Source: Lophium mytilinum
Taxonomy: Eukaryota > Ascomycota > Dothideomycetes > Mytilinidiales > Mytilinidiaceae
Assembly: GCA_010093605.1 (NCBI GenBank)
Contig: MU004190.1
Coordinates: 1,633,599-1,697,598, forward strand
Length of the DNA stretch: 64,000 bases
Direction of reading: 5' to 3'
Part shown: positions 1 to 64,000 of the stretch, piece after piece
Numbering within the stretch: position 1 is the stretch's first letter
Layout of the letters: each line of letters begins with the position of its first letter
The notes under the pieces: generated by a model
What the model was told of the DNA's origin: nothing
The model's database searches: none
What the model saw: the letters and a program-made list of their open reading frames with translations, nothing else
Translations under genes and position numbers: made by a program

Positions 1-934
1 GATGCGTTGGTGAGGTTGTACATGACCGCCGAGCCGTAGAGATATGCGCCGAAGACATTGGTCCACTCAATGTGGTTGGTAGAGGAGCAGTTCTCCGTGG
101 CGTCCGCGCCGTCGTAGACGTGGTAGTCGTCGGTCAGCAGGCCGGCGGACTGGGTCCAGTTGTAGGCTTTCTCGGCCCAGGTGGCGTAGGTGGCGTTGCC
201 GGTGAACTGGGCGAGGCGGGCGGCGAGGAGGAAGAAGTTGCCGTTGGTGAGGGTGTTTTTGTAGTTGTAGCCGTTGTTGAAAGTGAAGATTTGCCAGCGG
301 AGACCGCCGCCGCAGGTGGAGGTGTCCCAGCGGGCGGCCTGCAGGTTGAAGACGTTGATGGAGATGTTGAGCCATTGGGATGATGGATTAGGATTGGGGA
401 AGTTCATCTCGGCGGCGGAGAGGGTGGCGAGCCCCCACGTGGACTGGTCATCGTTGCCCTGTAGTCATATTTAGTACTCGTGGGCTATATGACTGCAAGT
501 CTTCGCAGTAAGATGAATTGGCATATACCAAAGACTTGGTCTGGTTGGGCGTCATGTAATCGTCGTTCGGCCCTCTTTGGAATTGGAGAGCTTGCCCTAT
601 GAGGTCGCTGTACTGCTTGTCGGCAGTCAAGGTCTGGTACTGCACCATGGCGTCCCAGGCAGCTCCCGCCTCCCACCAGTAGTAGGGTTTACTGAACAGG
701 CCGGGCGGGCCATTGTTAGACGTGGCCTCATTGTAGGTCTGAATTATGCCTCCGGCGAGAGTCTTGGCAACATCCTTGATGGAATCTGGGGATGTTAGAA
801 ATGCGGGGGGGGCCGGTAAACTTGTCAAAAGGAAAAAAGAGTTTACCGGCACTGTCGGTTGAGAGGCTAATGGCATTTGCTGACAGAGCGAACGCCGAAA
901 AAGCGAGTGGAAGGGATTGCGTAGAGAAATGCAT
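1..934 (-). CDS. GH76 family endo-1,6-alpha-mannosidase-like protein (Dcw1/Dfg5 type), 3' end outside the window
   Basis: This is a secreted or GPI-anchored glycoside hydrolase family 76 protein, the group that includes yeast Dcw1/Dfg5 and acts on alpha-1,6-mannan when cell-wall proteins are attached. The model is complement(join(<1..458,529..785,847..934)), with two introns of 61 and 70 nt that have GTAAAC/CCCCAG and GTATAT/CTACAG borders and keep the frame. Residues 1-22 form a signal peptide (MHFSTQSLPLAFSAFALSAN). Family landmarks seen: YYWWEAGAAWDAMVQY, GPNDDYMTPNQTKSLGNDDQ across the second splice, WGLATLSAAE, and further on TCGGGLRWQIF, NGNFFLLAARLA and DGAD. The GNDDQ motif carries the Asp pair considered catalytic in GH76. 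The C-terminal part and any GPI signal lie beyond position 1. The start is fixed by the signal peptide. It is transcribed divergently from the HET gene. Confidence 0.9.
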
Positions 935-1656
935 GTTGAACGAGTGGCGTCAATAATCGACGATGTTGAAGAGGGCGAGCGAGTTTGTTAAGTAATGATT
1001 TGGAAACAAATTAACCCGGAGAGCGGCGAGGCGAGGCGCATCCCGTCATCACTAAGATATGCTGGGACTAAGTAATGAAATACGAGAACTTAGGGGGGCG
1101 AAGCCCTTGCCTAGCCTGGAGCTTGGCTACTCAGGGGTAAAGTAAACTACTGTGGGTGTTACCAAGGAATTGCCAAGGATGAAGTTCTCCACCCTCAGCA
1201 GGTACTCATGATGAGAGAGGGTAAAGGAGGTTATAATATCATGTGTGCAAGAATCATCTCGCGTGGGTACGTTTTGCGGGGAAAAAAGCGGCTGTGGCTG
1301 TGGCGTTGATATCCAAGTCTATTTTTAGTGTCCGGAAGTGCGAGACGGGCCGATGATTTAGGCATCAGCCTCAGCCTTGCCAAGGATTGGACCACCACCA
1401 CCTGCATCCTCCACCCATCCTCACCCATCCTCACCCATCATGTAGCTGTCTTGCGCCTCTTTAGAACCATCGAATATCGAGCGGGAGTGACCTTTTCTCC
1501 TGCCCCCTCTACTCCCAATTCAGGAGCTGTGCCACTTCTTTCGACAATCCTGCTATCATAGCCGTGGACCGGTAATCTCGCCGCTAAAGAAATACCCGAC
1601 CTAGCACACGCCGAAGTAAACACACTCTAAAAAGACATTCAAGCGGTACACATGCG
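935..1656. other. divergent intergenic region between GH76 and HET genes
   Basis: About 720 nt separate two divergent start codons, so both promoters should lie here. No further gene is supported. The short ORFs of 61-77 codons are low-complexity with no recognisable domain. A CACCCATCCTCA-type direct repeat (three near-identical units, about 1410-1440) is the only visible pattern. Confidence 0.5.
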
Positions 1657-4012
1657 ATGCCTTCCGACAAAGATCTCTGCATCAATTGCAAAGCAATAAA
1701 CGTCGAGACTTTATCCGCTCCGGGAGGGTTTTGGGTGCGACGAGCAGATCTCCACCGTCAATGCTGCCTCTGCGCTTTCATTGAGAATAAGGTATTTAGA
1801 TTTGATAGAGGAGTGAAAGAGATTGCCCTTCGTTTGAAGTCTCATTTTGATGGGGCGGTCATGTTAGAGATGGGCGGGACCGAGTTCAACATTGGCACGT
1901 TAGAAGGTAAGGTTTCTCACATTTTCAGACCATAGCCATCAATTTGTACACATTCTACACCACTACGTGTGGTACTTGGGGTATTTCTAGATTTTGCAGG
2001 TATCGCCGCTCTCGAATCGTACGTCTTAAGATTCTGCTGTCTAGAGATGGCCTGGCGCGCTGGTTTTTTGTTCATATTGAAGAAGTCCTGTCTCAACTTT
2101 ATCTTCAAAACCTCATCGAGGCACTCAACACCATGGCGGATGTACGTACCGCAGGTGCTGATAAACAAGGTCAGTCACAGTGGAGATGGATATCCACTGC
2201 CATTTAACTTATCAGCTACCTACTGGGCAGGCTCCTCCTCACAGTGGTATTGGGCGTGCAAACGCCTAAACTTTTTACATCCCGTTTGCAATGTTGAAGC
2301 CTATAGATATTTACAGACTCATGGCCTGTAGCGCGGTAGTGTACAATGTCTGTTAGTATGATGGTAGCTTACGAGAAGTAGATGATCCAGCTACCCGCTT
2401 CAAAGTACCTGTCTACAGAAGGCCCACAAATACCAGATCTCCTGAGACATTTGCGATGGCTAAACGCTGGATCCAACAATGCGCCTCGAACCATGATTGT
2501 GACAGGGTTTTCAAAACCAACGTAAACTCCGGAATCCGCCCAAGTCGTCTTATCGACGTTTTGGCATTTGGTCTATCCTGCCTGGACGCCCAGTTGATTG
2601 ACACCAGGAGCCTAAGCCGTTGCCCTCAATACATCACCTTAAGTTATTGCTGGGGACCTCCTTCGTCGCACAGCTATACCACTACTCGCGCGAACTTCGA
2701 AGAGCGGCGAAGGAGGATCAAATACGAGGACCTTCCTCAAACCTTCCGCGATGCTATCACTATCACAAGAGAGATGGGAGAACGGTACCTCTGGGCCGAT
2801 GCAATCTGCATCATTCAACAAGATGAGGACGACTGGGAGGTTGAATCTAAAACAATGGGCTCGATATATGCTAACGCGCTGGTATCAATAGCAGCAGAAG
2901 ACAGCAAAGATAGCCACGGCGGTTGCTTCAGAGATATTACTGGACCAGAAATCCCGGACCTTATAAGATTAGAAAGCGAGGTCAGCTACGGTAAAACTAG
3001 TTGTTTGCTGCTATTCTATGATCACCTAAGCTTTTACACTCGTAACTTAAGCAACATCCCGCTTCGAAAACGTGCATGGGCTATGCAAGAGAGCATCCTG
3101 CCTCGACGAATCCTGCACTACACCGCGTCGCAACTATATTGGGAGTGCCGGAAAGTAGTATTGGCAGAGGATGGTCTACCTCGGTATGACGTGCCGCCAA
3201 ACGCCTTCTTTCTTCGCCTAAGGGCATTCTCCAATGCCTTTACGCCTAGGGACGAGTCAAAACCCATCACCGTGCAATCTTCATTCGTTTTATGGTACAA
3301 ACTCGTTCTTGATGACTACTTTGAAAGATTCCTCACTTTCCCCGAAGACGTGTTACCAGCCATTGCCGGCATTGCTACCTTAATTCACCGGTCACTGCAA
3401 TGCCGCTACATCGCCGGCATCTGGGCTGAGAACATTGGGTACGGATTGAGCTGGAGCATGCCGGTCGGCTTCGCGTCCCTCCCTCAACCGTCAACGTACC
3501 TGGGGCCCTCTTTCTCTTGGGTAGCGCGGTGTGAGCGTAAAAGCTACCCTCGCTACTTCAAATCCCCTGTAAAACTTCAGGAATCTCACGTCAAGCTCAC
3601 CGGCCCCGATCCGTTCGGTCGAATCAACGGCGCGTGGATTAGAGTCAAAGGGCGAATGAAGATTGCTCCGCGATTGCCTGGTACGAAGAGAGGCTCTCTA
3701 CCAAGCGGAGACCGGACTCGCTCGAACAAGTCAATTGTTCGAACCTCCATCGATGGACAGCTTTTGGTGGCTTGTTTTGATGGTGAGCACCCCGCGTCGT
3801 CCATGGAAGAGTGGTGCTACTTCGACCTCGGAGATGAGAAACACCTTATACTTGTACCGAAACGCGACGAAAATCACAATGGCTGGGTACGAGTTGGACT
3901 TGTCGAGCCGTCGGGCGAGTACTTGATTGGTAAGTCAGACGGAGAGATACATACTATCGAAGGGTGGTCATGGGATGATGGGTGGGAAGAGAAGGACATC
4001 ATCATCTATTAA
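1657..4012 (+). CDS. HET-domain (heterokaryon incompatibility) protein
   Basis: HET-domain proteins act in fungal non-self recognition and can trigger cell death when incompatible hyphae fuse. Block 1 (1657-1906) has the usual Cys-rich leader (LCINCKAINVETLS, then HRQCCLCAFIE) and ends at a GTAAGG donor. Block 2 runs from about 2357, after a TGTTAG acceptor, to the TAA at 4010-4012. It starts YDGSLREVDDPATRFKVPVY, ahead of the first Met of the long open frame. The HET core is clear: YITLSYCWGPP, then LPQTFRDAI, YLWADAICIIQ, MGSIYANALVSIAAED, and later RAWAMQESILPRRILHY and YWECRKV. The link between the blocks (1907-2356) is unresolved: direct joining breaks the frame, and 450 nt is long for an intron here. 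There may be a missed exon or an insertion. Confidence 0.8.
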
Positions 4013-5392
4013 AGCGGCAATCATCGACGACGTTACGAAGCCTTGCGCTCCTGAAAGTACTCCCTATCGTGCGGAATCGTCTTTCATCCTATGACTGGAA
4101 GACATTCACCCTTTCCGCAAAGTACTCGCTTCAATATCAGCCTTCCAGATCATACCTTGACCCTTTTCCACCACTCTAGGCAGGAAAAAAGTGGCACTAT
4201 CTGGCAGTTCAACACCGTCTGTGGTGGCCTGGAGAGCTATCAGGCTTGCCAAGTTGGGTTTCCTAGAGTAGCAATAGCATACTGGAAGACCACTAACGGT
4301 GCTGAACAAGCATGGAAGTAGTAATGCCCACCCGCTCATGTAACCTTGGCTCATCCCATTCTCCATCTATCCCCCACCCCCACCCCCACCCCCACCCCCA
4401 CCCCTACCCCCCTCGATTCCACTTCCATCCCCTCACTTACATACAATTCCACCGAATCTCCAACCATCTCATATACTCTACCGTCTTTGCACACCCACAA
4501 GTCCAGCACTCCCCTTCCCATCTCTCGTCGACGCAACCAGCACACGGACCACACTTTGGCGCTGTGGCTTAACTAGCGGCGGGTGCGTGCATGACGTCCT
4601 GGTACGCAGGTGGGGTAGGTAGGTCTGAGCTATTTCTGGACTACCTACGAAATGTCTGGAGTTTGGCGATGATTTCGGGGTGTCGAAATGACAGGACGAG
4701 CATACTGGTGATCAGAGGGTGCATGATTATCCTGAAGATCGTGTCCAAAACATCCCTACATCGGAATCGCGTTTCTTTCGTTCAAGCCCCGGTCCACCCA
4801 CCCACCCACGCACCCTCCCCCGCCCCGCTTAAGGTCATCTCTGCATCTCTAAGCGCCGGCTGCCAAACCAGCCCCAGCTTCTCCACATGCATGAGGACGA
4901 TGCGGTAGTGCCTGGTCTCGCGTCGACTCGTTTCGTACTCGATGCTCCACTTTTGCTGTGCTGGATACCTTTGTAGGTAGCTACCTGAAATATTCGAAAC
5001 TTCTTAGATATAGACGACACACCTCGGAATACTCGCAACACCGATCCATCTCTAAATACTCGAAACAATCCAATGCAATGCACTCTCTTTAAGTAGAAAT
5101 AGTAGTTCGGTATACACTCTGACGCAGAAACTCCTGCTTCTCCAAACGCCAATCCCAGCCCCACTCCCATTCCCGAGCCCTGAACTTGTCTGGATATCTC
5201 ATATACCGTCACCGAAAAACCGTAGTAAGCTAATGTAAAAAAAACCCGGTTGATGCTACGCCGAACGCGAAGACATGGGAACAACGAATCGAAACCTATC
5301 CTTACCCCATCGTACCCAACCTCTACCCACCACACCCACCCCCTCTCCCTCCTCCATCGCCACTCCATCACCACCTCCCACACCACACCCCC
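4013..5392. other. intergenic region without a supported gene
   Basis: This holds the 3' flanks of two convergent genes (HET, plus; the membrane protein, minus). It is C-rich on the plus strand, with a (CCCCCA)n tract near 4370 and pyrimidine runs near 4795-4830 and 5320-5420. A minus-strand ORF of 183 codons (4835-5386) lies in such sequence, has no domain, and is probably 3' untranslated DNA of the next gene. Confidence 0.5.
4370..4410. repeat. (CCCCCA)n microsatellite
   Basis: About six to seven tandem CCCCCA units with one CCCCTA variant at the right end. The context is ordinary unique DNA, so it is a simple repeat and not a telomere. Confidence 0.85.
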
Positions 5393-6197
5393 CTACCTCG
5401 CCGCTCCCCCAAAATACCCCTTCCACCCCTTCTGCCGCGGCGTCTCGACCTCAAACTGGCTCGTAATCGTCGTCGTGGTCCTGGGCCCACTACCCTTCTC
5501 CGCACCCAAACCCTTCTCCACATCCCGATTCCCACCTTTCGGCATAAACGCTTTCGCGCTGGGCGGCGGCGAAGCAAGCCGCACGCCGGTGCGGCGGTTC
5601 TGGGCGCGCGTGGGTGTTTTCGGCGGCAGGGAGCGGCCGGTCAGGCGGCGCGAGGCGCGGCGCAGCGACTGGCGCACGTCCCATTGGCGCTTTTTGGCGA
5701 GGTAGAAGAGGGTTGCTGAAGCCGCTGTTGCGTGAAACGTAAAAAACATTAGCGTATACTCTCATGCGAAATTTGAAATCGTTGGGGTTTTTGCGGTGTC
5801 GTTCGGGAAGGGGTCTTTCTAACGGTTCGTTCGGAAACGGCTCCGGCTGAGGATATACGAAGGGGAAAGGGAGTGGGAGGAATGGGGTGGGCTTACCTCC
5901 GCCGACTACTACGACTACGACGACGACGATGATGGCGGCCAGGGCGCCTTTGGAGAGCGAGAAGGCGCCTTGCGAGGAGCCGCTGGCGCCGGCGTCGGTG
6001 GGGTCTTCTGGGTTGTCGTTGCCGCCGTTGTAGCCGGCGGGCGCGGCGGAGGTGGCGGCGGCGGACGCGGCGGCGGAGGTGGCGGCGGCGGTGTGGGTTA
6101 TTTGGAGGGTTTGGGTGGATTGGATCGTGCTCTGGGCGAGAGAGAGGGTGATGAAAGCGCAGAGGGCGAGGAGGGAGGGCGCGGAGGCGTTGCGCAT
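5393..6197 (-). CDS. small secreted-type single-span membrane protein, uncharacterised
   Basis: Model complement(join(5393..5724,5897..6197)) gives 210 aa. The 172-nt intron has a GTAAGC donor and an AACAG acceptor and keeps the frame. Residues 1-21 are a signal peptide (MRNASAPSLLALCAFITLSLA). Residues about 25-75 are a Ser/Thr/Ala-rich, probably O-glycosylated outer part. A Val-rich span follows at about 84-105 (GALAAIIVVVVVVVVGG), then a basic cytosolic tail (AKKRQWDVRQSLRRASRRL) ending in a Thr-rich stretch and FEVETPRQKGWKGYFGG. This topology resembles fungal wall-stress sensor-like proteins, but I recognise no named family, so the function is open. Both exons share the same style of GC-rich coding sequence. 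Confidence 0.75.
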
Positions 6198-7368
6198 AGC
6201 TGCGATGGAAGCTGCCCGGAGGACGGCGGGAAAGAGTAGGCAGGTAGCGAAGCCTCGAATTGAAGCTTGAATCGAAGGAGAGTAGAAGGAGGTCGTCCAG
6301 CGGTGGTCGTACGAGTTCCGAGAGAATGGAATAGGGTCTGAAGATCTGGGGGAGGCACAGCCGGAGATATATTCTTCAGGACAGGGAGAGAGAGAGGGAG
6401 ATCAACTCGACTCGCACAAAACCCTCGTTCTTTTTCACGCTCAGGATGGATAGAGTGCTCGCCTCCACAACAGCGGGAATGGGCCTCTCTATATTTGAGC
6501 GCCCTCTCCCCTCCTACCCACCCCTCCCGTGGCCTCATACTGGCGGCACCCCCAGCGGCCTCAGCGGCCGGCGGCTATCAAATCACATCTGCGACAGCTG
6601 TGACGAGATGCTATTTTGGCGGTGTTGGCGCTGGCGTTTTTGCGTTGTCAGGGGCGTGGTGAGGTTCGATTTGCTGATGGCGGGGATGGGCGCGGCGGTT
6701 AGAGGGGTGGGGCGCGTGAGTGGTTCGATGTCGCTGTGTCACAATGCGGCCCCTGTCCCGCTGGCGCCAGGGGGGCTGCCCAATCAGCGCGGCGGGAGGG
6801 GAAGAACTTCATGCCTTGTGCACGACGACGAGAGTGTCCTGAGCGACGCTGCGATCGTGGTGGGAAAGGGAGAGGCGACGGAGATGGCGATGGCGATAGT
6901 GTTGAGGTCGTGATCGATGGGCTATGGGAACGCCGAAGCGGCTGTGGGACAGGTCTGCGATGCGCACGCGGAGAACTGCTTGGGGTGAGTCTTATCGGGC
7001 TGGAATATCGATGATGGATGCACAGGTGTGATAGATGATCCTTGTGGGTTGTGACGGTCGAGACTTGCGTCGATGCGGATTGATGGTGGTATCGATGGTA
7101 GGGAGAAAGCAATGAGAGCGCGAATGCCTGAGCTACCTAACTGTCGGTCGCTAAAACGATTCTGTAGGTACCATGTTTAGCTAAGTCATAGTAGTTGGTT
7201 TCTTTGTTCTTGGGAATGTTTTGACCTCGAGGGAAGTAAAATCTGCGATCTATGGCCTGTGTTTCCAGCGTCGCGGCTTACCAACTCTTGCACTTCAGCG
7301 ATCCTAATGCCGTCGTGCTCTTCTCTTGGTACTAGATGATACGTTTTGCCGCACGGACGTTTGACTGT
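6198..7368. other. promoter region and unassigned GC-rich DNA
   Basis: 6198-6540 should hold the promoter and 5' leader of the minus-strand membrane-protein gene. It is GA-rich on the plus strand (CT-rich in the transcript direction, about 6380-6400). 6540-7368 has several overlapping 60-155-codon ORFs on both strands with no domain, biased to Arg/Pro/Gly as expected for chance ORFs in GC-rich DNA. I see no gene. Confidence 0.4.
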
Positions 7369-7545
7369 TTGGTTCCAACCTCGCTGAGTTGACGGTACTG
7401 AGAGGAGCAGCCCAGCTAATTGGTAGGCAGTGGGTTAAGCAGTACTCCGAACTGCACTGCCCAAACTCGACATCGCGCGTAGATGTTTGAACCCTATGGG
7501 CATAGAGTAACCCAAGCGGTGATAATCGGGAATGAGTAGACCCAT
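7369..7545 (+). repeat. dispersed SINE-like repeat, copy 1 (diverged)
   Basis: It matches the other copies through TTAAGCAGTACTCCGAACTG...CTCGACATCGCGCGTAGAT and the tail GTAACCCAAGCGGTGA. It is the most diverged of five copies in the window. See the copy at 26945 for structure. Confidence 0.55.
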
Positions 7546-8017
7546 GGGTTTTCGCAGATCTGCGTGTCAGAAGTGCTCTTCCATGAATTTGAAAATAGAA
7601 ACCGTACTCGTCATGTGATTTGCGCATCTAGCAAATGCAGAGTTTCGATGGTGATGGCGCGTCGTATCTTCGCTCGGTCGCTCAGGGTACTAAGATCTTC
7701 AGATCCCATTACATCCCTCCTCTATTCTAGCTTCCCTAGCTGTTAAGACACTATGCAGAGCGCAATGGCTCTCACAAAGACAGTCTCCCCGACAGGCCGT
7801 AACAGCATTGGCCTACTGCTAGTCCCAATGCTTCCCGCAATCGCTTACGGAGGCTTGCTGTTCCGACGGTGGAAGGTCTGGAAAGCCTGAGTCGAGTTTG
7901 TGCAGCTTCCCCGCGAAGTCTTGGATATAATCTGGGATATTACACTCTCCATGCTGGTGATTGGGCAGCAAAAAATAGAGATCGCCAGACTCTATAGCAG
8001 ACGTAGAGCCCCGGGCC

Positions 8018-8180
8018 GTCAGTCTGAGCACAGGGACTTGGCTCCAATTTGCGCTCTCGATGCCACTGTTCGGGGTGGCCTGGCTGCTTAGCAGCTAGTC
8101 GGTCAAGAAGCAGTCTAATCTACACTGCTTGAACCTCGACAACGCCCGTAGATCTCCATAAGTCTAGGTGCGCGGGTTTT
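8018..8180 (+). repeat. dispersed SINE-like repeat, copy 2 (3' truncated)
   Basis: It carries GATGCCACTGTTCGGGGT, GGCCTGGCTGCTTAGCAGCT, AAGCAGTCTAATCTACACTG and CTTGAACCTCGACAACGCCC, as in the other copies. The 3' third is missing and copy 3 follows directly, giving a head-to-tail pair. Confidence 0.65.
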
Positions 8181-8380
8181 CTTACTGCTTGGCTTGAAAC
8201 TGGCTCACTTGATACCACTGTTGGGGGTAGCCTGGCTGCTGAGCAGCTGATCAATCAAAAAGCAGTCTAACTTACATTGTTTGAACCTCGACATCGCCCT
8301 TAGATCTCCAAATACTGTGGGGGTATCCCAGGCAGTGGCGAACCGGTAGGCTAGTCCTATGGCTTGCCACCGTGAAGGAG
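8181..8380 (+). repeat. dispersed SINE-like repeat, copy 3
   Basis: It contains CTCACTTGATACCACTGTTG, GGGGTAGCCTGGCTGCTGAG, AAGCAGTCTAACTTACATTG, TTGAACCTCGACATCGCCC and the 3' part GGCAGTGGCGAACCGGTAGG. It is the second member of the tandem pair. Confidence 0.7.
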
Positions 8381-9573
8381 ATTCTTTAACAGAAAGGACG
8401 ATGCTGCTCGTGCGCTGACCGGCATATCCGTGGGTAGGTCGTTGCTATCTTCCACCTCTCGCTCCTACTCACAGACCCCTGATCTCGCAGGCGCGCAACC
8501 TTATTCCCACATCCTGTCTTCCTCCCCATACGAGCGATACGAACACCTTGCGTCGTAGCAAGAAAATCTGTATCGCATCGCCATTGGAATCTCTTCGCGA
8601 ATATCCTCCGAAATACGATAGAGGATTAATCAGATTTTGGAGTGCGGTCGACGCCGCGTGAGATGGCCCAGTATGTGGAAGAAAGCTCATTGAGAGTGGA
8701 GTAATGAAAGGCTGTAGACTGGAAGGTGTCAATATACTGATGGCCGACTACTACAGCATCAGCGTAAGGGTAGGAGACTTCGACGCCAAGTATTTGTTGT
8801 TTGCAGCTCTACGACATAATATAGAGAGTCTTGACGAGATTTGGTCCGCCGAGCATTCACATGTTCCGTTGTACAGTTTTACCAAAGCGATATACTGATA
8901 TCTTGATAGCAGTGTTGTAAAAGCAAGGCATACGAACCCCATCACCCTTGGTTGAGGTCCTATAGCATGCTGTTAGCCATCTAGATGCGACGGAACGTGC
9001 TTTGCTTAAGCTTACGGCACGTCATATGGCAGAAACGCAACGTGGAGAGGCTGGGTTCGCAAGTCGGCCATTGTAAAGAGGGGATGGTGAGAACAGCGAG
9101 GGCAACAACGACGAGCAATATACACATAACACCGCGGTCCATGCCGAGTGAGGCGCGAAAGATGAAGAAATCAGTTACCTTTAAGCCGCCGGTAGGGACG
9201 CCCACGCCGCATGCAAAGAAGCGCAAGCCCGCGGCGAACGAAGCCTCGAGACGCCGCTCCCGCTCCGAGACCCCACTCGAGGACATTGACGGTGGCTAGC
9301 AGGATTACGTACCCCGGTGATGACTTGCTGAGGCCTATCAGCCCGTACAACATAGTGTCTATAGCGGTAATGGTGATCCTTAAGCCAGATGGAATTACAG
9401 ATTTCTAAGTACAGTGTTGCAAATTGAGGTTTAGCAGACCTGTCAGATATGGCACCGTATGGGGTCCGCCAGGGTATGCTTGATACCTTGTAATTTCAGA
9501 GCGCAGTGGATTACAGATTAGAATCGAGGTTCCAAATCTTCGAATCGCGGTGCGGCTGGAGTAGTCCGTAGAA
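8381..9573. other. no convincing gene
   Basis: The best candidate is a plus-strand ORF (8985-9299) ending in a basic tail (KPPVGTPTPHAKKRKPAA, then RRRSRSETP). That looks like a nuclear-protein end, but no start context, intron pattern or domain supports it. An overlapping minus-strand ORF has a hydrophobic stretch (VMCILLVVVALAVL). I cannot decide between them and call neither. Confidence 0.3.
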
Positions 9574-9580
9574 GTGTTGC

Positions 9581-9655
9581 CTTCTTCTTATTCCACTTCT
9601 TCTTATTCCTCTTCTTCTTATTCCTCTTCTTCTCAATCCTCTGTTCTTAATTCTC
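9581..9655. repeat. TTCTTCTTATTCC-type imperfect microsatellite
   Basis: Pyrimidine-rich tandem units of about 13 bp (CTTCTTCTTATTCCT), four to five imperfect copies. The Ser/Tyr-rich ORF reading through it (9574-9855) is a by-product of the repeat. Confidence 0.75.
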
Positions 9656-11611
9656 TTCTTCTTGTTTCAACCGTAATATGCTACTTCGCTCTCTTTCCAA
9701 GCAGTCTCCATTCTTCTATCCCTTCTTGTTCTCATTGTAACCCAGTCTTCCACTCGTCCCCTTATCTGTATTTAACCGATGCACATCTCGCATACGTGGA
9801 TCCCTGGGGCTCGTTCGAAGGCAGCTCGGAGGTAGATACTGTACCTGTGGCATAAGTTAGTCTCAAAACACTCATGTCTTTGAAAACAACCCCGAGGGCA
9901 TCTGTAATTCTGGGTTCTGAGCATCGCAGCATGTGGATGATGCATGGCAAATATCAAAACTTCTGAGAGCAGCTTAGCATCTCGATTGTTCGCCGGTGAC
10001 GCCAGCACCCTGTTAGTAGACTGGATGAACGTCCCGCACGTTCAGTGATTATTATCGTGCCCAAAGGCGTTCATTGTCTGTTCGAATCCTCGTCTGAGCC
10101 CGTGTGCTTGTCACAGTTTCACCAAGAGCTTTGAGGGGTCTTGCTGGCGTTGCGGGCCGGATTCCACCAGCAGTTTAGTTCGAAATGGGACGCCGAGTCG
10201 TCTGCCTTGACGAAACTTCAAGTTGCTACCCCTACCTGAGTCTGTCAGTTTCCTGACATGCCACATGCCCAGGCTTGCCAAAGCCAATCTAGAGTGACTC
10301 TAAGCCTCGGTGGGTTGGTATTTGTCCCAGGCCCTTTGCGTCTAGGTGTTTCCTGGCTCGAGCCCCACGGGTTCCATAAGGTTTCCCTATTCCAATGTTC
10401 TTCCTGTTGATGCCTGCCGACTTTCCGCTTCGCCTATGACTTTCCGCCTAGACTTAGGCCGCCTGGCGTTTTCCCACTGACAGGGCGTGTCCGATTGTCT
10501 CCAGGAGTATGTTATGACTTGATCTACTTCGTCGTTGTACCACAGTGACGCGTACCCTCCCCAGTAAGAACAACTGCTGGTCTGATTGAAGGACTAGAAC
10601 GTCTGTCTTGGTCGAGGGCCTTCCGAGGGCTCGTGGCGGAGTTTCAAGGTTCGAAGGTTGTTTGCCTCGCCGTCTGCGTTGGGTGCCTGTCTTAAGGAGA
10701 GAAAGGAGCTACTCCTACCAGGTTGTGCCGGGAAGACTGGTCTGATTCAAAAAAGATGAGTTCCTTGACTTAAAAGACAGTACAAGAGCACCTGTTACCA
10801 CCAGTACCAGTATGTTTCCGACGCTTTCGAGGACGCAATCGCTACGAAAACAAGTCCACACTTGTCTCTTCTTGCTGGCCCGGTCCCTGCTTGTTCTAAA
10901 GTTGTCCTTTCGGGATTCCAGACTGTTGCTTCTTCGAGAAGAACACAGGTATCCGTTTGTATGTGCATCAGGGCGAGGGGTGGCCGAAGGCAGGAGGAGG
11001 GAGGAGGAGGCTGGTATGGGAATGCTAAGGCAATCAGCCGGGGGACTCTATGAAGGCTCGAGAGAACCGAGGCCACAGAGAGTTAGCAGATCTCGAAAGA
11101 GCAGATCCCTTGGATAGTCTTGCCTTCATGATGCCTCCTTGTCGCCTCTGTTGACTGGGCGAAGATGGACAGGGACACAATGTTCCCTGCCCGAGGATGC
11201 AGCCTTACTTAAGGCACGTATTGGTGACCTGCCTATCTGTTTCGCCGCTTGTCTCTGTCTCTCATTGTTGCCACGGGAGCACGGAGGCTCAAGGCCGTAG
11301 CAATGTCTCAAGCAAAGTCACTGGTGGCCTAGGTAGCCCGAGAATGAAGAAAGGGGGTGTTTGCATTATGCTACACTATCTAAAGGCTATATAGTGAACA
11401 CAATGAGGGTGATCTCTCAATGCGTTGATGCTGTGACGCTAACTCGGTTGTGCGTGGCTTGCCCTTTTGTTGTGGTCTTCTGTCGCCTTTGCTTCTCCCT
11501 CATCTTCTCTCCATCCTACCCACCACCATCATCACCAACACCACCAGTACTTGCCTATTCACTGCCTCAAGAGCTTCTAGACCTGTTCCAGATCCTCTGC
11601 AGACCGTCAGC
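9656..11611. other. unassigned region upstream of the snoRNA-type locus
   Basis: No ORF longer than about 100 codons has recognisable content. A tRNA B-box-like GTTCGAATCC occurs near 10080, but no cloverleaf forms around it. Polypyrimidine runs begin near 11490-11560. The promoter of the non-coding host transcript that follows is probably within 10.7-11.6 kb (inference only). Confidence 0.35.
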
Positions 11612-12397
11612 GTAAGTCTTCAGGTGCTCTCTGAAGCATCCTGAGCCCGTGGTGTCACTAGCCGGCGAAAAGTCTTCTCCGCCCCTTCTTCACCTCCCTC
11701 ATCCCCAACACCATCTGAAAACTGCTGCACGCCGTCTCAAAGCTTCTACGAGTCCCACTGACCTTCCACAGATGCGTCTTGCAAGTCTTTCGACGCCGTT
11801 TGGCCTCGTGTCGGGGTTTGTGGGCGAGGTGGCCTCCATCGCCACCTCCGCTTCGCACTTGACCAGCCCATCACACCCAGCATCGAAACACCACAGCAAG
11901 CAGTGGCTGTAGCATCTTTCGATACCTCCGAGCCTCCACTAACGTGTGCTGTAAGTCTCTCGGCGTGTTAGGGACCTTTCCTGGCTCTGACGTTTGTGGC
12001 TTCGACCGTGGCTTCTCCGCCCCAGACTCATCCACTTCATCACTAACAACCTCCAGCCACCTCCAGGCACACCTCGCTCAGCACTGTTGATCTCCCGGAG
12101 GCCTCGTTGGCAGGCTGTGCCTCCGCTGTAAGTTTGGAGTTTCTTTGACGGCTCTTTGCCTTGGCGACATCTCACTCTTTTTTCATCAACACCATCCATC
12201 AACACCATCAACACAACAAAGGTCGCTTCGTCCTCAGTGCTTCGAGGCTTCAGCGGTGCTCCGAAGCACAAGTTCTCTCTACCCAGTAAGTGTACAGCTC
12301 TTTCATATTTTTTCAACCTCTTCCCATGCCCACCACAACAACACTTGGGCTGCGTTCTCGAGGGAGTCGTGCTTCACCCACGTCGACTCCTTAAAAA

Positions 12398-12638
12398 CCA
12401 GCGTAGAGTAACAAACATCGCCCGGAGCTTGTTCAGCGGTCGCTTCTTGCTGGACTGAAGCAATGAGAGCTGGGTAAGAACCGTTCGCCAACAGTCCGGT
12501 GTCGAGCGACGCAGGATGGACCACAGCCGCCCGAGGGAGGACCTGGCGGGCAGGATTCGGCTTGGTAACCCGGGTCCGAGTAAGGTTGTAAACGTCGTGA
12601 TTGCCAGTCGCGGCGTAGGTGTCCTTGCTCGTACATCT
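12398..12638 (+). ncRNA. H/ACA-like RNA unit 1
   Basis: The first hairpin is closed by CCAGC/GCTGG. The unit ends GCTCGTACATCT, with an ACA (12633-12635) three nt before the proposed 3' end. The hinge is not a clear ANANNA, so this is one of the weaker units. Confidence 0.4.
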
Positions 12639-12842
12639 CTTGACCCTTCCAGCATTTGTTGTTACCGTTTTGCACATGTCTTTTTGTCCAAGCCTTCGCT
12701 AACTTCATCATCGTAAGGTCCGCTTCCCTCGGCGTCGAAGTTAGGACTGCTTCATGCTATTGCGTCTTAAGAATTGGTACGTTCAAGTCTTTCTTTCAAC
12801 TCTTGTCAGCCACTCTACCCTCCCAGCCCCTCCCATCGTACA

Positions 12843-13115
12843 GGCAAGGTACGGACACTCGAGCCTGGCTCTTTCATAGCCATGAAGCTCTCATGCCTCT
12901 TGCCGAGATCGAACAAACAAGTCGCCGCCATGGTTCCCTGTCCGATCATAGTTCGCCGCAACGCGGTTATTTAGTGTAGTATTGTGCCCCTCGGGGTTAT
13001 GAGCCGGGGCAGCGGCTGTTCTCTTCAACGGCGGCGACGACTGCGGGATAGTTACCCTGGCATCAGCGCTGCTCCGCATTCGATGGCGCCAGTAGGTGGT
13101 CCTAGTCAAACATCT
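12843..13115 (+). ncRNA. H/ACA-like RNA unit 2
   Basis: Hairpin 1: GGCAAG pairs with CTTGCC, with an inner TGGCT/AGCCA stem and apical CTTTCATAG. Hinge GAGATCGAAC. The 3' half has GTTACCCTGGCATCAGCGCT, matching the block shared with units 19-24. ACA at 13110-13112. Confidence 0.6.
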
Positions 13116-13506
13116 TTTGCTAATCTTTCTGCAGGCAGATTCCTCCCTTCGACTTCTCGCGGCACCTCCACAACCTGCTTCCTCCTCTCTTACAACCTCT
13201 TTCGAATGCCGAACGCGGTACGATCATTAGCACTACCTTCTTCTTTAGCCTCAAACGGTTTTTGGCATACGAGCGCGGCTCCTTGAGAACATTCCAAGTG
13301 TCTCCTACAAATACCAAGCACCTGTCGTCACTGGACGAGGAAATGAAAGCAACATGGCATAACATAATGGATGTGGAGTATTTGCGAGATTGAAAGTGTC
13401 TTCGACTTGTAGGTCGGCATCAAATCGAGTTCTGGGGTACTCGGAGCTACTGTCAAGATGGATTCGTCGTCCCCTCTCATTTCGCCATCTTTGGGTTTCA
13501 GCATCA

Positions 13507-13778
13507 GGCAAGAACAGTCGAACGATCTTGGCTTCCTCTTAGCGTGGTTCGAAGATTGCTTTCCAAGAACAAAAAGAAGTCGCCCTCTGGTTCCCGTTCG
13601 CTCGTAGGTCGCTGTCCCTACCTCTGTTGGTGGAGTGTTTGTCTGCAATATTGCGCTGGCGAGGCAGCCCGCGCCTGAAGACAGCTGTAAGAGGGCGACA
13701 GACGCCAAGATAGTCACCCCAGCATCAGCACTGCCTTGCATTTGATGGTGTTGGAAGGCGGTCTTGGCTCGGACATAT
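13507..13778 (+). ncRNA. H/ACA-like RNA unit 3
   Basis: Hairpin 1 has a strong inner TCGAAC/GTTCGA stem and apical CTTCCTCTTAG. The hinge AGAACA (13566-13571) fits ANANNA exactly. The 3' half resembles unit 2 (CAGCATCAGCACTGCCTTGC). It ends GCTCGGACATAT with ACA at 13773-13775. Confidence 0.65.
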
Positions 13779-13962
13779 TTCTTTCGGTTTGGCGATCTCT
13801 TCATCAAATGCACGATTGGTTTCGTGGTTGCTGACAGAAATGCAGACACTAGAGATCTGCTTCCTAGGTAACTGTCATCGGTTCTGTCACAAACCTCATC
13901 ATGGTAAGTTCTTTCCGCTTATTTTTTCCTCTCGTTTTTCCTCGACGATCGCCCTCTTCAAT

Positions 13963-14236
13963 CAGGCACTTCAGCCCACCGAGCCCGACTCTAGTAGCTC
14001 TCGCTCCGGGTATTGTAGGTCAAGATCAAACCAAATCGTCGTGCTCAGCGGGGTGTTGGAAGCAAGTAACCATGGGGCGCAGTCGCGGTCTTGGTCGGTT
14101 ACGCGTACTGGGGCAGAGCAGGGCCTTCCTAGATGGTCACAAGAGCACGTACGAGCGACGGATGAAGGGAGTACCACGGCTTCAGCTGCCTGCTCTGCTA
14201 GAATGGGGTCTGATGGGCGGCCCAACTCGTACATCT
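13963..14236 (+). ncRNA. H/ACA-like RNA unit 4
   Basis: Hinge AGATCA (14023-14028), a 3' half with AGTACCACGGCTTCAGCTGC as in units 2 and 3, and the end ACTCGTACATCT (ACA 14231-14233). The first hairpin is less clear, so the start is approximate. Confidence 0.45.
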
Positions 14237-14570
14237 TTCTCTTTCTGCGATCTCCTTGGCTCTTTTCGATGGGTTCCAGTCGTCCTTGACTTTTGCTAAC
14301 GATTCTTGCAAAAGCACTCCTTCGGGCTATCGGCCTGGATTGCGACTTCCTCAGCACAATTTCCACCTCCTCTCCCAGTTGTGTAGTCTTGTAAGCCTCT
14401 TTCTCATTTCTCTCTTCCACTCCCTCCCATTTTTCTATTGACGTGAATTCGACTTGCTAACTTTGCCAAAGATAATTGCCATTCGAACCTTGCTCTGTGG
14501 CTGAGATCCTGCATATTGTCAGCGCAACTACTGCAGGTACGTTTTTCAGTCTTCTTCTCCTTCCCATTTC

Positions 14571-14644
14571 CCACTGTGATGGTCGTCTTTAAACACCGTG
14601 GTTCTGCCGAGGCTTGATGATATATACACATCTTTCTGAGACCC
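14571..14644 (+). ncRNA. C/D-box snoRNA candidate 1 (intronic)
   Basis: It lies in the intron 14537-14708. Box C-like GTGATGG (14576-14582), degenerate D' (CCGA, 14607-14610), C' TTGATGA (14614-14620) and D CTGA (14636-14639). It aligns with candidate 2 through GAGGCTTGATGA and TTTCTGAGACC, so the two are duplicates. Box C and the terminal stem are weaker here. Confidence 0.5.
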
Positions 14645-14786
14645 GAATCTCTCCGCTATCTCGATTGCAAGCTTTCGAGTGATCAACTAGCTAACTTCTC
14701 ATCAGCAGTGACGACCAGGTAAATATAGGGATGCCCTCAATCCACTACAAGTACGTTCTCCGATCTCTTTTGCTCTTTCCCAACAT

Positions 14787-14860
14787 CCGGAAATGATGAT
14801 TTTGTATATTGAAATTTCTCATGCTGAGGCCTGATGACACACACTACTTTCTGAGACCGG
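14787..14860 (+). ncRNA. C/D-box snoRNA candidate 2 (intronic)
   Basis: This is the best C/D unit: box C ATGATGA (14793-14799), D' CTGA (14824-14827), C' TGATGA (14832-14837) and D CTGA (14851-14854), in correct order. A CCGG/CCGG terminal stem brackets C and D. It is inside intron 14751-14925 (GTACGT donor, CTAAC branch, CCAG acceptor). Possible guide segments lie directly upstream of D' (ATTGAAATTTCTCATG) and D (CACACACTACTTT). Targets cannot be assigned by eye. Confidence 0.75.
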
Positions 14861-15084
14861 ACTTGTCGCTCATTTTCATTTGCTGCTCTTTGAATGAAGA
14901 TCCCGCTAACTCTTGAAAAAACCAGGAATCATCATTCCTTGTGAGGTGGCTGTGGGCCAATTCTTCTTTACCTCTGCACTGTTTCACCCATCGTGACGGT
15001 GGGCAGAGTCTCGGAGGGACTCAAGTCTACCGCAGGTACGTTTATTGACCGTTTTGCTTTCTTCATTCTCCCATTCTCCCATCC

Positions 15085-15150
15085 TCCAACTATGATGATT
15101 CTTCGAGGCTGTTGCTGAAACATGATGATTCTCGATTCTCTGAACCTGCG
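15085..15150 (+). ncRNA. C/D-box snoRNA candidate 3 (intronic)
   Basis: Box C ATGATGA (15092-15098), D' CTGA (15115-15118), C' ATGATGA (15122-15128), D CTGA (15140-15143), after a GTACGT donor at 15036. All four boxes match consensus. The terminal stem is weak by eye, and the acceptor is uncertain (TTCCAG near 15172 or TTAG near 15213). Confidence 0.65.
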
Positions 15151-15357
15151 ATTCTGCGACCTACTTTTCCAGACAATCTTTGCGCGGTCTTGGGCTAATG
15201 CGTGAGAAGTTAGGGATCTTGACATTCGACATCTTTGAAATGTGTGCGCTTTCGCTCTTTTGTCGACTGCATTTAAATGGTACATGGCATATCCTCTCCG
15301 ATGGCACCTTCTCCACCCATTCCACTCCATCCGATATCTCCGGTGCTCTCCAGAAAA

Positions 15358-15618
15358 CGGCATCGCACCGTCGATCGTGGTCGGCTTCTCCATAGCCTTC
15401 TACAGGCCAGGGTGCCGGAGATCAACGAAAGGCTGCGTAGGTAGTAGAAGAGGACCGGTCGCGAGATTCGTTTCTCAGCAGAGCCCGTCGGACCTGCGCG
15501 CGGTCGTGACGCTGGAGCAATACCTTCATTCAGGGTTTAAAACTAAGGATGATCATGCACCCTCCCATGGATGAATCGAGAAGATTTACCCTGCCGGTGG
15601 CTCCAAGCTCATACATCT
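15358..15618 (+). ncRNA. H/ACA-like RNA unit 5
   Basis: CGGCA/TGCCG closing stem, apical GGCTTCTCCATAGCC, hinge AGATCA (15419-15424), internal GTGACGCTGGAGCAATACC and end AGCTCATACATCT (ACA 15613-15615). Confidence 0.65.
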
Positions 15619-15885
15619 CCCTTTTTTTTGTCAAGATTTCTCTCATTTCGCCCACTTCGATTGGCGTCTCTTCGAACATTGACAGACAATGACACTAACC
15701 ACACAATAGTACGTCTTTACCGACAGTGCTCTCCGGGAATCTTCGAAAAGCTGAATGTGAACATCGAGGATGAGGATTATGGTATCAATATCGACCTCTT
15801 GGCCCTCTGAATCCGCTTTGCTTCTCTTCTTCTCCCTTTCCGATAAATCATTCCTTCCTCCTCTGACCACTAGGCCGCATTTGCA

Positions 15886-16162
15886 GGCACGCCCGTATCA
15901 CACCGAAGCAGCTTCCTCATAGCCTTCTTCACGTGGGGCGTGCCGAGATCAAATTTGTCGCATGCAGTGGCGACGGGTCGACTACTCGAATGATTGGGAC
16001 AGCAGGCCATGACGAGGTTCGTAAGGAGCCCTGAGCCCTGCATGTTGACGTGACGCTGGGGCTTACTACGTCTCCCCTGCTGCTGTGGAGATCTGGAATG
16101 GCAAAAGAGAAGATGTTGCAAACCGCCACCAGTATTAGTTGGTCGCCTCAGCTCATACATAT
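15886..16162 (+). ncRNA. H/ACA-like RNA unit 6
   Basis: A perfect 8-bp stem, GGCACGCC (15886-15893) with GGCGTGCC (15937-15944), and apical AGCTTCCTCATAGC. Hinge AGATCA (15946-15951) fits ANANNA. Second hairpin base GGCGAC/GTCGCC. ACA at 16157-16159. One of the cleanest units. Confidence 0.7.
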
Positions 16163-16323
16163 TTTCAAGGTTGGTTACTCTTCTTAGTGCTTTGATCCAA
16201 GCTTATCTTCCCTTCTTCTTTCTTTTCTTCTTCTTTTTGTTTCCTAGAGTATACGCCCAAGAATCAATCTTTTCCCGTTTCTTTCTCTTCTTGGGCAGTT
16301 GAATTCCCTCATTGAGATGCTCA

Positions 16324-16613
16324 GACACCGCCTTTACTCCGAACCCAGCTTCCTCCTCATAGCTCCGTTCCAGTAAACGGTGCCAAGATGGAGCTAGTCG
16401 CTCACAGTGGCACGCGGTCGACGATGGCATCGGAGCGGGAAGTAGGCCTAGGGTGTTTTGTCTGTCGGCCCCGAGACTTAGAGCTTCGTAAGAGCCTTCC
16501 ATGCCCTGTGAGTCGACGTGACGCCAGATGCTACCGCACCTTCCCTACTCTTCGTGGAGGCCTACCTGTTTCAGTTCACTTCACGGTAAGACGGGCTTCT
16601 GGCTCATACATCC
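16324..16613 (+). ncRNA. H/ACA-like RNA unit 7
   Basis: CACCG/CGGTG closing stem extended by TTTAC/GTAAA, apical AGCTTCCTCCTCATAGCT, hinge AAGATGGAG, end GGCTCATACATCC (ACA 16608-16610). It is a close relative of units 8 and 9 (shared GAAGTAGGCCTAGG, ACTTAGAGCTTCGTA and GACGTGACGCCAGA). Confidence 0.65.
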
Positions 16614-16666
16614 TTTCGCGTGTTTTCCTCTTTCTTCTCATGTCTCTTCTAGAGGTGATGTGCTCA

Positions 16667-16951
16667 GACACCGCCGCACTCCCGAACCCAGCTTCCTCAT
16701 AGCTCCGTTCAAGTGGGCGGTGCCAAGATGGAGCTAGTCATTCGCAGCGGCGCAGGGTCGATGATGGTCTCGGAGCGGGAGGTAGGCCTAGGGGTTTGCC
16801 TAGCGACCCTAAGACTCAGAGCTTCGTAAGAGCCCCAGTGGCCCTGTGAGTTGACGTGACGCCAGATGATACCACACCTTCCCTACTCGCTGTGGAGGCG
16901 TGAGCGAGTAAACGTCACAATTAAGCAACTGGTATTCTGGCTCATACATCT
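16667..16951 (+). ncRNA. H/ACA-like RNA unit 8
   Basis: Stem CACCGCC/GGCGGTG, apical AGCTTCCTCATAGCT, hinge AAGATGGAG, end GGCTCATACATCT (ACA 16946-16948). Tandem duplicate of units 7 and 9. Confidence 0.65.
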
Positions 16952-17017
16952 TTCCGCCTCTCTCTCTCTTTCTCTCTCTCTTTTTCTTCTCATGTGACTT
17001 CCAGTGGTCATGTGCTC

Positions 17018-17298
17018 GGCACCGCCTCACTCCCGAACCCAGCTTTTCATAGCTCCGTTCAGATGCGCGGCGCCAAAATTGATCTAGTCGCTTGCAGTGG
17101 CACGGGATCGACGATGGCATCAGAGCGGGAAGTAGGCCTAGGGAGTTCTGAAAGTCGCCCGAGACTTAGAGCTTCGTATGGAATTCCAGTTGCCCTGTGA
17201 GTTGACGTGACGCCAGAAGCTACCACACCTTCCCTGCTCTTTGTGGAGGCGTGAGCAATGTTTACCCACCGGCAAGTGGTATTCTGGCTCATACATAC
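17018..17298 (+). ncRNA. H/ACA-like RNA unit 9
   Basis: GGCACCGC/GCGGCGCC stem with one mismatch, apical AGCTTTTCATAGCT, hinge AAAATTGATC, end GGCTCATACATAC (ACA 17293-17295). Tandem duplicate of units 7 and 8. Confidence 0.65.
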
Positions 17299-17507
17299 TA
17301 CAACACCGATTCGATCTTGGAGAGAACCCGTTTTCGGATCTGCCGTTGGTGAGTTTGTGGGGTTTTCTTGGACGAGCGGGCCTGACTTCGTATCTAGGTC
17401 GTATCAACATCACACGAATGTCTGATGTTGGGTGATAGCTGCGTGTTTCTCGTTCATGTTCTCTTTCTTACGCCGTTCTTGCTCGGCAAGACATCTCGTT
17501 CACAGCT

Positions 17508-17633
17508 TGACGTATTCGGCAGTCAGGCGTGGTCGACGCTACTTCCTCATAGCCGCGGCGTGGGCAATCCTCAGACTCTTGGTACCACCGTGCAGAATCC
17601 CTGGCCTTGTGGGTAACCTAGATGCTCACATTC
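17508..17633 (+). ncRNA. H/ACA-like RNA unit 10 (degenerate or partial)
   Basis: It keeps the apical CTACTTCCTCATAG block and the ending GATGCTCACATTC (ACA 17628-17630), but the GGCAC-type closing stem and hinge are not evident. It may be a decayed copy. Confidence 0.3.
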
Positions 17634-17765
17634 CGTCGCCCCGAGAACGACTGGAAAGGCCAGCAGCTGGACTCGGAGAACAACGCTGGACTGATGAGTA
17701 AGTTTTCCAAACTCTTCCTTTCCATCCCCTTCATTCTTTTCACGCCCTAAATCGTCTCAAACCCC

Positions 17766-17949
17766 GGCACCGCCATCTCTATACGCCGACTACCCAATAG
17801 TCGTGCGCCGGCTGGCGGTGCCAAGAGGAAAACCATCGGCCTGCGTTGTACTTGACCATTGCCGCAGTGGCTGCGTTCTCTTGACGCGCAAGACCATGAC
17901 GCTGGCCTAACCCAACTCCCCTGCACCGCAAGGCCCAGCTCAAACATCT
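17766..17949 (+). ncRNA. H/ACA-like RNA unit 11
   Basis: A compact 184-nt form. Perfect 9-bp stem GGCACCGCC/GGCGGTGCC, apical GACTACCCAATAGTC, hinge AGAGGA (ANANNA). Second hairpin base GGCCTGCG paired with CGCAAGGCC. Ends AGCTCAAACATCT (ACA 17944-17946). Near-identical to unit 12. It follows a GTAAGT donor at 17698 and precedes CTGAC plus a CCAG acceptor near 18020. Confidence 0.7.
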
Positions 17950-18052
17950 TTCTTCCTGTGGGCTTTCCATTGCTTCATCCTGAAAGTTTGACGGAGAGAC
18001 TGACTCAAAAGCAAATCCAGATTCTTGAATGTTTCTATTTTTCTGGAATCCT

Positions 18053-18236
18053 GGCACCGCCGTCTCTATGCGCCGACTTCCTCATAGTCGTGTGCCGGCT
18101 GGTGGTGCCAAGAGCGAAACCATCGGCCTGCGTTGTACTTGACAATTGCCGCAGTGGCTGCGATCTCTTGACGCGCAGGACCGTGACGCTGGCCTAACCC
18201 AACTCCCCTGCACCGCAAGGCCCAGCTCAAACATAT
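18053..18236 (+). ncRNA. H/ACA-like RNA unit 12
   Basis: A 184-nt duplicate of unit 11. The closing stem is kept through a G-U pair (GGCACCGCC/GGTGGTGCC). Apical GACTTCCTCATAGTC, hinge AAGAGCGAAACC, end AGCTCAAACATAT (ACA 18231-18233). Confidence 0.7.
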
Positions 18237-18444
18237 CGACTCTCTAGGAATTTTCACTGCTTAAGTATAAGAGCAGGCAGAGAGACAAACTTAATACTAG
18301 GTCCTGATGAAAAGGCGATTGAAGGTCCTCTCAAAGTCTCACACAGCTAAGCAAGTTTTCTCTTCTTCAGCTCCACAGCTCCACAGCCCACTCAACTTCT
18401 CGACATCCGGTTCTGCGCGTCAAGACGAACTCTTCCAACATCCG

Positions 18445-18670
18445 GCCCCATTCTCTTCATCCGAGCCGGCTTCTTCATAGTCGTGCTTTCGATAGCGGGG
18501 CGAAGAGTGAACTGTATCGTGGTTGATGTCCGACGTGTTTCTGGCTGGCGTCTGAGACATCTTCCCGTGCAGGTCTACCGACGCTGAGCACTACCTCGAC
18601 TCCGACTAGATGGAGAATGGAGCTGACGCACTTGTGGCAGCGGTCAAATGGACGCTCAGCTCAGACATCT
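18445..18670 (+). ncRNA. H/ACA-like RNA unit 13
   Basis: GCCCC/GGGGC stem, apical GGCTTCTTCATAGTC, hinge AAGAGTGAAC, internal CTACCTCGACTCCGACTAG and GAATGGAG, end AGCTCAGACATCT (ACA 18665-18667). Confidence 0.6.
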
Positions 18671-18875
18671 TTACTACCCACCCTTGTTTACATCTTCGAA
18701 ACGACGGAATAGCGAAGCTGACAGTTGTTGTAGGTTTTAGGACGCAAAACCAAGTGTTCAGGTCTTGGAGCAGATCTTCGAGAGCTAGCTCTGAGGGGAG
18801 CGCAGCATGGAGTCCCATTTGATGTAAGCTTTCCTGCATCTTGTCTTTCTCCTTCGTCAAGAACCACCCCATGTC

Positions 18876-19107
18876 GGCACCGCTCCCTCCCTCCGAGTCG
18901 ACTTCCTCGTAGTCGCATGCTCTCGGGAAGCGGTGCCAAAACTGATTTCCGACCTGCGTTGTGGAGCGGGCCACCGCCATGCGGTTCTCAAGAGCCTTTT
19001 ATCCCTCGTGGTGTCTATGACGCTGGTGCAATACCCGACTCCGGATGTAATCAATGGAGAATCGGACTTGAGTTAAAGTGTATTATGGACGCCCAGCTCA
19101 CACATCT
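18876..19107 (+). ncRNA. H/ACA-like RNA unit 14
   Basis: GGCACCGCT/AGCGGTGCC stem, apical GACTTCCTCGTAGTC, internal GACGCTGGTGCAATACCCGA and ATCAATGGAG, end GCCCAGCTCACACATCTC (ACA 19102-19104). It follows a GTAAGC donor at 18824. Confidence 0.65.
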
Positions 19108-19290
19108 CTCTTTTCTAGGCATAGCTGCTTCTTCAGGGCTCAGGGATAGAAGTCGGGAGGCTGACAAGGTGAGTAGGCTCTGGTAATTCGTTGCAGCCCG
19201 AAAGCAGTGTAAGTCTTCCTCCGTCTCTTCCAATTCCTCGGCGTGGCTATCTTTCCATTTCCTCTTCAAAATCCAATCTTCACGTCCCTC

Positions 19291-19534
19291 GGCACCGCTT
19301 CCTCACAGCCGTTTTACTCATAGCCGTGTTCGCTCGGAGCGGAGCCAAGATTGAGAAGCTTCTCGCGTTGTGGCGGAGGGTCGCCTCGCAGAAGAAACTT
19401 GCGTGGAGCCGGAACCCTCTTGGCCCTCGCAGCGAACTTGACGCTGGTGCATGAACCCGACTCCAGAGATGATCCATGAAGTATCGGAATCTTATCTTAC
19501 GGCCTCCAACGATGGACGCCCAGCTCAGACATCT
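19291..19534 (+). ncRNA. H/ACA-like RNA unit 15
   Basis: GGCACCGCT stem pairing with AGCGGAGCC (one mismatch), apical TTTTACTCATAGC, hinge AAGATTGAG, internal TTGACGCTGGTGCATGAACC, end GCCCAGCTCAGACATCTT (ACA 19529-19531). It lies between a GTAAGT donor (19209) and CTGAC (19578-19582). Confidence 0.65.
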
Positions 19535-19742
19535 TCCATCAATCCTCGCCCTTTGCGAAAAGAGTGATGAGCTCAAGCTGACGAGGAGAAGAGGTTCCGA
19601 GGTTCCGATGAGCGTGTGATGAGAGATAGGATACTCCGCTGGTCGGCAACGATGCTCTTGCAAAGACACAGGTGAGCCGAATTTCTTGCGCATCTTCAAA
19701 CGCATCTTCTACCCAACCGCACCTTTTTTTTCCAACGCTTCC

Positions 19743-20010
19743 GGCACTGCCAATATTCCGAGCCAGCTTCCACATAGCTATGCTCTCAATGGCAGCGCCA
19801 AGATTGATATTGTCATCGTGTGTGGCGGAGAGCTCCACTAGCTAGCTACTAGTTGGAGGCTCTCTTACCCCTCACGATGATGTGACGCTGAGGCAAGTTC
19901 CACGACTCCGATAGCACGACCAATGGTCGAGAACTGCACTAGCTATCATATCAATGGAGGATCGTGATATTGATGCGCATGGCCCCCTGGACGCCCAGAC
20001 TCATACATAT
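19743..20010 (+). ncRNA. H/ACA-like RNA unit 16
   Basis: It sits in intron 19672-20053 (GTGAGC, CTGAC, CAG). Stem GGCACTGCCA with TGGCAGCGCC (19790-19799), apical AGCTTCCACATAGCT, hinge AAGATTGATA, internal CACGACTCCGATAGCA and ATCAATGGAGGATCG, end CAGACTCATACATAT (ACA 20005-20007). Confidence 0.7.
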
Positions 20011-20120
20011 TCTACCGGTGCAACTTTCAGACTGAAGCTGACGACTCGAGCAGAAACCTCACGCGCAAAGTAACTATTCCCATCTCTTTTCTTACTCTCA
20101 ACCACTCTCCTTCGACCTTA

Positions 20121-20380
20121 GGCACTGTCAACATTCTGAGCCAGCTTCCTCATAGCTATGCTCTCAATGGCAGTGCCAAGATCAATGTTATCATCGTGTG
20201 TGGCGGAGAGCTCCACTAGCTACTAGCTGGAGGCTCTCTTACCCCTCACGATGATGTGACGCTGAGGCAAGTTCCGCGACTCCGATAGCATCGACCTTGG
20301 TCGAAGAGTGGCTAGCTATCATCAAATGGAGGATCGGGAAAGAAGATTTGCATACCATGGACGCCCAGACTCATACATAT
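20121..20380 (+). ncRNA. H/ACA-like RNA unit 17
   Basis: It sits in intron 20070-20424. Stem GGCACTGTCA with TGGCAGTGCC (20168-20177), apical AGCTTCCTCATAGCT, hinge AGATCA. The 3' hairpin base GTGTGGCG pairs with CGCCCAGAC. ACA at 20375-20377. It differs from units 16 and 18 by pair-preserving changes. Confidence 0.75.
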
Positions 20381-20510
20381 TCCGCCAGTGCAACCTTTTA
20401 CGTTGAAGCTGACGAATGAAGCAGAACTCCATTGCGCACCGTAGCAATGCTCCCAAAGTATGTATCCCCTTCTCTTTTCGTTCTCTTCCAGCCTCTTTTC
20501 TGAGCCTTTC

Positions 20511-20774
20511 GGCACTGTCAACATCCGAGCCAGCTTCCTCGTAGCTATGCTCTCAATGACGGTGCCAAGATCAAAAGATATTACACGCGTGTGGCGGAGG
20601 AGCTCCACTAGGTGGAAACCGTCTTAGCCCTCGCGGTGATGTGACGCTGAGGCAAGTACCCCGACTCCGATAGCAGAGACCCTGTCCGAAATGAAACAAC
20701 AAATAGCTATCAAATGGAGGATCGGGCGACCCAAGGAGGTCAGGATTTTCATGGACGCCCAGACTCATACATAT
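20511..20774 (+). ncRNA. H/ACA-like RNA unit 18
   Basis: It sits in intron 20458-20836. Stem GGCACTGTCA with TGACGGTGCC (20557-20566), inner GAGC/GCTC and AGC/GCT pairs around TTCCTCGTA, leaving an asymmetric internal loop like a pseudouridylation pocket. Hinge AGATCA, 3' hairpin base GTGTGGCG/CGCCCAGAC, ACA at 20769-20771. Confidence 0.75.
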
Positions 20775-21447
20775 CCCATCAATGCAACTGCTTTTGCAGA
20801 TCATAAAGACAACGTTGGAGCTGACGAATCGAGCAGAAATCCAGATGCTGAAGACAGTGGCAGTTCGGGGAGCGTTTCGCCTTCTTCGCTTCTCCTGAAA
20901 GGTTTTTGTTCTCTCCGGAATACCCGTTCGGCGCGCTCCACACCGCCGATGCGGCGTTCTTGTCACGGCTCAGATGCCATGAAAAGGATACGAGTGGACT
21001 CTTCAGCCTACATTGAGGCGTCCATTGAGCTAATGAGTATGTTTCAACTCGACGAATAGGTTGCGAATGGGTGCTGACTTTTCGTACTCTGTATTTAGAG
21101 AGACGGTATCTGGAGCCAAGAAGGAAGGTAGGTGCAGGTGCGCGATGAGAAGTTGCTTGCCGGTTTGGACGCTTGCTGATCTGAAAGCGTAGGAAGCAAT
21201 CAGTAGCACTGTCAACAAACATTTTCATGCCCCCAGTCACTGCGATCCAGCTCGGCATTCCAGGCTCTTTCAAGACTCTTTTTCTGTCTCAAATACCTTT
21301 TGTCCTGGAGCTTAGTCGATTTTCGTCGATGGCTCGTCTTTCCACTCGAATTTCACCACCGCGGTACCCTAGCACCATCGTGGCACCGTTCAATGACCTC
21401 AATCTACTCATGGCAATATCTACCATGATCAAGCTACTGGTTCCAAC

Positions 21448-21751
21448 GGCACGCGCAGCCGAGAATGTCGGCTCCGGCAATGGCAGCTTCGACTTGTGCA
21501 CGCCAAGATTGATAACATCGTTCTCGCTAGTGGGTCGCCTCTCTCGGGAGGTGGGCGTCTCTCGAGAGGAAGGTTGGATTAAACATAAAATCGATGTCAC
21601 GCGCCCCCGTTCGAGGGCCACCTCATGCACGGGGGTGTAAAACGCAGCCGTAATCGGAAAAAAGCGAGACCGAGCGGGATTTGAAGTTACCACGTCTTCA
21701 GCACTGCATCGGCTTGATGGAGACGGTGAAGGTATTCTGACCCGTACATAT
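21448..21751 (+). ncRNA. H/ACA-like RNA unit 19 (second subfamily)
   Basis: GGCACGCGC start, GGCTCCGGCAATGGC apical part, CACGCC closing arm, hinge AAGATTGATAACA (contains ATAACA). The subfamily block GGGATTTGAAGTTACCACG is present. Ends TGACCCGTACATAT (ACA 21746-21748). A GTGAGT donor follows at 21860. Confidence 0.65.
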
Positions 21752-21911
21752 TCTTTCGGTCGCAAGCTGCATAGCCAGCCTAGTCTGGAGCTTCGAGACC
21801 AGATCACGAAGGGGCTGTATGAAGTAGATGAAGAAAGAGCTGGAGGATCAAAAGTTCTGGTGAGTGTTGGTTTCAGCCTCCCCGTCATGGATTCCCTCCA
21901 AATCGGACCAC

Positions 21912-22212
21912 GGCACGCGCTAGTCGAGTATGTCTGCTCCGGCCATGGCATTCTGGACTTTTTTCCGGCGCACGCCAAGATGGATGATTCGTTCTCGCTG
22001 ATGGGTAGTTCGTTAATGGGCTGTTGGATTTGAGTTCAGTAAAAGTTTTACCCAATTGCCCAGTGCAGTGGTACCTCCGTAATCGGATGTCGTCAGAACT
22101 CAACGAGCAAGACTCGGGTGACAAGCGAGGACGAGCGGGATTTGAAGTTACCACGTCTTTAGCACTGCATCTGCTTGATGGAGATGGTGAAGGTGTTCTG
22201 ACCCGTACATGC
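21912..22212 (+). ncRNA. H/ACA-like RNA unit 20 (second subfamily)
   Basis: GGCACGCGC start, GCGCACGCC closing arm, hinge AAGATGGATGA, shared CCCAGTGCAGTGG and GGGATTTGAAGTTACCACG blocks, end TGACCCGTACATGC (ACA 22207-22209). Confidence 0.65.
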
Positions 22213-22353
22213 CCTGTCGATCACAGGCTGCCTGGCCTAGCGCTAGAGCTTCGAGGCCAGAGACCGGATTGCTAACGAGGCGTCAAGCTAGATGAGAAAG
22301 AGCTGGAAGATCAGAGGTGCCGGCATTACCTTGGCCTTCGAGTCGAACCTCAC

Positions 22354-22653
22354 GACACGCGCCGGTCGGGTACGTCTGCTTCGGCCGTGGCGTCCTCGAC
22401 CGTTTCCGCGCACGCCAAGATCGAGAATTCGCCCTCGTCGGTGGGCAGTTGGATTTGAGTTATGCAGGCAGCGAAGCGACCGAGACCCGAAGGTCCAGTG
22501 CAGTGGTATTTCCGTAATCGGAAGTTGTCAAAACTCAACGAGCATGCCTCGTCTCAGACAACAAGCGAGGGCGAGCTGGATTTGAAGTTACCACGGACTC
22601 AGCGCTGCACAGCCATCAATGGAGCCGGTGAACGTATTCTGACCCGTATATAT
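22354..22653 (+). ncRNA. H/ACA-like RNA unit 21 (second subfamily, altered ACA box)
   Basis: GACACGCGC start, CTTCGGCCGTGGC apical part, GCGCACGCC arm, hinge AAGATCGAG, shared CCAGTGCAGTGG and GGATTTGAAGTTACCACG blocks. At the expected box the sequence reads ATA (22648-22650) instead of ACA. AUA is a tolerated variant in some H/ACA RNAs. Confidence 0.55.
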
Positions 22654-22778
22654 CACCCTATTCTCTCGGCCACGGAGTCTTGGGCCTAGCGCCGATGCTT
22701 CGAGGCTGAACTACTAATTTCCACAGATGCGCCGGCAGAAGGAGTCGCGGGAGGAGAATGGCGATCGACACGAAACCA

Positions 22779-23070
22779 GGCACGCGCTAGTCGAGTGTGT
22801 CTGCTACGGCAGTGGCATCCTCAATTCGCAAGCCAAGATTGATAGGTCGCCCTCGCTGGTGGGATATTGGATTTGAGTGGGAGTGGATTAATTGCGATGG
22901 AGTCACCCAGTGCAGTGGGTAGATCAACCGTAATCGGAAGTTGTCAATTACCCCACGAGCATGGCGAGACTCGGACAACAAGCGAGGGCGAACGGGATTT
23001 GAAGTTACCACGGATCCAGCGCTGCACAGCCTTCAATGGAGCCGGTGAAGGTGTTCTGACCCGTACATAC
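22779..23070 (+). ncRNA. H/ACA-like RNA unit 22 (second subfamily)
   Basis: GGCACGCGC start, hinge AAGATTGATAGG, shared GGATTTGAAGTTACCACG and CATGGCGAGACTCGG blocks, ACA at 23065-23067. A TACTAAC branch site (23123-23129) and TTACAG acceptor follow. Confidence 0.65.
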
Positions 23071-23164
23071 TTCTTTTCGACCTCGAAGTCACCAGCTAGG
23101 CAACGGCGCCTCGGGGTTGAGCTACTAACCCCTTACAGATACGGTCAACCAGAGGCATAACCGC

Positions 23165-23448
23165 GGCACGCGATATTTGACTTGTCTGCTTCGGCGGTGG
23201 CATACTCAACATACGCACGCCAAGATTGATAGTTCGTTCTCGCTGGTGGGCTGTTCGTTCTCGCTGGTGGGCTGTTGGACGCGGCAAGACTCAACACGGG
23301 GAAGCACCCCAGTGCAGTGGGAGACGAACCGTAACCGGAAGTCGGTTTCGGTAACGACAACGCGAGGACGAGCGGGATTTGAAGTTACCACGTACTCAGC
23401 ACTGCAACGCATGATGGGGACGGTGGAGGTGTTCTGACCCGTACATCT
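23165..23448 (+). ncRNA. H/ACA-like RNA unit 23 (second subfamily)
   Basis: GGCACGCGA start, GCTTCGGCGGTGGC apical part, CGCACGCC arm, hinge AAGATTGATAG, an exact internal 21-bp duplication (23232-23252 and 23253-23273), shared GGATTTGAAGTTACCACG block and ACA at 23443-23445. Only 26 nt separate it from the upstream acceptor, with no visible donor. Confidence 0.6.
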
Positions 23449-23569
23449 CTCGCTACGGAAATGCCGGGCCTGGTGTTGGCCCTTCGATGCTAGCTTGCTA
23501 ATCATTCGCGCCTACGCGACGGTGGATTTCAGACCTGCGATTCTCCGCTCAGGCTGGTATTAGTCTCAC

Positions 23570-23892
23570 GGCACGCACCGATTGAGTATGCGGCTCCGGC
23601 GATGGCATCCTCGATTTGCACAAGGCGCACGCCAAGATCGATCATTTTTCTCTGCTAGTGGGCTCCGGGGGGTGAGTTCCAGCGGGTTAGCATAAGGGAG
23701 TCGGCAGTTCCACACAGACCACTGGACACCCAGTGCAGGGGGATAAGATCCGTAATCGGAAGTCGTGCGGAACTCGGTGGGTTGATGGCTTTTTTGACGA
23801 CGAAGGCGGAGACGAGCGGGATTTGAAGTTACCACGGATTCAGCGCTGCACCGCGTAATGGAGCCGGTGAAGGTTTCCTGACCCGAACATGT
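23570..23892 (+). ncRNA. H/ACA-like RNA unit 24 (second subfamily)
   Basis: GGCACGCAC start, GCTCCGGCGATGGC apical part, GCGCACGCC arm, hinge AAGATCGATCA, shared GGATTTGAAGTTACCACG block, end TGACCCGAACATGT (ACA 23887-23889). Last unit seen. Confidence 0.6.
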
Positions 23893-24768
23893 TCTATCGC
23901 GTTGAATGCGATGGTGTTGATGCTGAGGGACGTTGGAGGTTAGGATAAGGTTGGAGTTGAGTATGTTAGCGTTTACCGTTCCGAATTCCTTTTGCTGGTT
24001 AGATCAATGCTTACGTACTGACGTCCCAGCTTCAAGGGGCGTCTTAGATCCTTGACTACCTCCCCACGACCTATGCTAGAGTAGATTTGATTCTGGGTAT
24101 TTATCGAATAGATCTGTCAACCTTGTCAGCTTCCCCGTCCAAATGTTATGCGCAACTTTCGGTCCGCTTTCGCTCTGCCCGATATTATGACGCCCACCAA
24201 TCATAGATCTAAAGAACGTTGTATGTCCTTTGAAAGGTGGCGGGCTTCATCGGGGGTCCCTCCAATGGCGTGGTATTGCGCGCTTGATGCTGGGCTATGG
24301 CCCATTGTCATCCAATCCCGCGGAGGTTTGCGGTCCAAAGGTGTGTCAATTATCCTGCTCCTCGCTGATCCACAGATTCCCGTTCCGTATTTTCCCCTCT
24401 CCCTCCCTCGATGGCATGCTTCACGCAGTCATCCAGTCAGTCAATAGTCTAGGTAATTCGGTCTGATTTGAAGCGGTTATCCAAAGAAACTCCCTCTTCG
24501 GCCCTCCCCTCGTTCGATCAGCATGCTCCAAACCACACCAAACTCTTTACAGCTTTTCCCGACCCTCATAGAGCTGGAGATTATATCAGCTTTGCAACAC
24601 AAAGGGCACTTCGCTGAAGCATACTGTTCCATATCCGATATCCTCCAATGATCAACCGCACGCGCGCAGAGTCAGACACACCAAGGTAGCTCGCAGCCCT
24701 GGACTTCCGCGCAAGAACGTCGCTAGGCTCGGCTGATATAGAAACTACCACGATGTAGTAGGATTCGC
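23893..24768. other. no supported gene downstream of the RNA cluster
   Basis: This presumably holds the 3' end of the host transcript. The 60-100-codon ORFs here (for example 24148-24447, plus) show no domain or splice pattern that would justify a call. Confidence 0.4.
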
Positions 24769-25005
24769 TCAAGAGCGCCGCCGTAGCAAGAGGTGGAAGT
24801 AGATGACGGCTAGGAGGATGGCGATGGGGAGGAGGACAGCGAGGTAGGACGGCGCGGCAGGGGCGGACTTCTTCATCTCGTCCAGGCAGGGCGCAAAGGT
24901 ACCGTCGGCGTTCCGCATGATGAAGAATTCGGGTGTCTTTGTGATGAGAGCTCCGCTGGTGTCGACCGCGCGGGACGCTGGATGGCGGCAGAAGATGGCG
25001 GGCAT
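24769..25005 (-). CDS. hypothetical tail-anchored-type small protein, 78 aa
   Basis: A single open frame from an ATG at 25005 to a TGA at 24769-24771. The N-terminal 45 residues are hydrophilic (GALITKTPEFFIMRNADG). A hydrophobic span near the end (YLAVLLPIAILLAVIYFHLL) is followed by RRRS, the topology of a tail-anchored or type II single-span protein. No family is recognised. The clean amphipathic layout is better than chance ORFs nearby, but there is no independent support. Confidence 0.45.
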   Translation of the reverse strand: MPAIFCRHPASRAVDTSGALITKTPEFFIMRNADGTFAPCLDEMKKSAPAAPSYLAVLLPIAILLAVIYFHLLLRRRS

Positions 25006-25321
25006 GGTGGAAGCTTTGAAGATTGTGGAAGAGGGAGTAAGCTGACCTCAGGAGAAGGGTTGAAGTATGGGCAATATGAGTGTTCTTTTACAATCAGTCT
25101 CACAGCTGGCTGCTGACCTTGAAGCCCTCATTTTCGAGGGAAGGGTCTCGCTAGGAAAGGCTTAGCGCCAATTTCCACCGCACGATACAAAAAGCTTCTC
25201 GTCGCCTCCCCTCCTTCTCTCCTACAAGGCGATCCGCCCGTCAATTGCGCACGGCGCCTGCGTCTGAAGAGAGTCATCCATAGCCTCCTCTCACCATTCA
25301 CGACATTGATTTTTGTACATT

Positions 25322-25555
25322 ATGGCTTTGCCCGTTTGGTGTCGGAACATATTGAACTTCTTGAGCTGTGGACCGGGAGTGGCCTTTCTACTGCCCATCT
25401 TCCTGGTTCACTACGGCTCATACATACTATTCGGACAGCAATATACTGGCGAGAACTACCGCGTTTGGGCTATGACGCCATGCGCTGAGTGGTGCAGAAT
25501 TGTTGTGAACCCTCAAGTAGCTTGTAAGATGTTATTACCTCTCAGGTGTATATGA
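25322..25555 (+). CDS. possible small membrane protein, 77 aa
   Basis: It starts MALPVWCRNILNFLSCGPGV with a hydrophobic segment at about 20-38 (VAFLLPIFLVHYGSYILF), then a Cys-containing part (MTPCAEWCRIVVNPQVA). A GTAAGA after the NPQVA region may be a donor, so the last residues could differ. Nothing is recognised. It may be chance. Confidence 0.3.
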   Translation: MALPVWCRNILNFLSCGPGVAFLLPIFLVHYGSYILFGQQYTGENYRVWAMTPCAEWCRIVVNPQVACKMLLPLRCI

Positions 25556-25609
25556 GGGCAGAGCGGATGAGGAGGAGATAAAGAAGAAATGCACACCTCC
25601 CGTGTCTCC

Positions 25610-25850
25610 ATACAGTACTAGGCCATAAGTCTGGGCATAAGAACTGATTTCTGCTTGGCTCTGAGTTGCTCACTTGACACCACTGTTGGGGATAGCCTGG
25701 TTGCTAAGTAGTTAGTTAGTAAAGAGATAGTCTAATCTGTAATGCTTGAAACTTAATCTTGCTGTTAGATCTAGGGAGTCTTGTGGGGTACCCCAAGCAG
25801 TGGTGAATCAGGGTGCCTAGACTTGTAGCCTATCACTGTAATAGAGGGCC
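25610..25850 (+). repeat. dispersed SINE-like repeat, copy 4
   Basis: It starts ACAGTACTAGGCC and runs through CTCACTTGACACCACTGTTG, GATAGCCTGGTTGCTAAGTA, AGTCTAATCTGTAATGCTTG and CCCCAAGCAGTGGTGAATCA to CCTATCACTGTAATAGAGGG. It has more C-to-T type change than copy 5. Confidence 0.7.
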
Positions 25851-26944
25851 CTGCGGAGGAGTAGGCGGGGAGGAGGGGGCTGCTGTGGGGTGGGTTCTGG
25901 ATGCTGCTCCCGTGCTATTTGCCGTAGTGGAGGATAAGCTGGGCCGCCTCATGCCCATGCAAGCTGTTTCTCTGCTGATACAAAGTTCTGTGTGCTATTA
26001 TTTGAAGTGGCTGGCTCTACGCTGTCCTGTGATGATGATTTTGGAAGTATCAGTCAGCGAAGTCGATATTGGATAGACGGAGCCTCCTGTCCTGATGCCC
26101 ATATGCGACCGTTTGAGATGCTCTAATACGTCGTCAATATTTCACTGGAATTGAGTATTTCGCGGTTTGGTCTTGATCTCGCTGATGGCGAGTAATCTAA
26201 CACCCCTGCGTTTCCCTAAGATCGTCAGATGAGTCCTAGCTGTTGATCTCTTCTTCTATATATTGCAAAATCCATGCCGCCGTCGGAGGGGCCCCAGCTG
26301 TGCGCAGCAATGACGAAAGAAACAACCGTCTTCATGATTGGGCGCACGCTATCACATCACCATACTTCTAGCTCTTACTAGAGCACGGGTGCAAAGGCTC
26401 TCGATCTCAGTAATACTGCACGGCGCGCAACGGTTGAAGTTAGTTGCACTAATGCAGATTTCTTGGGCTTGCAATCTCTTTGGATGGCCTGACTCGCGCA
26501 TACTTCGACCTTTAGTTGGAGCATGTCGAAAGGGGTATTCAGGATTGTGATAGCTTTCAATACACATATTTCTTTCCATATTTAAGAGCATTTCGCATGC
26601 GTTTGAAGAAGTAATGCATATATTGCGATAGCATAATTTGAGATGTAAGTGCGCCCGCGGCGTAGATCAGGCACACCAAAGCGGTGATGTTTATGTGCGT
26701 CTGAAGGCTTTCTGAACCGGAAGCGTTTCTAGAACGCTCAAGTCGAAGCGTATTTGCAGACAATCGATCTGCTTTCGGACTACTAGGCCTTCGCTAGACA
26801 TAGCTAGTTATGAGGTAGAGAGATGCAATGATGGTACACGCGGAGCAATGATAGGCGGTTTCCAAATTCTGGCATAAATGGACGAGTTTGAGGTAACTAC
26901 CTTCCTCTGATATGTGCGTGTGAGAGAATGCTGGTGGAATTGCG
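25851..26944. other. no supported gene
   Basis: Unique sequence between two SINE-like copies. Only short ORFs of up to 87 codons, without domains. Confidence 0.4.
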
Positions 26945-27182
26945 TACAGTACTAGGCCTTGATTCTGGGCATCTCGACTTATTACAGGTTAGATCCAACT
27001 TGCTCACTCCACACCACCGTTGGGGGTAGCCTGGCTGCTGAGCTGCCAAATAGTCAAAAGCAGTCTAATCTAGACTGCTTGAACCTCGACATCGCCTTTA
27101 GACCTTGAAAACGATCTGGGGGAACCCCCAAGTAGTGGCGAACCAGTGTGCTCAGACTTGTGGCTTGTCACTGGAGAAGGCC
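26945..27182 (+). repeat. dispersed SINE-like repeat, copy 5 (best preserved)
   Basis: About 240 bp starting TACAGTACTAGGCC, with GGGGTAGCCTGGCTGCTGAG about 50 nt before GACTGCTTGAACCTCGACAT, then CCCCCAAGTAGTGGCGAACC and GGCTTGTCACTGGAGAAGG. TAGCCTGGCTG and GCTTGAACCTC resemble the A and B boxes of a pol III promoter (TRGYNNANNNG; GGTTCGANNCC), hence the SINE suggestion. That is inference. No poly-A tail or clear target duplication was found. Confidence 0.65.
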
Positions 27183-27555
27183 GGATAATAATCTGGGGCA
27201 TCTAAAACGTTAAGGAGACCATTTTAGGGTCTGATTGACCCTATCTAGTGTCGGAGTGTGCACTGAAGAGATTTAGCGGCCCATGACGAGGAACAATGCT
27301 CATACCACCCATATATCCGGGTGTTTAGGCAGCAGATATTTGGGACGTGGCTAAGATCTATGTCGATGTGTAGTGTTATGTGATGGGGCTGCGAGTCAAA
27401 TATCTTGTTTGTACTCTGTGCACAACTTTTTTGACTATGTCAACTTTAATTGTATCTAATTGCTTAATGATTCTATTTACCTAGGCTGCAATCACTTCCA
27501 TAAGTGTTCAATAATATAAATGATATGCCGCCTCTCCTGCTAAATTGTGCATCTC

Positions 27556-28410
27556 TCAAAAGAGTTTTCGCGGAGAGTCCTCAGGATGTTCCTTCAGCCC
27601 ACGCCAATCATCACTAACCGCTGCTATCCATCCTACGTCCGTTGGCGACGCGTGCTCCCAAGATTTGGTCGCCCCCAGCACCATCCGTACAAAACCCGAG
27701 TTTGCCACCCGATATTTGTGTATTTGTATTTTACTATTGCAAGCTGGGCCTGTGCAATGGAGTATCTGGGGCTCTGATGCCCATCTGCGAAGGTCGTGCC
27801 TGATGTACTTTGGAAAGCAGTAGTCAGAACAAAGCCCCTTATATCCTCCCGAATACATGGGGTAACTTCTATTATCGAACATCGTTGAAGTAGTTTGTAG
27901 GATTTTATCATCTTTCAAATGCAGGTGAGGGCAGAGCGGATGGTCGGTTTCGTTCAGCGTGCTCGTTAGTCTTGACAGACGCTTTGAAGGTGTAATGTCG
28001 GCGGGAACGCTCATTGCTTCAAAGAACGATTGATGGTGGAAAGATGTCCATGCGTGGGTACAGTCGTAGGCGGCAGATGTTCTTGAAGTCGTGACGCACG
28101 GTAAGATGTCTCCATGATGAGAGGAGTGTACATGTCGATGGTTGGTGTGGGTGCACGATATATAGTCCTTCCGCCGTGCAAAGTCTTTGAATTCGGAGTA
28201 TGTGAAGCTGCGGTGTGCACAGAGCCGGTACCTGTTTTCTAATGCCATTCCTCGACACCGGCGCTCTAGTGATGGATTTCTCATTTGCTGCGGTGAGAAG
28301 ACATAAGCAGGATGACGCTTCCCAGACGCGCTGCACCAGATGCGAAAGTATTGAAGGATATTCTTAGACGTGATCGGCACCGGCGTCGGCGGATCTGGGT
28401 GCTTTGCCAC
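27556..28410 (-). CDS. uncharacterised fungal protein, 284 aa, single exon
   Basis: One uninterrupted frame on the minus strand from an ATG at 28410 to a TGA at 27556-27558, in a region where other ORFs are short. The composition is balanced, with evenly spaced Cys and His residues (CRGMALENRYRLCAHRSFTY, TDHPLCPHLHL, GLCSDYCFP, ILHCTGPACNSKIQIHKYR). The motifs IRHDLRRWASEP and MVLGATKSWEHASPTDVGW look like conserved protein sequence. The Cys/His spacing could bind metal, but I match no named domain. Function unknown. Confidence 0.7.
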   Translation of the reverse strand: MAKHPDPPTPVPITSKNILQYFRIWCSASGKRHPAYVFSPQQMRNPSLERRCRGMALENRYRLCAHRSFTYSEFKDFARRKDYISCTHTNHRHVHSSHHGDILPCVTTSRTSAAYDCTHAWTSFHHQSFFEAMSVPADITPSKRLSRLTSTLNETDHPLCPHLHLKDDKILQTTSTMFDNRSYPMYSGGYKGLCSDYCFPKYIRHDLRRWASEPQILHCTGPACNSKIQIHKYRVANSGFVRMVLGATKSWEHASPTDVGWIAAVSDDWRGLKEHPEDSPRKLF

Positions 28411-28781
28411 CTATTCTGAGATAGATTTTCTTTCCAAGGAGGAAACTATGCACATAGGCAGCAAAAAGGGGTGGCCCAAGCGCCCCACAAAGTCCTTTTG
28501 TTGACGGCCGCAACGAAAGCTCCGACTCTTCGGCCCACTACACGACAATCTACGTAAGTCTTGGAATCACCTTTCAAAACGTCCCATGAAGCTAATAGCA
28601 GTGCTCTAGCAGTGCTCTAGATCACTGTAGGGGTGACGCTACGTTCGAGACCAGCACCGAGCAGTAGCAGCAGCAAGCAAGCTCCACATCCGCGACAAGA
28701 AGCCAGAACCACCTCCACAACCTCCACGTCACCAGCTTCTCCGCCCTCTCTTCCTCGACCTCCGCCGTCGTCACCACTACC

Positions 28782-29204
28782 ATGCCGCCGCGTCGAGTCC
28801 GCCGCTGGGACCTTGGGGCGCCGCCGCCGGTGGATCGGGTCGCTTTGCAGACCAGGATCGAGTTGGCCGCTGAGCGCCGCGCCGCCGCCTACCTCCGCGC
28901 CAGAGAAGCTGCCGAAGAGGCCCTCCGCTTGCTCGGGTGGGGGCTGCAGATGCGCCGCCGGGGTGCTGTTGAGCAGGCCCGTTCCCTGGGGGAGGTCCGG
29001 GTGCCGCGAGTAATGGAGCCCTTCAGTGTGGCATTTTGCACGTACTTTCGTCTGGAGCGGAGGGTGATTGGGGACCTTCGGCGGGAGTTCACGTCTCGTG
29101 GCTGGCGGGTGCCCCATGGGGCGAGGCGGATGAGGCAGTGGGAGGAGTTGTTGGCGGCGTTGGCGTGGGAGTTGGGCCAGTCGTGGGACGAGATTGTGGA
29201 CTAG
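28782..29204 (+). CDS. hypothetical Arg/Glu-rich helical protein, 140 aa
   Basis: ATG at 28782 to TAG at 29202-29204, in a GC-rich patch surrounded by AT-richer DNA. It starts MPPRRVRRWDLGAPPPVDRV, then a strongly helical stretch (LQTRIELAAERRAAAYLRAR, EAAEEALRLLGWGLQMRRRG), then VMEPFSVAFCTYFRLERRVI and a Trp-rich end (MRQWEELLAALAWELGQSWD). The codon third positions are G/C-rich, unlike the neighbours. No family is recognised. The base composition jump may mark a transferred or mobile origin (inference). Confidence 0.5.
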   Translation: MPPRRVRRWDLGAPPPVDRVALQTRIELAAERRAAAYLRAREAAEEALRLLGWGLQMRRRGAVEQARSLGEVRVPRVMEPFSVAFCTYFRLERRVIGDLRREFTSRGWRVPHGARRMRQWEELLAALAWELGQSWDEIVD

Positions 29205-30690
29205 ATAGATGTTTGGACTGGAGAGAGCTTCCTCGCCGTGACCTTGTGGCAATAAAAGTTCTGTTTGCCTGTCTGACTAAAGAACTTACCTATGCGTGAT
29301 CATGCGATGGCTATGACTGTAAGCTCTAATCTTGGTGTCTTGACCTGCCGTTTTGAGTTATGTTTATAGCTATCATGGGTCTCCTGGGCTTTTGATAGAT
29401 TAGACGGGCTGATGTAAAGGCTTATGCGTTTTGAATTGAGACTATGGAGTTAGTATAGTACTAAAGGCCATGAAGGTTACCTGGCAGTATGACCTCCAGA
29501 GACAGAGTGATGTAATTATTTAGCGTTCCAAATTAGCCGCATGGAGCTTGTAGCAGACAGCGGTATACTCACGCCATGGAGATTCTCCGAGATAGACGCT
29601 TTTCGATGAGTACGTGATGTAACGGTGCAGACTTCTCAAATGAGGACCGGAGTCCAAGCCTATTGACGATAGCTTCACACCCTTTAGGACCATCCTATAC
29701 ATGTAGCTTTAGCATGGCAAAGGATGTCAAGTTCTTCACATCCTAGATTGAGCGCGTGAAACGGCGGTCCCGCTATGGCAGTGAAGCGGCAGCATACCTG
29801 CAAGTAGCTGTCAAATAAGGAAGCATCATGACCTCATTTTGAAGGCCTTTTTCCGTTATATCATCCGGCTTCCCATGAAAGTCCATCATGATATGAGTGT
29901 ACTCGGAGAGCCTTCAAAAAAATGCGCCTTACCGCAAGAGTACGAGACTGGAGGCCCGGATTTGGGAATTCAGGGGATCTCATCTTCACTCTAGCAAGCA
30001 CTGGACAAGCATATGCATATCTTCGGGTTCGTGCGCGCGCAGTGTTAGGCCCTACAATCGCGTCTGGCGCCCCTGGGTAAACCAGCATAGTGAAGCAAGC
30101 AATTTAAAGCTCGCGCGACCTTGATCCAGAGCTCCGCGGATAGCTATTTCTCCAGCCGTGCGGTATGTCCGAGGGCAACTCTGACTTTGCATCTTCGCGA
30201 TCAGCGAACCGATCGGATCAGCGTGATATACCGTCTAACAAACTCCGTCTGGGTTGCGAGCGCAAAATGCGGGCATGCCGGTTCTGTGATGGAGAAATCG
30301 AGGCTTGGCATCGATGCATCACCAAATGCGGGTCTAGCGAGCGACAACCAGACCATCAACCAACAACGTTCTTCTACCACACTCAGTCCGCGATTCCACT
30401 GCGAAAGGATTCAATCCAGGTAAGAACAGCGAGATAGAGATAAGCTGGAAAGCACTCTGCACGGCTCCAGCGGCCGGCGGGGTGCGCGCAACGACTTATA
30501 GCTGCCCTCCAGCCAATGAGGAAACGCCGCCAATTTGCAAAGACAAGCGCTCACTATGGCTTCATGTCCTAGAACACAAAGCGCGAAGCTGGCTTATGAG
30601 CTGAGCGCATATGAATTGGTAGACTGCGGCTAATGGCTTGACAGCACCAAGACTGAGTTTGCAGACCCCCAGAGACGTCCAAACAGCGAA
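29205..30690. other. no supported gene
   Basis: Short ORFs only. One at 30165-30437 (plus) has a CRFCDGEIEAWHRCITKCG motif with zinc-finger-like Cys spacing, but is 90 codons with no further support. Confidence 0.35.
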
Positions 30691-31080
30691 ATGTCGAGCA
30701 ATCAAGCCGAGCAATCCAGCACGGGTGGTGAACAGGACGGTATATCCAGCGGCGCAGAAAGCATGGGAATTTCGGACATGCTGGACTCCTTTCCGATGCC
30801 GCCAAACCATCGCAGCCGCCGATTCGGGAAGAGCAAGGCCACCGCCGTGGGCGAAGACGTGGAAGGAGCGGAGGTTTCCAGAATGGAGGATATAGAAGAA
30901 GAGAAGGAAGAAGAAGAGCATGAGGACGACAAGGCCGAAGTTCAAGAAAAGAAGAAGGTCGAAGTTCAAGAGACTGAGGAAGATACCAAAAACGAAGACG
31001 AGGAGATTGAGGGCGGATATGAAGGCGACGACGAAAACGATGGTAGTAAGGAAAAGAAGCAGACCTCGAGGGCAGCCTAA
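30691..31080 (+). CDS. possible acidic low-complexity protein, 129 aa
   Basis: MSSNQAEQSSTGGEQDGISS, then RRFGKSKATAVGEDVEGAEV, then a long Glu/Lys-rich half (EEEKEEEEHEDDKAEVQEKK and similar) ending KKQTSRAA. An intrinsically disordered acidic protein is possible. Equally, GAA/GAG runs make long open frames by chance. The opposite strand also has an ORF. No start context decides. Confidence 0.35.
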   Translation: MSSNQAEQSSTGGEQDGISSGAESMGISDMLDSFPMPPNHRSRRFGKSKATAVGEDVEGAEVSRMEDIEEEKEEEEHEDDKAEVQEKKKVEVQETEEDTKNEDEEIEGGYEGDDENDGSKEKKQTSRAA

Positions 31081-33941
31081 GAGGTTACAGGTACGGCATA
31101 TTTGGTAGGAGTGTAGGAGATAATTGGAAGATTTATGCTCAGCAGAAGAGACTTGCTAATTTCCTTGAATAGGCTTACTGGCAGGCATGCCCGCCGGATT
31201 TGACGTCGAGCTGGAGAGAGTTTTGACCGGCGAAGACATTGTCCGAGTTTTACTGGTAACCGGTTATGGAAGACAAAGGCGCAAAAATCCTCAAACCTGC
31301 CCCTGATTTGCGGGTGCTAGACGGGAGTGACAGGTCCTAAGTGCGATTTTAACGTTAACAGCTTACCAGAGAGCGATATATTTTGGTAAAAGCCGTGGAG
31401 ATATAGTGTTGTCCAACTATGACGGTGATCTTCCAGGTAACTCGGCCCCATATTCCACTATTTTGGTGTCCCGTTTTACTTCGGCCGACCGTTCTTGGTG
31501 GCCAGTGGGGGGTCCGTTCTTGCCCTCATTTTAGAGTTGACAGGATATCGCTTCTTCTCACAACATTTTCTTGCGTAGAGGCGTAAACACGGTGGTATAT
31601 TGCCTGTTCCGATATAGGAGCCGTGGTTCTAATCTACGCGCCACGTCTACGGCGAGCTGAATACGGACGAGTTTTTGAAATGACTAACCGTTGATCAAGG
31701 TATGAAGTCACTCTGTAGGAATTGGCTTTCAATCCTGTTGAGGCGAGAGAATTGTAACAGCTCGCAAAGGTTAGAGGTTGACAGCGTTTCCTTTCTCTCA
31801 CGATTCTTTTCCTTTCAGTCCTTAATGTAGCGGTCGACGAGACCGCGTATAGGCACACTGCCTGCAACAATGAACCACAGTAACAGTAAAAGCTTTGATG
31901 GCCGTTGCCCTTTTCGCTGTTTTCGCAGTGGATGAACTCAAGTTTTGAGTAGGAGACGTACTCCCGGAGAGGCACACGGAGCTCCATGTCTCGAAGGTCC
32001 AATTTTGAGTACATCAAGCTGCGAACTGAGTTCCTCTTGTGAGTTCGATGCACCCTTGACCACTAGAGCGGCATTATAGTGATGCCGAGTCACGCAGACC
32101 GCCGAGGGTGGCAATGCCGTAATGTCCTAGGGTGACCAGGCCAATACTTGGGTAGCCTCCTCCGTAACAAGCCCCGCAATATTGCTTTGTTCCCTTTCCT
32201 TGCTCATTTCCTGGTGTTGCTCTGCTTCCTTCGAGGTCGACGTTCCCAGGAGATTAACGCGTTCTGCGGCCGGCGCAGGTGGACATTATTAACTTCAAGA
32301 GGCAAGCATGCTCCCAGTATCCCTACTTCCGGGTCATTGAAAGCTTTCCAAGCCTTGGTGTGGGTCCACTGGATATCTTTCGAGTCTTTCGCTGATGGAG
32401 ACGGGGGCCTTCGATGATAATGTGGCTGTGGTTGATCATGGAGGGCTCTCAGGGCCGAGGGCTCCTAGGGCCTGCCACAGGCTTCGACGAAGGCTCCGTC
32501 CGCACCCCCGAGTACTCAGTTCAATCCGGCATTGGTTGTCATAGTTTGTCTGAAGATACGAAAAGCCGCCGGTAGGGCCTGTGAGGTGGAGGAGGTAAGG
32601 TAGGGCCTCTGTGGGTGGTGTTGCTGATGAGTCTGTGGACGGTGGGAAGCATTCGGAGGCAGTGAATTTCGACTATCCCGAGCGTCAAAGAGGTCTGTAC
32701 GTCTCAAGACACAGCATCCGTAGGTGTTTCTACGGCGATACGTTGTTGTTGGGTCGTAATGCTGGTGGTGTTGATGGAAAAATGGAGTGAGGTTGAAGTT
32801 CCTTGGCGCCTCCTTCGCGGCTTCCCCGAGACAGCAAGCCGATGACAGTCCATCAACAAGCCATCAACACCATTCGGAGGTCCTCTATGCTAGCCTTAGA
32901 ATCCTGCAATATCACGAATAGCACCATGGGTTTATCAGTCGCATACCGAGTGTCCACAGGCAGACCTAGGCCTGGCCCGAGTTCAGAAACGCGATGGATC
33001 CCCATGAAGGGCGCCATTGCCTCTCAACATCTCTTATGCCTTGTTTAAGCTGCGGCGTCTTATCAAAGAGATCTGTACCCTAGGGTCGGGCAGGAAACTG
33101 CTAATCAAGTGGTATAATGGGCGGAGAAGAAGTCATCCATGATTGAAGAGATTGGGTTGATTCGTCACAGTAAATATTATTCCATTGATTATCCCCATAG
33201 CTCGGCTCTCTGGGCCAATACTAAATCCATAGGTCCATTAATTCATAGAGTTCTATATAGCACGAAGCTTCTATAGAACCGCCCCCGACGCCTGGATGAA
33301 CAGCGGACATGCCTCATGCTGATCGTTTAGATGAAAGCTGTCAAGAAACTTCCGTCTATGAGCCACACTCCCTATACAGGAAGCCGAGTCCGCGAAGCCT
33401 GGCCTGAGCAACAAACAGACGTTTGGCCCATGCTCATACCAACGACAAGCAAGAGCAGCTGGCTTTGGTGGGATAGGATATCAACGCGTTGTTGAGGGTG
33501 GCCTAGCGAGCCTATAGCTTCGGGGAAAAGATCTGATCTTCAGTTGAATTCCTTGAAACCCTTGAAAGCACCACCAGCAACAGTGATGGAGTGTACTTAG
33601 GTCTGCACAAGTCACGTGCTAATGGGCACTCAATCCGACCAAAATCAGTTCGAAAACCTAATTAAACCAGAGTTCTGTCCATGAGAGCTTGCTGAGGCTC
33701 GATTTGGTGAACCTTGACCAACGCTAATGGCTAAAAGTCACGTGTAGACCAGCAGATACTCTGTTCATCATGACCAATCCTCGAATGCCGACTTCGACGC
33801 TCCGCTCTCCGCTCTCCGCTCTTGACACCACTTGAATCGTCGCTTAATAGTAAGTAACATTCAGAAACTCACTACGTGGTATCTATGTCCAGTGCACTCC
33901 GGACTCATCCAAACCAAAACGGCAATCGAGCTTCGCGCAGC
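31081..33941. other. 2.9 kb without a supported gene
   Basis: ORFs up to 139 codons on both strands (for example 31634-32053, minus) lack domains and splice logic. Some Pro/His-rich ones (32516-32707, minus) fall in GT-rich sequence. I see no repeats matching other parts of the window. Confidence 0.4.
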
Positions 33942-34779
33942 CTAAAACGCAAGCCATCCGTTGTCGATCGGCACGCAAGCCCCATTCGCGACACTCCCAA
34001 CGTCAGAGCACAGATACAACACGCTCGCCGCAACCTTAGGCAATGGGCATACCGCTGGCTCGAATGCCGCCGTCTTCTCCATCATCGCAAAGCCCTCCTT
34101 GTTCATGCCGCTCGCAAAGGCGTCCCCAACGTTGGTCTGCATAGGCCCGGGTAGGATCGCGGTGCATCGGATGTTCTTCTTCGCGTAGAAAACGGCAGTG
34201 TTCTTCGTCAGGCCGATTATGCCGTGCTTGCTGGCAACATACGCAGCGCCTGAAGTTGATTTAGCTTCTGACTACAGCTATGGTAGCTTCCACTCGAAAT
34301 TGGGACTTACCGGCAGGGAAGCCCCTCACACTCGCAGTACTCGCAACATTCAATATCGCACCTCCTTGCGGCTCTTGCTTCAAAAACTGGTTCACCGCCA
34401 GCTTACTCGTCATCATCGGGGCCGTGAGGTTCACCGCAATGACCTTATCCCACAACGACTTCTCCAGATCGCCAACGGGGTCGAAGAGGTCCATGATGCC
34501 CGCGTTATTGACTAACACGTCTAGACGACTGAACTTTGCGAGCACCTTGCTCATCAGGTCTTCGAGTGCTGGCCCATCTGTAAGATTCGCTTCCAACGCC
34601 AGAACACGGCCCGAGTGTGCAGCCGAGAGCTCTTCATCTGTCGCAGACAGGCGCGCCTTGTTAACATCAACAATAACCACATTCGCGCCAGCTTCGAGAA
34701 ACGCAGTCGAGATCGCCTTGCCCAGGCCGCCCGCGGCGCCGGTCACAAGCACCGTTTTTCCGGAGTAAGATTCTGCCAT
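33942..34779 (-). CDS. short-chain dehydrogenase/reductase (classical SDR)
   Basis: Model complement(join(33942..34249,34311..34779)), 258 aa. The 61-nt intron has GTAAGT/TTCAG borders and restores the frame at GFPAG-AAYVASK. Classical SDR features in order: NAD(P)-binding TGAAGGLG (about residues 13-20), VDVN after beta-2, NNAGIMD, catalytic Ser in NVASTASVRG, the YVASK active-site Tyr/Lys pair just after the splice, ILPGPMQTNVGDAF, and the C-terminal SVANGACVPIDNGWLAF. Asp after beta-2 (VIVDVN) favours NAD(H). Length is typical. The substrate cannot be told. It lies on the same strand, 0.8 kb downstream of the ABC transporter gene. Confidence 0.93.
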
Positions 34780-35604
34780 GGTCGATACGATTTACGGTTA
34801 ATTTAACGTATCCTGGATTTATCCTGGGGAGTTGCACATGGAGACGTGCTCGAAATGACAAGGCATCGCGATGTTAAAGACCCAGAAGTACGGCGGCCGG
34901 CATTCCAAAGCTTCCAGAACCTCCGGGAGTGGGGTTTCTCGGACACGGCATCAGCTGATTGCGAAGAGGAAGATGGCTCGGGAATGCTTTTCGAAGGCGG
35001 AAAGAGGGGAATAGGGTGATAATGATGCCGCAGGAAGATTTCGGTATTTCGAGAGATGCCGGCTTGGCGGAACAGTCATATTGGGGTTAGTCATGAGAGT
35101 TGAGCTGCATTTCTTCAGATCTGGGTTGTGTATACACGGAGCCCCTTCTGTTGCTTGTGCATTACACTGCCATGGTGCGCAATTTTGGGCCTGTTGATGC
35201 TAAACGGTCGAGAATTTAATTTGTAACGTCGAAAGCCGGATTATGTTGCGTAAACTCCCTAATGCTAGAGCTCATCGTTCCACCGCACAACAACCCAAAC
35301 ACTACGCCTCCTCTTGCAGGTGCAGCAATACTAGTATTCGTTCCAAGACATTGCTTCTCTAGTCACGTACCACGAAGTTGCGAGTTGTGAACCTTTATTT
35401 CCCTACTCATGTACCACAAGGTAACTGTTGACAAATAAACTATATACCTGTACTCTAAGCCCGAATAACAAAAGAACACGATCAGAAGGAGCGACTTTGA
35501 GAAAGACATACCCAAAAGAAGCCGACCCCGATCTGCAAAAACACCATCAGATTATTACCACCTTCCCCATTCCGCCTTCTCTTCCGCTTCAGAACATCTC
35601 AGTC
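34780..35604. other. intergenic region between SDR and ABC transporter genes
   Basis: Holds the SDR promoter (right next to 34779) and the 3' flank of the transporter. No other gene is seen. Confidence 0.6.
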
Positions 35605-38600
35605 TCATTCCGCCTTCCGCCCCTCCACCTCCTGCGGCATATCCTTACTCCCCTTAATCTTCCTCGTATTCTTCGGCACCCGCACCACCCAATACAACGC
35701 AATCGCCGCAAAAACATTAAAAACAATAAACACCCACATAATCCCGAAATCCCTCCACCTGGTACTATACTTCGACGACACCTGCGCAAGATACTGGTTC
35801 GTGCTCGTAATCGCGCAAAACCCGCAATCCGTCGTCGCATTCGGATCCTCCAGCTTCCCACCGAAGCTCGCCATGTACGTCTCCATGTACTTGCCGCACG
35901 TCTGCCCCACGGCGGGCTGGAACCGCGCGAGCTCGATCGCGGAGCACTGCACGGTGGTGTTTGCAAGCCCTGTGGACATCATGGCCGAGATGAGGTACGT
36001 GAAAGGGGACACGCGGTACATGAAGATCCAGAAGCCGGGGAGCTGCTGCGGGGTCGCGAGCACGCCGCAGAACATTAGCGTGAGGGAGAAGAGGAGCGTG
36101 GAGAGGGTGCCGGCGGCTTCGACCATTTCCATGCCGGCGATCATCATGTGCGTGAAGGTGGATGTGAAGAGGAGGAAGGTGAGGATGAGGAGGAACATGA
36201 GGAAGCCGCGCTCGTGGACGGCGTTGGTGGGTTCGGCGTTTTTGTACATTCCGATTGGGTAGTACCAGCAGAAGAACATGATGACGGCCATCAGGGCGTT
36301 CCAGGGGAGTTCGACGAATATGTTGGAGAGGATGAAGGTCTGCCAGGAGTAGGTCTTGGATGGGCGCTCGCGCACTTCGTAGAGGGCGCGCTGGGTGACG
36401 AATTGCGGCATGATTTGCTGGTTGAGGTTGCCGAAGACGATCATGAGCATGAAGATGGAGAACATTTGGTTTTGGAGGCCTTGCATAGAGGTCTTTTCGT
36501 TCCAGAAGGAAAAGCCGATGAAGAGGGCCTAGGGGGTGGCTCAGTAAGTTTTTCTTGGTGGAATAGAGGTGGGTCAAGACTTACAGGTAAGGTGCAGAGT
36601 ACGACTTTTGACCATAGGTAGGACGGGGTTCTCCAGTACTGCTCAAAGCAACGTCGCGTCACCAAAAGGCTCTGGTAACCGAAAGACTGGGCGAACGTTT
36701 GGTGCGCATCGGCCGACGACTGATCGATTTGAGACGTCTTGGGTAGGTCCACGACCATCTGATCTAGTTGCCGCCGGATTTCTCGCCGCTCTTCACTTTC
36801 GCGCCATAGCTGGGGCCAATCTTGGTCGCTCTTGGAGCCTGGGGCTGCGCCAATTACTTCTAACATATACCTGAAGACATCGGTGGTCAGTAAATCGAGG
36901 TCCCAAAATCGCGGTGGGAAGAAACTTCACTTACTCGGCAGGATTAGCCTCCGGTGGACACTTGAGGTCGCTCCTCCGTTCGAAATAATCGATCAGCGTC
37001 TGTGAGTTGTCCCCAATGTCTCCGAAGTACACCGTTCGTCCTCCCTTCGCCAGCAGCAATAGCCGATCGAAGCTTTGAAACAAGACCGCCGACGGCTGGT
37101 GAATTGTGCATAGAATCGCTTGGCCATTTTCAGCGAGTTTGCGAAGCAAGGCGCAGATAGACCACGCAGTCTGACTATCGAGGCCGGAAGTGGGTTCATC
37201 GAGGAAAAGAAGGAGCTGCGGCTTTGCTGCGAGTTCGACACCGATGGTGAGCCTTTTACGCTGTTCCACGTTGAGCCCTGTGGGCCCAAGTCAGCGAAGA
37301 TCAAGATCATGTCGTACAAGAAAGCCCGTACCTTCACCAGGAACGCCGACGACAGCGTCAGAGTACTCTTGCATTTCGAGGAGTTTGATCACCTGATCAA
37401 CATAGTCGAGCTTCTCCTGCTTGCTAACGTGTTGAGGTTGTCGCAAAAGAGCGCTGAAATTCAGAGCTTCTCTAACCGTAGAGGTTTGGAGGTGTAGATC
37501 TTGCTGCTGAACATAACCTGTTTTGCGCTGGAACGACTCGTCGCGGAGATGCCCGTCGACGAGCATGTCTCCAGATACTACACCCATCGTCACTCGGCTG
37601 GCCAACGTATCAAGAAGCGTCGTTTTGCCAGCGCCAGAAGCTCCCTAACATCCTATTAGCCCCGAAACCGCATCACAGGTGTAGATATTGACTTACCATG
37701 AGTGCAGTCAAAGTACCCGGCTTCACCCAGCCATCCACGTGATCCAGTAGTCGTCTAGGCTGGCCCTTGATTTTGATGTCATAAACCAAGTCTTTCCAAT
37801 GGAAAACAGCTGTCTGTTTCTGTATCACGATCTCTTCCGAATCGCCCGCGTCTGTGATTGCAGCCGCAACGTTATCAGCGCCCGAAGCCGCACCGCTCTC
37901 CTCATCGTCTTGCGTTATCATAGACGTCGGGATATGTCCGCGTTTGAAGACAAGGATCTCCCCCTTTGATCGCTCGGCAGAGACGTATTCGGTTCCGAAC
38001 AAGTACGTGGCGAAAAAGAATAGGAAGAATGCAATAAGAATGCCGAGGTTTCTAGTGTGAGGGTCAGAAATTTGCGCTTGAATTGACCGTTGAAGAAGAA
38101 AGTGAATACCTCCAAAGATGTGCTTCTTCGTACTTAAATGCTGTCTTCAGGTAGTCATTGCCCTCTACGAATTCGGCTCCTACTTGCTTCCCAACTGCGG
38201 TGCAAGTCCTATGTACGCCAGTAGCATTTTCGTATCCTGGCCCTGCAGGGACATATGTCAAGCAAGGGAACTGGCGGTTGCGGAATTCGTTGATCATCAG
38301 ACTTTCGAAGGCATAGCCGATCGGGCTAGTAGCAACGTTAGCAAAAGACGTTACAGTGAAGTGGGGGTATAGGCCTACTCTATGTAGTTTATCCAGCGAA
38401 ACCAAGGATGCATCCCCGAAATAGGAATAGCGAACCCCGTATAGATCGTCAACGCGAGAATTGCAAAAGAAGCTGGCACCATAGCCTGTGAGAGGGTTCG
38501 CGTGAAGGAAGCGATGGTCCTGAAAATGTTTGACATGGTAAGTGTCATGATGAACGAAAAGATGAAGAATGTGAAGAAGGCCCCAACTTCGCGGCGGAGG

Positions 38601-40673
38601 TCGGCCATGAAGTACACTGTGAGGTTCAAACTGATGGCTACAAGAATCTTTGAGGGAAGCTCGGTGAGCATGGACGCGAAAGCTTCGGTGAACGGGTGGT
38701 AAAATGCGTATCGAGAGTGCTTTTCAACAATGGATCTTTGAATGTAGAGTGAGAGGATCTAAAAGCAGTCAGTATTCTCGGACGAATGTCTAGCAGCGAT
38801 CGATGCAAATCTTACTTCGGTGGAGCTACTCAAAGCATTAAGCAAGATTGTGAAGAACAGAAGTGCACCTCGACTGTAGAAGCTGGACGCATCCTTGGGA
38901 ATGTTGTAGTAGATTGAGCCGAGAATAATGCCCAAAATCCAATTGCCGAGAACTGTTACGAAGAAGATTTCTTTGTCGCCGTTTAATCGCTGAATTCCGC
39001 GATCAAAGCAGAGTTTGATCTGCATAGGCACCGAGATGGTGTAAGGAGATTTTACCCGCCTGAAACGTTAGCATTCAAAGGCCCCTTCTCGGGGCTTGAC
39101 GCTTACATAAATCTCGCCTGCTGCGACCTTCTCGCTTCTTCGAACTGCTCAAGTTGCTCTCCACCAATCTTGTATTCTTGCTCGAACGCATGTATCTCCT
39201 CCAACAGCCTCGCATGATCGGCACTCTTTTTCCACGCGGCGGCAAATTCGTCGGGTGTTCGGGGGACTCTTGACTCGAAACCCGCTTCGACGATGCGTTC
39301 TGATGCACTCGTGATAGACGTCAAAAAGTCGGCGGTCGTCTGCCTTTCCGGACAAGAGAAGCCCATGTCGATGAAGTATTTCTTCGCATCATTGATGTGG
39401 CCGAAATAGATTTGTCGCCCTTCATAGAGAAGTGTGACTTTGTCGAAGACCTATCCAACCAATGATTAGGCCGGTAGATGACGACGGGCTTAGAATGGAA
39501 CTCACATCATAAGCGCTCTGAGAGGCCTGGTATATCGCCACCACCGCGCTAGTACCCGTGACATTCGACTGCACCCTCAGAGTCTTGACAAACTCGAGGG
39601 CAGTTGCACTGTCGAGGCCTCTCGTACTGTTGTCCCAGCACTGTATGGTGCACTCGCTTAAGAACGCCTCGGCAATACTTACCCGCTTTCTCTCACCTCC
39701 ACTGACTCCTCTGATATAGTCATTACCGACCTTCGTATTGACGGTATGACTGAGTCCGAAGAGAGCCATGACGACATCGCGTAAATGATGTGCATGTTGC
39801 TCGCGCGATACTCCGTCGATCCGGTTACGCGGTATTCTTGCTTTTGCGGCGAATGCGAGAGTCTGGCCCACGGTGAGGTTGGGGAAGTGGATTTCGGTTT
39901 CAGCGTTGTAGATTGTTTCGCCGCGAAACTGGCCGTGCATTTTCTCCATTGGAATTCCTACGAGTTGCACGCATGGGTAAGCAGAAAGTTACCCAGGCGA
40001 TGAGTGAAATCAATACCTTGGTAATTCAAGACCGATTCAGAGTCAACGTAATATCCATTGATGTCGCCAGCAAGCGTCTTGAGCAAGGTAGTGCAGCCGC
40101 TAGGAAGAGTCAGTCCTAGTCTGAAAGGAATGTCTTCCGTTTGAAGTACCTTCCGGGTCTGCCCAACACCACCAACATTTCTCCCGGCTTCACTAGCCCA
40201 TCGAAGTTCCTGAGGATATCGATCCTCCTCTTCTGCCCCTTCCCTACCATCTTCTGGAAGAGGTTTTGGCTCTCCAACAAGACATTGAAGAAGTCCTTCT
40301 GATAGTCGGTCGGCAATCCGAAACCATACGCGCTAAGATTCCGGAATGAGACGCCGATGTTCTTCCTTGGCACTTCTCCTTGTTGCTTGATGGCCAAGTT
40401 AATGAGGGTCTGAAGCCACAGCTTAAGACTGAACTTCTCCGACGTAGGGTCTAGACAGGGGTCGTTCGTTCCTAGGAAGGGATTCTCTGGGTCTGAAGTG
40501 TATCTCGCTGCCGTTGAAACGCTGGTCATGTGCCTCGCAAGCTCGTGGAGATGCGCTTCATCTTTACGGTCTATTCCCAGATCGGAATGTGAGGATTGAG
40601 CCGAAGGACTTTCTTCGATCTCGTTAGATACCTTTTCGTCTTTCATGTCGGTCAATGTTTGGGCGTCGTCCAT
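35605..40673 (-). CDS. full-size PDR-type (ABCG) multidrug transporter
   Basis: A plasma-membrane drug/toxin efflux pump with the (NBD-TMD)x2 order of fungal Cdr1/Pdr5-like proteins. Exons in transcript order: 40673-40150, 40099-40017, 39957-39506, 39450-39107, 39059-38816, 38758-38379, 38325-38110, 38051-37697, 37644-37332, 37277-36935, 36870-36585, 36528-35605. The 11 introns are 47-64 nt and the sum is 4464 nt, 1487 aa plus stop. NBD1: Walker A GRPGSGCTT (about 170, Cys variant usual for PDR), signature [10 protein letters not shown] (about 288), Walker B variant [16 protein letters not shown]2: canonical GASGAGKTT (about 867), degenerate signature [10 protein letters not shown], Walker [15 protein letters not shown]. 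This asymmetry is the family norm. Membrane spans fill about 460-760 and 1130-1440. An in-frame upstream Met (near 40793) would add about 40 residues; I chose [14 protein letters not shown] by family length. The Zn2Cys6 gene lies immediately upstream. Confidence 0.95.
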
Positions 40674-41507
40674 GGTTTCCACTCGCTGAGGTGTTGTAAT
40701 TATAGTATCTTCAGGAGGCTGAAGGTCCAAGGGAGGGCTGGTGGCCCGGTTGGGTAGGTAAAGAAAATTTGCAAATGACGATGGAAAGGCCATGCACTTT
40801 CCTATCGTAGGCCGACAAAGAAGTAAAAGCGGTTGAAGGGGAATAGAAGAGAACAGCTCGCTAGAAGTAAAGAAGGACGCAAGCAAACGGAGCGGTACGG
40901 ATCTCACTTACTGCCGCACGGAAAGTATAGAGGGGCAAATCACGGGGTGTATACTGCCAGATGTTACTCTCGAAACAAGTAACTCGGCCATCATGTGGTC
41001 TCGGTGCCGGTTGTTAGCAGGCACGCAGTATACGTCAGGCGCTGAGCCATATTGATGTTTATTTCAGCCTTCGGAATATCTCCGCATGGAGGTTGCGGAA
41101 GCCTAGCGATCCGCCCTGGTATCCCGCAGGTAGACTTTCAGCACGAGTCATTTGTGTTTTGACGCTCTCCATACTTGACGATAGTAGACAGACACAAGTG
41201 GTGGCCAATCAAGTTGAGGTTGAAAAAAGCGGGACAGAGATCGGAGCGAAAATTAGTTCGGGCCCGCAACGCCAGCCGAGCCTGATCCCTGACGGCGCAT
41301 AAATACCATCTTCGGCTAGACTCCTGGAATGGAGCCCCTACAATCGCCCGCTTACTGAGGTCTAAGTGGAGACTGATATGAACTCAAACCCTTTAAAGTG
41401 GAGATTGCGCGCTTAATGCAGAGTAGACTCGGTACCTTTCCACGAAAACAGCATCTTCACGCAGCTGCTTATAATTGAAACTCGTGGAGGCTATTAAAGA
41501 ACCGCTT
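40674..41507. other. intergenic region between Zn2Cys6 gene and ABC transporter gene
   Basis: Contains the transporter promoter. It has GC-rich and AT-rich alternation but no certain CGG...CCG inverted operator that I can support by eye. Confidence 0.5.
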
Positions 41508-43337
41508 TTATCGAATATTGATAGGTGAAAATAAGACATCGTCGAGTAGAACGTCATCGTTGGTATCCACATACGAGTGCGACGAGAACTGACCCTGGGT
41601 GTTGAAGTCGGAGCATGAATTTGCCGCAACCGTTGTGGGGATATTGAGTTCTGCACCAGCCAGGTTGACGCCTTCATCCACTGAGGATAAGCTGGATCGC
41701 AGCCGTGGGTCAACCACGCATCTCGGGCCTTCACTCACCGAGCTCTCGAGAATCATGGCATAAGATACGGGATCTACTACCCGAGCTTCAGGGGCTGACA
41801 GATATAACTTCGCGATCTGATAAAGTTCTCGGAATATCCATAGGGTCCCGGTGGCGAACTGGAGGCGACCTTGTGCCACTAGGTGGCCAAAAAGCGATGT
41901 GACCGATGATATCAAGTTCAGGTCGGACTGTGCGAAAGGTTCATCCGGGTACTGTAGTATATTGGCGAAGAGGGCCAATGAAGCACCAAGAGGTTGGGAT
42001 ACGCTCATCCTGCACAAGTTTGTTGATTAGATGTGACTTGGAAGGGAAAGGCAAAAACTCACCAAAACATCGGTGGTGCAGGGGATTGCTTGAAATGATC
42101 AAGCAGGTTTATGGCATCTCTAGTAGCGATAACGCAAATTGACTCGCTGTCATATACACGCGGGTTCAACCCAAGGTCGTGCTTGACCAGTTCTCGCTCT
42201 TCAGCTAGCTCACTCCAACGTCCGTAGTGAATAGAAGCGCGATGAATAGTATTGAGGCAGTTGTAGTACGAATAGTGCAAAGCTAGGACGGGTAGAAATT
42301 GCTGCTTGTCGCAGTTATCGCATGTTTTGGGCGTACGTGTATTGGAATTTCCGTTCGCCATTTCTGGAGCTCGGCATCTAACGTGCCAATCGCCTTGAGC
42401 TTCTGCAGAGCTGGTGTGGAGCGAGCTCTTGCAGAATAGAGTTCGCTGTATACCCGGCTCTCTATCATGGCTAGTTTGGCGGCATAGACGAAAGTGTAAA
42501 AATGAGGCAAGCCACTCGGCATCATAAGGGGGGCGTTCATCGATTTCGGTAGAGCGACACCGATATCCTGGTCGTGCATGACGGGCGGTCGTCCGGCGTG
42601 AAGGGCTATGTCTTTGTCTAGAATATAAAGCATCCAGGAAACGTTCCATCGTTCATCCAGTTGCCGTTCCGAAAGACCGCAATCGTCTAACCAACGGTTC
42701 AAACCAATAGCGTGTGATATGCGTGCTGCCATGGCCACTAAGGTTTCAATTGATAGAGGATTCGAGCTACCTTGGAGCATGAGAAGAGAAAAGCACACAC
42801 CAACAAACTGAAAACTGGTATCTCCATTGACGACGAACGAGTGGGTGTCGAATTTCTCGGCTTGGGCCTCGAATGTGGTTGTTGATGCAGTGTTAAGCTT
42901 GCTTGAGTTTTCAGAGCTTGCTATCGCCGCTGTGATGACTGACTCCATCTGTCGAATACGGTCTTCCATCGCTTCTGTATGCACTTTCCTACCCACCGTT
43001 AGGTAATAGGTGCGAAAATCTCGAGAAAGTGTCTTCTCACCTTCTCATTTTCGGCTTACGGGGAACGATCGAGCGAACGCACTCTACGTTCCGAGACGCA
43101 CATTGCGAGCATTGCGTCTCTAGTGTTAGTCTTTCACATTTTATCTAGTATTCTTAGTGACTGGAAAGTTTAAAGCTGGAAATCTCAAGATGTACACACC
43201 TTGAGGCGTCGGCAAAAGTCACAAGAAGGTGCTTTGATGCGCCCACACTTCAGCGGAGTGAATTCAGATGGAAGAGTCTGGCTAATCGGGGATGAGTTTG
43301 GCGAATGGTTAATTGCCCGTTCGCTTGAAGACTCCAT
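41508..43337 (-). CDS. Zn(II)2Cys6 transcription factor with fungal-specific domain
   Basis: Exons 43337-43200, 43144-43041, 42988-42337, 42301-42063, 42009-41508: 1635 nt, 544 aa, in frame. The binuclear zinc cluster spans the first splice: CDFCRRLKIKC (Cys39, 42, 49) and CSQCASRNVEC (Cys58, 61, 68), spacing C-x2-C-x6-C-x8-C-x2-C-x6-C. A short linker and heptad-like EDRIRQMESVI follow. The Fungal_trans part includes LVAMAARISHAIGLNRWL, ERWNVSWMLYILDKDIALHA, GRPPVMHDQDIGVALP and LALHYSYYNCLNTIHRASIH. Odd points: the early part of that domain looks short, as if about 100 residues were missing, and the third intron (42336-42302) would be only 35 nt. Without it the frame shifts, so it may be a real mini-intron or a lesion. 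It may regulate the adjacent transporter (inference from position). Confidence 0.85.
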
Positions 43338-43867
43338 GCCTCGGTTTCGTCTCAGATGCGCTGAGTTCGACCGGAATTGCAGCCGATGCGGCTAATCCGG
43401 GTTGACCGTGGTCACGAAACAGGTGATCTCTACCCAGTACAAGCTCGCTAAGACTCAGATGGATAGCCTCTAAACTGTTGTGGGTGGAAACGAGTGAAAT
43501 TGAGATGAGCGGATGTGCCGGGGAAAGCCAATCGGATGCGATGGTCGGGCTTTATGGGACGCAGTCACGTGCGGAACATACCATGGCCCATTAGAGCGAT
43601 GGATATCAGCCCCGGAAAATTCACTTGGATCTTTCTCCACAAGCTCTACCTCCGTGTCGCGACAGAGATATCAGACTCAAGGTGAAATGGTTTCCTGGAC
43701 TTATAGCGTCAAAGACGCGTCCGAGGCGCTATACCTAATATTGACATCACGTAATATCTGGAGCTCTACCGCGATTTCTGTAGATGGAGTGAATTTGAGA
43801 CCAATTACAGTCCAGTCTAGTCCAGTTCCATCACTGGAGTCTACACGGGATCGACCTTACTTATAAA
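43338..43867. other. intergenic, no supported gene
   Basis: Promoter side of the Zn2Cys6 gene. A 117-codon plus-strand ORF (43513-43866) ends where the satellite begins and shows no domain. Confidence 0.4.
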
Positions 43868-44920
43868 CTTCTAAGAGTCTTCTGGCTATATAGCCTTAGG
43901 AGACTGAGATGTTTAAAGATCTCTATGTGTTGCGAAGTAGATGCACGGGATTAACCTTATTCTTGAACCTTCGAAAGTCTTCTAACCCTACGATATCGAA
44001 GGAACATGCAATGTGAGGATCTATAGGCTGTATAGGCTGGAATCTGCCGTGTAATATCAGCCTCGTTCTCAATTCTTTAAGAGCCTCATAGCCGTACCAT
44101 CTCGAGAGATGGAGTCATGTAAAGATCTGTGTCGTATGAAATTAGCCGTATGGATTTGGCCTGATTCATGGACCTTTAAGAGTCTCCCAGCTATATAATC
44201 ACGAGGTAGGAAGCAATGTGACACTCTAGGTGTTTCATATCTGCCGCAAGTAATTGGTGACGGACCGACGCTTTGAAAAGCCTCCCGGGCATATTAGCTT
44301 CAAGAAGCGGCAATGTATTCGTGTACGCCGTTTGAATCTGCCCCATGTAACTTGTAGTATACCCACACCTCTAAGGTCCTCCTAGGCGTGTTAAATTTAA
44401 GGAGCGGGTAATCTAACTCTTTTAACGTCTTGTATCTGCTGTAAGGAATTTTAATTCATCTACACCTCTAAAAGCCTCCTGAACGTGTTAACGTTAAGAA
44501 GCGAGTGATGTAATACTCTACGCCTCTTGGATCTGCAGCACGGAATTTGCAATATATTTGCGTTTTGATAGTCTCCCGGGCGTATTAGCTTCATAAGGCG
44601 TTAACGTAATTATATACGCGTTACAAGTTTATTGTGCGTATTTATTAGCGCATTAGAACCACTAAGAGCCTCCTGAATTTATCAGAATCGATTAGCGAGC
44701 AATGTCATCCTTTACACGTTTCAAATTTGCCGCACCGCATTAGTGAGATAAATACGTTTTTAAGGAATCCCCAGGAGTATTCACTTGAAGGAGAACCAAT
44801 GTTAAGCTCTACGAGCTTTGGGCTAAGACCTAGGAGTTGCTGCTACGCCCGTACTTTGAAAGGCCCTGGGACGTATGATTTTCAAGGAGTAAACAGAGTT
44901 GACATGCGTGCCATTAGAAC
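43868..44920. repeat. tandem satellite, about 97-bp unit, about 11 diverged copies
   Basis: A pattern like CTNTAAGAGCCTCCNGGNGTATTAGCTT followed by AAGAAGCGNNNAATGTAA and ATCTGCCGCAAGNAATT recurs with unit starts near 43870, 43967, 44078, 44180, 44273, 44370, 44467, 44563, 44661, 44757 and 44854. From 44180 on the step is 93-98 bp. The copies are strongly diverged, so the array is old. Confidence 0.75.
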
Positions 44921-46534
44921 TAGCCCCGCCCTCCAACACTAGCTCTATGTTGGAGAATTTGTGACTATACGGGCGTAGAATTTCAGAGAATCGGGTCTTG
45001 GAATTACACATGCGTTGTGACTTAACCCCTCCGAGCTGATTGTATGTGGAAGAGTCCTGCGAACAACCTTTCGAACCCGGAGTAAAGAGGTAGCATATAA
45101 GATAAGTACGCAAGGAAGTTTCACTGCTCTGGTGGGCCACGTACTTGCTCGTTGATACCAAAAAGAGTCCTATAGCTTGCACTGCGCAGACTTTACCCTT
45201 ATATTTGGACTCTCAAATGTCTATCGGGACACACCCCGAGCAGATCCAAGGACTGTCTTCTAGAACAGTCCGAGCGCACAATTGGTCCGGGCGGGACAAA
45301 GAAATCCTGGGGAATCTGGGGTAACACAACAGTGTGGAGGCGGGGTTGGGCGTGAAGTTTTGTTCTCGGCTCCGCATTTTCACCCTCGGTTGATTTCAAG
45401 TTGATCATCCTTAGAAAACACCCAATCCCCAGTTACTCTAACATCAGTCATCTCAATCATATGCATCCGTTACCTCTGCTTTTAACGCTGGTCTTGAAAA
45501 GAAGACCGTTTTCGGTCGTCCGAAACCAAAAGATTTGCCTCTCTTCATCGTAAGCAAGCATTTTGAATTCAACTAGAAAATTTATGCTAGCATGAGTGAG
45601 TCAAAGTAGTGTATCGTACTCCGTGTGATGACTATACACGAACACGGGACATCAAGATATCTCTACGTTCGGTCTCCATACATGATACGATCAGCAACTA
45701 AGCACTGTTCTTGACTATTTTCGGCTAATGCGGTATCGGGTTCTTCCCCGATCTGGCAGGCTTACTCAGCACCTTGAGTACACCATTTCTCCTAGGAGGT
45801 ACCACACAAAGCTGGCTTTCTCACTATCGTTACTTCAACAGTCTTTTGGTCCTAAATCAATCTACGTTCACTTTCCTTCTACTGTCGCGGAACAGTAGAA
45901 TACTTTCGATCTGACTATATATAAGTGGAGAGAGAGAGATATATGCCGGGCTAGAATATGTATATATCCCGCGCCGGAGCTCTCCAGCATGAATTAATCA
46001 GGCTTTGAACCTGATGTCGTACTGGATACACTCGGGGTTTGGAAGCCTGCTGCCACCCGGTCGGATCCTAAAGGAATCTCGTCTCGGAAAAAGTCCTAAA
46101 GGGGAACGATGACATGTTGCTGCGCAATGTTCTAGGACCAGGGTCTAGCCATTCCCCACTGAGACCCTTACCATCACACGATTGGTACTTTGTTGCCGGC
46201 TTTATAAAACGGAAGTATGGGATAGGTGACGTAACCTAGATACCCGCAGCTTCAATCCGGTTGCACGCAAATCGGGCGGATTTCGGTGTGTCTAAAGAGG
46301 AGAAAACTGCGTGTACAGGTCTGCTGTTCTCAATCGCCAGGATTACGGAACTATTGCCACTGGAAATATCGGTACTTCTCAGCGCTGGCCAGATTGCTTA
46401 AATTCGAGCCTGGTCGTTGTTTGATGCTTGATCTCCTGCACTCTGGTTCGGACAGAGATATATCATATTCGACTATCACTGAGGCTTCTCTTGTCACCCA
46501 ATCTGTTAAAAATCTTCCTAAACATTACGCTGAG
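44921..46534. other. 1.6 kb intergenic region
   Basis: No gene is seen. A GAGAGAGAGATATAT stretch lies near 45930, and a TATAAAAC element near 46203 could serve the downstream gene. An open frame extends upstream of the chosen start of that gene to 46286 but looks like untranslated leader (no signal peptide, poor composition). Confidence 0.45.
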
Positions 46535-47539
46535 ATGGCCATGGCACACATCAGTGCGGCATTTCTCGCCCTTTGCGCTCTCGCACCCTCCATGGTGCTG
46601 GCCCAGAATGCTCAAGTCAAGGTCGTGCTATCGGATACGTTCCGGACGCCTGCTCCCCCGAACGACGCCTTTGCGATGAACACCGACCATGTCATCGTCT
46701 CAACTGCCGTCATGGCCAGCATTGCTCTCTTCTTCATGGTCGTCGCCTACTTCGACGGCAAGAAGTTCAACGACACGATCCCGTTGGCCATCATCGTTGG
46801 ATCCGCATTCTGCGTCGTCCCAGAGGCGGTCGACAATTACCTCGGCGGCTGCTACTGGTCACAGTCCCACGACCCCAACATGCTCCTCTTCTTCCTCATG
46901 GGGCGCGAGTACGACGCGTACGTTGGCGTCATGTGGTGGGCTTTTGGCGCGATTCTTGGATACGTTCTGTACGCCATGCTCCTCCGTGAAGTCTCAAACA
47001 AGACGCTTTGGATCGGGCTGGCCCTCTCCGGCCTTGGCGACATCATCGTCGAGGAGGTTTTGCTCAACTACGGCGGCGTCTACATGTACTTTGGCCATCA
47101 GCCGCTGGTCCTGATCACAATGTTCCCCTTCTGGTGGCTCTTCTCCAACGTGTCCTCGCTCTTCCTCAGCATCTCCATTGCCTATCGCTACCGAGCGTGG
47201 CTCAACGGTTGGAGGAGCATCGCCATGTTCGCCCTCATGCCCTTCTGCTACATCGGCGGCTTCACGCTGTCGGCGATGCCGACCATCTTCGTCATCCAGG
47301 GTAATTTCTCGCCGCTTGTTACTCAGCTGGGCGGCCTCGCTACCGTGGCTGTGTCTTTGATCCAGACTTTTGCCATGTTCAACATCATCTTGGACCGCAA
47401 CCCTTTCGCTCTCTCGGAGTCTCCAAAGTCGGTTAAGCTGGCACTGAATGGTAACACCAATGGCTACGCTAACGGCCACACGAATGGCAAGGCGAACGGC
47501 TATACCAACGGTAACGCCAAGAAGGGGTCCAAGTTCTGA
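46535..47539 (+). CDS. multi-span membrane protein, about 7 TM, unknown function
   Basis: An intact 334-aa single-exon gene. The ATG at 46535 was chosen over an in-frame ATG at 46286 because residues 1-23 (MAMAHISAAFLALCALAPSM...) form a cleavable signal peptide. About seven hydrophobic spans follow, near 53-72, 81-96, 128-150, 158-175, 190-217, 227-252 and 261-285. Short loops hold conserved-looking acidic and aromatic motifs (VVAYFDGKKFNDT, VVPEAVDNYLGGCYW, LGDIIVEEVLLNYGG, FGHQPLVLITMFPFWW). The last 35 residues are a hydrophilic Asn-Gly repeat tail (NGNTNGYANGHTNGKANGY) ending KKGSKF. The buried Glu/Asp residues within spans suggest an enzyme or transporter. I do not recognise the family. 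Its layout loosely recalls small membrane terpene cyclases, but diagnostic residues are not evident. Confidence 0.85.
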   Translation: MAMAHISAAFLALCALAPSMVLAQNAQVKVVLSDTFRTPAPPNDAFAMNTDHVIVSTAVMASIALFFMVVAYFDGKKFNDTIPLAIIVGSAFCVVPEAVDNYLGGCYWSQSHDPNMLLFFLMGREYDAYVGVMWWAFGAILGYVLYAMLLREVSNKTLWIGLALSGLGDIIVEEVLLNYGGVYMYFGHQPLVLITMFPFWWLFSNVSSLFLSISIAYRYRAWLNGWRSIAMFALMPFCYIGGFTLSAMPTIFVIQGNFSPLVTQLGGLATVAVSLIQTFAMFNIILDRNPFALSESPKSVKLALNGNTNGYANGHTNGKANGYTNGNAKKGSKF

Positions 47540-48012
47540 GCGGATGCGCATAATCTAGACGTTAGCTAGCTTAGTACTTTTGCAAAGCACGTAACGCCGA
47601 GATCAAAGGGGTACCAAACTTCCTAAACGTGAATATGGCGAGCAATGAATACAATTCCTTCCGTCTTTCGTTTTGACAAGCTTGGTTTATTTAAGTCGCG
47701 CAAGAGTAATGAAATAATTGTGCAAGAAATGATGATTTGTTAAGTTCTAGTTGAGTAGTGTTGATCATACCACATTGACTCCTCCAAATTGGTCCGGTGT
47801 CCATTTGTCTCGTGGTCATGCATTTTGAATATACGAGAAGTGTGCATAATTCTGATTCTTGTACGCTTCTTAAAACGTCATAAGTTCTGTCGTGAGAGTG
47901 TATGCACACAGATGCGCTGGAGAAAGAAACGGAGTAGATGGATTCGGGTGAACATCACGTGTTCCGAGATATCCAACCACTATCAAGTTGTGTCGATATA
48001 GCTCTGTCAGTC
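47540..48012. other. convergent 3' flanks
   Basis: Space between two convergent genes. No gene or repeat is seen. Confidence 0.5.
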
Positions 48013-49243
48013 TTAGTGCGTTGAACTTCTAACAGGAATCTTACACAACACACTTAGCTCTGCATAGCGTACGATGAACACTACTGAATGACTAGGTATG
48101 TGACGCAGTTTCACCAATGCTTCGCGACCTTCAATCCGAGCAGAGGCCCGTTTCCAATAGTAGCTTAACGAGAACCGTTCTCTCCAATCTCTTGCGCGTA
48201 GCAGTGAAGTTCTGCCCCAGTTGTCTTTGGCGTTGATATCTATATCTGTTTTACCATAATTTAGCAGAAGTTTGACAGTAGCTAAGCGTCCTCTTTCGGC
48301 GGCCCGAAATAGCGGCGTCTGATTTTGATGGTCCCGGCAGTCAAGATGAACTTTCCCTGTGTCCAACAAGACTTGGATGACAGGTGTGTGCCCTCTCTCG
48401 GCTGCGTATGACAGTGGTGTCCGGCCGAAACCGTTATCGGAATTGATGTCAACCTTTCCCGTTCCTATCAGTAGTCTAACCACAGATACTTGGCCAGATT
48501 CCGAGGCTAAGAAATGCGGTGTTTGGCCAACACTGTTCTTGGAGTCGAGTCTAACGCCGCCTCTCTCGAGTAATAGTCTCATCACTGAGTCAGACCCATG
48601 GACAGCTGGCCATTCAAGTACTGCTTGTCCGCTCCCCGTATCATTATCCCATCGAATCAAATCAAGCGCCCCGGCTGATATTAGTCGAACTGCCACGGGA
48701 ACCCCTTCTTTTAACGTCGTGTACATCATCGGTGTCCGTCCAGTATTATCCTTTGCGTGAACGTCCGCTTTGCCCATTTGCAATAGTAGATCAACCACAG
48801 CAGCGTGCCCATATTGGATTGCCCAATGCAGCGGCGTCTTGCCACGCTCGTCCGCTGCATTGACATCGAACTTGCCTGTTGCGAGTAAGAGCTCAACAAT
48901 GGCTTCGTTCCCGCCGCGAGCAGCGAAAGGTCACTATCCCGGGTGTTGTTCATTTCTAGAATCAACATTGACCTTGCCATTTGCCAAAAGTAGCTTAAGG
49001 ACTTCTGTACTCCCCTTTTCAATAGCGCAAGACAGCGGTGTCTGGTTGGTTATGTCCTTTGCGTGAACATCAGCCTTGCCGGTTGCCAGAAGTAGCTCAA
49101 CGACGAGTATGTGCCCTCCCCTGACAGCAGCTAGCAGCGGCGTCTGGCGCGAATGATCCTTTGAGTCGACAGCAATCTTTCTAGTGGCAAGCAACAGCTG
49201 AACTACGCCGTCGTGCCCTTTTTCAGCTGCCCGCAATAGAGGC
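48013..49243 (-). pseudogene. ankyrin-repeat protein gene, 5'-truncated with two in-frame stops
   Basis: The minus-strand frame encodes about ten 33-residue ankyrin repeats, for example RQTPLLAAVRGGHILVVELL, NQTPLSCAIEKGSTEVLKLL, GKTPLHWAIQYGHAAVVDLL, GRTPLSYAAERGHTPVIQVL and NQTPLFRAAERGRLATVKLL, followed by a non-repeat tail ending at 48013. Two adjacent stops, TAG and TGA, interrupt one repeat at about 48934-48939 without a change of frame. Both are what C-to-T change would make from CAG and CGA, fitting RIP leakage from the adjacent AT-rich block. The 5' part, where a NACHT or other N-terminal domain would be expected, is missing: homology stops at the block edge near 49243. A start inside the remaining frame (48798) could still give a shorter protein. 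Confidence 0.8.
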
Positions 49244-49255
49244 GATCAGGGCTAC

Positions 49256-49299
49256 CCTTTAATCACTGAATTGCCCCGTTAATTAATAGTGATTAAAGG
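49256..49299. repeat. 12-bp perfect inverted repeat at the block edge
   Basis: CCTTTAATCACT (49256-49267) and AGTGATTAAAGG (49288-49299) are perfect reverse complements separated by 20 nt, just inside the AT-rich border. It may be an element terminus or a chance hairpin. Confidence 0.5.
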
Positions 49300-52031
49300 C
49301 TTAGCAGGTATTAATAATTAATTAAGTCTTTAAAAAAGTTTTAATTACTTAATATAAAGAGGCCTAATTAATTACTAATTAATATCTATTAAAGTTAGAT
49401 TTAGTATTTAGATTTAGTATTATAGTCTAGCTTAAAAGTCTATAATTCTAGGCCTTTTATTAGTCTATCTATATTATAAGCTAACTAACTAGCCTATAAC
49501 TATATACTTACTATACTTTATATACTTACTATAATCTATATACTTACTATAATCTATATACTCTCTATTTTCTATAGCCTTTCTATTTTACTTAGCTATA
49601 TAATTAGTAAAATATAGAGTTTTTATAATAGCTTTTAATATAATAGTACTACTACTACTATTCTTATTACTATTACTATTACCTCTATATTTATTACTAC
49701 TATTTTTATTATTATTATATCTTCTACTATATATAGTTATTATACTTAATATTTTTAGTACTATAATATATACCGCGCTAATTCTCTAGCTTTTTCTCTA
49801 GCTACTACTACTACTAATAAATATAATATTCTACTCTATTCTAACTACCCTTCTATAGAGGTACTAAGAAAATATAATATAATTAAGCTTATAGTATCTT
49901 AGAAATATAACCTAAGAAGAGCCTCTAGGCTCTACTTAAGGCCCTTTAGATAATTATATATAGTCTTAAAGCCCTATAAGTAGTACTAGTAGTATTATAG
50001 TAGATTAATATATTATAACCTCTAATATACTACTTCTCTAGAACTAATAATAATACTAATACTACTAATAATAACTCTAATACTATCTAAAGCCCTCTTA
50101 GAATGCCTACTAAGGTATTTAAAATACTTTTTATAAAGCTTAGTATATATAGGCCTACCTATAGAGTAAGCTATCTACTCTAATAAAAATAGACTAATTC
50201 TACTAGTTTATCTAGGGGTTTATTAGACGCGTTATTAATAACCTATTAAGTATATTAGCTAAGCTATACTAGAAACTATAGATATAATTAATAAGAAAGA
50301 TAAAAAATATAAAGAAAGAGATAATAAAAGAGGTATATATATTATTATTATAAAAAAAAATATACGCTATAGTAGTAGTAGCTATTAGAATAGAACTAGA
50401 GGCTATAGGCTATAGTAAGACTAAGTAGGCCTATAGTAAAACTATAGAAAATAGGTTATATATAATATAGCCTTTAGAGGTTTATAAGATTACTATCTAT
50501 ATTAAAAATAATAATAAGTAAGCTACTACTAGAAAAGATACTAATATAACTATTATATAAAAGCTCTAGGCTATAGAACCTTTAAATATATCTAGAATAT
50601 ATAGTATTAGAAAGCTCTAGAGTAGAGATATAAAGGCGTATATAGCTAATAAAACTATAAAAGTATTTTTACTAAAGAAGAAGAAATAGATAATAGTACT
50701 AGGTAAGTTAGTATATATATAATAGCCTATAGTACTTATAGAAGTATATAGAGTATCTAAAAATATAAATATAAGTAGCTTAGAATTTAGAAATACTATT
50801 ATTAAGGATAGTGCGCTAACTAACCCTAGCCTTATAATTAAAAAAATTATATAGAAGAATAATAAGAGTCTTAAAGTAGCTAGAAATAATCTAAACTACT
50901 ATACTAGCTTTATTATTATTAGTATCTATATAGAGCTAATAGTAAATATAGCTATTAAATAAGAACTTACTATAGATAGACGCCTACTTATAGCCTTCTA
51001 GTATAAGGTAGAATTTATAGCTATATAGTACTTTAAGTACTAAGAATATAGATATATAGCTAGGTACTATAAGAAGAATATATAGTGCGCGCTATATATA
51101 GAAGAATATAATACCTAATAGTATAAAGTAATAAAACTAAAAAAGTATATAAACTATAAGAGAAACTACCTAGTATATAGTATAGAATATAGTATATAAA
51201 AAGGGGCCTAGCTATATACCTTAATAAAGAGATAGACTATACTAACTTACTATAATACTAGAGAAATAAGCTAGAATAAATACTAGGCTTAACTAGAAGA
51301 ATATATAACCTAGCTATTATAAAGTAAAAAGAAAAAGATAAAAGATAATATACTATATAGTAGTAGTATAGAACCTAGCTCTATACTAGAAGTACTTAAA
51401 AAAGTAGTAGAAAGACCTTTATTAAATACCTAGATTAATATAGACCTAAAATAGCCCTCTATTAATAGTATACTATATACTATCTATAGTTTTTTATAGC
51501 CTTTTTATTTAATATAGCCTTTTATATAGACCTTAATTTAGTTCTTCTATTTTATAGATTAGTCTATCTATTCTATAGCTTAGCTTTTACCGCCCTTACT
51601 ATTTATATAGGCTACTTAAACTATAGTATATAGAGATATTAATAGACTATTATAGTTTATATAGTAGGGCCTTATATAGGTACCCTTCTTCTAGAAGAAT
51701 AATATTAACTACTAGCTATATAAGAAAGTAAAATAGGCTAGTATAGATATAAATATAGATTTTATAGACCTTAATTAATAATAGAATAACCTAATAAACT
51801 TACTATTATATAGTATAATATTAATAAAAGCTATAATACTTAGAAGAAGTTTCTTAAAAAGGTAGAGATTATCTAGCTCTAGCTACTAGTACTAGCTATA
51901 TAAAAACTATAGAAAAATATCTAAAAGTATACTATACTATATATAAAATTATATTATCTACTATATAGAGAAAGCCTAAATACTAAAATATATATATATA
52001 TATTAATAAGTGCCTAGACTTAGGCTAGTAG
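49300..52031 (+). mobile_element. Tad1-like LINE fossil, 5' segment (ORF1 and start of ORF2)
   Basis: ORF1 remnants run about 50.0-51.45 kb. Near 51029-51190 the frame shows a Cys-rich zinc-knuckle layout with Cys read as Tyr, as RIP would do: YFKYxEYxYIARYYKKNI, then CALYIEEYNT and YINYKRNYLVYSIEY. This matches the CCHC knuckles of Tad1-type LINE ORF1. The start of ORF2 (endonuclease) begins about 51.6 kb and is cut at 52031 by an inserted element. The same LINE resumes at 60861. The 5' end is not defined. It has many stops and is not functional. Confidence 0.7.
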
Positions 52032-52211
52032 TATTAGGGCTTAAAGATATATAGAGAAATAGGCTTATATTTAAGAGTAATAAGAATATAAAGTTAAGAA
52101 AAAAAGAATAGAGATATAGAGGTATAGAGGTATAGATATAGATAGCTTAGCCTAGGCCTATATATCTCTATAGTATAGCTTATATAATAGTATACTTAAA
52201 TATATAGCTAT
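52032..52211. repeat. left LTR of the small LTR element
   Basis: A 180-bp direct repeat partner of 60679-60860. The two copies are closely similar along their full length. Confidence 0.75.
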
Positions 52212-52758
52212 AATATATCTTTCCTCTCTAAAGAAGCCCCCCTCTCTTTTCTTCTAGCTAGGTATCTAGCTATAATAAACTATAATAATATATAAACTAG
52301 AGAGTCCTCCCTTTTATCTATATAGGCCTAGTAGCTATAGTATTATTATACTAGATAAAATAGGCGAGTTAAATATATTTAAATTAATATTAAGTAGTAA
52401 GGCTTATAGCTTATAGCTTATAGCTAGGGCTAAATTAATAATTAGCGTTACCTCTAATATATAGCTAAACTATATACTAATTTTCTTTCTAGGCCTAGCA
52501 TAATAAACCGGCTATAATAGAGCTAGATAGAGCTATATAGTATACTATATTTTCTTCTATTATTATAATTATAGTAAGAATTATAGCTAATATAGTATTA
52601 TATGCGCAGGCGTAGGCGTAGTTATAGGTATAGTATAGGCGTAGGTATAGATATAGATATAGATAGATATATAGAAATTAAATAAGAATTATTAAAAGGC
52701 TTAAGCTATAGATAGATATAGCCTATAGCACGGCTATAGCTTTAAAAATAGTAGCTAG

Positions 52759-52994
52759 TATTACGTTATTTCTTAGTATTCTCTTAGTAGTTATTAAGGT
52801 TAGGGGTTATTATATACACGGACGTTATGTAATCTCTAGGCTAAGGGTTCTTCCGGCGCCCGGGGTTCTACCGGCGCCTAGGGTTCTACCGGCGTATACT
52901 TAACTATATAGTAGGCTTATAGCTAGAGCCTCTTTTCTCTCTATATAACCTTATTAATAGAAATATAACTCTTTTCTTAGCTATAAATCTAATA
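52759..52994 (+). repeat. left LTR of the Gypsy fossil
   Basis: 236 bp, starting TATTA and ending TAATA (short terminal inverted repeat). It includes a distinctive GC-rich triplet of TTCTACCGGCG-type motifs. Confidence 0.85.
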
Positions 52995-55900
52995 CTAGGT
53001 TGCGTTATTCTTTAAAACCTAAAAATATAGAAACCTTAATTTCTTTTTATATAGCTATACGCTATATACACGCGTACCTATATAGGTGCTACTAGCTTTA
53101 AGATTTAGCTATATAATTATTTAATTACTAACCGCGAAACTAACACGATTTTTTTTCTTACTTACTTACTTACTTACTTTAATACTCTCTTCTTATTTCC
53201 TACACCTATATAAAGCCTAGGCCTTATTATAAATAGCTAGGTATAACTAATTAAGATAATACGCCCGGCGGGTAACTCTAATACTCTAATATTCTAATAG
53301 GTAAGAAGGGGGTTAGTTACTAGGCCTTTATTAATATATAGAATAATATATAGAATAATATATAGAAATATGCGCAGGGTAATATCTTTAAGAAAAATAA
53401 AGAGGCGGGCGCACTACTAGTAAATCTTATGCGCTCCGCCTTATATATAAAGAATTAGTAGAACCATCTTACTAAGTAATATAAGCGCGTTAGCGAGCTC
53501 CTTAACACGGCCGTTGCTAAAGCTCTTAATACCTAGAACTTCTATACTATTAGGCTGGATTTCTAGAATATAGAAAGCCCTATTACTTTTAACCTCCTTC
53601 TAGATTTATATAATATTAAGAACCTAACTATAAAACTAGAAGGTACTATATTTAAAAGCTTATTTAAATTCTATTAATAGGTAAATTCTAAACTAGTTAA
53701 AGCCTTTAAACTACTACGCGCTCTAGTTAAGAGCACTAATATCTATATTAATAACTACAGCGCCGGCCTAGAGAAATAGAAAGAGATATCTACTAAACTC
53801 TATAATAAGTTTAATAATATAAATAAGATTATCCGGGACTTAAAGATCTAGCTTAATAACTCTAAGCTTAATCTCTAGGCTACCTAGGCTTATATATATA
53901 ACCTCTAGTAATAATAGTTAAAGCCTGCTAAAATAACGTCTAAAGGGCCCGTTTATTTTAATAATAATAAGCGGCGCGATAATAATATTAACTATTAGCG
54001 GATAAACGGCGGGACTAGAGAATAACTATAAGGTAGAACTAATAACTATAGTTATAATAGCTATAATAACTACGTAGAGCCTAAATATACTTCTTCTACT
54101 CTAAATGTAAATATTTATAGCGGCGGTAGTAACTAAGCCTACTACTCCGCTTCTCTATATAATAAGCGTTTAGATAACTAATATTATAATAATAGCTACT
54201 ATAATAGCTATACTCTACTATATACTTAGCTACTATTATTAATATTCTACTAGCGTAATTACTGCTAGCCGGACCCAGCTATATTTAATGGAGAGGACCT
54301 AGACGCATATCTAATCTAGCGCAGTAAGGTTCTTACTAAGATTTGCTATACCTTTTCTAATAAGACAGATAACTATAAGCTTAATTATATTAAGAGCGTT
54401 CTTTTAGGCGGACCCTTTAAGTATATTTAGGTACACCGCCGCAATTAGATTATCTATAATAATATTAACGCCCTCTATTCTTTAGATAATAGATATAGTA
54501 AATATAATATTAAGGCTAAGGCGCTAATATAGCTAGAAATACTCTATATAGGTAATAATCTATTTACTATATTCTATAACTATTTCTTAGATATTACTAG
54601 TAACCTTAACCGGGGGCCCGCCGAGCTTATCTATTAATTTAAGACACGCCTTACACTATATCTATAATCTAAGCTTATTAATAGAGTAATATATAATTAC
54701 TTTAATAACTTTATATAATATATCTACACTATAGATATATAGAATATAGCTTTCTAATAAGCTAAGAAATATAATACTCTTATCTTTTAGCCCTATTAGG
54801 CTACAGCGTTAACTATAACTACTTAATTAACTTATAGCTGTAGCCGCGGCTATAGCGGCTACTTATCTACGCCTACTATACTAGCTATAGGCGCTAATAT
54901 AGTAACTATAACTATAATAACTTCTTTAAGTACTCTACACGCCCCTACTATTATAGCTGCGGCTAGTATAGAATAACGCCTGCGCGCTATAAATCTAGTA
55001 GATAAACTAGCGTATATCTAGAGTATTAGTAAGCTTACTAAAGCTAATAAAGAGAGAATGCGCGCAGCGGGTGCATATAACTATTACCGCTATATTAGTT
55101 ATTATACTATTAATAATAACTACCCTCTTTAAAACTTCTCTATCTAGATAACTAGCGGCCTTTCTCTCCGCGCTACTAATACTATATTTTCCAGCTAGGA
55201 AAATAAGTAGTTCTTAAGTATAGTTGCGCCTAAGGACCTATTATAATTAATTATAAACTAAAATATACTCTATTATTAACCCCGTTATCTACCCCCTATT
55301 TTATACTAACTTTCTCTAAGTATAGTAACTCTATTTCTACTAATAACCTTCTAGAACTATAAAGAAAGGCCCGGAAACTATATAAAAGCTATTATAGGGG
55401 CACTAAATATAGAATACCTAAAAAGCACTAGATAAGAAAGGTAGTAGAACCCCTACCTTAGTTTAACACCCTCTTCTAGCTATAGGAGGTGCTAGAGTAT
55501 ATTAAGAATAATAAGAACTAGCTAGAACTTTATATTTCTATAATAGCTATTATATATACTTAGTATAATATTATAAAGCTCTAGCTAAAGAAAGGTAGTT
55601 AGTACTTACTTTCTTATTCTATAGCCTTAGATAGTAATTAAATTATTTATACTTACTCTCTCTCTAATAATAGTATAATATCTTCTTTTATTAATTAATT
55701 ATTTACACGCAAATATAAAATTTATTAAATTCCTCTTAATTTACCTTAATATCTTACCTATATTAATAACTTTAACTCCTCTTAGTCTATTATACACGCC
55801 GTAATTATTAATATTACTATAGGCTTATATATAGAGTAGCTAGTCTACTATATTACTAACCTAGAATATATTCCTCTAGTCCTTAGTATAGATTAGTATA

Positions 55901-58900
55901 AAACTTATAATCTAGAAATTAACTTTATTAAGAAGAGCTTCTACTTCTACTAATTATAATGCTGTAATCTACACTACTATTATAATAGTATACTAGCTAA
56001 GATCTACTATAAGGGAGCCCCTTTATATACTGCTAGGCCTAATAAGCTTTAGTCTACGTTCTTATTTATAATATCTATTAGTTTAATAGAATACTATATT
56101 TAACGCGCTAAGCCTAAGAACCTTATCTAGATCTATAGACCGGAATTTATACCTAAACTAGATAACGCCTTATTTAATACGCCCGCAATCGGGCACGTTA
56201 TTAGCGTCCCGGAGGATAATAGTATGCTTAAACTCTACGCCCTCTCTATTAATAAATATAATAAGTTTATAAAGAAGTATAGAATATATTTATCTAATAA
56301 GCTATAGAAGTAATTAGATAAATAGTTCTACCCTTAGATTAATATATAGTTATAATAGGAAGTAGAAAATCTACCCCTATACTAGAACTATAACTACGCT
56401 ATCCTCTTATAGCTAGACGCCCCACTACCTAAATATAAAACCTAAGCCGTCTTAAAGAAAAAAAACTGTATTATCTATAATAAGCTCTAGAAGCTACTTA
56501 GTAATAGGTTTATTAAGAATAGTAATTCTTCTACGCACGCGCCTATACTTCTAGTTAAGAAACTAGATAGAACTTACTAGTTCTATATTAACTACCGCGG
56601 CCTTAACACTATTACTATAAAGAATTAATACCTAATTCCTATTATCTAGAAGATGCTTAACTGTCTCTATAAGGCTAAATAGTATACTAAACTAGATATT
56701 ATCTCTACTTTTAATTGCGTCTGTATTAAACCTAGTAATAAATAGAAAATAGCTTTTATTATATATTATAGAATATTCTAATCTAAAGTCTTAGGATTTA
56801 GTATATATAATGGGCCCGGCACCTTCTAAATATTTATTAATAATATCCTCTATAAGTACTTAGATAACTTCTACTTAGTCTATATAGATAATATATTAGT
56901 ATTTATAGATAGAACTAAAGAGAAGTATATTATATATATATAGAAAGTTCTAGATTAACTATATAGAGCTAGCCTATATCTTAATATTAATAAATATAAA
57001 TTTCTTATTAAGCGTATTAAATACCTTAGGCTTATTATTACTACTAACGGCGTTAAGATAGACTTAGAGAAAGTTAAAGCTATTACTAAATAGGCTACTT
57101 CTACCTGCCTTAAAGACGTCTAGGCCTTTCTAGGCCTAGCTAACTTCTATAGATAGTTTATATAAGGCTTCTCGCGGCTATATAAGCCGCTTACTAACCT
57201 CTCTAGAAAAGAAATAAATAGATGTATCTATTTTAAATAGATAATAAGCTACTAAAAGGCCTTTAATAACCTTAAAATAGTGTTTACTACTATACCTTAT
57301 CTTAAATACTTTAATCCTAATTAGAAATTATATATTAAAATAGACGCGTTAGATTATATAGCTATAGGTATCTTTTTCTAGCTATATAATAATAGAATAT
57401 AGTACCCGGTTACTTTCTACTCTTATAAGATAATACTAGCGGAGTGCAACTATAAAATCTATAATAAAGAGTTGCTTGCTGTTATTCTTACTTTTAAGAA
57501 ATAGAAACTATAGTGCTAGAGAAATAAATACTAGAACCCTATCTAAGTACTAATAGATTACTAGAATCTACTATACTTTATAACTATGTAATAACTTAAC
57601 TAGTAATAGATGCGCTAGCTCTAGATTCTCTTAGAAATTAATTACGTTTTAATATACCGGCCGGGCTATTTAGAAACTAAACTAGATAGTTTTATGCGCT
57701 GCAGCTAGAACCTTTTATAGTTTAATAATAATAAATAATTCCTATTCTAATAATAAACCGTAATTAAAACTAAAAATCTAGTAAATAAAGTTCTTTATAA
57801 TCTTTACCTATATACTATAGGCGTTATAGATATAAATAGACTACTATATAAGCTTATCTAGAAGGTCTATAAGGCTAATAAGCTAGTATTTAAAAATAGC
57901 TTAGGAATAGATAATATATTAGATACCGGCCTTATATATAGAATTATAGCCCTAAAGTAACGCGGCGATTATAAGCTACCCCGCAATATTCTTAAGAATA
58001 AGCGTGTCTAGCTATCTATAAGCAAGCTAGAAGTAGTAGATAATAAGCTATAGGTCCTCTATAAAGACTCTAGATAACTATTTATACCTTAATTAGCTAC
58101 TCTATAGCTAAAAATCTTATAGCTAGGTTATAACTATACTAGCGTAGAATATAGAGGCTATATAGATTACCTATAATAAATTTGCCCTAGCTACTACTAG
58201 CCTAGGTTTACTAAATTAATTACTAAATATATTAACGCCTGCCAGCGTTACTATAATATTAAGCCTTCTAACTTTACTAAGTAAGGCTTTTTATGCCCTT
58301 TACCTATTCCTCTCTATTACTAGCGCGATATTATAATAGACTATATTATTAACTTACCTATCTATAAGCGTTACGGCTATAAATATTACTATATACTAGT
58401 TATAATTAATAGATTATCTAAAGAACGCTATTTTCTTACTATTACCTTACTAGAAGTAAATAAGCTAGCTAAAGTCTATTTCTAATAGATCTACTAACTC
58501 TATAGACTACTAGCGTCTATTACTAGTAATCTAGAAATATAGTTTACCTCTAAGTTCTAGTAACACCTCTACTATTAGTTATAATTAATACTAAATACAT
58601 CTACAGCTTTCTACCTAGAGACTAATAGATAAATAGAAATTACTAACGCTAATATAAAGAAGTATCTATAAGCCTATATTAACTATATATAGAATAATTA
58701 GTATAACTTATTACTCTTAGTAGAACTAGTAGCTAATACTTACGTCTTAGCTATAATAGGACTATTACTATTCTTTACTAATTATAGATATAATCTATAC
58801 TTAGAACTAGAGCTACCTATAGTTAAAGATAAGAAGATATCTAAAAATAAGAAAATTAAGCGCAAGCTAGCTAATAATATAGCCTAACGCCTAAAGAATA

Positions 58901-59725
58901 TTAAGGTCTATCTATAGAACTATATTATTTAGGCCTAAGAAGAATAGGCTTACTAAGCTAACTGCTACTAAAATGCAGCGGCTAATATACGCGTTAATAA
59001 TATAGTCTAGCTTAATACTAAGAATATTAAGCTAGACTATACTAAGAAGGCCCTTAATAATAAGTTTATAGGCCCCTTCCGCGTAAATAAAGTTATTAAT
59101 TAGAGCGCGGCTTTCTATCTAGACCTGCTATCTAATACTAAGATTTATAATATTTTCTATTCTTTATTACTATAGCTAGACACCTCTAAGCCTATTAAAG
59201 GCTAGAATTGCCCGGAACCTATACTACTACTAGAGCTAATCTAATAAGAGAATAATAATAAGCTAGTAGAAGAGTTTATAGTTACCTAAATTATTAACTT
59301 ATATATTAAAGGTAATAATATCTAATATAAAGTTTACTATATTAGTAGTATATAACTATATAGGTTCTAGTAACTATTTAGAAACCTTAAAGGCTGCCTC
59401 TATAAGGTTTTTAACTTCTATTACTATAGCCTATAGAAGGCTAAACCGCCCGCTTACTTTATTAAACTAAAGAACTAGACTCTACCTATATAGTAGAACC
59501 TCTAGAATATTACTATATTATTATAATAGTCTAGTATAACCTAAGATCCTGCGCCGCCGTTAGATAGTAGAATTAATTTAACTAAGAATACCTACCTATA
59601 TAGTTTTATTAGCACGCTCTATCTATATATAGAGCTACGCCTATATTAGCTATCTAATATATAAGTTTAATAGTAAGTCTTTCTATAGTTTTTATAGAAG
59701 CTTAGTTTTTAAAAGGGGGGGTATA

Positions 59726-59961
59726 TATTATATTATTTCTTAGTATTCTCTTAGTAGTTATTAAGGTTAGGGGTTATTATATATATAGACGTTACGTAAT
59801 CTCTAGGCTAAGAGTTCTTCCGGCGCCCGGGGTTCTGCCGGCGCCTGGGGTTCTACCGGCGTACACTTAACTACGTAGTAGGCTTATAGCCGGAGCCTCT
59901 CTCCTCTCTATGCAACCTTATTAATAGAAATACAACCCTTTTCTTAGCTATAAACCTAATA
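59726..59961 (+). repeat. right LTR of the Gypsy fossil
   Basis: 236 bp, collinear with the left LTR without gaps. Slightly less C-to-T change than its partner. Confidence 0.85.
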
Positions 59962-60678
59962 GCTAGCTAGCTTATATATAGACTATTAATATTTAAATTT
60001 ATAGAAATTAATATAGGGTGTTTAAATAAGTAATAGGCTAGTTATAAGAGGTTAGTTTTTAGGTATAAAAGCTATAGCTTCTTTAATAGTAGGCCGATAG
60101 GTATATCTATTAAGAGAATTTATAAGAATTATAAGGAATTTAATATTATAGATAATAAGGGGCCTACTAGTAAGGCTAGTAATATAGGCGTAGTTATAAG
60201 ATAATAACTTTTTATATTATCTTTTCTTAAGGCTTAATTTCTATTTATTTACTATAATAAGCTATATATATATAGTATTTCTTCTAGTCTACTTTTAAGC
60301 TTTTATAGTTTTTTTTCTTTTTATATACTTCTTATCTATAGGCCTAGGTAGTATCTATATTAGGGGCTTAGTAGTATAAGTAGGCTAATAGTATTCTAGT
60401 CTTAATAGAACTTATTATAAGAGCGCGCTCTATTATAGTCTACTTTATATATAAAGTCTTTACCTATAGGTAGTTAAAAGGGGGGGTGCTCTATAGAGTA
60501 TAGAATAATAGAGGCGCTAAAGCTAGATAGACTTAGTTAGTTATTTATTATAAGAGGTATTATAGTAGTAGATAATTAAAAGGGTAATTATACTACTATA
60601 GACGCCGGCGCGCCGCGCGTACTAGAAAATTAAGGTAAGGCCTATTTACTTCTAGCCTCTAGAAGAAGCTTTATATTA
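59962..60678. other. remainder of the small LTR element
   Basis: AT-rich non-coding sequence between the Gypsy right LTR and the right LTR of the host element. No protein motif is visible. A GGGGGGGTGCT purine run near 60480 and a CGCCGGCGCGCCGCGCG patch near 60605 are the only GC-rich spots. Confidence 0.4.
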
Positions 60679-60860
60679 TATTAGAGCTTAAATATATATA
60701 GAGAAATAGGCTTATATTTAAGAGTAATAAGAATATAAAGCTAAGAAAAAGAGAATAGAGGTATAGAGGTATAGAGATATAGATATAAATAGCTTAGCCT
60801 AGGCCTATATATCTCTATAGTATAGCTTATATAATAGCGTGCTTAAATATATAGCTATAA
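60679..60860. repeat. right LTR of the small LTR element
   Basis: Direct repeat partner of 52032-52211, followed by the AGTAG duplication at 60861-60865. Confidence 0.75.
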
Positions 60861-63800
60861 AGTAGACTATTAAGTACTACTTTCTAAATCTTATTACTTT
60901 CTCTCTCTAGGCTAGAGAAGAGAATATTTAAATTTATAATATCTATAATTTAAAGCTATATAGAATTATAGCTATACTACTCTCTATACTATATAAAAAA
61001 GTAGAGTATATACTTATAGGTAATATAAATCTATACTATCTATTCTAGAGAGAAATATAGATAGTTAGTATAGAAGAATAGATAGAGAAGCTTATTTATA
61101 TTACTATAGAAGCGGGTATAAACCTAGCTATAGAGAAAGGTATAGAAATATAAATAAGAAAAATATTATAGACTATAATTAATCTTATATTTATAACTAG
61201 ATAGCTTATAGAATAAATAATATTCTATATAGTTTAAGAGAAATAAAACTATTACTTAGATTACTACTCTATATATATAGAGTTTAATATTATACTACTA
61301 ATAGTAATTAAATAGCTCTAATACTAACTATAGAAAAATATTATATAGAAGAATATATAGAAGTATCTAGTAGTCTAACTACTTAAGCTAAAAAACTAGA
61401 ATAACCCCCTAAATAATAAAGAAGAAAAAATCCTAGATAACTTTATATATATTTTCTACTAACTTATTAAAATTACTATTAATACTATAGTACTAATAGT
61501 ATAGCCCTTATAGTATATATTACTATTCTAGACTAAAAAGTACTTAGAGAAGGTATATAAGACTAGGTAGATATATAGAATATAGTACTTATTATATTCT
61601 ATAAAGAACTAAATCTTATACTAAGTCTAATATAACTATAAGAAAAAAGCTATAAGAAAGAAGAGTACTAAGGTATAGTACTATATAGTAGAAAAGGTAA
61701 TAAATAACTCTAAAAGAGTATAGAAACTAGCTAAATAGAACTATATAGTTAGAAAGAAATTAAAGCCCCCTATTTAATTTTTTTTTTCTTTTAGTCTAGT
61801 AACTCTACTCTATATATAGATAATAAGATATATATACTAGTAGAATAGTTCTTTCTACTATTAGTAGAAGCTAATCTATCTAATTTAGAAAGGTTTTAAT
61901 ATCTAAAACTATATACTACCTTTATAAAAGTTACTAAGAGAATATACTCTTAGTACTAATAGAAATTATACTAGATAAGGCCTCTAGAATTATAAGAATT
62001 ATAAATAGATTCCTAAAGAATTATAAGATATAACTAGTATCTATATTTATCTACTTTTTTATAAAATGCCTATATAGAGAATACTACCTTTAACTATTTA
62101 AAAAATAAATTATAGTAGTTCTATATAAGCTCTAGAAAGTATTCTATATAATAGTAAAGGCCTATAGATTTATTATACTACTAGAAATAATAGGTAAACT
62201 ATTTAAATATATTATAGCTAAGAGGCTCTTTAAGATAGTAGAGAAAAAGAGAATACTACTATCTAGCTAGATAAAGGTATAGCTAGAGTACTCTATATAA
62301 ATAGTACTTAAGCTTCTTATAAAATAGATCTATACTATATAGAAAGAAAACTTATAGCTTATAGTATTACTTCTTAGTCTAGATATATTAGAGGTATTTA
62401 ACTAAGTATTATATAAATAAATAATATATAACCTATAGATCTAGAGAGTACTAAAATAAATAATAAGGTTTACTAGATTCTTTTTATAAGACTATATAAC
62501 TAGACTTTCTATAGAAAGCTATATAGTAGAACTAATTATAGTTACTATAGATATACTATAGAGCTTTCTTCTATTATTTCTTTTTTTTCTCTTCTTTACT
62601 AGTATACTATTACTAACTCTCTAGAATAGTAATATAATAGCCTATAGATTTATAGATAATATAAATATTCTTATATATAGCTATACTATAGAAATAAACT
62701 ATAAAGCTATTAAGAGAGCCTATAAATAGTATATAAAATAGATAAGAAAGTATAGTATAGTATTTATACTAGATAAGTACTATCTTATATACTTTATAAA
62801 AGCCTATATAGTAGTTAATCTTAAGGCTATAGTAGATATATAAGGCTTTATAAAGGGCCCTATTATAGATTTAAAAGTACTAGAAGTATAGATAGACTTT
62901 AAGCTAAAGTAGAGCCTATATATAAGTATTATAAAAAATAAAGCTATAATCTAGATAGAAGTACTTATATAGCTTATAGTATCTATCTAGAGTACTAGCT
63001 TTAAAAAAGTATACCTAATATACTTAGTAGTAGTCTAGCCTACTATTATATATAGATATACTATCTAGTATACTATACTAGATATACTAGAGTAGCTTAG
63101 TAAGATAAAAATTAAGTAGCTTAAAATAGCCTAGAACTAATACCTTTAAAGAACTTTAGAGGTATATAAGACTATAAGTACTATAGTACTAGAATATAAA
63201 ATATTATATCTACTACTCTAGCTAAAGCTAGAAAAACTTATAGTAGCTTATATAGACTATATATATAAAGGGCTAGTATACTAGTATATTAAAATAGTAT
63301 ATAGTAATATATAAAGGGAAATCTATATCTACTATAGGCTACTTATAAGGCTAAAGTATAGCTCTAGCTACTATAATATACTCTATAATCTTATAGTAAA
63401 GGCTATAAGATTATATACTAGATATAAAGATAAATCTAATAAAGCCTATAAGTACTTAAGATAATTTATAATTAAATATAAATATAAAGAGAGGTAGAAA
63501 AAGGTATAAAAGTTCTTTTATAAAATAAAATAGTATAGGCTACTAATACTAGCCCTTAATACTAAATAGAGTAAATAATAGAAAACTATATATAAAAAGC
63601 TTATAAAGGTTAAAAGTACTATTCTTATAGATCTATAAATAGAGTATATAGGGCTTAATAGATATCTATACTATATATAGATACTAGACTATCTAATACT
63701 AGCCTACCTCTATAGATATAGCCTTTAATTACTATACTATATAGTAATAAACTATAAGAGGTATATAGAAAGTAGAGGTAAACTATTTAAAAAAGTAAAG

Positions 63801-64000
63801 ACTTAAATATATAAGATAATATATAAAAGTAAAAAGAAATCTAAGATAGTAGCTAGATAGTTTCTATAGAAAATAGACCTGCTACTCTACCTCTTAATAG
63901 TAAGAGAGATAGAAAAAGAATAGATTTAGCTCTTCTACTTAATACTATAGCTCTACTATTACCTATAGCCTTACTATAACTAATAGCCTTATTATTACTA
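60861..64000 (+). mobile_element. Tad1-like LINE fossil, 3' segment (ORF2), runs off the window
   Basis: Continues ORF2 interrupted at 52031. An endonuclease-like GNINLYYLFWREI (about 61018-61060) corresponds to the GDFN-H-WG motif of LINE endonucleases. Reverse-transcriptase landmarks follow: LLEIIGKLFKYIIAKRL (about 62175-62230), LLSLDILEVFN (about 62370-62400) and the catalytic FIDNINI (about 62650-62671, in place of FADD). RNase H-like and C-terminal parts follow to the edge. It is riddled with stops and AT drift, as for the rest of the block. Confidence 0.75.

Follow-up and report, generated by a model that had tools for sequence, protein, structure and literature searches.

On sequence evidence, the 64-kb window of the Lophium mytilinum genome that we analyzed (the whole stretch of DNA, numbered from its first letter) carries one large array of what is an expanded H/ACA-class RNA family. 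The array spans positions 12330–23892 on the plus strand and comprises 23 related units of 184–322 nt, including family A (U5–U17), family B (U18–U23) and four more diverged units (U1–U4), and the same locus also carries three box C/D-type units (Table 1). We base the assignment to an expanded H/ACA-class family on compensatory changes, the spacing between pockets and boxes, and dispersed paralogs.

The units are direct repeats, all on the plus strand and with ends in an ACA context. Using a covariance model built from 13 array units (R1), matches at E ≤ 1 across the whole window were confined to the array and to the plus strand, which bears out the single-strand layout claimed in a preliminary description of this DNA. 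At E ≤ 5 within 11000–24500, R1 gave 24 matches, all on the plus strand; the array accounted for 23 of them, and the remaining one was weak and lay outside it (11143–11170, E = 0.27). The preliminary description had counted 24 units; we recovered 23 related units with an ACA-type end, and the 24th was left unconfirmed, with a loop-only piece at 17542 (R1 E = 0.57) lying beside them. It had also proposed the tandem expansion of one H/ACA RNA, which agrees with the compensatory changes, pocket-to-box spacing and paralogs and is complicated by the presence of two subfamilies plus four diverged units. No unit was found in 11612–12300, where GTAAGT donors are present. A strong RIP-like signature adjoins the array in the genome.

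Table 1 Features of the array locus (window positions)
Feature	Position	Strand	Evidence or remark
U1, H/ACA-like unit	12330..12638 (start approximate)	+	fold and ACA
U1 3' hairpin			GAGUAAGG/CCUUGCUC, pocket UUGUAA/AGGUGU
U2	12842..13115	+	R1, ACA, C4 paralog
Probable intron around U2	12777..13134	+	GTACGT donor, GCTAATCTTTCTGCAG branch/acceptor, conserved in C4 copy
U3	13504..13778 (start approximate)	+	3' hairpin related to U2; weak R1 match, E 1.7
U4	13963..14236	+	R1; 76% identical to a C4 unit
CD1, box C/D-like, incomplete box set	14576..14639	+	GTGATGG .. TGATGA .. CTGA; full pattern not fitted
CD2, box C/D-like	14793..14854	+	C, D', C', D; weak SNORD52 match, E 0.23
CD3, box C/D-like	15092..15143	+	C, D', C', D
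U5, family A	15361..15618	+	R1, covariation, swapped arms
U6, family A	15888..16162	+	R1, covariation, swapped arms
U7, family A	16324..16613	+	R1, covariation, swapped arms
U8, family A	16667..16951	+	R1, covariation, swapped arms
U9, family A	17018..17298	+	R1, covariation, swapped arms
U10, family A, short middle domain	17766..17949	+	R1, covariation, swapped arms
U11, family A	18053..18236	+	R1, swapped arms; 86% tandem copy of U10
U12, family A	18446..18670	+	R1, covariation
U13, family A	18876..19107	+	R1, covariation, swapped arms
U14, family A	19291..19534	+	R1, covariation, swapped arms
U15, family A	19743..20010	+	R1, swapped arms; 86% identical to U16
U16, family A	20121..20380	+	R1, swapped arms
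U17, family A	20511..20774	+	R1, swapped arms; 77% identical to U16
Probable intron around U17	20458..20836	+	GTATGT donor, GCTGACGAATCGAGCAG
U18, family B	21448..21751	+	covariation of family-B units
U19, family B	21912..22212	+	covariation of family-B units
U20, family B	22354..22653	+	AUA replaces ACA; covariation of family-B units
U21, family B	22779..23070	+	covariation of family-B units
U22, family B	23166..23448	+	covariation of family-B units
U23, family B	23571..23892	+	covariation of family-B units

Families A and B (19 units) share an architecture in which a 5' hairpin is followed by an H-like box, an additional middle domain and a 3' hairpin. The previously described order of hairpin, hinge, second folded half and ACA was recovered in the hairpins of both families and in the ACA, which follows the 3' stem in 22 of the 23 array units; it has to be amended for the middle domain, which separates the H box from the 3' hairpin and is outside the standard H/ACA class. 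Within this layout of two hairpins, hinge and tail, the 5' and 3' hairpins are backed by two-sided changes, and for U1–U4 the two hairpins derive from fold and homology. For 13 family-A 5' hairpins (alignment A1), 82.9% of cells were paired, falling to 22.7% and 34.3% after a one-column slide, and we counted 27 two-sided changes compared to 8.8 in shuffles (0/500). The corresponding values were 16 versus 6.3 (0/500) for six full family-B units (A2) and 7 versus 1.2 two-sided cells for 15 family-B 3' hairpins drawn from four locations (A5), where pair 22–51 occurs as UA (n = 9), CG (n = 3) and GC (n = 3). In a swapped-arm test of family A, stem arms exchanged between units never paired as well as the native ones, none of 20,000 permutations being as low for the 5' hairpin, domain 2 or the 3' hairpin, with the start of the U12 3' hairpin misplaced; family B alone was not significant (11,672, 1,400 and 3,329 of 20,000).

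The strict H-box form ANANNA was present at 7 of 22 array sites (U3 unscored), most others reading AGAUNGA, and in 12 of 17 copies elsewhere as judged by eye. Pockets of H/ACA RNAs are placed 14–16 nt from the H or ACA box by the rule given in PMC2780460. Measured from the top of the upper stem in family-A 5' hairpins, the H box lay 16 nt away in 11 of 13 cases and 17 and 19 nt away in the others, and the top pair of that stem was formed in 11 of 13, being absent in U5 and U13; by eye, the U1 pocket spacing was also 16 nt. In all 14 family-B copies with an ACA, the 3' pocket lay 17 nt from it, which is one past the usual range and a point against the H/ACA reading. The GUUAC pocket arm was unchanged in 15 of 15 family-B copies. 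With so little change in the 3' pocket among these copies, family B probably represents many copies of one guide for one target RNA rather than guides for many targets.

The family extends beyond this locus: at least 17 further copies were found in the L. mytilinum genome, on contigs C4, C5 and C13, and the genome-wide family would number at least 40 copies. Five C4 units outside the R1 training set matched the full-length model (E = 6.7e-10 to 1.3e-5). The copy count is a lower bound, since R1 found three family-A units on C4 that DNA searches had missed; these units, near C4:258.4–259.3 kb, refute the confinement of family A to the array that the DNA searches had indicated. A family-B motif scan of viral contigs gave no matches. 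We also considered whether the C4 paralogs of U2 and U4 lie inside SUB2 introns and rejected this: the paralog locus has a SUB2 fragment of ~360 nt (83%) between two units, and an intact SUB2 gene is present elsewhere on C4, in which neither BLAST nor R1 detected a unit and just a 35-nt match to U5 was seen (E = 4.6e-4).

The array is probably intronic, judging from its splice signals, with support for such placement in only about half of the units. A branch site followed by AG (GCTRAY..AG within 110 nt downstream) was found for 11 of 23 units, compared to 6.0% of 20,000 background positions elsewhere in the window and 3.0% for the minus strand of the array. With a looser form of the same signal, the count was 15 of 23 versus 22.6% and 18.5%, respectively. 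GTRNGT donors within 160 nt upstream accompanied 9 of 23 units versus 22.4% and 13.7%, and are thus at best weakly enriched. Of the interleaved splice signals in the preliminary description, the branch sites and acceptors hold up better than the donors. The whole probable intron around U2, including its unit, is 83% identical to its counterpart on contig C4, and U7–U9 and U10–U11 are spaced too tightly for a clear exon in between.

The locus is likely to be a non-coding host gene for snoRNAs, with a transcript that would carry the 23 H/ACA-class paralogs and the three C/D-type RNAs. Splicing would release most of the H/ACA-class RNAs from introns, and the Cbf5/Nhp2/Nop10/Gar1 proteins would bind them; each RNA has the two hairpins and the H and ACA boxes of the class, to which families A and B add the middle domain. 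The units would all go back to a single ancestral H/ACA RNA through local tandem duplication, at times moving as whole introns.

Rfam gave no match at the gathering threshold in the window, and at E ≤ 5 in 10000–26000 it returned only weak C/D and chance matches, none of them H/ACA. Ten pockets were each scanned against a partial LSU rRNA (from an unrelated eukaryote, in a contaminated bacterial record), two U6 sequences, one U2 and a short stretch of SSU; in this limited set, nothing exceeded shuffled guides except the poly-U tails of U6. Queries from the ITS1 side and 5.8S had no match in the assembly, from which the rDNA therefore seems absent. Guide regions of CD1–CD3 formed at most 11 contiguous pairs, including G-U, with the partial LSU, which is uninformative.

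U17/snR30 is a long H/ACA RNA with conserved 3'-hairpin motifs and, in yeast, an extra internal hairpin, and the Lophium family is similar in length, in having 3'-hairpin motifs and in its extra middle domain. A family that functions in the processing of pre-rRNA or on other RNAs in the manner of U17/snR30, through conserved 3'-hairpin motifs, is possible, if doubtful. Across 18 3' hairpins (A4), the pocket AGUUACC / AGGU and an apical CAGCnCUGC..AUG were invariant or nearly so, which is unusual for a plain guide, and both the middle domain and the lack of a modification target in the limited scan would fit. However, the motifs differ from those of U17/snR30, whose known m1/m2 motifs were not seen; its Rfam model had no match at gathering (window and 12 loci) or at E ≤ 5 in 10000–26000; and the copy number is far above that familiar for U17/snR30. 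With similar caution, we tentatively suggest an orphan H/ACA family, some 40 copies strong or larger and characterized by a middle domain, two invariant 3'-hairpin elements and a shared pocket, that would serve one non-rRNA target or pre-rRNA processing and be multiplied in arrays for dosage.

It is rather unlikely that the array is decaying, with most copies being snoRNA pseudogenes from tandem and intron duplication and few of them functional. Loss of the ACA in U20, departure from ANANNA at 15 of 22 array sites, the loop-only remnant and one C5 copy whose middle domain contains an 18S rRNA insert are all signs of decay, but the compensatory changes and the GUUAC arm kept throughout family B point to selection. 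Less probable still is another repeat family (SINE-like, another mobile element or a structured RNA of another kind) that merely resembles H/ACA RNAs: dispersal to C4, C5 and C13 besides C10, the middle domain and imperfect H boxes could be read in this way, whereas copies keep to one strand within each array, end in ACA with few exceptions, retain the pocket-to-H spacing (measured in family A) and, in the window, have splice signals and C/D-type units as neighbors. That a protein-coding gene, or a family of them, lies here and the folds arise by coincidence is very improbable, in line with the preliminary description, which had seen no credible protein: an annotated 277-aa hypothetical protein of L. 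mytilinum (BU16DRAFT_540168) does lie antisense to U18 and includes the minus-strand ORF 21289–21975, but four array ORFs of 163–228 aa had no Pfam match at E ≤ 0.1, the minus-strand one among these four had no relative beyond BU16DRAFT_540168, a second one searched had none at all, and substitutions track RNA pairing.

The putative host locus can be set against known systems. Guide-type RNAs of this kind usually occur in single copy in the fungi examined to date. The Neurospora crassa set described in PMC2780460 has 20 H/ACA snoRNAs, 16 of them intergenic and two intronic, and most snoRNA genes there are singletons; its members share the hairpin-H-hairpin-ACA class, range from 136 to 309 nt and include several orphans without a target, whereas Lophium has 23 tandem paralogs at one locus and 17 more copies. 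Fungal C/D host genes of the UHG/gas5-like type, as far as described, are likewise non-coding, with snoRNA-bearing introns (predicted in Lophium) and small or missing exons between them, but the C/D RNAs in those clusters differ from one another and are shared across fungi, whereas Lophium has mainly copies of one H/ACA-class RNA. Structure 04 of Pezizomycotina is also an H/ACA RNA in an intron of filamentous fungi, but its host gene encodes a vacuolar sorting protein, its average length is 177 nt, and the 505 sequences reported from 465 genomes amount to roughly one copy each (PMC8216456). Parallels in local tandem expansion of one snoRNA family within a non-coding host are mammalian SNORD113/114 and SNORD115/116, which are C/D class, lie in imprinted domains and reach hundreds of copies, compared to H/ACA in a fungus here; the large tandem repeats named in that account are mammalian C/D families, and most fungal snoRNAs are given as independent intergenic genes (PMC11028025). 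Among the papers listed in literature searches, none described a fungal H/ACA array of such size in its title or the opening of its abstract, and one may have been described before.

A fungal H/ACA array of this size, with its dispersed duplicates and many compensatory changes, is a natural experiment in the multiplication of guide RNAs and in their spread to new places within introns. Its position adjoining a strong RIP-like signature bears on how such repeats survive. If the orphan-family reading is true, the array would be a fungal H/ACA counterpart of SNORD115/116.

The Lophium mytilinum genome comprises 43.18 Mb in 24 contigs, with the window located at positions 1633599-1697598 of contig C10. 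A HET-domain protein encoded at 2456-4012 matches a protein of this fungus, a Dothideomycete, with 100% identity across the full query. Between window positions 12330 and 23892, we found 23 H/ACA-like units (U1-U23) on the plus strand, ranging from 184 to 322 nt (start positions of U1 and U3 are approximate) and each ending in an ACA-type box (ACA in 22 units, AUA in U20). Many units are connected by direct repeats. Thirteen of them (family A, U5-U17) have in common a 5' hairpin whose loop resembles CUUCCUCAUAG and a 3' part that starts with GACGC; six others (family B, U18-U23) can be aligned end to end. U1-U4 are more diverged than either family, and U2 and U3 carry the family-B 3' pocket. 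The sequence at window positions 49000-64000 is AT-rich (GC 22-32%) with RIP-like indices (TA/AT of 1.71 and (CA+TG)/(AC+GT) of 0.13), compared with 0.68 and 1.2 within the array.

We compared the units with the features of the H/ACA class. Eleven of the 13 family-A units have 16 nt between the top of the 5' upper stem and the H site (the hinge box, ANANNA), and the remaining ones have 17 and 19 nt; U5 and U13 do not form the top pair of this stem. All 14 family-B copies with an ACA have 17 nt between the end of the 3' upper stem and that box, while the pocket-distance rule in the available text of PMC2780460 is 14-16 nt. Of the 22 array units scored (all but U3), 7 have strict ANANNA at the H site and the rest mostly AGAUNGA; outside the array, 12 of 17 copies have ANANNA, as judged by eye. 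Both families have an additional domain with a long closing stem between the H site and the 3' hairpin, making these RNAs three-domained. Their large size is shared with the H/ACA RNAs of N. crassa, given as 136 to 309 nt in the same partial source (PMC2780460).

The folds have support from compensatory changes. In a structure-free alignment of its 5' hairpins, 82.9% of cells were standard pairs, falling to 22.7-44.4% when the partner was slid by 1 to 3 columns, and two-sided changes numbered 27 versus 8.8 in shuffles (0/500). For 23 matches (window and DNA piece L002) to R1, a covariance model built from the 13 family-A units, two-sided cells numbered 50 versus 15.6 in an alignment that was itself fitted to the structure. 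Pairing reached 93.9% of cells in the six full-length units of family B, where two-sided changes numbered 16 versus 6.3 and further pair types were unremarkable (49/500 shuffles). Across 15 family-B 3' hairpins, one upper-stem pair was U-A in nine and either C-G or G-C in the others (three each); two-sided changes were confined to 2 of 12 pairs, the remainder being nearly constant. We also applied an alignment-free test in which the 5' arm of one unit was paired to the 3' arm of another (U1-U4 left out; the 3' start of U12 misplaced by the script). In family A, none of 20,000 permutations paired as well as the true partners, whether in the 5' hairpin, domain 2 or the 3' hairpin. Within family B alone true partners were not better (11,672, 1,400 and 3,329 of 20,000, respectively), which may be expected given the similarity of its six units. 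Outside the array, R1 matched nothing in the window at E<=1; a search of positions 11000-24500 at E<=5 gave a single weak match there, at 11143 (E 0.27).

The locus is probably a non-coding host with intronic units, its splicing being inferred from sequence signals. A branch-like GCTRAY followed by AG within 110 nt downstream was present for 11 of 23 units, compared to 6.0% of 20,000 background positions and, for the minus strand of the array, 3.0%. A relaxed pattern was present for 15 of 23 (22.6% and 18.5%) and donors for 9 of 23 (22.4% and 13.7%). The best case is U2, whose entire intron, from donor to acceptor, is 83% conserved in its C4 copy. No Pfam domains were found in four ORFs of the locus. 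One of these ORFs, which runs on the minus strand, belongs to the annotated BU16DRAFT_540168; our searches gave no further relative for it. The same locus contains three box C/D-type units, two of which fit the full C-D'-C'-D pattern. This pattern had no other match on either strand of the window or in the other loci listed (a list that omits L001 and L037, whose sequence duplicates the array), and a search of LSU rRNA for targets of the three units found none.

Related units also occur elsewhere in the genome, with at least 17 copies outside the array and at least 40 in total. These counts are lower bounds because R1 was read over part of the genome and DNA searches missed family-A copies. 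At E<=0.001 and full model length, R1 recovered 5 of the 17 (E 6.7e-10 to 1.3e-5); scores with this family-A model were lower for the copies of family B and for the paralogs of U2 and U4.

Coordinates of features in the window and of related units on other contigs
Feature	Position	Strand	Remark
HET-domain protein	2456-4012		window
Three box C/D-type units	14576-15143		window, same locus as array
Six family-B copies	about C4:268.6-271.1 kb		
Two family-B copies	about C5:1122.5-1123.6 kb		
One family-B copy	about C13:1531.3-1531.5 kb		
Four units	about C4:428.0-430.8 kb		U2 and U4 paralogs flanking SUB2 fragment; two others read partly by eye
Three family-A units	near C4:258.4-259.3 kb		
One more unit	C4:140.7 kb		
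18S rRNA insert	L015 4326-4428 (C5, about 1122825-1122927)	minus	

A piece of 18S rRNA (RF01960 positions 1502-1604) is inserted in the middle domain of one family-B unit. A SUB2 fragment of ~360 nt (83%, exon-intron-exon; L017, about C4:430.1-430.5 kb) separates two H/ACA units, the intact SUB2 gene being near C4:1535 kb. Five sites match a 28-nt U6 snRNA core exactly, and every one of them is on C4 (143-427 kb); three lie no more than about 3 kb from an H/ACA unit (L014, L017 and L059). Four further sites, with one or two mismatches, are on C1, C16 and C19. A borderline U2 snRNA match was found at L014:8683-8849 (46.6 bits versus a cut-off of 46). C4:143-427 kb looks like an RNA-gene-rich region.

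In the portions of the literature available to us, fungal snoRNAs are mostly independent intergenic genes (PMC11028025), as are the mostly single H/ACA genes of N. crassa (PMC2780460), and intronic snoRNAs have been observed to move in fungi (PMC3596301). The polycistronic hosts described there carry C/D RNAs (PMC2780460, PMC3596301), whereas the locus here carries mainly H/ACA-type units. Large tandem repeats are known for mammalian C/D families (PMC11028025, in part), in contrast to the H/ACA-type array in a fungus seen here, for which our search of partly available literature found no earlier report.

In the family-B pocket, the left arm, GUUAC, is identical in 15 of 15 copies, and the right arm is AAGGU(G/A) in ten, with close variants in the others (AAGGUU in two, GAGGUG in two, AACGUA in one). 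Because these arms are kept while the stem pair above them varies in a compensatory fashion, the copies seem to have a common target; for family B and U2, the arms imply 5'-CACCU(U/A)-U-N-GUAACU. When U6, U2, an SSU piece and a partial LSU rRNA from another eukaryote were compared with the pockets, the only site to outscore shuffled guides was the uninformative poly-U tail of U6. We also noted that the record JABSRU010000113.1 (L049) consists of eukaryotic LSU rRNA although it is deposited as a gammaproteobacterial MAG, apparently a contamination. Most probably, the units would be released from host introns, be bound by H/ACA proteins and then function either as guides or in the processing of rRNA. 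Across 18 sequences, the apical CAGCnCUGC..AUG of the 3' hairpin also shows little or no variation, a pattern compatible with a role other than modification.
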